DNA of 33,000 nucleotides. Origin: a virus. Numbering within the stretch: the stretch's first letter is position 1; each line of letters begins with the position of its first letter. The notes below the pieces were generated by a model, which did not search any database, had not been told where the DNA came from, and was given only the letters and a program-made list of their open reading frames with translations. The stretch is from positions 1-33,000 of the IMG/VR virus record IMGVR_UViG_3300010413_000108, one strand, 5' to 3'. Positions 1-33,000 of the stretch are shown here, piece after piece. The translations under genes and the position numbers were made by a program.

Positions 1-218
1 ATATCTACTCTGTAAATTGATACTGGTTTAGTCTTTGTTGGCACTTTATCGGCGGGTGTACCCATTATGCGTACCATTTGAGAAGTAGTCATTAGTAGGC
101 GTGCCATCAGTGTTGATCTCTCATACAAATTTCGAGGGAAACAAATTCTACCGTAGATGTCAGTAATAACTTCCCTTAAATATAGTAGCCGCAATTCTTT
201 ACGTTTAATAGGCCGCAT
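1..218 (-). CDS. Unknown phage protein, partial (runs off the left edge)
   Basis: An open frame on the minus strand begins with ATG at 218 and stays open to the window edge, giving 72 codons. It starts MRPIKRKELRLLYLREV and is rich in Arg, Lys and Leu, with a likely helical middle (ERSTLMARLLMTTSQM). I recognise no family. The ATG lies one base after the stop of a 17-codon reading frame (220-273) that has the better ribosome binding site, so translation may be coupled. The same frame is open further upstream without an ATG until it meets TGA next to the ATG at 273, so a frameshift joining the two is also possible. It continues the leftward operon begun by the primase-helicase. Confidence 0.5.
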   Translation of the reverse strand, partial: MRPIKRKELRLLYLREVITDIYGRICFPRNLYERSTLMARLLMTTSQMVRIMGTPADKVPTKTKPVSIYRVD

Positions 219-219
219 C

Positions 220-273
220 TTAATACGCCTTCCCGCCTGCTTTTGCGCGATTTTCTGCTTTGTGATTTGTCAT
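220..273 (-). CDS. Possible 17-residue leader peptide upstream of the partial gene
   Basis: On the minus strand a good Shine-Dalgarno (AGGAG, six bases before ATG at 273) opens a frame encoding MTNHKAENRAKAGGKAY and then TAA. The stop is one base before the ATG of the next frame. It may be a genuine short coupled peptide, or the true start of the downstream gene if the sequence carries, or translation uses, a one-base shift. The sequence alone does not decide. Confidence 0.3.
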   Translation of the reverse strand: MTNHKAENRAKAGGKAY

Positions 274-291
274 GTCTATCTCCTAGTTAAG

Positions 292-543
292 TTACTCTCT
301 ATCCTCAAGCCACATATATACCAGCTCGATTCCTTTACCATACACGGTTAAATGCTCTTTACCTACTCGCGTATAAATTAAAAGCGGTGGCTTTTCATTA
401 GGATGCCGCATCCGTAGGACTTCATATGCACCTTTGACTGGGCATTCTTTCCAGCCATGTTCCTGCAGCCACATTTTAAATTCCTCTAACTTGTTAATGT
501 GCAACAAGTTACGGCGTCTTCTATTTGCCATGTAGATAGTCAT
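292..543 (-). CDS. Small unknown phage protein (83 aa)
   Basis: This 83-residue protein starts MTIYMANRRRRNLL. The ATG at 543 is chosen over the internal ATG at 531 because GAGGTGG sits just upstream of 543 while 531 has no binding site. The Arg-rich start is followed by an amphipathic helix (LEEFKMWLQEHGW) and a strand-rich part (PPLLIYTRVGKEHLTVYGKG), a compact alpha/beta layout seen in many small phage proteins. It begins one base after the stop of the primase-helicase, so the two are co-transcribed and probably translationally coupled. Function is unknown. Confidence 0.7.
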   Translation of the reverse strand: MTIYMANRRRRNLLHINKLEEFKMWLQEHGWKECPVKGAYEVLRMRHPNEKPPLLIYTRVGKEHLTVYGKGIELVYMWLEDRE

Positions 544-544
544 G

Positions 545-2803
545 TTACCACCTCGCCAATCTATATAATGGCGTAGGTTTGCCTCTTATATTTTCTTTAC
601 GTATCTCATCGACTTCACCCATATCGATAAGCTCTTTCATTATTTGATTGCGCTCAAATGGCTTAAGCTTTCGCAATTTACTTGTTTGAAATATATCACG
701 TTTGCGTACCCACTTAGTACCAGCCTTTTTAAGCACTTCTAAAATCTTTTTACGTGCAACATCATGCTCATTCTCACCAATATTGTGATCATACAAATTT
801 TCAGTATAGTTACAAGCATTACCTATTAGAACTAGATTGCGATGCATCATTTCTAATGTTATTTCTGGCTGTGCAGGATTTTCTAAAATAGCTTCAATCA
901 TCGCATACTTTTTAGCATTAGGCACCTGTCTATTCCAAATGTCCTTATATCTACCTTTGCGTTTTTGATTATATACACTCGCTTGATATGCAAGCTTACG
1001 CGCATCCTCAGTAACATTTACCCTTAAAGGGTTATGCACTCGCGCTTGAGGTAATTGTACGAGACTACTAACGATCTCTGTCTGATCTGCTATATGCTTA
1101 AGCCTACTAATAAGATCTTCGCTTAAATGTAGTTCTTTACAATTTTCCTGTATGGTTTCAACATAAGGGTCTGCATTAAAAAACATCATGCGCGAAGCAT
1201 TGCCATGCGTTATAAAACTATTATCAATACCTTTAAGCATCAACTCTGGTGTTGTAGCACTGCTTAATATGACATGCGGTGCATACAATATCTCAGTGGC
1301 TTCTTTGGTAATCTGCGTACCAGCTAGAAGGCGCTCAGCAAAGGTAGAATCAGATTTCGTATAAAATTTTAAAAGCAATTCTAAAATGCCACGTTTATGT
1401 TCATTGTTCTGTGCTCCTTGCATCATGCCGCCAAACTCATCCTGCACAATTAAGATATCATGCTTACTACCATTCGTACGTAAACGCTTATCAATACCTT
1501 GTGCGCTACCTACCTCATCAATAATGCCATGCAGTAATTCAGCCTCTGCTCCCTGTGGCACTGCATTACCAAACATTTCATTTAATACTCTGCCTGGTGT
1601 CTGCAACAGCATATCTTTACCGCAGCCAGTTTCACCAATAGCTAGTTGTTGTATATTCATTCTATCGCCTAATATGCTGCGATATTTACCACCGCCTAAA
1701 TAAGCTATGATACTTCGCGCAGCCAACGCGGCTATCATTATGTTTGGCACCCACCATGTTCCGTGCAGTGCTAAAGTAAGCTCTCCAATTGCAGTATCAG
1801 GTGGCGCTAAAATTTCTATGTCTAACTTATCAGCGAGAATTGTATCCTCTAACGCGCTTATGTCTGCAATTTCTATTTCTTCTTGTTCAGCTTCCGTCTT
1901 TTCGCGCTGTACTTTAGCTATCGCGCTTGTAATCGCATCCTGCAGATTTCGGTCTCTAAAGTTGTCCCACTTACGCCCGTTGATACCGAACGCTGCAATG
2001 CAAGTTGGACGCATTGTGTCAAAGATGTCCTTAGCCGACAAACCTTTATTAGCAAGAGCAAGCGCAGCCGGTACATAATTAGTATGCCCCTCGCCATTAA
2101 CGAACATTTCAGCGACTGCTGCTTCATAAGTAGTTCCGTCATTAGTCCGCTCCTTTTGATAATGTACGAGATCTTCTTTTTTGACATTCCCTTCTTCTAA
2201 TTCTTCCGAGGGAGGTAAAGCTATATAATCTGAGCCTTCATAATTGCTGTAAAACTCAAACACGCCATCTTGTGCATACGCTCTCGTAGGTAGATACCAA
2301 CGTTGAGCCCACACATTCATTTCTTTTACATGTTTGATATTAACGTTAAACGCACTTAACTCATGTAACAGCTTAGAAACTGTCGGCGCGAGACTAGATT
2401 TATCTTGCATCGCACACGGTAAAACGACACGGAATTTATTTTTCTTCGGCGGAGCGTGAGAATAAGTAGTATAAACTATGTGCTTGAGTTTGAGTTTGTT
2501 TAAGGCTTCATGCACGGCGCGTGGAGATGGAGCATTACCACCATCAGCACCAGCATCCCCATCTAAAACAAGTACAGACGCACTTTTTAGAAATTTGTTC
2601 GCACGTATGTAAGAATCTTTATACTTAATGCCGCCGGATGTTTCATACTCCTCAGCTTTAAGCATATCGCCACCACGCACAAAATAGCCTTCATTTTTTG
2701 CGCCTGATTTACACTTGTTTAAATGTTCACCTAACTCTTCAAAGCTTAATTCTTGTAATTTAAGGACAGGGTCTTTCGTATGATGCCCAAAAGCAATCTT
2801 CAT
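545..2803 (-). CDS. Primase-helicase, AEP-like primase plus P-loop ATPase
   Basis: A protein of 752 residues with two enzymatic parts. The N-terminal part resembles archaeo-eukaryotic-type primases of plasmids and phages: an acidic motif in VLVLDGD (Asp81 and Asp83), then YTTYSH near residue 112 and a KFRVVLP strand near 125. The second part is a P-loop ATPase with Walker A GETGCGKD (about 390-397) and Walker B ILIVQDE (about 450-456), as in replicative helicases. The C-terminus looks like a winged helix (KKAGTKWVRKRDIFQTSKL). The probable role is primer synthesis and unwinding at the phage origin. I chose ATG at 2803; the frame is open to a TTG at 2908, but that lies about ten bases from a likely -10 box at 2918-2923 and has no binding site. 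It is the first gene of the leftward operon. Confidence 0.8.
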   Translation of the reverse strand: MKIAFGHHTKDPVLKLQELSFEELGEHLNKCKSGAKNEGYFVRGGDMLKAEEYETSGGIKYKDSYIRANKFLKSASVLVLDGDAGADGGNAPSPRAVHEALNKLKLKHIVYTTYSHAPPKKNKFRVVLPCAMQDKSSLAPTVSKLLHELSAFNVNIKHVKEMNVWAQRWYLPTRAYAQDGVFEFYSNYEGSDYIALPPSEELEEGNVKKEDLVHYQKERTNDGTTYEAAVAEMFVNGEGHTNYVPAALALANKGLSAKDIFDTMRPTCIAAFGINGRKWDNFRDRNLQDAITSAIAKVQREKTEAEQEEIEIADISALEDTILADKLDIEILAPPDTAIGELTLALHGTWWVPNIMIAALAARSIIAYLGGGKYRSILGDRMNIQQLAIGETGCGKDMLLQTPGRVLNEMFGNAVPQGAEAELLHGIIDEVGSAQGIDKRLRTNGSKHDILIVQDEFGGMMQGAQNNEHKRGILELLLKFYTKSDSTFAERLLAGTQITKEATEILYAPHVILSSATTPELMLKGIDNSFITHGNASRMMFFNADPYVETIQENCKELHLSEDLISRLKHIADQTEIVSSLVQLPQARVHNPLRVNVTEDARKLAYQASVYNQKRKGRYKDIWNRQVPNAKKYAMIEAILENPAQPEITLEMMHRNLVLIGNACNYTENLYDHNIGENEHDVARKKILEVLKKAGTKWVRKRDIFQTSKLRKLKPFERNQIMKELIDMGEVDEIRKENIRGKPTPLYRLARW

Positions 2804-2917
2804 ATGACATCCCAAATCTCCCAGCGTTATTGTTAAGCACTTTGGCACCTTGCAGCCGGGAGGATTTAAGCAGGTACCAAAGCAATGCATCAAAATGACT
2901 AGCGTCAATAGCTGTGC

Positions 2918-2960
2918 AGTATAAAGCGCGTGCTTAACTATGCACTAGCGTTGGTACCGC
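2918..2960 (-). promoter_or_regulatory. Candidate leftward promoter with shared 15-bp element
   Basis: On the minus strand the 15-mer GCGGTACCAACGCTA (2960-2946) lies 22 bases before TATACT (2923-2918), a good -10 box. The same 15-mer lies 21 bases before TATAGT upstream of queD (11768-11809). No standard -35 is visible, so the 15-mer may be an activator or alternative recognition site. The transcript would have a leader of about 110 bases before the primase-helicase ATG. Confidence 0.5.
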
Positions 2961-2965
2961 TAGTG
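2943..2965. repeat. Perfect inverted repeat around the 15-bp promoter element
   Basis: CACTAGCG (2943-2950) and CGCTAGTG (2958-2965) form an 8-bp perfect inverted repeat around a 7-base centre that contains the core of the shared element. It could be an operator or a hairpin. The copy upstream of queD does not keep the right arm, so the dyad is specific to this site. Confidence 0.6.
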
Positions 2966-2966
2966 T

Positions 2967-2993
2967 AAAAATGGTGTTAAAAGTAACACCATT
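2967..2993 (-). terminator. Hairpin, possible leftward terminator or attenuator
   Basis: AATGGTGTTA (2970-2979) and TAACACCATT (2984-2993) form a 10-bp perfect hairpin with a 4-base loop. Reading the minus strand it is followed by a short run of T. It sits between the upstream minus-strand -10 at 3119-3124 and the promoter at 2918, so it could stop or attenuate transcripts from the upstream start. The T-run is short. Confidence 0.4.
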
Positions 2994-3056
2994 AATAAGG
3001 CATAAGGCCCAAAAATGACCTCTTTTTGCACTATGCTGGTCCCAGCAGCATTTCTA

Positions 3057-3135
3057 GCGTTTGGCCCCTTTGGCACTTAAATAGTAAGGCCAAAGAGCCT
3101 GGTTCGTCTGGCGCTTGTATTATAGTGCCAAACGC
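3057..3135. repeat. Cluster of TTTGGC inverted repeats (operator-like)
   Basis: GCGTTTGGC (3057-3065) is matched by GCCAAACGC (3127-3135), TTTGGCC (3060-3066) by GGCCAAA (3088-3094), and TTTGGCAC (3069-3076) by GTGCCAAA (3125-3132). The nested, competing arms suggest either several protein-binding half sites or an RNA that can fold in alternative ways. One arm abuts the minus-strand TATAAT at 3119-3124. Confidence 0.55.
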
Positions 3136-3147
3136 GATTTGTCTGAA
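3119..3147 (-). promoter_or_regulatory. Weak candidate leftward sigma70-type promoter
   Basis: A consensus TATAAT on the minus strand (3124-3119) has only a weak -35 candidate, TTCAGA, 17 bases upstream (3147-3142). The inverted repeat arm GTGCCAAA lies directly in the spacer, so a protein bound there would block this promoter. Transcripts would run through the hairpin at 2967-2993 toward the primase-helicase. Confidence 0.35.
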
Positions 3148-3209
3148 AAGGAAGCACTGGTAAACCACTGAAAAGGCACAAAAATCCTGTTCAGGCAACC
3201 ACTATTTTC

Positions 3210-3250
3210 TGTCTATTTTTCAGACAACTAAGAGGCCTAAGTCATTGATT
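3210..3250. promoter_or_regulatory. Operator-like dyad and conserved 14-mer, shared with the queD control region
   Basis: Positions 3210-3226 are a near-palindrome of the form TGTCT-N7-AGACA. Positions 3237-3250 (CTAAGTCATTGATT) are the exact reverse complement of 11673-11686. At 11690-11706 the same dyad is perfect (TGTCTGAAAAACAGACA). On the strand facing each gene cluster the order is the same: 14-mer, then dyad. A further half-site copy, TTGTCTGAAAA, is at 3139-3149. Likely bound by a phage or host regulator. Confidence 0.6.
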
Positions 3251-3273
3251 TTAAAAGGGAAAGAAATTAGCAC

Positions 3274-3301
3274 TTGACAGAAAAACGACATATATTAGTA
3301 T
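3274..3301 (+). promoter_or_regulatory. Rightward sigma70-type promoter for the structured RNA
   Basis: A perfect -35 TTGACA (3274-3279) is followed after 16 bases by TAGTAT (3296-3301), which matches the -10 consensus at four of six positions. Transcription would begin near 3308, just at the first strong hairpin of the structured region. The first downstream gene starts at 3882. Confidence 0.7.
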
Positions 3302-3307
3302 CGTGAT

Positions 3308-3845
3308 AACCGCGCAGGAGAGCGCGGGCAAGGAAGCGGACGACGCAGGAGCACAGTCCCGGAAGCACCAAGCCTCGTAGTCAGCTGTGCGCTAAGGTTC
3401 TCGTAGGGCTAAAATCCCGTAAAGCGAAGAAAGGCACACTAGGGCGAAAAGCAACTTGCTCTGCTTGATATGAAATTCGAACTAACTCGTAAGCCGTTTA
3501 ACCGAGTGCATACGCGAAAGCATCATGCAACATTGTAAACGCAGAGGAATGTAACTTGCGGTGGTGTAGCAGACCACGCGAGGGAAATCGAAAATCGAAT
3601 ATGATGGCCGATGAACAGAGCCGAATAAACCAACCACTGAGAATTGTTGCGTGGTTCGGTAGCGTTATAAAGTTAAGTAAGCCGTACATCATTACTATCC
3701 CGAGAGCATAGCTACAGAGTGCGCCTTAACTCAACGCCCGTTAGCAACATAAACCCATCGACACACTCATACAAAGCCGCTAGGAGAGAAACAAGCGGAA
3801 CAGAGTGTGCTTGGCAGTGCGTTCTAATAATAGTGCGCACTGTCT
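3308..3845 (+). ncRNA. Putative large structured non-coding RNA (about 540 nt)
   Basis: No convincing gene lies between the promoter at 3274-3301 and ATG 3882, yet the stretch is full of helices found by eye. They include CCGCGC/GCGCGG (3310-3327), GCACAG/CTGTGC (3351-3390), TGCAT/ATGCA enclosing a GC-GAAA-GC tetraloop (3507-3529), ACATT/AATGT (3530-3552), CTTGC+GTGGT/ACCAC+GCGAG (3555-3582), AACCAC/GTGGTT (3632-3656), AGTTAAG/CTTAACT (3671-3731), CACACTC/GAGTGTG enclosing CCGCT/AGCGG (3762-3809) and CAGTGCG/CGCACTG (3815-3842). Size, phage location and placement behind a promoter recall the large ornate phage RNAs such as ROOL and GOLLD, but I cannot confirm family membership. It could instead be a very long structured leader of the 3882 gene. 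The 3' end is a guess based on the last helix. Confidence 0.6.
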
Positions 3846-3881
3846 CGCATACTTACTATCAACTGAATAGGAGATACACTA

Positions 3882-4148
3882 ATGTCTACTAAATTAAATG
3901 CAGCTACCATGAAAGATATGGAAGAACTCGCACATACTTATTGTAAGTACCACGATATCGACTACAGCGTCGCTAAGGGTACTAACAAAATCGAAGTCTG
4001 TGTAGAAACGCGTAGGCAGGCACGTCACGTCAAAGAGTTTATTTGCAAGCGACTCGATGACAAACGTATCAAGCCTGATAATAAGACGATGTTTGAAATT
4101 GATCATGATGAAGATGGCTGGTACTACTTAAACATCACCAACGCTTAA
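3882..4148 (+). CDS. Small unknown protein (88 aa), paralogue of the 4734 gene
   Basis: An 88-residue acidic protein preceded by AGGAG eight bases before ATG. It follows the structured RNA region and is followed at once by a terminator, so the RNA and this gene form one short transcription unit, with readthrough into the rest. Its N-terminal helix (MEELAHTYCKYHDIDY) and the spacing of later conserved residues match the 91-residue protein at 4734-5009 (LIDAYCLYHNIEHTI), which indicates an old duplication. There are no catalytic or membrane motifs. Function unknown; its early position suggests a host-interaction role, which is inference. Confidence 0.75.
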   Translation: MSTKLNAATMKDMEELAHTYCKYHDIDYSVAKGTNKIEVCVETRRQARHVKEFICKRLDDKRIKPDNKTMFEIDHDEDGWYYLNITNA

Positions 4149-4169
4149 GAAGTATGCAGTAATTTAAAA

Positions 4170-4196
4170 GGGGCCAGCATTTGGCCCCTTTATTTT
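4170..4196 (+). terminator. Rho-independent terminator after the 3882 gene
   Basis: GGGGCCA (4170-4176), a 5-base loop and TGGCCCC (4182-4188) are followed by TTTATTTT. This is a strong intrinsic terminator, although no clear new promoter is visible before the next gene at 4225, so partial readthrough is likely. Confidence 0.8.
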
Positions 4197-4204
4197 CCAA
4201 CAGT

Positions 4205-4220
4205 AACTAACTGAGGTAAC
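4205..4220 (+). repeat. Leader motif AACTAACTGAGGTAAC, copy 1
   Basis: This 16-mer includes the GAGGT ribosome binding site of the 4225 gene. It is repeated exactly at 5291-5306 before the 5312 gene, and a close variant (CTAACTGAGGTAA, 4715-4727) precedes the 4734 gene. Looser forms precede the 7187 and 7540 genes. Conservation beyond the Shine-Dalgarno core suggests a shared translational signal. Confidence 0.6.
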
Positions 4221-4224
4221 TAAA

Positions 4225-4461
4225 ATGAAAAACGTAGAAGCAATGAGCATCGCAGATATTTTCCATTGGCTAGATAAAACACGAGCTTCAGTACGCAAGG
4301 CAATGCAACGTGGCGTATCGCATACATCGCATAGAGCATATGAGTTAAAAGATAGATACGAAGATTTGCGCTCCGTAGCAATTCGGCGCGGTGTATGGAA
4401 TCGCTACTGCATACACCACGGTTTATCTAATAGCCATGACGCTTATGATTTATGGGCGTAA
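4225..4461 (+). CDS. Small unknown basic protein (78 aa)
   Basis: A 78-residue protein beginning MKNVEAMSIADIFHWL with a GAGGT binding site in the repeated leader motif. It is mostly predicted helix and is rich in Arg, His and Tyr (ASVRKAMQRGVSHTSHRAYE), so nucleic-acid contact is possible but unproven. The stop TAA is directly followed by the AGGAG of the next gene, so the two are translationally coupled. No family recognised. Confidence 0.7.
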   Translation: MKNVEAMSIADIFHWLDKTRASVRKAMQRGVSHTSHRAYELKDRYEDLRSVAIRRGVWNRYCIHHGLSNSHDAYDLWA

Positions 4462-4471
4462 GGAGTATATG

Positions 4472-4702
4472 ATGAGTAAAGCATTAGAGAATCTCAAACG
4501 TAGATATCCTAGCGTTATCGAAAGCATAAGCGATGAGCGCGACACAGGTGATGGCTGGTGGCTTTACTTGCACGCTGGCTATCGTAATGCAGAGGGCGAC
4601 ATACACTTTATACACGAAGACACGGTCGCTGAAGTTTTAAAGATGTTTCGTAAATACGTTAGGACTTGCGATTGCGATAGCTGCAAAGCACGTCTTAAAT
4701 AA
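4472..4702 (+). CDS. Small unknown protein (76 aa) with C-terminal Cys cluster
   Basis: The frame is open from 4391, but AGGAG at 4461-4465 directs initiation at ATG 4472 (six-base spacing) rather than the adjacent ATG 4469 (three bases). The protein of 76 residues begins MSKALENLKRRYPSVIE, has an aromatic patch (DGWWLYLHAGYRN) and ends in VRTCDCDSCKARLK. The three Cys there (CDCDSC) could bind a metal. No family recognised. Confidence 0.7.
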   Translation: MSKALENLKRRYPSVIESISDERDTGDGWWLYLHAGYRNAEGDIHFIHEDTVAEVLKMFRKYVRTCDCDSCKARLK

Positions 4703-4733
4703 CGTCAACTAAACCTAACTGAGGTAAATAACA

Positions 4734-5009
4734 ATGGCTAATTTATCATACAAACGATGGATAGAAATACAGAAGCTGATTGACGCATACTGTTTATACC
4801 ATAATATAGAGCACACGATAACGGTGCACAGCGGTACAGTCGAGTTTATTAGTGTGCAATTAAAGGCAAAAGGTGTGGCAATGAGCTTACAACGATTCTT
4901 GCGCCGCCGAGTTAACCTTAAGCCTGTGCAGGACGGACGCGTGTTCGATGAAATCTATATGGACAGTAGAGATAAAGCGCGTCTAAACATTTTCCGCCAA
5001 TACAATTAA
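4734..5009 (+). CDS. Small unknown protein (91 aa), paralogue of the 3882 gene
   Basis: A 91-residue protein with a binding site in the leader motif variant at 4715-4727. It aligns over its whole length with the 3882 product: both have a helix ending YCxYHxI, a central strand, a basic helix (SLQRFLRRRVNLKP here, KEFICKRLDDKRIKP there) and a C-terminal acidic strand ending LNI. This copy is basic while the 3882 product is acidic, so the duplicates have diverged in charge. Function unknown. Confidence 0.75.
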   Translation: MANLSYKRWIEIQKLIDAYCLYHNIEHTITVHSGTVEFISVQLKAKGVAMSLQRFLRRRVNLKPVQDGRVFDEIYMDSRDKARLNIFRQYN

Positions 5010-5019
5010 GGAGACTGAC

Positions 5020-5274
5020 ATGAATATGTTTGATTTAATTGCTGAGATGGATATAGCACAACTTAAACGCGTTATGATAGATAGCGGTTATGATATAGAA
5101 GCAGACCGTGTATTAAAAATCATAACATCTTATTGGAATGCGGCAACTTGTGTATTCGTAGTAGATGTATCATTTATGCCTAAACCTAATGTAACTAAAA
5201 CAATACGCGGCAAGGTAATAGTTAAGCATCAAAACGCCGACCCTAGCGCAGACTTAACTGCGGAGATAGAGTAA
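5020..5274 (+). CDS. Small unknown protein (84 aa)
   Basis: This 84-residue protein begins MNMFDLIAEMDIAQLKRVM after AAGGAG with good spacing and only ten bases after the preceding stop. The first half is helical and the second half forms likely beta strands (TCVFVVDVSFMPKP, GKVIVKHQN). It has no membrane segment, metal-binding or catalytic motif. It belongs to the run of small early genes. Confidence 0.7.
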   Translation: MNMFDLIAEMDIAQLKRVMIDSGYDIEADRVLKIITSYWNAATCVFVVDVSFMPKPNVTKTIRGKVIVKHQNADPSADLTAEIE

Positions 5275-5290
5275 ATTCTTTTTAAACACA

Positions 5291-5306
5291 AACTAACTGA
5301 GGTAAC
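5291..5306 (+). repeat. Leader motif AACTAACTGAGGTAAC, copy 2
   Basis: Exact 16-base copy of 4205-4220, here placed before the ATG at 5312. It contains the GAGGT ribosome binding site. Confidence 0.6.
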
Positions 5307-5311
5307 GTACA

Positions 5312-5692
5312 ATGAAAGCACTTCGTAAAATGGGTTATGTAGAACGCTATACTTATATCTGTGAGAAAGCACAAACGGATGCAGGTTTAAGTAATTTAGA
5401 TCGAGCACGTTTCCACTACTTTAATATTAATGGCATTTATGCGCGGCAGAAAGTATTGGATACTGAGATAGATTTTGCCGCTGACAATAATCTCTGCCGC
5501 AATGGAGCTATCTTAGCTTACGGTGGTTTAAGCTACGATTATTTTCACAAACGATTGGATACGCTTATTAATAAAAAGCGTGTCAGCTCAGTGGAAATAA
5601 ATGTGCTACTTGAAATGTGGTCCAAGCACATTGCAAGCGGTTACGAATTCCTAAGTGAATTTTGCTTAGGAAGTAATATCAACCCTAGTTAA
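5312..5692 (+). CDS. Unknown helical protein (126 aa)
   Basis: A 126-residue protein beginning MKALRKMGYVERYTYICEKA. It is mostly helical and rich in Tyr, Asn and Leu, with no recognisable active site or membrane span. Initiation uses the GAGGT of the repeated leader motif. The stop is directly followed by AGGAGG for the next gene. No homologous family recognised. Confidence 0.7.
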   Translation: MKALRKMGYVERYTYICEKAQTDAGLSNLDRARFHYFNINGIYARQKVLDTEIDFAADNNLCRNGAILAYGGLSYDYFHKRLDTLINKKRVSSVEINVLLEMWSKHIASGYEFLSEFCLGSNINPS

Positions 5693-5704
5693 TAGGAGGT
5701 TACT

Positions 5705-5914
5705 ATGTCTTTAGATTGGAGCAAGGACCCCTTGCACGAGTTACAACAAACACTTCGTCTCGCGCAGCATGTATGGGATAGGCAAGCCTTTATAGGTCAT
5801 ACTGCCGATCGCGAGAAGGAGATTATTGTCTTACTGCACAAATTAGAACGTCAGAGTAAGGACCTACGTACTGAAATAATGTGCAATCATAACTCGCAAC
5901 TCAACAAACAATAA
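5705..5914 (+). CDS. Small unknown helical protein (69 aa)
   Basis: A 69-residue protein, MSLDWSKDPLHELQQTL and onward, preceded by TAGGAGG. Leu and charged residues in heptad-like spacing (KEIIVLLHKLERQSKDLRTE) suggest a short coiled coil or helical hairpin. Function unknown. It sits in the small-gene operon with 12 bases to the next ATG. Confidence 0.7.
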   Translation: MSLDWSKDPLHELQQTLRLAQHVWDRQAFIGHTADREKEIIVLLHKLERQSKDLRTEIMCNHNSQLNKQ

Positions 5915-5926
5915 AGGAGACAGCCC

Positions 5927-6151
5927 ATGTCTATTTATACAATAACTGAGGTATGTATTAACTACGATCCTTCTACTAATGAGTATCGTGTGCCGGGCAG
6001 TGATAGGAGCACTGTAGAGCGCGAGGAAGACACTTGTTATTACACGGACGATAGGGATGACGCTATAGGTACCGCACGTTGTATGTATCCAGCAGTAACG
6101 TCTATTCGTATTACTAATATCGAAAGCTATGCAGAGGAGAGAGTGCAATGA
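5927..6151 (+). CDS. Small unknown acidic protein (74 aa)
   Basis: A 74-residue, strongly acidic protein (DRSTVEREEDTCYYTDDRDD) with likely strands at both ends (MSIYTITEVCINYD, TSIRITNIE). AAGGAG precedes it. Its stop overlaps the next start (ATGA at 6148-6151), so the two are coupled. Small acidic early phage proteins are sometimes DNA mimics or inhibitors of host enzymes; that is only a possibility here. Confidence 0.7.
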   Translation: MSIYTITEVCINYDPSTNEYRVPGSDRSTVEREEDTCYYTDDRDDAIGTARCMYPAVTSIRITNIESYAEERVQ

Positions 6152-6555
6152 AAAGTTATAAGAAGATGGAAATATCCGTAACTGACCAAAAAGGTATTCT
6201 CTGCCCTTGGTGTCCAGATAATCCGCCTATTGCTAACTGCCAGCATAATCCTTTTGCGTTGATGTCTACAATTAGACGGCAAGAAAAAGAAATGTCTATC
6301 CTGTATCGTAAAATTGATTCGCTTCTAGCAGGCAAGCAACGTTATCTATATGGACGCAAGATTGGTTCTAAGCTTAGTGAGCCTTTTATGTGTCTGTTCA
6401 CAATGGATAATGTTGGCGATATACATACTGCGCAGAGTTTAGGTTATAGCTTCGTGCATATACGCCGCTATTATAAAGATGAGCAGCCTACTCGCATCAA
6501 AATTACATTGCGTAGTTTCATTCGCGCAATGATTTCTAGTTATTTAACTGTATGA
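6148..6555 (+). CDS. Unknown protein (135 aa) with N-terminal Cys/His cluster
   Basis: A 135-residue protein coupled to the previous gene by ATGA. Near residues 18-33 it has CPWCPDNPPIANCQHNPF, a CxxC with a later Cys-His pair that looks like a small zinc site. A heptad-like helix follows (RRQEKEMSILYRKIDSLL), then a basic C-terminal half (IRRYYKDEQPTRIKITLRSF). Zinc-assisted nucleic-acid or protein binding is plausible; no family is recognised. Confidence 0.7.
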   Translation: MKSYKKMEISVTDQKGILCPWCPDNPPIANCQHNPFALMSTIRRQEKEMSILYRKIDSLLAGKQRYLYGRKIGSKLSEPFMCLFTMDNVGDIHTAQSLGYSFVHIRRYYKDEQPTRIKITLRSFIRAMISSYLTV

Positions 6556-6565
6556 GGATTTAGCT

Positions 6566-7153
6566 ATGTTGAATGAAAACGCACAAAGAGCGATATTAAT
6601 TAACTTTACTAACACAATAGCCTTACAAACAATTCCACATGCTCAATGGCAGCAAAAAGAATGGAAGGCATTTAAGGATATTGTCAGTTATTCCGCCCCG
6701 ATGATAATGGATGTTGCTGTTGAGGGACGCATCGATATTCCTGCGATGCGAGAAGCAATAAAAGATGCACAGAGTAAAGGATTACCTGATAACGCGTTAA
6801 CGTTGTTAGACACGGCATTGAAGTATAAAAAAGTGCCACTCGATAGCGTACCTAACTATGAGAATAAGGAGTTCAGTGATAAATTTACCGCAGTATGCGC
6901 CATGCTATGGGTTGACATGATAGTAGGCAATATTATTTTAAAAGGTAATGTGCCAATGACTAGCGAAGTTTGGCAATCAGTGGATGAAATACTTATTACC
7001 TTCCAGGGTTTTGGCGCCGGTACGATAGCAGGTGATATTGTTAGCTTAGACGCTGCAGATTTACCAATGATGCTTCAACTCGTTGAATTAATTGCCAACA
7101 ATGATTTAATGAGTAACGTATTACGGGACAGAGAAAGCTCTACTGTTCATTAA
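6566..7153 (+). CDS. Unknown protein (195 aa)
   Basis: A 195-residue protein beginning MLNENAQRAILINFTNTIAL, with TGAGG upstream. The sequence is mostly helical, with a hydrophobic region (FTAVCAMLWVDMIVGNIILKG, near 108-128) that is probably a buried helix rather than a membrane span. No motif of a known enzyme is visible. It is the largest product in the small-gene run before the MoxR-like gene and may belong with that group. Confidence 0.7.
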   Translation: MLNENAQRAILINFTNTIALQTIPHAQWQQKEWKAFKDIVSYSAPMIMDVAVEGRIDIPAMREAIKDAQSKGLPDNALTLLDTALKYKKVPLDSVPNYENKEFSDKFTAVCAMLWVDMIVGNIILKGNVPMTSEVWQSVDEILITFQGFGAGTIAGDIVSLDAADLPMMLQLVELIANNDLMSNVLRDRESSTVH

Positions 7154-7186
7154 TCAATTTAACTTTTATTAATCGAGGTAATAATC

Positions 7187-7504
7187 ATGTCTATTAAACT
7201 TGGAATCTTAGCCACAAAGAACATGCACAAGGCCGTTGAGCTTGCTGATAAACGGACAAAGAAACTGCATATTGCAGGTTTCCCTGCTACTGCAGAAAGC
7301 TATGGCATTTATATTGAGGGTCCGAAACATCTTGTAGAAGTTTATTTTAACTTCACAGTTAAAAGGTGGTGGATAGGCCCATCCGGGCATGAGTTTAAAC
7401 GTGAGCTACCTGAAAATGCATCGCGCAAAGAATTCTTAGATTGCATTCGCGCTTATGCTCATATGCAAGACAATCAATTTACATCCATGAAGGATGCTAA
7501 ATAA
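7187..7504 (+). CDS. Unknown protein (105 aa)
   Basis: A 105-residue basic protein beginning MSIKLGILATKNMHKAVEL. A strand-rich centre (YGIYIEGPKHLVEVYFNFTV, WWIGPSG) is flanked by helices. The binding site is CGAGGT in a relaxed version of the leader motif seen before 4225 and 5312. It is directly upstream of the MoxR-like ATPase gene. No family recognised. Confidence 0.7.
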   Translation: MSIKLGILATKNMHKAVELADKRTKKLHIAGFPATAESYGIYIEGPKHLVEVYFNFTVKRWWIGPSGHEFKRELPENASRKEFLDCIRAYAHMQDNQFTSMKDAK

Positions 7505-7539
7505 TATTCTTTAAATGTTAATTAATGAGGTAGAGTACA

Positions 7540-8802
7540 ATGGCTAGAAAAAGAACAAGAGGTGAGTTTACTAAACCGCAACTTCGCGCGATGCTTGACT
7601 ATGTAGGTGTTCCTTTTGCACAGCAACCTAAAAACGTTGGCGAGATGCAATTTGTTTTAGATAAGTATAAACAAATTGAGCCTGAACGTTATGATGAAGC
7701 GTATGCTGTTATCATTGAGCATCGTATTCCTAGTGCTGAAGCCGCATCGGAAGCAGGTGTGCCTGCCGAAGTGTTTAAAGACTTTAGTAAGTTCTTAGAT
7801 GAAATGCGCCAGGAGTTTAACGAAAAGACTGCATTGCAAATGGCTACTACTGCCAGCGAAAAGTTGCTTATGATTGATCAAGCGATTACGCGCATGGAAG
7901 AGAAGTCCTTAGCAATGGCAAAGGCTGCCATTGATGAGGCTGCCAAACAATTCCGTACAGTGCGCGTCTCGCGAGGTAAAGTAAACGGTAAACCTGTTAA
8001 AGGACCTATTCCAAAAGTGTTCGACAGAATAGTGCAGCTCGCTAATCAGCGTAAGAACATTTTAATGGTAGGCCCTACTGGCTGCGGCAAGACGCATTTG
8101 GCCGGCATCGTTGCAGAGGCATTAGAGTTAGACTATGCCTCGCAATCCTGCTCTGAGGGCATGAATGAGTCTGCATTAACAGGCTGGTTATTACCGTTAG
8201 AAAAGAACGGACAGTTTGTTTATGTCAGCAGCGAGTTTGTTCGTATATACGAAAACGGTGGCGTGTTTCTGTTTGATGAAATAGATGCTAGTGATCCTAA
8301 TGTGCTAGTGTTTATGAACCAAGCTATTGCACAAGATCATTTCTTCCTACCCCAGCGGCACACTCAGCCTCGTGTGCAGAAGCATAAAGACTTTGTAGCT
8401 ATTGCTGCCGGCAATACTTTTGGCGCTGGTGCTGACGCTATGTTTGTAGGGCGTAACCAATTGGATGAAGCTACGCTAAACCGCTTTAAAATTGGTACTG
8501 TATATATGGACTACGATGAAAACGTAGAGCGCACACTTATTGCCGCACGCAATGAGAAAGTCTACGACTGGTGTCTTGCAATACGCAAAGCAATTGACAG
8601 TCACCGCCTACGCCGTAGTATGTCAACGCGCAATATGATTGACGCTGTTGACATGATTGAGGGTGAAGGCTGGAAATTGCAGGAAGTTGCGGAAGGCTAC
8701 TTTGCAGACTGGTCTCGGGAGGAGTTACAAGTTATTCGCAGTGAATTAATGGAAGCGAATAATAAGGCTGCTGAGACTGTAACTGTAGGAGGGATGCAAT
8801 AA
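7540..8802 (+). CDS. MoxR/CobS-like AAA+ ATPase
   Basis: A 420-residue protein with an AAA+ module in the second half: Walker A GPTGCGKT (178-185), Walker B VFLFDEID (242-249), sensor-1 Asn292 in AIAAGNTFG, and a probable arginine-finger region with DEATLNRF (309-316). The architecture and spacing fit the MoxR/CobS group, which works as a ring remodeller together with a VWA-type partner. Residues 1-140 are a phage-specific helical extension with a likely coiled coil (MIDQAITRMEEKSLAMAKAA). The stop overlaps the next start as TAATG, coupling it to the probable VWA-like partner. Its target in the phage cycle is unknown. Confidence 0.85.
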   Translation: MARKRTRGEFTKPQLRAMLDYVGVPFAQQPKNVGEMQFVLDKYKQIEPERYDEAYAVIIEHRIPSAEAASEAGVPAEVFKDFSKFLDEMRQEFNEKTALQMATTASEKLLMIDQAITRMEEKSLAMAKAAIDEAAKQFRTVRVSRGKVNGKPVKGPIPKVFDRIVQLANQRKNILMVGPTGCGKTHLAGIVAEALELDYASQSCSEGMNESALTGWLLPLEKNGQFVYVSSEFVRIYENGGVFLFDEIDASDPNVLVFMNQAIAQDHFFLPQRHTQPRVQKHKDFVAIAAGNTFGAGADAMFVGRNQLDEATLNRFKIGTVYMDYDENVERTLIAARNEKVYDWCLAIRKAIDSHRLRRSMSTRNMIDAVDMIEGEGWKLQEVAEGYFADWSREELQVIRSELMEANNKAAETVTVGGMQ

Positions 8803-9716
8803 TGGAAACGGTAATGGTAGATGATATAAATCGTATAACATCTGTACACTTTGATAGTATGCACGATTTGTTAGAGTTTAAACCAACGGAATGCAACCGT
8901 ACCACTTTTGGCTCGCGTATTGATAGCAATACAAAAGGCACTAGCTGGTATGGCCCAGGTAATCACAGTAGCCATGATGTCATTAAACATGCGTATGAAG
9001 GCTGGTTAGAAGGTTATGCTGAGTTGTCTAATATGCTTAATAAGCTTGATGCCACTGGTCATGCTAAAGAGGAAATGGCTAAAATATCTAAACGTAGACG
9101 CAAGCGTTACAAGTCTAACCAAGGATATGAAGTCGACATACATGCGATTAACCAAGGACGGTTAGATCGTGCATGGACCAATATACGCAGGCAGGTTGTT
9201 GACGCAAGACATAAGCTGATAACAGTTATGATTGACGTAGGAGGCACGGCAGGCGAAGATGTTTTTGCCAGTTTGTGGCGTGCTGCCGTAGCCGTAAAAT
9301 TAACGGATGCGTTGATTAGCGCAGGCAAGAGCGTGCGCATTGTTGTTGGTAGTTATGCAGTCGGCGTATATGACAGTCACCCCGGCTACAGAACAACCAC
9401 GTCGATTGTTGTTAAGCAATACAATGAGCCTCTTTCCTTAGAACGGCTTGCTGGTATGGCACACTTAGGCTTTCACCGTGTGTTTAATTTCAAAGCTAGA
9501 GCTGCACACTATTGGAAATGCTCTTATGGTTATGGCGCTAGTACAAACGGACTTGATAGGAAGGAGAATATTCCACTTCAATTTAGGCAGGACTTAGAGG
9601 AGGGCTACACAGAATACGTTTATCTATCACGCTCACGTAACATGGCCTCAGCTCAGCAGAGCATGAAATCTGCACTGCAACAATTACACATGGGAGACGA
9701 TAATGCACATTCATAA
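8802..9716 (+). CDS. Probable VWA/CobT-like partner of the MoxR-like ATPase
   Basis: A 304-residue protein translationally coupled to the AAA+ gene (TAATG, GGAGGG upstream). A basic linker (KISKRRRKRYKSNQGYEVD, about 95-112) precedes a Rossmann-like section: a strand-Asp-Gly motif (ITVMIDVGGTAGEDV), a helix, and another strand (SVRIVVGSYAV). A VWA domain would carry DxSxS at this point; here the metal site reads D-V-G-G-T and so looks degenerate. The N-terminal part includes a helix ending in GWLEGYAEL. Pairing with a MoxR ATPase is the usual genomic setting of VWA proteins, and phages often carry such a pair. The assignment rests on context plus weak motifs. Confidence 0.55.
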   Translation: METVMVDDINRITSVHFDSMHDLLEFKPTECNRTTFGSRIDSNTKGTSWYGPGNHSSHDVIKHAYEGWLEGYAELSNMLNKLDATGHAKEEMAKISKRRRKRYKSNQGYEVDIHAINQGRLDRAWTNIRRQVVDARHKLITVMIDVGGTAGEDVFASLWRAAVAVKLTDALISAGKSVRIVVGSYAVGVYDSHPGYRTTTSIVVKQYNEPLSLERLAGMAHLGFHRVFNFKARAAHYWKCSYGYGASTNGLDRKENIPLQFRQDLEEGYTEYVYLSRSRNMASAQQSMKSALQQLHMGDDNAHS

Positions 9717-10275
9717 TACAAGAGCTCTGCTGATACAGCGCATCTTAGATGGTTTGAAAGACGACTATCTAGATGTGCTTGAAAAGAATGCTGAGAGAGT
9801 TAAAAGCTATCCAGTATGGAAAGCAATACAACAACGTCGTAAAAACATCAAACTAGAGAAATTGGGGGTGATTGATAAATCCTATACTGAACCGAAGCTA
9901 GCTACATGGATTAGATTAGGCGCACATGTAGGCACCGATGTACTATGTATTGAATCTGTAGGTCGTATGTTAGAAAGTTTTATTTCTAAATATAATGGGG
10001 CACAGAACATTGAAACGTTTGACTATGCCCACATACGTTGTAATTCAGTTGACATAACGTCGGGCGATTATAAATGTGAGGCCTTTACAGACATTGGCAC
10101 TGAAGGCTCTCACTTTGTACGTTTTACCGCAGGATGCGATATAATGGGGCGGCATTACTGGCGTGTCACATTATACTACGCAACAAATCGCATATTCGGT
10201 GAAGCTAAATTTGATGACGAGCAACAGGCTATACAAGCCACAATGGAGGTAATCAAAGATGAGTGTCTCGTCTAA
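9703..10275 (+). CDS. Unknown protein (190 aa)
   Basis: A 190-residue protein whose ATG lies 14 bases inside the preceding gene, with GGGAG five bases upstream. A basic helical N-terminus (WKAIQQRRKNIKLEKLG) is followed by a beta-rich C-terminal half (SHFVRFTAGCDIMGRHYWRV, near 145-165). No known motif. The overlap means it is made together with the MoxR-like and VWA-like pair. Confidence 0.7.
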   Translation: MHIHNTRALLIQRILDGLKDDYLDVLEKNAERVKSYPVWKAIQQRRKNIKLEKLGVIDKSYTEPKLATWIRLGAHVGTDVLCIESVGRMLESFISKYNGAQNIETFDYAHIRCNSVDITSGDYKCEAFTDIGTEGSHFVRFTAGCDIMGRHYWRVTLYYATNRIFGEAKFDDEQQAIQATMEVIKDECLV

Positions 10276-10498
10276 TGCAACGGGTGTCCAAGCCCTAATA
10301 AAACCGATTGTCAGAAAATATCGATTTCAAATCAATAGTGGATGGCAATTAACTATGACGTCAGTAACCAGAGATCTTATTCTTCGTGGGGAGGATAATG
10401 ATTTCATACGTGCCGTGATTCTTGAGCTCTTTGGACAATATCGAGAGAATCGGCAGATTAATAGAGTTCGACGAACAGTGAGTACCAAACATTGCTAA
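10259..10498 (+). CDS. Small unknown basic protein (79 aa)
   Basis: This 79-residue protein overlaps the end of the preceding gene by 17 bases. GGAGG lies nine bases before the ATG. It is basic and ends with RENRQINRVRRTVSTKHC. No family recognised. It is the last gene of the MoxR-like operon. Confidence 0.6.
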   Translation: MSVSSNATGVQALIKPIVRKYRFQINSGWQLTMTSVTRDLILRGEDNDFIRAVILELFGQYRENRQINRVRRTVSTKHC

Positions 10499-10574
10499 CC
10501 GCAGGTGCTTATATTAGAGTCGCTCTACTTGTTGTAACTTTCACAATTAACTTCTAATTAGAGGAATTGACAAA

Positions 10575-11306
10575 ATGGCTGAATCCAAAAAAGAAACCGC
10601 AAAAACGGAAGAACTCACTCCTGTACAGATGTGTGAGCGTATGCACGCGAAGGGGATGAATGAAGACGATATTATTGAGGCACTGGCGAAAAACGCAGGT
10701 CTCAGTATTATGAAGGCGGTTAGCGCATACAAGAAATTCCAAAAAGAAGCCGGCCTTGTTATGAGCAAGGAAGAACGGACACAGAAGATTACAGATACAA
10801 TCGCTCCGTTCGTTGATAAGAAAACCAAGACAGTGGACCTGGAAAAAGCACTCGCTGCCGTTGCCGCTGAATTGGATGTTACTGAAAGTTCTGCCAAAGG
10901 ACACATTCGCCGCTATTGCAAGGCAGAGGGCATTGAAATGCCAACTCGCACTGTAATGAGTGAGGATGATCTGAAACCGTACATCGCATCTGTTGAAAAG
11001 GCCAAGAAAGCTGGTGAAAAGAAAGCTGACACTGTCGCTGGTCTGATGAATGGTTTCAAGTTGGACGAAAAGGCAGCGAAACGTATCTACTCCCGTGTAT
11101 GCAAGCTGAAGGGCCTTACCTCAGCGCGCGCTTCCCTTGATAACGGCCCTGTTATCGAGTTTCTGAAAAAGAACGCTGCGAAATTTACGTCGAAAGACAA
11201 GTTCGTCGAAATGATGCAGAAGAATTTCAAGGAAATGGCGCCGAGCACCGCTCGAAGCTATTGGAAGCTGTATCAGTTTACTCTCGAGTTCAATAACGCG
11301 AAGTAA
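10575..11306 (+). CDS. Four-repeat helical protein, probably DNA-binding and abundant
   Basis: A 243-residue Lys-rich protein built from four related helical units of about 50-60 residues. The cores are DDIIEALAKNAGLSIMKAVS (near 26), VDLEKALAAVAAELDVTESS, a third unit with GFKLDEKAAKRIYSRVCKLK, and a fourth with APSTARSYWKLYQF. Each looks like a helix-turn-helix with a conserved final aromatic or Cys position. Codon choice differs from the neighbours, with CTG for Leu often used, and the gene has its own strong terminator, which suggests high expression. It lies next to a GC-rich repeat block, so a role in binding or organising phage DNA is reasonable but unproven. Confidence 0.7.
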   Translation: MAESKKETAKTEELTPVQMCERMHAKGMNEDDIIEALAKNAGLSIMKAVSAYKKFQKEAGLVMSKEERTQKITDTIAPFVDKKTKTVDLEKALAAVAAELDVTESSAKGHIRRYCKAEGIEMPTRTVMSEDDLKPYIASVEKAKKAGEKKADTVAGLMNGFKLDEKAAKRIYSRVCKLKGLTSARASLDNGPVIEFLKKNAAKFTSKDKFVEMMQKNFKEMAPSTARSYWKLYQFTLEFNNAK

Positions 11307-11347
11307 AAGCAACCTAGCATCAACTCCTCCTGCATCTGCAGGTACTC

Positions 11348-11377
11348 GGGGTGACGTTTCGCGTCACCCCTTTTTTT
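11348..11377 (+). terminator. Strong rho-independent terminator after the four-repeat gene
   Basis: GGGGTGACG (11348-11356) and CGTCACCCC (11362-11370) form a perfect 9-bp stem with a 5-base loop, followed by seven T. It separates the early rightward transcripts from the queD operon. Confidence 0.9.
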
Positions 11378-11393
11378 CTGACTGTCAGAAACG

Positions 11394-11660
11394 CCTGTCC
11401 GCTGCACTAGCACGCGCAAGTCCAGCTGCCACAGCATACGCCACAGCACGTAAGCACTAGCACGCATGAGCTAGCTAGCACGTACTAGCGCAAGCTGCCA
11501 GGGGCTTGTAATGCGCTGTGGCAGCGACCTCTGGCAGTAGGGCTCATTGGGGCGTGGCACAGCTTGCCACAGCTCCCTGGAGCTAGGACCCGCTGGCAAG
11601 CTACGCCAGGCCTCGCTTACGGCGTGCTCCAGGGCTCTCCGAGCGTCTGGCAGCACAGTT
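11394..11660. repeat. GC-rich block of short repeats, candidate replication origin
   Basis: A non-coding block, clearly richer in GC than the genes around it. CTAGCACG occurs three times and TGCCA/TGGCA elements, often extended to TGCCACAG or CTGTGGCA, occur at least eight times in both orientations. AGCTAGCTAGC adds a local palindrome. Its position between a terminator and a promoter, next to a probable DNA-binding protein gene, fits an origin or a protein-loading site; a structured RNA is the other possibility. No open frame here has a ribosome binding site. Confidence 0.45.
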
Positions 11661-11672
11661 CAAAGCACCTAG

Positions 11673-11706
11673 AATCAATGACTTAGCGATGTCTGAAAAA
11701 CAGACA
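11673..11706 (+). promoter_or_regulatory. Operator-like block: conserved 14-mer and perfect dyad
   Basis: AATCAATGACTTAG (11673-11686) is the exact reverse complement of 3237-3250. TGTCTGAAAAACAGACA (11690-11706) is a perfect dyad, with its near copy at 3210-3226. Both occur in the same order upstream of the outward-facing operons. Likely a regulator binding region. Confidence 0.6.
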
Positions 11707-11767
11707 ATTTTGAGGCCTGCTGCATAGTGCTGAGGCAGTGCATAACACGCACTGACAATTGGCGCTT

Positions 11768-11809
11768 GCGGTACCAACGCTATGCTGTGCGCTCATGCTT
11801 GTTTATAGT
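11768..11809 (+). promoter_or_regulatory. Candidate promoter of the queD operon with shared 15-bp element
   Basis: GCGGTACCAACGCTA (11768-11782) lies 21 bases before TATAGT (11804-11809). The same 15-mer is 22 bases before TATACT in the leftward control region. No good -35 matches TATAGT. An alternative sigma70-like pair is TTGGCG with TATGCT at about 11759-11786. The leader to queD would be about 35 bases. Confidence 0.5.
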
Positions 11810-11846
11810 ATGCGCAACCTAACAAGCTTAATAACAAGGAGCTCAC

Positions 11847-12440
11847 ATGATAATCCGTAAACTCTATAAGTTCGAGGCCGCGCATATCGTACGCGATTGC
11901 TCCTCGCGACGATGTTCACATTCGATACATGGGCATTCATACTTAGTCGAATTTCTTCTAACAGCACAAAATCTTGATGATGCTGGAATGATTATCGATT
12001 TTGGTTTGCTTAAAAGTAATCTTGGCACTTTTGCTGATAGTTTCGATCATGCACTTATGGTTTGGAATGAAGATGAAGTTGCTAAAAAAGTGGCTATGGA
12101 TTCCAGTGAGCGGGTTGTATACAGTCCATATAACCTAACAGCTGAGAACATGTCAAAGATGTTTTTCATGGGCGCAATGGGCATACTCAACTCCTGTGAG
12201 TTTCAACATAACGAAGATAATGTTCAAGTACATTCCGTAATTGTACATGAAACTACCACTGGTTATGCGCAATGCTTTGAGGAAGATATTTCTTTTATGG
12301 ATATCAAGCGTTGGCAGGAAATTGCTTTTTCTTCCCGTATACGCGATGACTGGAAAGATACTTCACTCGGTCGTTATATACGCCAGGTTGCTGTTACTAA
12401 TGAAGAGCGTATTCCTCTTATACTTCCAAAAGAGGTATAA
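11847..12440 (+). CDS. queD: QueD-like 6-carboxy-tetrahydropterin synthase
   Basis: QueD converts dihydroneopterin triphosphate, the FolE product, to 6-carboxy-5,6,7,8-tetrahydropterin, the second step toward preQ0. Zinc ligands are visible as His13 (FEAAHIV) and His28/His30 (IHGHSY). Cys23 precedes them as the likely catalytic Cys, with Asp67-His68 (SFDHAL) and Glu135 (VHETTTG) completing the usual active-site set; NLTAENMSKMF is the family helix. At 197 residues it is longer than typical QueD because of a C-terminal extension of about 50 residues after residue 145. GGAG precedes the ATG. It is the first gene of the rightward replication and modification operon, with queE following. Confidence 0.9.
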   Translation: MIIRKLYKFEAAHIVRDCSSRRCSHSIHGHSYLVEFLLTAQNLDDAGMIIDFGLLKSNLGTFADSFDHALMVWNEDEVAKKVAMDSSERVVYSPYNLTAENMSKMFFMGAMGILNSCEFQHNEDNVQVHSVIVHETTTGYAQCFEEDISFMDIKRWQEIAFSSRIRDDWKDTSLGRYIRQVAVTNEERIPLILPKEV

Positions 12441-12441
12441 C

Positions 12442-13128
12442 ATGACAGACATAAACGTACAGCTACCGACTAAACAAGACTTGACGCGCGATGGCGTGAG
12501 CAAGCCACTGCGTATCAAAGAAATTTTCTTTAGTATACAAGGTGAAGGTCCTTTTGCTGGTGTGCCTGCCACTTTTATTCGATTAGGTGGTTGCAACTTA
12601 CGCTGCACATGGTGTGATACTAATTACACTGCTGATCTCGAAGAAATGATGGTTGACGCAATCGTAGTACAAATGCGTTCACCTCTTGTCGTACTAACAG
12701 GTGGTGAACCATTTGCGCAGAATATTTCCCCACTTGTTGAAAAGCTGTTAGACGCAGGACATGCTGTTCAGATTGAAACTAACGGCACTTTATCAGTGCC
12801 TGCCTTTGCCTGGGATGAAGTTACTGTAGTCGTATCCCCTAAAGTAGGTGGCTTAAGCAAAGCAATTCAACGTCATGCAATTTATTATAAGTATGTCGTT
12901 GGCGCTGAAGATGCTAAGAGCGAGGATGGCTTGCCTACCGTTGTTACACAAGAGAAGGCAGGTGTTCCTGCACGTCCTGCCAATGATCACGCAGTTATCT
13001 ATGTCATGCCTCGTGATGATAAAGATATGGCACGGAACACTGCAAATCAAATCGCAGCGATGCATATAGCGCAGAAACACGGTTATATTCTAAGCCTGCA
13101 ATTACATAAAATCTTAGGAGCAAGATAA
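12442..13128 (+). CDS. queE: QueE, 7-carboxy-7-deazaguanine synthase (radical SAM)
   Basis: QueE rearranges carboxy-tetrahydropterin to 7-carboxy-7-deazaguanine using S-adenosylmethionine and a 4Fe-4S cluster. The cluster ligands Cys51, Cys55 and Cys58 are in GGCNLRCTWCDT, the SAM-binding TGGEP is at 86-90, and the substrate-end motif FFSIQGEGPFAG is at about 29-40. The frame is open to 12241, but AGAGGT before ATG 12442 and the family-like N-terminus fix the start, one base after the queD stop. Length 228 residues is normal. Its stop overlaps the next ATG (TAATG). Confidence 0.93.
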   Translation: MTDINVQLPTKQDLTRDGVSKPLRIKEIFFSIQGEGPFAGVPATFIRLGGCNLRCTWCDTNYTADLEEMMVDAIVVQMRSPLVVLTGGEPFAQNISPLVEKLLDAGHAVQIETNGTLSVPAFAWDEVTVVVSPKVGGLSKAIQRHAIYYKYVVGAEDAKSEDGLPTVVTQEKAGVPARPANDHAVIYVMPRDDKDMARNTANQIAAMHIAQKHGYILSLQLHKILGAR

Positions 13129-13490
13129 TGACTGAAGAAGAGTTTGCAGAGTGGACCACACTCCAAGCCCAATTGAAGGATATTAAAACACGCGAAGCCG
13201 TGTTGCGTAAAAAACTTGTCGCTTCGGTAAAAGAAGACAAATATGCTACAGGTACTTTCCATTACAAAATCTTCGGCAAGAAAATAAAAGTCGCGCAACA
13301 AGATACAATTAAGCTTGATGACACAATGCTTAAAACATTGTGGGGTGAATTGACTGACGAGGAAAAGGATTGCATCGAGAATGTGCCTAAACTTATTAAG
13401 AAAAAATACAACGCATTGCCAAACGATTGTCTCATGAAAATGGAAGTTACTGTACGCAATCTGTCTATGCCTACAGTTACATTAGAATAG
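13128..13490 (+). CDS. Unknown phage protein (120 aa) with N-terminal coiled coil
   Basis: A 120-residue protein coupled to queE by TAATG. A charged helix (FAEWTTLQAQLKDIKTREAV) leads into a mixed part and a C-terminus with YNALPNDCLMKMEV and MPTVTLE. The layout resembles a small phage family often found next to recombination genes, but I cannot name it with certainty. A GC hairpin follows the stop. Confidence 0.7.
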   Translation: MTEEEFAEWTTLQAQLKDIKTREAVLRKKLVASVKEDKYATGTFHYKIFGKKIKVAQQDTIKLDDTMLKTLWGELTDEEKDCIENVPKLIKKKYNALPNDCLMKMEVTVRNLSMPTVTLE

Positions 13491-13501
13491 CATTTCAACC
13501 G

Positions 13502-13522
13502 GCCCCCTATTCAGCTGGGGGC
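13502..13522 (+). promoter_or_regulatory. RNA hairpin between the 13128 and 13552 genes
   Basis: GCCCCC (13502-13507) and GGGGGC (13517-13522) form a 6-bp GC stem with a 9-base loop. It is followed by TTAACTCAC and not a T-run, so it is more likely an RNA-processing or stability element, or a weak attenuator, than a terminator. Confidence 0.5.
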
Positions 13523-13526
13523 TTAA

Positions 13527-13551
13527 CTCACAAACGTAAAAGGAGAAATAT
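13527..13551 (+). repeat. Leader repeat CTCACAAACGTAAAAGG before the Sak4-like gene
   Basis: This leader includes the AAGGAG binding site of the gene at 13552. Copies occur at 14368-14382 (exact CTCACAAACGTAAAA) and, as a variant, at 14392-14417 directly before the SSB-like gene. Confidence 0.6.
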
Positions 13552-14319
13552 ATGGCCGTGAAATTCACGAACGTGCAAGACGCCATTGATGATAATGGTA
13601 TTAAAATTTTAGTCCATGGACCTGCAGGTGCAGGCAAGACTAAACTTTGCGCGACTACTGGTGTACCTACACTTATCATTAATGCAGAAGGCGGTTTGTT
13701 ATCTATTGCTGATGCACCGAGTTATATTAGAGTTGCTACAATCGAAAATATTCACGATTTATATGAAGTCTATAACTTGTTGCTAGCTAATCCTGGCGAT
13801 TTTGAATGGGTTATGCTTGATTCAATTTCAGAAATTGCTGAAGTTGTCTTAAGTAATGAAAAGGCTATCAGCAAAGACCCAAGGCAGGCATACGGTGAAT
13901 TACAAGAACAGCTCACCAAGTTGTTAAGAGCTTTCCGTGATTTACCAGACTATAATGTTATGATGACCTGTAAACAGGCTTACACGAAAGATGATTATAC
14001 AGGTATCACAATGTTTGGCCCATCATTGCCAGGAAGACGCCTACCGCAGGAAATTCCATACTTGTTTGATGAAGTTTTCGCGTTGCGTGCGGAAAAGAAT
14101 AATGAAGGCGTTATAGTGCGCTCATTACAAACTTTCCGCGATATGCAGTATGACGCAAAGGATAGAAGTGGCGCACTTAATGCTTATGAAGAGCCGAACT
14201 TGCAGATTGTTCGCTCTAAAATTCAATCACATGTTAAAGCACGTAAAGAGGAGGCTGAACAAGCTGTAACTAGCAGCGAGAATACTGCTGAATCAGCAGA
14301 AGAAGGTAACCAAGAGTAG
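13552..14319 (+). CDS. Sak4-like RecA-type ATPase (single-strand annealing/recombination)
   Basis: A 255-residue P-loop ATPase with Walker A GPAGAGKT (23-30) and a Walker B strand WVMLDSISEI near residue 85. Other features of the phage RecA/Rad51-like Sak4 group are a core lacking RecA's extra domains, the MMTCKQAYTKDD segment and an acidic C-terminal tail (residues 230-255). Known members promote annealing of single strands and cooperate with a phage SSB. The next gene is SSB-like and shares the leader repeat, which supports a functional pair. AAGGAG precedes the ATG. Confidence 0.8.
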   Translation: MAVKFTNVQDAIDDNGIKILVHGPAGAGKTKLCATTGVPTLIINAEGGLLSIADAPSYIRVATIENIHDLYEVYNLLLANPGDFEWVMLDSISEIAEVVLSNEKAISKDPRQAYGELQEQLTKLLRAFRDLPDYNVMMTCKQAYTKDDYTGITMFGPSLPGRRLPQEIPYLFDEVFALRAEKNNEGVIVRSLQTFRDMQYDAKDRSGALNAYEEPNLQIVRSKIQSHVKARKEEAEQAVTSSENTAESAEEGNQE

Positions 14320-14367
14320 TATGCTACTCGTTAGTTCTATAAAATTGCCTAACGTTTAATGTACTAG

Positions 14368-14417
14368 CTCACAAACGTAAAAACTTACTAACGCACAAAT
14401 GTAAAGGAGAAAGAAAT
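14368..14417 (+). repeat. Two leader repeats before the SSB-like gene
   Basis: CTCACAAACGTAAAA (14368-14382) and a variant beginning CGCACAAATGTAAAGGAG (from 14392) lie in tandem before ATG 14418. The second contains the ribosome binding site and matches the leader at 13527-13551. Confidence 0.6.
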
Positions 14418-14933
14418 ATGGCACAATTACCAGGTGGACAATTTAACGGCCAGAATCAAGCCCCTATGGAAAGCTTTGAGCCGTTGCCTCCAGGCGATTA
14501 TGTTGCACGCATTGTTGAATCGGAAATGAAACCTACCAAGGATAATACTGGCCAATACCTTAGCCTTATTTTCCAGGTTATGTCCCAAGGTTTTGAGAAC
14601 CGTAAGATTTTCAACAATCTCAACCTCGTAAATAAAAGCGCGAAAGCTGTCGATATTGCTAACCGCGAGCTCGGTGAAATCTGCCGCGCAGTTGGCAAGC
14701 CAGTTATTAACGATTCCCAGGAACTGCATGGTATTCCGATGCTGATCACTGTAAAGATTGAACCAGCAACTGAACGCTATGCCGCGTCCAATTCTATTAC
14801 CGGTTATAAACCCGCTTCTGGTGTTCCTGTGCCTCAAGCTTCTGCCGCAGGCATGTCAGCCCCTGCGCCACAGGCTGGGCAAGGAGCAGCAGCGCCACAG
14901 GCTCCCGCAGAAGAAAAGCCACCTTGGGCTTAA
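14418..14933 (+). CDS. DUF669-like single-stranded DNA-binding protein
   Basis: A 171-residue protein with an OB-like first part: LPPGDYVARIVESEMKPTK, YLSLIFQVMSQGFENRKIF and NLNLVNKSAKAVDIANREL. It ends in a flexible Ala/Pro/Gln-rich tail (about 130-165) closed by EEKPPWA. This pattern fits the phage DUF669 group, which is often next to Sak4-like proteins and is considered an SSB. The acidic-aromatic tip is the usual partner-docking tail. Codons include CTG and CTC more often than in the neighbours, and there is a strong terminator right after, both signs of high expression. Confidence 0.8.
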   Translation: MAQLPGGQFNGQNQAPMESFEPLPPGDYVARIVESEMKPTKDNTGQYLSLIFQVMSQGFENRKIFNNLNLVNKSAKAVDIANRELGEICRAVGKPVINDSQELHGIPMLITVKIEPATERYAASNSITGYKPASGVPVPQASAAGMSAPAPQAGQGAAAPQAPAEEKPPWA

Positions 14934-14945
14934 GCGGGTTTATTG

Positions 14946-14978
14946 TACGCACCTCTTTTTGAGGTGCGTATTCTTTTT
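14946..14978 (+). terminator. Rho-independent terminator after the SSB-like gene
   Basis: TACGCACCTC (14946-14955) and GAGGTGCGTA (14961-14970) form a perfect 10-bp stem with a 5-T loop, followed by TTCTTTTT. Confidence 0.9.
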
Positions 14979-15005
14979 CATTAGTTGTCTATGCGGGAGG
15001 CAATA

Positions 15006-15248
15006 ATGTCCTTAAAAAGAAAAGAAATGTCTGAGTTGTTAGAATTGCTCGACAATGTTGATGCAGCACAAGCTAGAAAAATTCAATTACGTCTTGTAGA
15101 ACTTGCGCCCCCTGGTACGGATAATGTAAAAGTCGCAATAAAAGCGTTTGACGCTTTAGACGCGGAAACATTAGATGTGTATCACTTCTTCAAAGAAATT
15201 CGCGCACAGTTTAATGATGAAGATTGGGAGGAACTTCTCAATGTCTGA
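15006..15248 (+). CDS. Small unknown helical protein (80 aa)
   Basis: GGGAGG seven bases upstream selects ATG 15006, although the frame is open from a TTG at 14985. The product starts MSLKRKEMSELLELLDNV and is mostly acidic helix. Its end overlaps the start of the Cas4-like nuclease by eight bases, and its last codons carry that gene's GGGAGG binding site. It may be a small partner of the nuclease; no family is recognised. Confidence 0.7.
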   Translation: MSLKRKEMSELLELLDNVDAAQARKIQLRLVELAPPGTDNVKVAIKAFDALDAETLDVYHFFKEIRAQFNDEDWEELLNV

Positions 15249-16101
15249 TTTAACTGCAATCCTACATACTACATACAATGCTGTTGAAAACAGGCAAATA
15301 GTAAAACCTGGCCGTTCATATTTAGGTATGTCAAGCATTGGTAAAGAATGCTCTCGTGCGTTATGGTACCAATGGCGTTGGGCCTATCCCGTTATATTAA
15401 CGCCACGTTCTCTACGCTTATTTGAGCGTGGAGATATGGAAGAAGAGCGCATTGTCCGCGATTTAAAAAATGCAGGTATCTTTTGTTACCGTGTTGATGA
15501 GCAGGGTAATGAGCACGAAATTACTGGCGAGATAGGTGAAGAACAGGAAGAAGTAGCACATTTTACTGGACATTGTTTAGGACATTTAGATGGCCGCGCT
15601 AGAAATATTCCAGAAGCGCCTAAAACAGATCATTTATTAGAAATGAAAACGATGGCTGAAAAGTATTTTAAAGCACTTGTTAAGTCAGGTGTACAAGAAA
15701 CTTTTCCGGAATACTATGCTCAGATGCAGATTTATATGTATTACACTGGTTTGAAAAGGGCTTTATTCGTAGCCACTAATAAGAATACGGAAGAACGTTG
15801 GTACGAGCGGGTGCATTATGATCCTGCCGTAGGCAATATGCTTAATCGGAAGATTTTAGATATTTTAACAGCTGAGGAACCACCTAAACGTATTTCAGAA
15901 ACACCCGACTTCTTTAAATGCCGTTGGTGTGCTGGTCGTGATGTTTGTTTCGGTACTAAAGAGCATCAACATAATTGCCGCACCTGTACAAGAGCAGATC
16001 TGCATGATGCAGGTGTTTGGAAGTGTAATGTTAGCGGCACTGACATACCATTAAATATTCAGCGCATTGGATGTGAATCGCATTATAAAACATTGCTATG
16101 A
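15241..16101 (+). CDS. Cas4/RecB-like PD-(D/E)XK nuclease with iron-sulphur cluster
   Basis: A 286-residue nuclease. The active site is visible as Asp117 (GHLDGRA) and Glu134-x-Lys136 (LLEMKTM), followed by a helix with Gln161/Gln163 (YYAQMQIYM). One N-terminal Cys (Cys37, GKECSRALWY) and a C-terminal group Cys227, Cys230 and Cys236 (KCRWCAGRDVC) match the 4Fe-4S arrangement of Cas4 and AddB-type nucleases. A further CxxC (Cys246, Cys249) near the end may bind zinc. It probably resects DNA ends for the Sak4/SSB recombination system. The start at 15241 has GGGAGG; the open frame continues upstream to 15175. The stop overlaps the helicase start (ATGA). Confidence 0.85.
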   Translation: MSDLTAILHTTYNAVENRQIVKPGRSYLGMSSIGKECSRALWYQWRWAYPVILTPRSLRLFERGDMEEERIVRDLKNAGIFCYRVDEQGNEHEITGEIGEEQEEVAHFTGHCLGHLDGRARNIPEAPKTDHLLEMKTMAEKYFKALVKSGVQETFPEYYAQMQIYMYYTGLKRALFVATNKNTEERWYERVHYDPAVGNMLNRKILDILTAEEPPKRISETPDFFKCRWCAGRDVCFGTKEHQHNCRTCTRADLHDAGVWKCNVSGTDIPLNIQRIGCESHYKTLL

Positions 16102-17729
16102 AAAATATAAAACTTCGTTGGTATCAGGTAGAAGCTATTGCTGCCTGTATCGATTATTTAGAGGAGAATCCTGGCAAGCATCCTTTAATTGTTTGCCCTA
16201 CAGGTTCTGGCAAATCCGTAATCATTGCTAAGATTGCGGAGGTAATCGAGCGCATACAAGAGCGCGAACCTGATGCTGTTATCTTAGTGGTTTCCCACGT
16301 AAAAGAAATTATCGACCAAGATGCAAAAGCATTAGAAGCACTTTTGCCTGGTAGAGTAGGTGTTTATAGTAGTGGCATGAAGCGCAAAGAGCGCAAGAGT
16401 ATTACGGTAGCTGGTGTGCAAAGTATTTATCGCAAGCCTTATTTATTCCGTAAAGCCACGCATATTATTGTCGATGAAGCGCATCTTATTCCGCCGGATG
16501 GCGAGGGAATGTACCAAACTTTATTCGAAGAGTTATGTAATGCCGTAGTTATTGGCTTAACTGCTACACCATTTAGATTAGGCAGCGGCTATCTTCATAC
16601 GGGCAACAAACGTTTATTTGATGAGCTTGTATACGAAGTCGACATTGTTAAACTTATTCAGCAAGGTTATCTTAGTCCGTTGCTTACTAAAGGATCTACA
16701 CAGGAACTAAGTGTGGAAGGTATTACTACGGTAGCTGGTGAGTTTAATACTAAACAGATGGAAGAGACTTTTGATAAGTTTGAAAAGACAAATGCCATCG
16801 TTGAAGAAATGGTGCAATATAAAGAAACAAGAAAAAGTTGGCTCGTATTCGCTATTGGTATTAGCCATGCTGAGCATATTGCGGAGGAGTTAAATAAGCA
16901 CGGTGTAATAGCCAAAGCCGTACACAGTAAACTATCAGGAGAAGTAAGGGATCGCTATGTACGGCAGTTCAAAGCAGGGCACATACAAGCCCTGGTAAGC
17001 GTCGCTACACTTACAACTGGCTTTGACCATCCTGCTGTAGACATGATTGCACTCGTACGCCCTACGAACTCTCCAGTGCTCCATGTGCAAATGATTGGGC
17101 GAGGTTTGCGCATTGCGGAAGAAAAAGAAAACTGCCTAGTATTAGATTTCGCGGGCAACATTATGCGCCTAGGTCCAATAAATGATGTGCATATTGCTGA
17201 GAAAGGCAAAAAGAAAGGCGTTGCACCAATTAAAACTTGTCCTAGTTGTCAAACGCACGTACCAGCATCGGCTAGAGCCTGTTATATATGTGGGCACGAG
17301 TTTAAGATAGATACTGAGAAGAAACTTACTACACAGGCACATGAAGTCGAAGCAATTAAAACTAGTAAGGGTCCTAGTAGTGCGTGGCATGATGTTACTC
17401 AAGTATTATATACGAAACATTTCGGGGCTAAAGGTACTTCATTAAAAGTGACCTATAGATGTGGTATGCGTATGTTTAATGAGTGGCTAGCTATCGGCAG
17501 AGGAGGTAGAGGTGGCTACATGGCTGACCATTGGTGGACTTACCGTTCACGCTTTGCAAAGCATCCGGAGTATTGGCCACCTACAGATGTTGACATTGCT
17601 TTAAAACGTATCAAACGAGGAGAATTAAATGAACCTACAAGAATACTTGTTGAAGAGGATGGAAAGTATCCGAGAATCGAACGCAGTGAGTTTGGAGTAC
17701 CAGAACAGATTGCTGCGAGTGGTTCATGA
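16098..17729 (+). CDS. SF2 DEAH helicase with C-terminal zinc ribbon
   Basis: A 543-residue superfamily 2 helicase. Visible motifs are a Q-like WYQVEAI, motif I CPTGSGKS (33-40), motif II DEAH (126-129), motif III TATP (155-158), and motif VI QMIGRGLR near 330. A four-Cys zinc ribbon (CPSCQTHVPASARACYICG) follows near 380-400. About 140 further residues have an unknown fold with aromatic patches (DHWWTYRSRFAKHPEYWPP). It is comparable to phage recombination helicases and is coupled to the nuclease upstream by ATGA, so the two may act together in strand resection. The last 101 bases also encode the start of the next gene. Confidence 0.9.
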   Translation: MKNIKLRWYQVEAIAACIDYLEENPGKHPLIVCPTGSGKSVIIAKIAEVIERIQEREPDAVILVVSHVKEIIDQDAKALEALLPGRVGVYSSGMKRKERKSITVAGVQSIYRKPYLFRKATHIIVDEAHLIPPDGEGMYQTLFEELCNAVVIGLTATPFRLGSGYLHTGNKRLFDELVYEVDIVKLIQQGYLSPLLTKGSTQELSVEGITTVAGEFNTKQMEETFDKFEKTNAIVEEMVQYKETRKSWLVFAIGISHAEHIAEELNKHGVIAKAVHSKLSGEVRDRYVRQFKAGHIQALVSVATLTTGFDHPAVDMIALVRPTNSPVLHVQMIGRGLRIAEEKENCLVLDFAGNIMRLGPINDVHIAEKGKKKGVAPIKTCPSCQTHVPASARACYICGHEFKIDTEKKLTTQAHEVEAIKTSKGPSSAWHDVTQVLYTKHFGAKGTSLKVTYRCGMRMFNEWLAIGRGGRGGYMADHWWTYRSRFAKHPEYWPPTDVDIALKRIKRGELNEPTRILVEEDGKYPRIERSEFGVPEQIAASGS

Positions 17730-17865
17730 CATGAATGTTTATATTCCTTGCAGTGAATGCGAATACAATATAAACAATACTTGCGATAAGTTCGGCGGTA
17801 GTGCATTACCGCCTGAAATTATGGCATTTGGGTGTGGCGAAGGCGAAGAAAGAATTCCGTTTTAG
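17629..17865 (+). CDS. Small Cys-rich probable zinc protein (78 aa)
   Basis: GAGGAG six bases before ATG 17629 opens a 78-residue frame that overlaps the helicase by 101 bases in another frame. The helical first half is followed by IPCSECEYNINNTCDKFG and PPEIMAFGCGEGEERIPF, giving four Cys in a likely metal site. The PPEI...GC ending is a pattern seen in small phage proteins of unknown function. The non-overlapping half is well ordered and the binding site is strong, so I consider it real. Confidence 0.7.
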   Translation: MNLQEYLLKRMESIRESNAVSLEYQNRLLRVVHDMNVYIPCSECEYNINNTCDKFGGSALPPEIMAFGCGEGEERIPF

Positions 17866-17892
17866 GAATTGACTATAACAGGATGATTTAAA

Positions 17893-18810
17893 ATGGCTAT
17901 TCAAATAACAAATGAAATGATTGAAGAACGTGCGCAAGAAACTGCGCGTGCATTACGAAATGCAGGTTTAATCGGACGCGTGCGTGAAGTAGGTGGTCAT
18001 CGTGTTCACAAACTGCCTGCTATATACGGAATACCGCGCGGTGGTATTCCGTGTGCTTATGCGCTTCAAGCCGCTCTTGGTACTGGTATTGTTGTCGATG
18101 ATATTAAACAAGCAAACATTATCGTCGATGATATTGTTGATAGCGGTTCGACAAGAGACCGCTACTTAGAAATGGCACCATCTGATGCTGTCTTCTGTAC
18201 ATTTTATGATGCAAGTAATCACGATGATTGGTTAGTATTTCCTTGGGAGGGGAATGAACTGCAAAGTGCAGCCGATATTCCTACACGGCTTTTGCAGTAT
18301 GTTGGGGAGGACGCCAAGCGTGGCGGCTTGGCAGAAACACCTATGCGCTTTCTAAAAGCGTGGAAGCATTTCACAAGTGGCTATGATGCTAACGTTGAAG
18401 ATGTGCTTAAGGTGTTTGAGGATGGCGCTGAGAAAGTAGATGAGATGGTACTGGTAAAAAATATTCCACTTTACAGCCAGTGCGAGCATCACATGGTTCC
18501 TTTCTTTGGTGTCGCGCATATTGCCTACATTCCAAACGGCAAAATTGTAGGTCTATCTAAACTTTCTCGCGTTACTGATATTTATGCTAGACGCTTGCAG
18601 GTACAGGAAAGACTTACCAATCAAATTGCTGACGCACTTGAAAAACACTTAAATCCAAAAGGTGTCGCAGTCGTTTTGGAGTGTAGGCATTTATGTATGG
18701 AAGCACGTGGTATTTCACAACAAGGCAGCACGACAATCACGTCCGCTATGCGCGGTGTATTCCGTGAAAGTGTGCAAACGCGCAACGAATTTATGGGGTT
18801 AATAAAATGA
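17893..18810 (+). CDS. folE: Phosphoribosyltransferase-FolE (GTP cyclohydrolase I) fusion
   Basis: Two domains in 305 residues. Residues about 1-120 resemble a type I phosphoribosyltransferase: [16 protein letters not shown] (43-58) and the PRPP loop [12 protein letters not shown] (76-87). Residues about 125-305 are GTP cyclohydrolase I, the first step toward preQ0, turning GTP into dihydroneopterin triphosphate. Zinc and catalytic residues Cys197, His199 and His200 (QCEHHMVPF) and Cys268 (ECRHLCM) are present, as are [20 protein letters not shown] and SAMRG. The FolE part begins near the usual start of the catalytic core. The role of the fused domain is unknown; supplying guanine nucleotide or handling a deazaguanine base are guesses. 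It is coupled to queC (ATGA). Confidence 0.88.
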
Positions 18811-19496
18811 GTCACGTCGTATTATTTAGTGGTGGTATGGATAGTTTTATCGCAGCCCACAAATACCCGGAAGCAACTCTACTGCATGTAGATTTTCGTG
18901 AAAAGTACGAAGATAAACAACGCAAGGTGATTGAAAAAATTGCCCCGCGTACAGTAGAGATACTAGAAGGTCTTGATTTAAGCAAGTTTATCGCTGAGGA
19001 TGGTGTCTATTTACCAGGAAGAAATGTTCTGCTGATTACACTTGCATCGTTGTACGGCAATACGATTGTATTAAGTTCTTCTGCTGGTGCCAAACATCCT
19101 GACAAAGATGTTGTTTTTGCGCGCCATATGAGTGATACTCTTAGCTATGCTAAGAACACGGTATCACCTAAAAACGAATCATATACACGTTATGAAGTTA
19201 TAAGACCGTTTGGTGCTATGACTAAGTATGATATCGTTACGGAATATCTACAGCTTGGTGGTGATGTGCGCGATTTGTACTCGACTTCATCTTGTTATCA
19301 CCCTACGGAAATAGAGTGCATGAAATGCCGTAGTTGCCTGCGTAGATTAGTTGCTTTTGGTTTGCACGGATTCCGTTTAGATGAAGTGTATATTCACGCG
19401 CCGCGTATATCTCAACTACTGCGCGACAATCAATGGAGTGCGAATCCTGTTGAAAACGAACAGGCTATGAAATTGCTAAACAGACTACGCCCATGA
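18807..19496 (+). CDS. queC: QueC, 7-cyano-7-deazaguanine (preQ0) synthase
   Basis: QueC uses ATP and ammonia to turn 7-carboxy-7-deazaguanine into preQ0. The PP-loop SGGMDS is at residues 8-13, [16 protein letters not shown] at 69-84, and four zinc-binding Cys (163, 171, 174, 177) lie in [17 protein letters not shown]. Length 229 is typical, and there is no fused amidotransferase (Gat) domain. Its start overlaps the folE stop and its stop overlaps the start of the DpdA-like gene (both ATGA), so three modification enzymes are translated in a chain. Confidence 0.93.
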
Positions 19497-20395
19497 ACTT
19501 GTATCTATCTGGCAGTTTGGTAAAAGGCGACGCTGAAATTATCGAGCGTATATTGCACCTCGACGGGTATAGGCTTTGCACTTATGCCTATCCTAAAGAG
19601 GCTGCAATTTATCTCGACATTGCAGACGCATTAGGTATTCGTGCGCACATGATGATGGATAGTGGCGCGTTTACTTCTTGGAATAGTGGCAAGCCTGTGC
19701 AGTTGGAAAAGTTATTAGCTTATAATATGGATATTTTAAATCGCTATGGTGATAGGCATGACTTCGTATTTATTTCGTTAGACGTTATGCCTGGAGAAAG
19801 AGGGCGTAAGCCTACTGAAGTAGAATTAAAACAAGGCATGAAAAAGTCTTATGAAAACTTTTTAGAATTACAGGCAGCCATACCATGCCCCGTACTGCCT
19901 GTTTATCACAGTGGTGAACCTTTGGCTTTGCGTAATATGTATCTCAATAAAACAGATTACATTTGTTTATCTATGAACCAGGGCATGGGTGAAAAATATC
20001 GCGTGGAATGGGCTACACGAGTACAAGTGCCTGGCGTTAAGATGCATGGTTTAGCTGCTACGGGTAATCAAATGATACAATACGTTGATTGGTTTAGCGT
20101 TGACTCTGCCGCATGGATTATGATGGCTGCTATGGGCACTATTTATTGGCCGACACCGCAGGGATTAACTGCGCTAAGTGTAAGTAATCAATCGCCTAAA
20201 AGAAAAGCGTATAACTCGCACGCAACTTCTGTTCCTATGGCAAAAGATGTAGCAGATATTATGGCTTCACGTGGTTATAAGTTAGATGATTTACAGGAAC
20301 ATCATAGGGTCCGAATGTTGTGGAATTTAGAAGCTTGGGCTAATAATAACTGGAAACGCACTCCTGTACAGATGCAAGGACTTTTCGATGATTAG
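19493..20395 (+). CDS. dpdA: DpdA-like DNA guanine transglycosylase
   Basis: A 300-residue protein of the TGT-like fold. MMMDSGAFTSW carries the Asp56 that corresponds to the substrate-binding Asp of tRNA-guanine transglycosylase. FISLDVMPG (Asp97), MHGLAATG (His185-Gly186) and WFSVDSAAW (Asp204, candidate nucleophile) follow in the order expected for a TIM barrel. The tRNA-binding zinc site of bacterial TGT is absent, as in phage DpdA proteins, which exchange guanine in DNA for a 7-deazaguanine. Position directly after queC, coupled by ATGA, supports this role. The exact base inserted cannot be read from sequence, but preQ0 is the local product. Confidence 0.85.
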   Translation: MNLYLSGSLVKGDAEIIERILHLDGYRLCTYAYPKEAAIYLDIADALGIRAHMMMDSGAFTSWNSGKPVQLEKLLAYNMDILNRYGDRHDFVFISLDVMPGERGRKPTEVELKQGMKKSYENFLELQAAIPCPVLPVYHSGEPLALRNMYLNKTDYICLSMNQGMGEKYRVEWATRVQVPGVKMHGLAATGNQMIQYVDWFSVDSAAWIMMAAMGTIYWPTPQGLTALSVSNQSPKRKAYNSHATSVPMAKDVADIMASRGYKLDDLQEHHRVRMLWNLEAWANNNWKRTPVQMQGLFDD

Positions 20396-21338
20396 CACTC
20401 TAAAATTAATTAAAGGCGCTGTAGCCACTAAGAATTTAGTGCCAGTGTTAACTCATTTGCACATCTATGACAAACGCATACAAGCAACGAATGGTATTGT
20501 CAGCATTGATGCACCATTTCCTTACTTTGATGACTTACGCATAACAGTGCCGGCGCAAAAGTTTATTAAAGCTGCTGAGATATGCAAGGGTGAGTTTGAT
20601 GTAAATATAACAAAGGCAGGCAAGCTTAGTATAAAGAAAAAGAAATTTCGCGCATTGCTACCGTTAAGTGAGAATGAATCATTCCCTTTAATACTGCCTA
20701 CTATACAAACAACACCTATCAATGTAGATATATTGCCTATACTGCGCCAACTAGAGCCATTTATAAGTGAGGACGCATCACGCCCTTGGTCGCGTTCTAT
20801 ACATTTTAAAGATGGCTACGCATACGCGACAAATAATATTGTTATAGCGAGAGTGCCTGCACAGGGTGTGCCTAACATTACTATTCCAGCTCCAGGCATT
20901 GATGAGTTATTGCGCGTAAACTATCCACCAGTTAGCATCGATGTAGCTGAGTACATGCTTATATTTCATTTGCCAGGTAATGCATGGATAGCATCTTCTC
21001 TGATAGAAGAAAAATGGCCTGAAGTAGAACATTTAATACCTGAATGCAATCCTGAACCATTGCCAGACAATTTTTTAGAATCTCTGCAAAAGATATTGCC
21101 CTTTTGTGAAGACCCTAAATTTCCAGTTATACATTTAGGCGCATTTGGCATGGCTACTGCTGAAGGTGATTCACAAGCTATGCTAGATATAGGTGACTTC
21201 CCTGAATGTAAATTTAGGGCTGAACCATTGATGCAAGTCGCAGAGCGTGCATACGCTATCGACTTTTCTAAATACCCAGCGCCCTGTCCTTTTATAGGAG
21301 ATGATGGATTAGTTGGTGTAGTAGTAGGTATGCGCTGA
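20388..21338 (+). CDS. Sliding-clamp-like protein (DnaN-type fold)
   Basis: A 316-residue protein. Its N-terminus (LKLIKGAVATKNLVPVL, then a strand, THLHIYDKRIQATNGIVSI) follows the pattern of the first domain of DNA polymerase III beta clamps. The repeats of strand-rich modules (TVPAQKFIKAAEICKGE, LSIKKKKFRALLPLSENESF) continue through about three domains. It is directly upstream of, and overlaps by one base, the DNA polymerase gene, which fits a processivity factor. It overlaps the dpdA stop by eight bases. Similarity to clamps is structural in flavour and not motif-perfect. Confidence 0.65.
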   Translation: MISTLKLIKGAVATKNLVPVLTHLHIYDKRIQATNGIVSIDAPFPYFDDLRITVPAQKFIKAAEICKGEFDVNITKAGKLSIKKKKFRALLPLSENESFPLILPTIQTTPINVDILPILRQLEPFISEDASRPWSRSIHFKDGYAYATNNIVIARVPAQGVPNITIPAPGIDELLRVNYPPVSIDVAEYMLIFHLPGNAWIASSLIEEKWPEVEHLIPECNPEPLPDNFLESLQKILPFCEDPKFPVIHLGAFGMATAEGDSQAMLDIGDFPECKFRAEPLMQVAERAYAIDFSKYPAPCPFIGDDGLVGVVVGMR

Positions 21339-23419
21339 TGCGATTTGACTTACAAGGTTTTTTCTGGGAAGATGAAGCACGCATTGGACGCAGTGGTAAA
21401 CATCGTGAACGTCCTATGCCCAGCATACCTGATACAGGTTGGGTGCCGCCTAAAGATTTTCCTAACTTAGCTGCTGCCAAAATAATTTCAATTGATACTG
21501 AAACATATGATCCTCACTTACGCTCGCATGGTCCAGGATGGGGGCGAGGCGATGGTGAAGTTGTTGGCGTATCTTTATCCGTTGATAGACAGAACAGTTG
21601 GTATTTTCCTGTAGGACATACGGTACAAGCTGAACTAAATATGGACCGCGAGAAAGTGATGCACTTCCTACGTGATAATCTATCGGACAGTAGACCTAAA
21701 ACTGGAGCAAACCTACAGTATGATATTGGATGGTTACAAGAAGAAAAAGTATTCGTTGGTGGTATGCTCTACGATATACAATATGCTGAAGCATTGATAG
21801 ATGATGTTGCACGCTCTTACGCTTTAGAAACTATTGCGCAGAAGTATTTAGGACGAGGTAAAGAAAGTAGCCAACTTTATAAATGGTCTGCGCTTGCCTA
21901 CGGTGGCAAAGAAACTGCACATGACCAAGGGCAAAATATTTATCGTTGCCCGCCTTGCTTGGTAGGGCCTTATGCTGAAGCTGATGCATGGGAACCACTA
22001 GAGATATTAAAACGGCAGTGGGGAATACTACAATCTTACGGTTTAATTGATCTGTTTAAATTGGAATGCAATCTAATACGCCCATTGATTGGTATGCGTC
22101 GTAGAGGAATGCCGGTTAATTTAGAGCAAACTCATATCGTGCGTGACAAATTAGAAGAGATGGAGCGTATTGAACAAGAATCTCTAAATAAAGTAGCTGG
22201 CTTTGAAGTAAACGTATACTCAAACGATGACTTGCAAATGCTGTTTGATAAGATGAAAGTGCGTTATCCGAGAACAGCAAAAGGTAACCCTAGTTTTACT
22301 GCGCCGTGGTTAGAAGCCAGCCACAGTAAACCTGCCAAGCTTGTTAATAGAGTACGCAAGCTGACAAAAGCACGCGTCGTATTTATCGAGAATGGAATAT
22401 TAGATAAGCATGTAGATGGAAAAGTACACCCTAGTTTTCATCCTTTGCGTGGTGAAAGTGGAGGCGCAGTATCAGGCAGATTTAGTAGTAGCGACCCTAA
22501 CGCACAACAAATACCTAGCCGCGATAAAGAATTAGCGCCTATGATACGGGGAATATATATTCCTGAGCCAGGTTTTACCGATTGGCTTAAGATGGATTTA
22601 TCTCAAATTGAATACAGAATGTTTGCGCATTATAGCCAAGATGATAATTTAATACAGGAATATTCAAAACCTGGTACAGATTATCATCATATTGTTAGTG
22701 GCTTCCTTGGGCATAAAGTTCCGCGCCCTATTATTAAAAATTTCAACTTTATGAGTTTGTATGGTGGTGGGCGCAAGAAAACAATTAAGATGATAGGTGA
22801 TAATCTAAAAAAGGCAGAAATAGAAGAACTCATACTTGCAATGGGCTTAGATGCTAATAATGGTACCATGGCTACAGTATTAGGCTCACATTTTGTAGAC
22901 TTATACGCTGAACAATTTCCTGCCGCTAAAACTACTATGGACCGTGTTAGTGAAGAAGCGCAGAGCACTGGTGAAGTGCGAACTATCTTAAATCGAAGAA
23001 GCACTTTTAACTTATGGGAACCGATTGGTGTGCAAGGAGCTACACCACTTCCGTATAAAGCTGCCGTAGCTACTTATGGAACTTACTTACAACGAGCAGC
23101 GACATACAAAGCACTGAACAGAAAGTTACAAGGCTCAGCTGCTGATTTAATGAAAATGGGTATGTGGTTAGCCTATGACGAAGGATTGTTTAACGAAGAT
23201 AAACTCGGCTTTCCGCATGTTACGGTACACGATGAATTTGATTTTAGTTATCACCCTGATTTAAGGCAGCACTTTATTCGGTTGAAAGAAGTTATAGAGC
23301 AGTCTATTTCGTTATTGGTTCCTGTTATTATGGATACTGATCTCGGCCCTGATTGGGGCCATGTGAAAGAATTTGATATTGTTAACAACGTCATGGTAAA
23401 GAAAGAGGAAAAGAAATGA
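21338..23419 (+). CDS. Family A DNA polymerase with 3'-5' exonuclease
   Basis: The replicative polymerase, 693 residues. Exonuclease residues are Asp53/Glu55 (SIDTET), GANLQYDIGWL near 133, and YAEADAWEPLEI near 212. Polymerase motif A is LKMDLSQIEYRMFAH (about 413-427), motif B is RPIIKNFNFMSLYGG with the conserved Arg, Lys, Phe and Tyr spacing, and motif C is VHDEFDF (about 628-634). Motif B has Met where most family members have Gly after the key Phe. No 5'-3' exonuclease domain is fused. It is followed by the ligase gene, overlapping by ATGA. Confidence 0.95.
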   Translation: MRFDLQGFFWEDEARIGRSGKHRERPMPSIPDTGWVPPKDFPNLAAAKIISIDTETYDPHLRSHGPGWGRGDGEVVGVSLSVDRQNSWYFPVGHTVQAELNMDREKVMHFLRDNLSDSRPKTGANLQYDIGWLQEEKVFVGGMLYDIQYAEALIDDVARSYALETIAQKYLGRGKESSQLYKWSALAYGGKETAHDQGQNIYRCPPCLVGPYAEADAWEPLEILKRQWGILQSYGLIDLFKLECNLIRPLIGMRRRGMPVNLEQTHIVRDKLEEMERIEQESLNKVAGFEVNVYSNDDLQMLFDKMKVRYPRTAKGNPSFTAPWLEASHSKPAKLVNRVRKLTKARVVFIENGILDKHVDGKVHPSFHPLRGESGGAVSGRFSSSDPNAQQIPSRDKELAPMIRGIYIPEPGFTDWLKMDLSQIEYRMFAHYSQDDNLIQEYSKPGTDYHHIVSGFLGHKVPRPIIKNFNFMSLYGGGRKKTIKMIGDNLKKAEIEELILAMGLDANNGTMATVLGSHFVDLYAEQFPAAKTTMDRVSEEAQSTGEVRTILNRRSTFNLWEPIGVQGATPLPYKAAVATYGTYLQRAATYKALNRKLQGSAADLMKMGMWLAYDEGLFNEDKLGFPHVTVHDEFDFSYHPDLRQHFIRLKEVIEQSISLLVPVIMDTDLGPDWGHVKEFDIVNNVMVKKEEKK

Positions 23420-24510
23420 ATATTCCAACGTTTGATGAATCTGTGCATATCGATATTCCGTTATACATCATAGATAAAAGTGCAGGCGGCCGTATGCGAG
23501 TATGGCATATTGCAGCCGATGCCACAGGCTATGTAATAACACACGGTTTATTACATGGTGAAAAACAATCTAAGCGTACCAATGTACTTAGTGGCAAGAG
23601 TACTCGTACGATACGCGAACAAATCGAATTAGAAGTTAATTCTAAGGTTAATCGGCAAATAGATAAGGGCTATAGCCGCAGTATGTCTGAGGCGCAGAAA
23701 GGCACTACCAACGCATTAGGTCTATTGAAGCCTATGCTTGCCCAGACTTTTGAGAAAGTCAAAAATGTAAATGAAAAAGAAGGGCATGTTCAACGTAAGT
23801 ATGACGGCCACAGATGCTTGATTACTCGACAGCAGGGTGAAGTAATGGCTTACTCTCGTAACGGAAAACCTATCACCAGTATTCAGCACATTCTTGATGA
23901 CATTGATATCGCGGAAGGCGAAACTTTAGATGGCGAACTTTATCATCACGGCACGCCACTCCAGACAATTAGCAGTTGGGTTCGTAAAGCTCAAGAATCA
24001 TCGAAGCTTTTGAAGTATTACAACTATGATATCATTGCTTCTGTTGACTTTGCAGAACGCTTGGAGCTTATGCGTGGGAAAGCACACGGTTCCAATGTAG
24101 TAATTGCAGAGACGTGGCTAGCTAGCGATGTACATAGCTTGTATGGACTGCTGGAGCTAGTGCGGGAGCAGGGATATGAGGGTTTAATACTGCGGCAGCC
24201 CAATTACAGCTACGAGGACGGTAAGCGTTCTAAGGGCTTGCTAAAGATAAAAGCCTGGTTTGATGATGAATTCAAAATTATCGGAATATCTGAGAGTAAG
24301 GATGGCTGGGCAATTCTCGATGTTATCACACATGATGGAAAAGAATTCAGTGTGACAGCGCCAGGAACGGTACAAGAGAAAGAAGATATTCTCGATAATG
24401 CGGATGACTATCTTGGCAAATATGTCCAAATTCAATACTCAGGACTTACAAAAGCCGGAGTACCGTTTCACCCTGTAGCTACTTTCTTTCGTAACAAAGG
24501 AGAAGAGTAA
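23416..24510 (+). CDS. ATP-dependent DNA ligase with WGR-like N-terminal domain
   Basis: A 364-residue ligase. The adenylated Lys128 is in RKYDGHR (motif I), with SRNG near 147, DGEL (motif III, about 172-175), EGLILR (motif IV, about 255) and LKIKAW (motif V). An OB-type domain follows. Residues about 15-95 form a separate domain with RVWHIAADATGYVITHG and Lys/Arg-rich strands, resembling WGR domains that bind DNA ends. It seals nicks during replication and recombination. It is coupled to the polymerase (ATGA) and to the next gene (TAATG). Confidence 0.9.
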   Translation: MNIPTFDESVHIDIPLYIIDKSAGGRMRVWHIAADATGYVITHGLLHGEKQSKRTNVLSGKSTRTIREQIELEVNSKVNRQIDKGYSRSMSEAQKGTTNALGLLKPMLAQTFEKVKNVNEKEGHVQRKYDGHRCLITRQQGEVMAYSRNGKPITSIQHILDDIDIAEGETLDGELYHHGTPLQTISSWVRKAQESSKLLKYYNYDIIASVDFAERLELMRGKAHGSNVVIAETWLASDVHSLYGLLELVREQGYEGLILRQPNYSYEDGKRSKGLLKIKAWFDDEFKIIGISESKDGWAILDVITHDGKEFSVTAPGTVQEKEDILDNADDYLGKYVQIQYSGLTKAGVPFHPVATFFRNKGEE

Positions 24511-24698
24511 TGTCGAAAGAAGACAGTACCGTAGTGCTTCTTAAGAAGCCTGTACAAATAACCATTTCTTGGAAAACTGAATATGGGAATGTTCAACTAG
24601 ATCTGGAACCGCCAGAACATTTCGAGACATGGTTTTTCCATGTTACGAAAGAAAATCTAGCACTACTTGAAAATCATAAACTTCTTGTAGAAGATTAA
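24510..24698 (+). CDS. Small unknown protein (62 aa)
   Basis: A 62-residue protein coupled to the ligase by TAATG, with AGGAG upstream. It is strand-rich at the start (PVQITISWKTEYGNVQLDLE) and helical at the end (TKENLALLENHKLLVED). No family recognised. It closes the replication operon. Confidence 0.65.
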   Translation: MSKEDSTVVLLKKPVQITISWKTEYGNVQLDLEPPEHFETWFFHVTKENLALLENHKLLVED

Positions 24699-24708
24699 GG
24701 AGTGCGCC

Positions 24709-24930
24709 ATGTTTATATTCGATTCACATAAGCAGCTACCTCCATTCAGATATCTAATCGATTTGATTATTTTATCTTGGGTTACTATTGCTGGAATATT
24801 CGGTTGTTTCAATGCAGGTAACCACCCATTGATAGAAATGACAGTTTGGTTGTATTGTATAGCTCTAGCAACAGCTTGGTTCGTTGTCATATTTGATGTA
24901 TATGATATTCTCAAAAACGAGTGTGACTAA
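24709..24930 (+). CDS. Small membrane protein with two predicted spans (73 aa)
   Basis: A 73-residue protein with two hydrophobic segments, about residues 17-37 (LIDLIILSWVTIAGIFGCF) and 43-66 (MTVWLYCIALATAWFVVIFD), so both termini are on the same side of the inner membrane. AAGGAG precedes it. Size and position fit a small lysis-related or superinfection-exclusion protein, but there is no specific motif. Confidence 0.65.
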   Translation: MFIFDSHKQLPPFRYLIDLIILSWVTIAGIFGCFNAGNHPLIEMTVWLYCIALATAWFVVIFDVYDILKNECD

Positions 24931-24935
24931 CCGCG

Positions 24936-24956
24936 CCTGACGGCTTCAGGTATTTT
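24936..24956 (+). terminator. Weak hairpin, possible attenuator
   Basis: CCTGA (24936-24940) and TCAGG (24946-24950) with a 5-base loop are followed by TATTTT. The stem is short, so at most a weak terminator between two membrane-protein genes. Confidence 0.3.
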
Positions 24957-24973
24957 GAAAAGGAGATGTAAAC

Positions 24974-25303
24974 ATGTTGAAGAAAGTAGTTCTTTCCATC
25001 ATCGTATCAGTACTCATGCTGTTCAATGTAAATGCCTTTGCACTGCCTGCTGGTTGGGGTTTATCCCCCGGAACAGGTACAGCCGCTGGAGCAAGTGGTG
25101 TTATGTCCGGTATCCTGTTGCCTGTTGGCTTAGGGGTTGGCCTCGCCTATCTTGCTGGTTCGCGTGATGCCCAAGGTTTGCCCGGTGCCTGCTACAATGA
25201 GCCAGATCATTTAGTGAAATGGAAGGATGCGCCTGGCTACTCATTTACAATGGGCGGTTGTGATTACGTTGCCAAGAAAGACCTGGTTACTACGCTAAAC
25301 TAA
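24974..25303 (+). CDS. Exported or membrane-bound small protein with signal peptide (109 aa)
   Basis: The N-terminus MLKKVVLSIIVSVLMLFNVN followed by AFA-LP is a clear signal peptide with a likely cleavage site after Ala23. A Gly-rich hydrophobic segment follows (SGILLPVGLGVGLAYLAGS, about 44-62), then a soluble tail with two Cys (GACYNEP, GGCDYVAKK) that could form a disulphide in the periplasm. AGGAG precedes the ATG and a strong terminator follows the stop. Codon use is richer in CTG and GGT than the neighbours. Function unknown; superinfection exclusion or envelope modification are possible. Confidence 0.7.
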   Translation: MLKKVVLSIIVSVLMLFNVNAFALPAGWGLSPGTGTAAGASGVMSGILLPVGLGVGLAYLAGSRDAQGLPGACYNEPDHLVKWKDAPGYSFTMGGCDYVAKKDLVTTLN

Positions 25304-25327
25304 GCACTGTTACCCGGTTAAAAACTA

Positions 25328-25353
25328 TAAGGGCTCTCGGGCCCTTATTTTTT
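25328..25353 (+). terminator. Rho-independent terminator after the exported-protein gene
   Basis: TAAGGGC (25328-25334) and GCCCTTA (25341-25347) pair around a 6-base loop, followed by six T. Confidence 0.85.
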
Positions 25354-25364
25354 AGGAGATAATT

Positions 25365-25550
25365 ATGGAACGTGATTATAATCAACACGAAATCGACTCT
25401 ATGATAACTGAGCTGCTAACAATTCACTGCGCCAAATTAAAAGAAAGCGAAATCGAAATGTTGCAAGAGTTAACTGGAAGTCACGTAACATTTGAGCAAC
25501 GCGACATTCTTATCGGTATGTATGATAGAATGGGCGAATCATCTTACTAG
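25365..25550 (+). CDS. Small unknown acidic protein (61 aa)
   Basis: A 61-residue acidic helical protein, MERDYNQHEIDSMITELL onward, with AGGAG upstream, just after a terminator. Its stop is followed by AGGAGG for the next gene. No family recognised. Expression needs readthrough or an unseen promoter. Confidence 0.65.
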   Translation: MERDYNQHEIDSMITELLTIHCAKLKESEIEMLQELTGSHVTFEQRDILIGMYDRMGESSY

Positions 25551-25559
25551 GAGGTTATT

Positions 25560-26159
25560 ATGATAACCGTAATACGCACGTTATTAAGTATTATTCTAAA
25601 GATTCCAGGATTCTTTTATCCGTTTCTTGTGGTAAAACACAGGCATCGTGCCCGCGCCATTGTGTATAGTTACACTCTGCACAATAAAATCACTGACAGA
25701 ATGAAACGTCTGTACGAAAGAAATCCTGAGCCATGGGAATATGGATGGGCTTTGTTAAGAGAGAACAATCCTGTTCATGGCAATGAGTTAGACCGTGATG
25801 GATGGATAGCATACATACCGAATGTATCTAAATTACAGTTTTGGTGGTGGTTTATTACCGTATGGATGTGGTTTGATGATGACGCTAATGGTGATACGTG
25901 TGATTACGGCGGCTACAATCGCCCTGACCATATATCACGCTTGCTTGAAAAGAAAGTAGAGTGGTGGAATGTTTGCGAGCGTATCGCGAAGAAACATTGT
26001 ACACCTATCAAAGGTATTGTTTTTGGTAATACACTAGACTTAGGCAATATAAGAGGTCCGTACGCGGGTACGGACAACTCTTACTATCAAGGTTGGAATA
26101 TGTGGGTTTGGAATTGTCGCAATACAACAATGAACCTAAAAATATGGTTTAACTATTAA
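25560..26159 (+). CDS. Unknown phage membrane-associated protein, Trp-rich (199 aa)
   Basis: A 199-residue protein with an N-terminal hydrophobic stretch (TVIRTLLSIILKIPGFFYPFLVV) that may anchor it in the membrane. A Trp-rich middle (LQFWWWFITVWMWFDDDANG, about 92-111) and a conserved-looking end (GPYAGTDNSYYQGWNMWVWN) follow. This general plan occurs in phage proteins near the early/late border, but no function is known. TAGGAGG precedes it. It is the last rightward gene and overlaps the convergent holin-like gene by four bases. Confidence 0.7.
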   Translation: MITVIRTLLSIILKIPGFFYPFLVVKHRHRARAIVYSYTLHNKITDRMKRLYERNPEPWEYGWALLRENNPVHGNELDRDGWIAYIPNVSKLQFWWWFITVWMWFDDDANGDTCDYGGYNRPDHISRLLEKKVEWWNVCERIAKKHCTPIKGIVFGNTLDLGNIRGPYAGTDNSYYQGWNMWVWNCRNTTMNLKIWFNY

Positions 26160-26662
26160 ATTTTAAGCCTGTCCTTTTCTTTACTGCCTGAGCTTGAACC
26201 AAACCAAAAGTTCATAATCTGCACCATACCTGCAGAAAGTATTCCTAACAGATACATAAGAATGCTTTTCTGCAGGTCATCCATTTGTATCGTAGTAGTG
26301 ACAATCTTATACAGTATCATTGAAAAAGCCGCTGTAAAGATAGTAGATAAAACCATCTGTGGAATTAGTGTAGTTTTCATTCCCATTGCACGCGCATTGG
26401 CGCGGTCTTCAGCATTTACTTTTTCTAAATCGATATCCAACTCTTTCATGCGTATTTCAAAATCCGCATTCAATTGTTTTAACTTAAGTAAGTTATCAGG
26501 GCTCTGCAATGCAGCAGCAATGTCAGCGTCTCGCGCATTCTCATCCCCTAGGAGCGCGTTTCCTAGGAACTTAGTAGCTATGCCTGCAGCAGGCCCTCCT
26601 AAAGCTGTGGCAATAGCTGGCGCAACATTTTTGATTACTGGTAAGAGGTCTTTTAAATTCAT
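26156..26662 (-). CDS. Holin-like protein of the 3-TM gene-transfer-release type
   Basis: A 168-residue protein. The N-terminus (MNLKDLLPVIKNVAPAIATA, GGPAAGIATKFLGNALLG), the helical middle LKLKQLNADFEIRMKELDID, and the end NFWFGSSSGSKEKDRL match the pattern of Holin_3TMs proteins. Hydrophobic spans lie at about 100-120 (IPQMVLSTIFTAAFSMILY) and 130-152 (ILMYLLGILSAGMVQIMNF), with the N-terminal segment as a weaker third. It would permeabilise the inner membrane so that the endolysin can act. Two membrane-protein genes separate it from the amidase gene. Confidence 0.75.
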   Translation of the reverse strand: MNLKDLLPVIKNVAPAIATALGGPAAGIATKFLGNALLGDENARDADIAAALQSPDNLLKLKQLNADFEIRMKELDIDLEKVNAEDRANARAMGMKTTLIPQMVLSTIFTAAFSMILYKIVTTTIQMDDLQKSILMYLLGILSAGMVQIMNFWFGSSSGSKEKDRLKI

Positions 26663-26979
26663 CGGTGATATTCCTCAATTAGTGCATCAATACGTTTCTG
26701 TACAATCTTTTCACATTCAGCAGAACAATTATTGATATAAATCGTTTTTGTTACTGCCTGTTTGGGTGTAGTTGATTGAACTATCTTTTGCGGGTGATAA
26801 ATCAATTCAGCATAACTTTCGCCAACAGCTTTTAAATCAACATTCTTTTGTTGTATATCAAATGCCTGACTAACGTTCCCGATTGCACTGATTAAAAAAC
26901 TGATAAAAGCAATAATTAACCCCTTATTATCAAGCGCAAGTTTTATATAATCATAATGATCATGTTTAGAATCGGCCAT
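26659..26979 (-). CDS. Membrane-anchored protein, possible spanin-like (106 aa)
   Basis: A 106-residue protein with one N-terminal membrane span (GLIIAFISFLISAIGNV, about 19-35) after a short polar start. A periplasm-sized C-terminal part has two Cys (NCSAECEKI) and helical charged stretches. Size and topology recall inner-membrane spanin subunits, but the signature is weak. GGAG precedes it; its end overlaps the holin-like start and its start overlaps the preceding gene. Confidence 0.6.
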   Translation of the reverse strand: MADSKHDHYDYIKLALDNKGLIIAFISFLISAIGNVSQAFDIQQKNVDLKAVGESYAELIYHPQKIVQSTTPKQAVTKTIYINNCSAECEKIVQKRIDALIEEYHR

Positions 26980-27376
26980 TGATGCCTACTCCGTATGCTG
27001 TAGTATCACTCTCACGGCTTATAGAGCCATTAATAACAACTCTGTCGATACGTTTACCTATACCAAAAGACAAAGCATCACAGGTAATGTTATTGCCGTC
27101 AACGTAGGCAGCGCCAGCGGCCCATTGCCAACTATGCGTGCCAAAGTCAAATTGATGTTGCGCAGCAGCAACACCTAAGGCACTTCCTGTGCATGTATTC
27201 ACCTCGGTAGCGGCTGCCGCTGTAGCTGTAGCAGTATCATAAGGGTAAGGCTGCACATAGACGTTAGTGATATCATTTCCGTTATGTGGAGAATCAGCCC
27301 AAACCACTTGCATTATCAATAAACCGACAAGAACGAATAAAGCTGCCCACAAATAAATTCTTACTTTAGGTGACAT
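26966..27376 (-). CDS. Membrane protein with C-terminal YadA-anchor-like region (136 aa)
   Basis: A 136-residue protein with an N-terminal span or uncleaved signal (IYLWAALFVLVGLLIMQVVW). An Ala/Thr-rich linker and a C-terminal half of alternating polar and hydrophobic strands (ALSFGIGKRIDRVVINGSIS, then TTAYGVGINGRF) follow. The last residue is Phe, as in outer-membrane beta-barrel proteins, and the Gly-rich strands recall the anchor domain of trimeric autotransporters. It lies in the lysis cassette, so bridging of inner and outer membrane, as done by unimolecular spanins, is one possibility. GGAG precedes the ATG. Confidence 0.6.
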   Translation of the reverse strand: MSPKVRIYLWAALFVLVGLLIMQVVWADSPHNGNDITNVYVQPYPYDTATATAAAATEVNTCTGSALGVAAAQHQFDFGTHSWQWAAGAAYVDGNNITCDALSFGIGKRIDRVVINGSISRESDTTAYGVGINGRF

Positions 27377-27391
27377 AACAATTCTCCATAA

Positions 27392-27982
27392 TTAACGTGA
27401 AGCGAAAGTTTCATTCGCTATTTTTTGTAACGTTAAAGCTATCAATATACAAGCATCTTCAAAATTGTTTTCAATAACATCTAAATTATCTATAAATTCT
27501 GGTTCTATGATTATGCTAGTGCATTTGGTACGGGCTAAAAAATAGTCTGGCCCTTTTGCACGATTCATTTGATACCAGCCTTCTTTTGCTCCTCTATTTG
27601 GTGGGAGTAGTTGCCCTAAAGCATTTTGCATGGTCTCAGCAACTTGCAAGCCAATTTTACTGCCAGGGTAGTATAGTGTCTCAGAGCCACGGCCTACATG
27701 CACCATTTCGTTATCATCAATAACACCATTAGCATTTAAGTCTTTCCATATCTGCGCGGAATTAAAATGTATCTCTACTGCCAATGTTTGCTTTGGTTGT
27801 ATGATTGTGTCATTGATAAAGCGTATCTTTTCTTTCAAAGTGCCATTAGGCACACGATTTCCGGGCACGCCTAATAAGTCTGCTATTCTATTAGCCCATT
27901 TAGTAGTAAGACTATATTCAGTAACACCATTGAATTCTGCGCCTTGAGCCCGTTGATGATGTCCTGCGCTAATCAATATCAT
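27392..27982 (-). CDS. Endolysin, N-acetylmuramoyl-L-alanine amidase (Amidase_3-like) with EF-hand-like loop
   Basis: A 196-residue endolysin that would cut between N-acetylmuramic acid and the peptide stem. The N-terminal zinc ligand is in ISAGHHQ (His8 or His9), the second in LAVEIHFNS (Glu70/His72), and IIIEPEFIDN near 157-166 holds the catalytic Glu. There is no signal peptide or separate wall-binding domain, so it depends on the holin. Residues 81-92 read DLNANGVIDDNE, a textbook DxNxNGxIDxxE calcium-binding loop inserted after the second motif. AGGTGAG precedes the ATG. Confidence 0.85.
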   Translation of the reverse strand: MILISAGHHQRAQGAEFNGVTEYSLTTKWANRIADLLGVPGNRVPNGTLKEKIRFINDTIIQPKQTLAVEIHFNSAQIWKDLNANGVIDDNEMVHVGRGSETLYYPGSKIGLQVAETMQNALGQLLPPNRGAKEGWYQMNRAKGPDYFLARTKCTSIIIEPEFIDNLDVIENNFEDACILIALTLQKIANETFASR

Positions 27983-28008
27983 AACTCACCTATTAGGTTA
28001 TTTTGTTA

Positions 28009-28401
28009 TTATGGACCGATTATTTTAGTCACATCGACAAAAATACTAAGCAACCATGTTGCAAATATACCAACTAACATAATCCCACTTAATGTGTATG
28101 TAATTCGATTAGAGAATTTATCAAATTCAGCTTTTGTGACATAATGTTTTTCAATATCTTCATGAATTTTATGTTCGAGCTGATCACGACAACTGGTAAT
28201 CTTTTTTGGTATAGATTGAACATCATCCCTAATAGCACGTTGAATATTAAATAATTCAGTAAATGTTTTTTCATCACGATCAGCATGGCTCATAAAATCA
28301 TCACGATGTACGGCAAGCAAAGTCTCAACCCTTGTTTGAGCAATTTGCAATTCATGAAATTCACGTGATACCATTCCAGTGTTATCAGTTTCAACGGTCA
28401 T
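28009..28401 (-). CDS. Coiled-coil protein with C-terminal membrane span (130 aa)
   Basis: A 130-residue protein: a long charged helical region (about 15-95) and one membrane span near the end (YTLSGIMLVGIFATWLLSIFV, about 102-122). This tail-anchored plan is common in phage lysis regions, where such proteins may tune holin timing, but no specific family is clear. AGGGAA precedes the ATG. It sits between the endolysin gene and the tail genes. Confidence 0.65.
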   Translation of the reverse strand: MTVETDNTGMVSREFHELQIAQTRVETLLAVHRDDFMSHADRDEKTFTELFNIQRAIRDDVQSIPKKITSCRDQLEHKIHEDIEKHYVTKAEFDKFSNRITYTLSGIMLVGIFATWLLSIFVDVTKIIGP

Positions 28402-28431
28402 TATTGATTCCCTATATTATTATAAACATAT

Positions 28432-28803
28432 TTATGTATTTAGTTCATTTTTTATTGCTGTCTTAAATTGTTCCCAAGTTCTATTAGGAAGCCCGGCTGC
28501 ACTACGTAAAATGTTAATTTCACTGATAAGCAAATTAACAAAGGCGTGCATTGAACTTGTTTTAAATAATTCACGTTCAATTTCTCTTGAATCCCAATCA
28601 AGCATCAATGCATCATAACGTGATTGACTAAGTATTAAACCATTATTGATATCAAAATCAAAAACACAATGTCCAAACTTAGTATGTTTTATTAAATCAA
28701 TTTCATCTGGCATCAGTTCATGATACCCTTGCCCCGGATTTGTATCAGAGTCAATTACATCATCAATTGAATCATCAGGATTTACTTTTGCATAAATAGC
28801 CAT
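28432..28803 (-). CDS. Unknown tail-associated protein (123 aa)
   Basis: GGAGAAG upstream supports ATG 28803 over the open extension to a TTG at 28818. The 123-residue protein starts MAIYAKVNPDDSIDDVID and contains LMPDEIDLIKHTKFGHCVFD and a helical C-terminus ending RTWEQFKTAIKNELNT. This start and layout are frequent for small proteins encoded next to tail fibre genes, possibly chaperones or tip components. It follows the paralogous tail pair with two bases between genes. Confidence 0.65.
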   Translation of the reverse strand: MAIYAKVNPDDSIDDVIDSDTNPGQGYHELMPDEIDLIKHTKFGHCVFDFDINNGLILSQSRYDALMLDWDSREIERELFKTSSMHAFVNLLISEINILRSAAGLPNRTWEQFKTAIKNELNT

Positions 28804-28805
28804 AA

Positions 28806-29339
28806 TTAACTTCTCCAAGCTGGGAATATTGTTGTGTCATCCACACGCATCCTGAAATCTGAAACTGTTGTTGTCACAGTTCCTGCTGATGACCATGCAT
28901 AGAGTTGAATCAAATCACCGATTAGCATTCCAGAGATATCTTCTGAGTAAGAACCACCGGTACCTGATCTTGTTGTACCAACAGCAACACCATTCCTATA
29001 CACCCTAGCATAACCAGTACCAATACCACTTTTTGTAAATGTAAAATAGGTATTGATAACACCATTGGCAGGACAGAATAATTCTTTTAATTTTGTAGGT
29101 GAAGTTGCTACTGTGCTTTCTCCTGCAGTTGATAAGGCAATAGCATTGCTACCTGCCACAAAAGCAGGCAATTTGGCTTGTGTTAAGATATTATCAGATA
29201 GTGCAGCAGCTAAAATGCTTGGCGCACCAGATAGCCCTTGTGCCAATGCAGTAAAATTATCACGATAAGCTGTCATCAAGCCGGTTGTTAACGGGCTATC
29301 TGGATCAATATCACTATCTGGAATTGTTGTCCAAACCAT
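28806..29339 (-). CDS. Tail tip/fibre-like protein, paralogue 2 (177 aa)
   Basis: A 177-residue protein beginning MVWTTIPDSDIDPDSPLTTG, then LMTAYRDNFTALAQG with GAPSILAAAL, the usual head of small phage tail-tip proteins. The C-terminal part is a beta-rich domain of about 100 residues (INTYFTFTKSG, YARVYRNGVAVGTTRS, LIQLYAWSS) ending TTIFPAWRS, probably a ligand-binding jelly-roll. It is clearly homologous to the gene at 29352. AGAGGA precedes ATG 29339. Confidence 0.7.
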   Translation of the reverse strand: MVWTTIPDSDIDPDSPLTTGLMTAYRDNFTALAQGLSGAPSILAAALSDNILTQAKLPAFVAGSNAIALSTAGESTVATSPTKLKELFCPANGVINTYFTFTKSGIGTGYARVYRNGVAVGTTRSGTGGSYSEDISGMLIGDLIQLYAWSSAGTVTTTVSDFRMRVDDTTIFPAWRS

Positions 29340-29351
29340 TTTTAAATCCTC

Positions 29352-29891
29352 TTAACTACGATAACAAGGGAGTACAGTTGTATCATCAATGCGCCAACCT
29401 GCATCTGTAATATCAGTTACGACACCTGATGCACTTCCCCAAATATAAAATTGTAAATAATCACCAGCAGCAAATGTTAATGTTTCTGCATATGTACCAT
29501 TAGCACTTCTCAATGTGCCAAATGCTGCACCATTTTTATAAACCCTTCCATATGGGGAACCAGTGCCAGCAGATTTTACCATAGTAAATACAGTTGAAAT
29601 TGTACCGGCACACGGTATGAAAAATTCTTTTAATTTTGTTGGTGTTGTCCCTGTAGCTTGTTCCAAAGAAAAATCGAATGAAAATGCTGGATAATTTGTA
29701 GTTGCGGCAACAAACGCTGGCAAATGTCTGTGTTCAACAATACCATCAACCAATGCTGCCGTTAAGATGGCAGGTGCGCCTGAATCGCCATTAGCCATAG
29801 CTGCGAAGTTATCGCGGTAGGCAGTCATCAGCGCAGACGTTACAGGACTATCTGGGTCTATATCGCTATCAGGTATTGTTGTCCAAACCAC
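29352..29891 (-). CDS. Tail tip/fibre-like protein, paralogue 1 (179 aa), GTG start
   Basis: A 179-residue protein starting at GTG 29891 with GAGGA six bases upstream. The first 45 residues are nearly the same as in the 28806 product (VWTTIPDSDIDPDSPVTSAL, AYRDNFAAMANGDSGAPAIL). The C-terminal domain keeps the same plan with many substitutions and ends TTVLPCYRS. The pair looks like a tandem duplication in which the binding domain has diverged, as expected for receptor recognition. Confidence 0.7.
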   Translation of the reverse strand: MVWTTIPDSDIDPDSPVTSALMTAYRDNFAAMANGDSGAPAILTAALVDGIVEHRHLPAFVAATTNYPAFSFDFSLEQATGTTPTKLKEFFIPCAGTISTVFTMVKSAGTGSPYGRVYKNGAAFGTLRSANGTYAETLTFAAGDYLQFYIWGSASGVVTDITDAGWRIDDTTVLPCYRS

Positions 29892-29893
29892 TT

Positions 29894-30205
29894 TTAATCC
29901 TCAACAATAGAAATATTTGTGCAACGTCTAGTCATTGGATAAGCACATCGTACCATATATTTCTCATGCCAATGAATAGGCCGTAAACCAATTTCTTTTC
30001 CAGTTACTCTTTCACGAATTGGCATCTCAGTTGCATCAGTCAGCATGGCAATACCTGCGTAAAAGTCGCAGTTCATACAACCTACCTTTACATATCTCTG
30101 CTGAAATTGTTTTATCGGACAGGATACGGTTACCGTTGCAGGTATAATGTGTTCAATATGTGACAGTGCCTTCTGTTGTTCCATTATTTTATCTATTTCG
30201 CTCAT
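29894..30205 (-). CDS. Cys-rich phage protein (103 aa)
   Basis: AGGAG upstream fixes ATG 30205, although the frame is open to a TTG at 30226. The 103-residue protein has a helical start (MSEIDKIMEQQKALSHIEH), then VSCPIKQFQQRYVKVGCMNC with later CAYPMTRRC. The five Cys, paired as GCMNC and C-x7-C, suggest a metal site or disulphides. It lies between tail genes and may be a tail accessory factor. No family recognised. Confidence 0.65.
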   Translation of the reverse strand: MSEIDKIMEQQKALSHIEHIIPATVTVSCPIKQFQQRYVKVGCMNCDFYAGIAMLTDATEMPIRERVTGKEIGLRPIHWHEKYMVRCAYPMTRRCTNISIVED

Positions 30206-30218
30206 GGATGGTCTCCTG

Positions 30219-33000
30219 TTAAGCAATTAAGTGACCTAAGTCACCATTTGTATAGTAGCCTGTGTTATCACAGATATAACCATACGCGTTTTGATTTGCT
30301 TCTGTTTCAGATAAGTAATCGCCTAATGTATTCGGCGCAACAAAAGCGTATCTATAAATCAAGTAATCCCAAGTTTCGCCTTCAAGGTATACCAATTGTT
30401 TTGCATGATCTTCACTTGCTTTTATAATCTGCATCTTCTGCAGTTTATGTGCTCCAGTTTTATCTTGAAAAGCAAATGAATCTAATATAGCTGTTGCTCC
30501 AGTCCAAAAACTTGAATCCTTACTGTCAATTTTAAATTTAGCTATGCTTGGGGTTCCAGAATAACGCGCCAGCAAACGTCCTGCAAGTGTTATAATTAAG
30601 CCTGCGTTTGCCCCAGTAAGCCAATTGGCATAGATAATTCTAGCGGCAACTTCTCCTTCAGCATTCGAATTTTCTGAATCGGTATCAATTTGAATTTTCG
30701 TTCTATTGTAGTTAGATTGTTTATCATTATCTTTTGTGATATCAATCTGATCGTAATGTACGATAACACGTGAAATCTTAGCATTGATATTATCTGCCGT
30801 TTCAATTGTGTTAGCAATGATATTAGATTCATCTGTTAGATATACAGGAGTTTCATTTTTGATAGCCGGAGCGATAGCTTTTAATTTAACCTTTTGTTCT
30901 TTTTCATTAAACCATAAATAAACAAGATTTTGTTCACACACTTGTTTCAATAATGTTTGTATACCAGTAGATTCAGTTACCGTGTGAGTTAAATCATTGC
31001 CGCTTAACCAGTTAGCCTTTTCAGTATCCCATTCATCAGCACCACTATAAGGTAGAAATCTTGCGTCGATACCTGCACCAGTGTTTAATAAGTAATAGAT
31101 AATGTCTACTACATTTACGTTCTCAAAATGCAGACATTGTTGCACCGAATCATCTATGCTGGCATTAGCGTCAGTAGAACCAAACCACCCTCCGGTTACA
31201 CCAGTTAACGTATCAGTTGAAACTCCAGTGTACCGCAATACGTTATCGCCTACCCGCACATAGCCCGGGACAGAGCCGCTGATAGCCGTTCCTGTATAAG
31301 GGTCATTAGTATAGTCAGCGCCTTCTCCAGTCTGTAGGACGAGTGTGGTAGAGCTTCCTGCTGTATATGTCGCTGATAGAGTTCCTGTGCTTACGATAGG
31401 TAGTAAAGCCTTCTTATCATCTGCTAATTTTAGAATATCCTTACCAGTAATGGTAATGTCTCTATTAGGACTGCGCTGAAAAGAATCACAGATGTACAGT
31501 CTTTCATCGAAGTCAGCCCAATTAAATGCGGCAGCCTGAAGATATCCTTGACGAATAACTATATCACGCCCTTTATAATAGGGATCACGCGCCTTTAATT
31601 TTCCAAAGAAAGTTCCTTGCGTTTCTGGATCATATGTTCTTCCTTTAACATAAGGGTCTGTATCTATATCATCGTCTGTAAAATCAAATATAGAAAAATC
31701 TACGACACCGCGCCTGCCTAAGGAACCTTTTGTATCTATCATGCATGGTGTAAATGTAATACGGCTATTAAGGCAAGGATAGCCCTTAACTCCCTTTGGC
31801 CAATTACTTACATGATTATAAAAACGTATGCTTCTAATAATCTTTAAATAATCAGCAGGAACTTCACAATCCTTATAACAGTTATAGCATTCAGTTCCTA
31901 TAATTCCAGTTTGTGCAGTACCATCAACTTTATAATATAAACCTAATTTAGTTCCTAAATTAAGTTGCGCGCCCCAAAGGTTGAAAGAATATGTACCTGT
32001 TCCAGATGGTCTATATATATGAATCCCACAACCACCGCTAGTAGCATGGCCAACAAATTCATATTGAATTGTCACGGCTTTATGATTTCTAGTGATATGA
32101 TTCCAACCTGAATCAAGAGAATCCCAATCAACAAGGTATCTACCATAAAGGCCACCAGTTGGATTGCTGAAACTAAGTGTGCCGCCAGCTGCCCCACTAA
32201 CTTTTTCTAACCATATTGCAGGAGAATAACTAAGCCCCGGCGTTGTTAATATTGTCCTATTCTGATAAATATCGCCTATAGTAGTATCATCAATGCCTGA
32301 AATTAAATCTGCTGTTAAAGTACCATCCGGCGCTATTGCATTATCTGGCGTTACAACACAAGTTCCTCTAGTAACCCAACCAGTATCAAAAGTTTCAGTT
32401 CTTAGCATTAAATTCGCTTTCGCATTAACCGCACTGCAACCGGCTGTGGCGCTGGCCGTTGTTGTTTTTACATAGTGACCGGGCTTGTTACCCTGTACAA
32501 ACTGCGCGCCCCATAGATAGATACCGCTAACACCATCTGCGATAAAATTTGCAGTTGTTCCGTTATGGGTGTAATTCATAAACTGATACGCCCCTGTAAC
32601 ACTCGCCATAATAGTTACAGAAAGCCGCCACCACCCGTTAGAGATAAATTCAATTGTATGTGAGACATAATCGCTCCCGCCTGTAGTTATCAAAGAACCG
32701 CTATCAAGGTTAAAATAAACTACTGCCGACCCGCCAGCATTCCATACATAAATTCCAGCATGATAACCATTACTTTTGAAATAAGTGGATGCCGTATAAA
32801 TGCTTCCTGCTGATATGGAAAGAATGTCATCTTTGAGTCTGTGTTGTGCCGCTGAAGCTGTAACATTAGGCGTTGCTAGATCGGCTGTCAGGGTTCCATC
32901 TGGAGCTATGGTTGCATTTGCCGTTATTGTTATATCGTTTTTCGACCATGCTGCGTTGTCAAACTGTTCAGAATAGACCTGTAGATTAGTATAACTCTTG
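30219..33000 (-). CDS. Large tail protein with repeated lectin-like modules, partial (runs off the right edge)
   Basis: The frame is open to the window end, so the start lies outside; at least 926 codons are present. The N-terminal visible part holds two jelly-roll-like modules, one starting NLQVYSEQFDNAAWSKND and one NLMLRTETFDTGWVTRG. Both have the phrase IAPDGTLTADL after about 15 residues, and both probably bind carbohydrate. The remaining 500 or so residues resemble siphophage tail-tip or hub proteins, ending with RYAFVAPNTLGDYLSETEAN and a YGYICDNTG segment. It is likely part of the baseplate or tail tip that contacts the host surface, next to the paired small tail proteins. Confidence 0.7.
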   Translation of the reverse strand, partial: KSYTNLQVYSEQFDNAAWSKNDITITANATIAPDGTLTADLATPNVTASAAQHRLKDDILSISAGSIYTASTYFKSNGYHAGIYVWNAGGSAVVYFNLDSGSLITTGGSDYVSHTIEFISNGWWRLSVTIMASVTGAYQFMNYTHNGTTANFIADGVSGIYLWGAQFVQGNKPGHYVKTTTASATAGCSAVNAKANLMLRTETFDTGWVTRGTCVVTPDNAIAPDGTLTADLISGIDDTTIGDIYQNRTILTTPGLSYSPAIWLEKVSGAAGGTLSFSNPTGGLYGRYLVDWDSLDSGWNHITRNHKAVTIQYEFVGHATSGGCGIHIYRPSGTGTYSFNLWGAQLNLGTKLGLYYKVDGTAQTGIIGTECYNCYKDCEVPADYLKIIRSIRFYNHVSNWPKGVKGYPCLNSRITFTPCMIDTKGSLGRRGVVDFSIFDFTDDDIDTDPYVKGRTYDPETQGTFFGKLKARDPYYKGRDIVIRQGYLQAAAFNWADFDERLYICDSFQRSPNRDITITGKDILKLADDKKALLPIVSTGTLSATYTAGSSTTLVLQTGEGADYTNDPYTGTAISGSVPGYVRVGDNVLRYTGVSTDTLTGVTGGWFGSTDANASIDDSVQQCLHFENVNVVDIIYYLLNTGAGIDARFLPYSGADEWDTEKANWLSGNDLTHTVTESTGIQTLLKQVCEQNLVYLWFNEKEQKVKLKAIAPAIKNETPVYLTDESNIIANTIETADNINAKISRVIVHYDQIDITKDNDKQSNYNRTKIQIDTDSENSNAEGEVAARIIYANWLTGANAGLIITLAGRLLARYSGTPSIAKFKIDSKDSSFWTGATAILDSFAFQDKTGAHKLQKMQIIKASEDHAKQLVYLEGETWDYLIYRYAFVAPNTLGDYLSETEANQNAYGYICDNTGYYTNGDLGHLIA

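Follow-up and report, generated by a model that had tools for sequence, protein, structure and literature searches.

A long non-coding stretch ending in a very stable hairpin ahead of an early gene in a siphophage-like virus: a possible processed leader

Large non-coding RNAs carried by phages include ROOL (RF03087), which is often found near tRNA islands, and GOLLD (RF02032), covariance matches to which fall on a conserved 3′ region. GOLLD is usually larger than the stretch described here, often >800 nt, and lies near tRNAs (PMC12286853). The most abundant transcript of phage ICP1 is an 800-nt RNA without an ORF, seen in RNA-seq, whose function is not known; leaders and ORF-less transcripts that lack sequence conservation are documented in phages and their satellites, e.g. 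the 5′ UTRs of PLE and the ICP1 transcript itself (PMC7567579). The early mRNA of phage T7 carries RNase III processing hairpins (PMC4858673).

We consider here a locus in a 33,000-nt fragment of a siphophage-like virus (IMG/VR record IMGVR_UViG_3300010413_000108), the whole of which is referred to as the window. Its longest gap without an ORF (2909–3881) separates the primase gene from a run of small early genes, and the part of interest is a stretch of 573 bases in front of the first of these. The features of the locus are as follows.

545–2908, minus strand: primase gene
2943–3252, plus strand: upstream module GCACTAGCGTTGGTACCGC ... TCTATTTTTCAGACA ... CTAAGTCATTGATT, with an inverted repeat copy at 11667–11791
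3274–3301, plus strand: sigma70-like promoter TTGACA-16-TAGTAT, 10/12 match, weak evidence alone
3308–3881, plus strand: A-rich non-coding leader or candidate RNA, AT skew +0.26, no coding potential
3310–3327, plus strand: 5′ terminal hairpin CCGCGC-AGGAGA-GCGCGG
3600–3771, plus strand: predicted three-way-junction domain (3600–3604/3767–3771, 3609–3613/3756–3760, 3620–3660, 3662–3737)
3803–3854, plus strand: exceptional 8+10+3-bp hairpin without a U-run, candidate RNase III-type processing site
3868–3873, plus strand: Shine-Dalgarno TAGGAG, predicted to lie in a weak local hairpin
From 3882: run of small early genes
3882–4148, plus strand: p88, gene for an 88-aa alpha/beta protein, first after the leader
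4165–4197, plus strand: intrinsic-terminator-like hairpin AAAGGGGCCA-GCATT-TGGCCCCTTT followed by ATTTT, absent from the pattern-scan listing

Other genes in the window encode a CobS/MoxR-like ATPase, a DUF7192 protein, queuosine/7-deazaguanine proteins and a family A DNA polymerase, the closest relatives of which share only 41–47% identity (Microcystis phage Me-ZS1, Shewanella phage S0112, Stenotrophomonas phage ply2008005c and IMG/VR contigs). The ATPase and DUF7192 genes form a pair at 7540–9713 with their nearest relatives in AM24-type Acinetobacter phages. QueD-, QueE-, FolE-, QueC- and TGT/DpdA-like genes at 11847–20395, a set also present in Me-ZS1 and S0112, are likely to direct 7-deazaguanine DNA modification. 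Homologues of two of the small early genes, p78 and p74 (4225–4699), lie side by side and in unchanged order in CcrBL10, a giant Caulobacter phage, and those of p78 occur in CcrRogue and RBC57 as well, with identities of 33–36% for the p78 and p74 matches.

The stretch is non-coding, as the earlier note had maintained. Its in-frame codon score lies between −0.29 and −0.40 whichever of the six frames is read (25 genes of this phage score +0.06 to +0.24 in frame), and its longest start-to-stop ORF, of 64 aa, is not above expectation (median of 68 in shuffled sequence). A search for hidden small ORFs in the stretch found none that is credible, and neither codon usage nor family matches pointed to a conserved protein-coding region there. 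The A-over-T skew of 0.26 places it in the top 0.06% among windows elsewhere in the fragment, and this excess of A is strand-specific and begins at the promoter. Such a bias could fit an RNA that has unpaired adenosines, though the modelled fold leaves fewer adenosines unpaired than shuffles do.

Of the two options in the earlier note, membership of the ROOL/GOLLD type of RNA did not hold, and a new class of this type is not supported either. The covariance search suggested there, run with all Rfam families, gave no match, and none to ROOL or GOLLD even at E values up to 5 with relaxed filters; two ROOL positive controls (L149 and L150) scored 366 and 339 bits, and no GOLLD positive control was found in 399 genomes. 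The stretch is like ROOL in length (about 560–590 nt) and in being phage-borne and non-coding, but it folds far more weakly (z about −1.6, compared with −5.6 and −5.9 on the true strand for two genuine ROOL RNAs in the same calculation), and there is no tRNA in the window, whereas both ROOL controls sit among tRNAs. We reject ROOL on these three grounds, and GOLLD, which is also phage-borne and non-coding, on the missing covariance match and tRNAs.

The same region had been described as richly structured, with at least ten helices, and the complementary segments listed are all present: CACACTC (3762–3768) and GAGTGTG (3803–3809) surround CCGCT (3777–3781) and AGCGG (3794–3798), GCGAAAGC stands at 3514–3521, and CAGTGCG (3815–3821) can pair with CGCACTG (3836–3842). 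Their number, however, is that of chance. There are 6 helices of at least 6 Watson-Crick pairs within 60 nt where dinucleotide shuffles have 3.7 (13 of 100 shuffles reach 6), and over the entire stretch 26 where shuffles have 22.5 (26 of 100 reach 26). The GNRA tetraloop is there, but loops of this kind with two closing pairs number 1 against 1.8 expected. The minimum free energy gives a z of about −1.4 to −1.7 for 3308–3880 and, once the 3′ hairpin is left out (3308–3800), of about +0.2, like shuffled sequence. The whole stretch folds no better than the phage's own 540-base pieces (mean z −2.2, sd 1.9; 14 pieces across the gene-dense part, one of which covers the other non-coding gap). Helices listed by eye over 540 bases do not rise above chance; one hairpin alone does. 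Among the other predicted elements, the 5′ terminal hairpin has a pairing probability of 0.92 in the fold of 3308–3880 and is absent from that of 3308–3845, and the three-way junction has pairing probabilities of 0.8–0.9 in the longer fold, with its hairpin 3662–3737 reaching a z of only −1.5.

The exception is the hairpin at 3803–3854, which extends the CAGTGCG/CGCACTG helix; here the claim of a helix closing the 3′ end was well founded. It reads GAGTGTGC TT GGCAGTGCGT T CTA ATAA TAG T GCGCACTGTC TC GCATACTT, and its 54-mer, at −31.7 kcal/mol, ranks second in the 33 kb with both strands counted. None of 60 shuffles of the stretch reached this value (best −23.9), and z on the transcribed strand is −6.6. 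The pairing of GAGTGTGC (3803–3810) with GCATACTT (3847–3854) is much stronger than that of CACACTC with GAGTGTG, and both compete for 3803–3810, so the two helices are mutually exclusive, the weaker one being the outer helix of the nested arrangement described earlier. Lacking a U-run, the hairpin is not an intrinsic terminator. Between its end and the Shine-Dalgarno of the 88-aa gene lie 13 bases.

We therefore tentatively prefer, at somewhat less than an even chance, to read 3308–3881 as a long 5′ leader that is not translated and belongs to a short early unit; its 3′ hairpin would serve in processing or stabilisation. The unit would run from the promoter through the leader and p88 to the terminator. 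This reading is favoured because all six frames are non-coding and the promoter-like site is in register with the first hairpin, and because the hairpin lies beyond all shuffles, 13 nt before a Shine-Dalgarno, with a terminator-like hairpin after p88. Transcription would begin near 3308, seven bases after the −10 box (TTGACA, 3274–3279; TAGTAT, 3296–3301) and 2 nt before the first hairpin. RNase III may then cut at 3803–3854, between the leader and the ribosome-binding site, as in T7 early mRNA, leaving a p88 mRNA that is short at its 5′ end and can be translated; the same cut would free about 500 nt of non-coding RNA, which may have a function of its own. The hairpin is long, stable and double-stranded, untranslated and upstream of a gene, as an RNase III leader would have it. 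It shares with the T7 hairpins (R1.1 and others) great stability and length, an early untranslated position just before a gene, and the missing U-run, but here there is one candidate site, which follows some 500 nt of leader. To our knowledge, RNase III substrates are indistinguishable by sequence from other stable hairpins.

Several points count against the leader. Although the TTGACA promoter noted earlier is indeed present, it is weak evidence, as 20 kb contain 8 sites with a 10/12 match, this one included, and promoter-like sites are no more numerous in this genome than in shuffles. A leader with a processing site only would be long at 500 nt, and the local pairing predicted for the Shine-Dalgarno is the same with the leader present or absent, which gives no sign of a regulatory switch. 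A long non-coding transcript at this position is plausible. The evidence separates poorly between a leader, a free RNA and a DNA-level element. If it is a leader only, the locus adds another example of an early phage transcript that is untranslated and probably processed.

The suggestion that the region could regulate a run of early genes narrows to a leader for one gene, as the terminator-like hairpin at 4165–4197 means that the unit may carry p88 alone. The p88 protein has a paralogue in the 91-aa product of 4734–5009 (BLASTP E 8e-7), and its AF2 model (pLDDT 89) has the same order of helices and strands as that of the paralogue, which is also confident. Neither Pfam nor PHROG gave this family an assignment, and the fold search with p88 returned no significant match.

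Relatives of the stretch were sought in several collections. No homologue was found in 50,697 phages and 72,556 plasmids (blastn), at 84 polymerase-related (PolA) loci (nhmmer and blastn) or in 53 records searched in full; the best matches among the PolA relatives (L091 and L093) were rejected as coding sequence and chance. The 16-mer scans of IMG/VR gave about the chance number of matches, none aligning convincingly beyond control level, and the best-aligned were rejected on inspection as located in coding frames, while a 17-mer scan of bacterial genomes gave 10 matches, not above chance. The neighbouring CobS/MoxR and DUF7192 genes led only to Acinetobacter phages, without a DNA match to the stretch, the giant Caulobacter phages with adjacent p78 and p74 homologues have no non-coding gap at that locus, and a motif search with the small early proteins gave one match, unrelated.

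The first alternative, which we consider rather unlikely, is that the stretch is a non-functional or DNA-level spacer, i.e. a remnant, or a region with a role in regulation or replication that separates the divergent primase from the early genes, in which the promoter and the 3′ hairpin alone are functional. That most of it folds like shuffled sequence fits this, as does the finding that the strongly folding half of the gap is the neighbouring part (z −4.9 and −3.1) and not 3308–3881. The module that adjoins it, recurring inverted at 11667–11791, is a sign of DNA-level signals, and Me-ZS1 and G002, the relatives with a readable primase region, lack a gap of this kind at that gene, from which it follows that the leader, if it is one, is lineage-specific or has been replaced. 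However, a tightly packed genome has here retained 573 non-coding bases with a strand-specific excess of A from the promoter on, which a spacer does not need.

Less probable again is a stand-alone large structured RNA of an unseen class (like ROOL, GOLLD and the ICP1 RNA), made early and bounded by the 3′ hairpin. A non-coding stretch of about 540 nt with a strong A excess, bounded by a promoter and a very stable hairpin and containing several nested helices of medium confidence, is what such an RNA would show, and ICP1 provides a precedent: three sub-windows of its gap gave z of −1.5, −0.4 and −3.6 in the same calculation for an RNA that is abundant, so a functional RNA is compatible with a modest z. 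Like the stretch, the ICP1 locus is a phage region of several hundred bases without an ORF or a tRNA neighbour, although its RNA lies at the lysis cluster, was seen in RNA-seq and has no sequence similarity to the stretch. Against a free RNA stand the lack of a homologue in the collections searched and of tRNA neighbours, the chance number of helices, and a z of about +0.2 without the 3′ hairpin, where genuine ROOL RNAs have −5.6 and −5.9. The more specific version, in which an orphan RNA of about 500–550 nt, of an undescribed class, is made early by a siphophage lineage carrying 7-deazaguanine genes and freed at the 3′ hairpin, is slightly more doubtful still. If a discrete RNA does accumulate, it joins those of ICP1 and phage K as an abundant large non-coding RNA outside the named classes.

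A leader responsive to a ligand or protein (a riboswitch, or p88 autoregulation), switching between CACACTC/GAGTGTG and GAGTGTGC/GCATACTT, is very improbable, as the two exclusive pairings of 3803–3810, the leader position and the compact alpha/beta fold of p88 with its weak, non-significant matches (YajQ family best, E 3e-3) are set against an extended hairpin with a pairing probability of 0.96–0.98 in longer folds, which leaves no balanced switch, the lack of any Rfam riboswitch match, and Shine-Dalgarno pairing that is predicted with or without the leader, so that no regulatory switch is seen.

Elsewhere in the window, the upstream part of the gap (2909–3260), where the z of −4.9 is on the minus strand and that of −3.1 on the plus, folds far better than shuffles and could be the leader of the primase transcript. 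The module common to 2943–3252 and, inverted, 11667–11791 (TAGCGTTGGTACCGC ... TTTTTCAGACA ... CTAAGTCATTGATT) probably serves in two places as a signal for regulation or replication. Its second copy falls in a second non-coding gap of 540 bp (11307–11846), for which Rfam gave no match and which holds several of the window's most stable hairpins, including the strongest 54-mer (11554–11607, minus strand, −34.5 kcal/mol); the part at 11375–11672 has a z of −2.5 on the minus strand.
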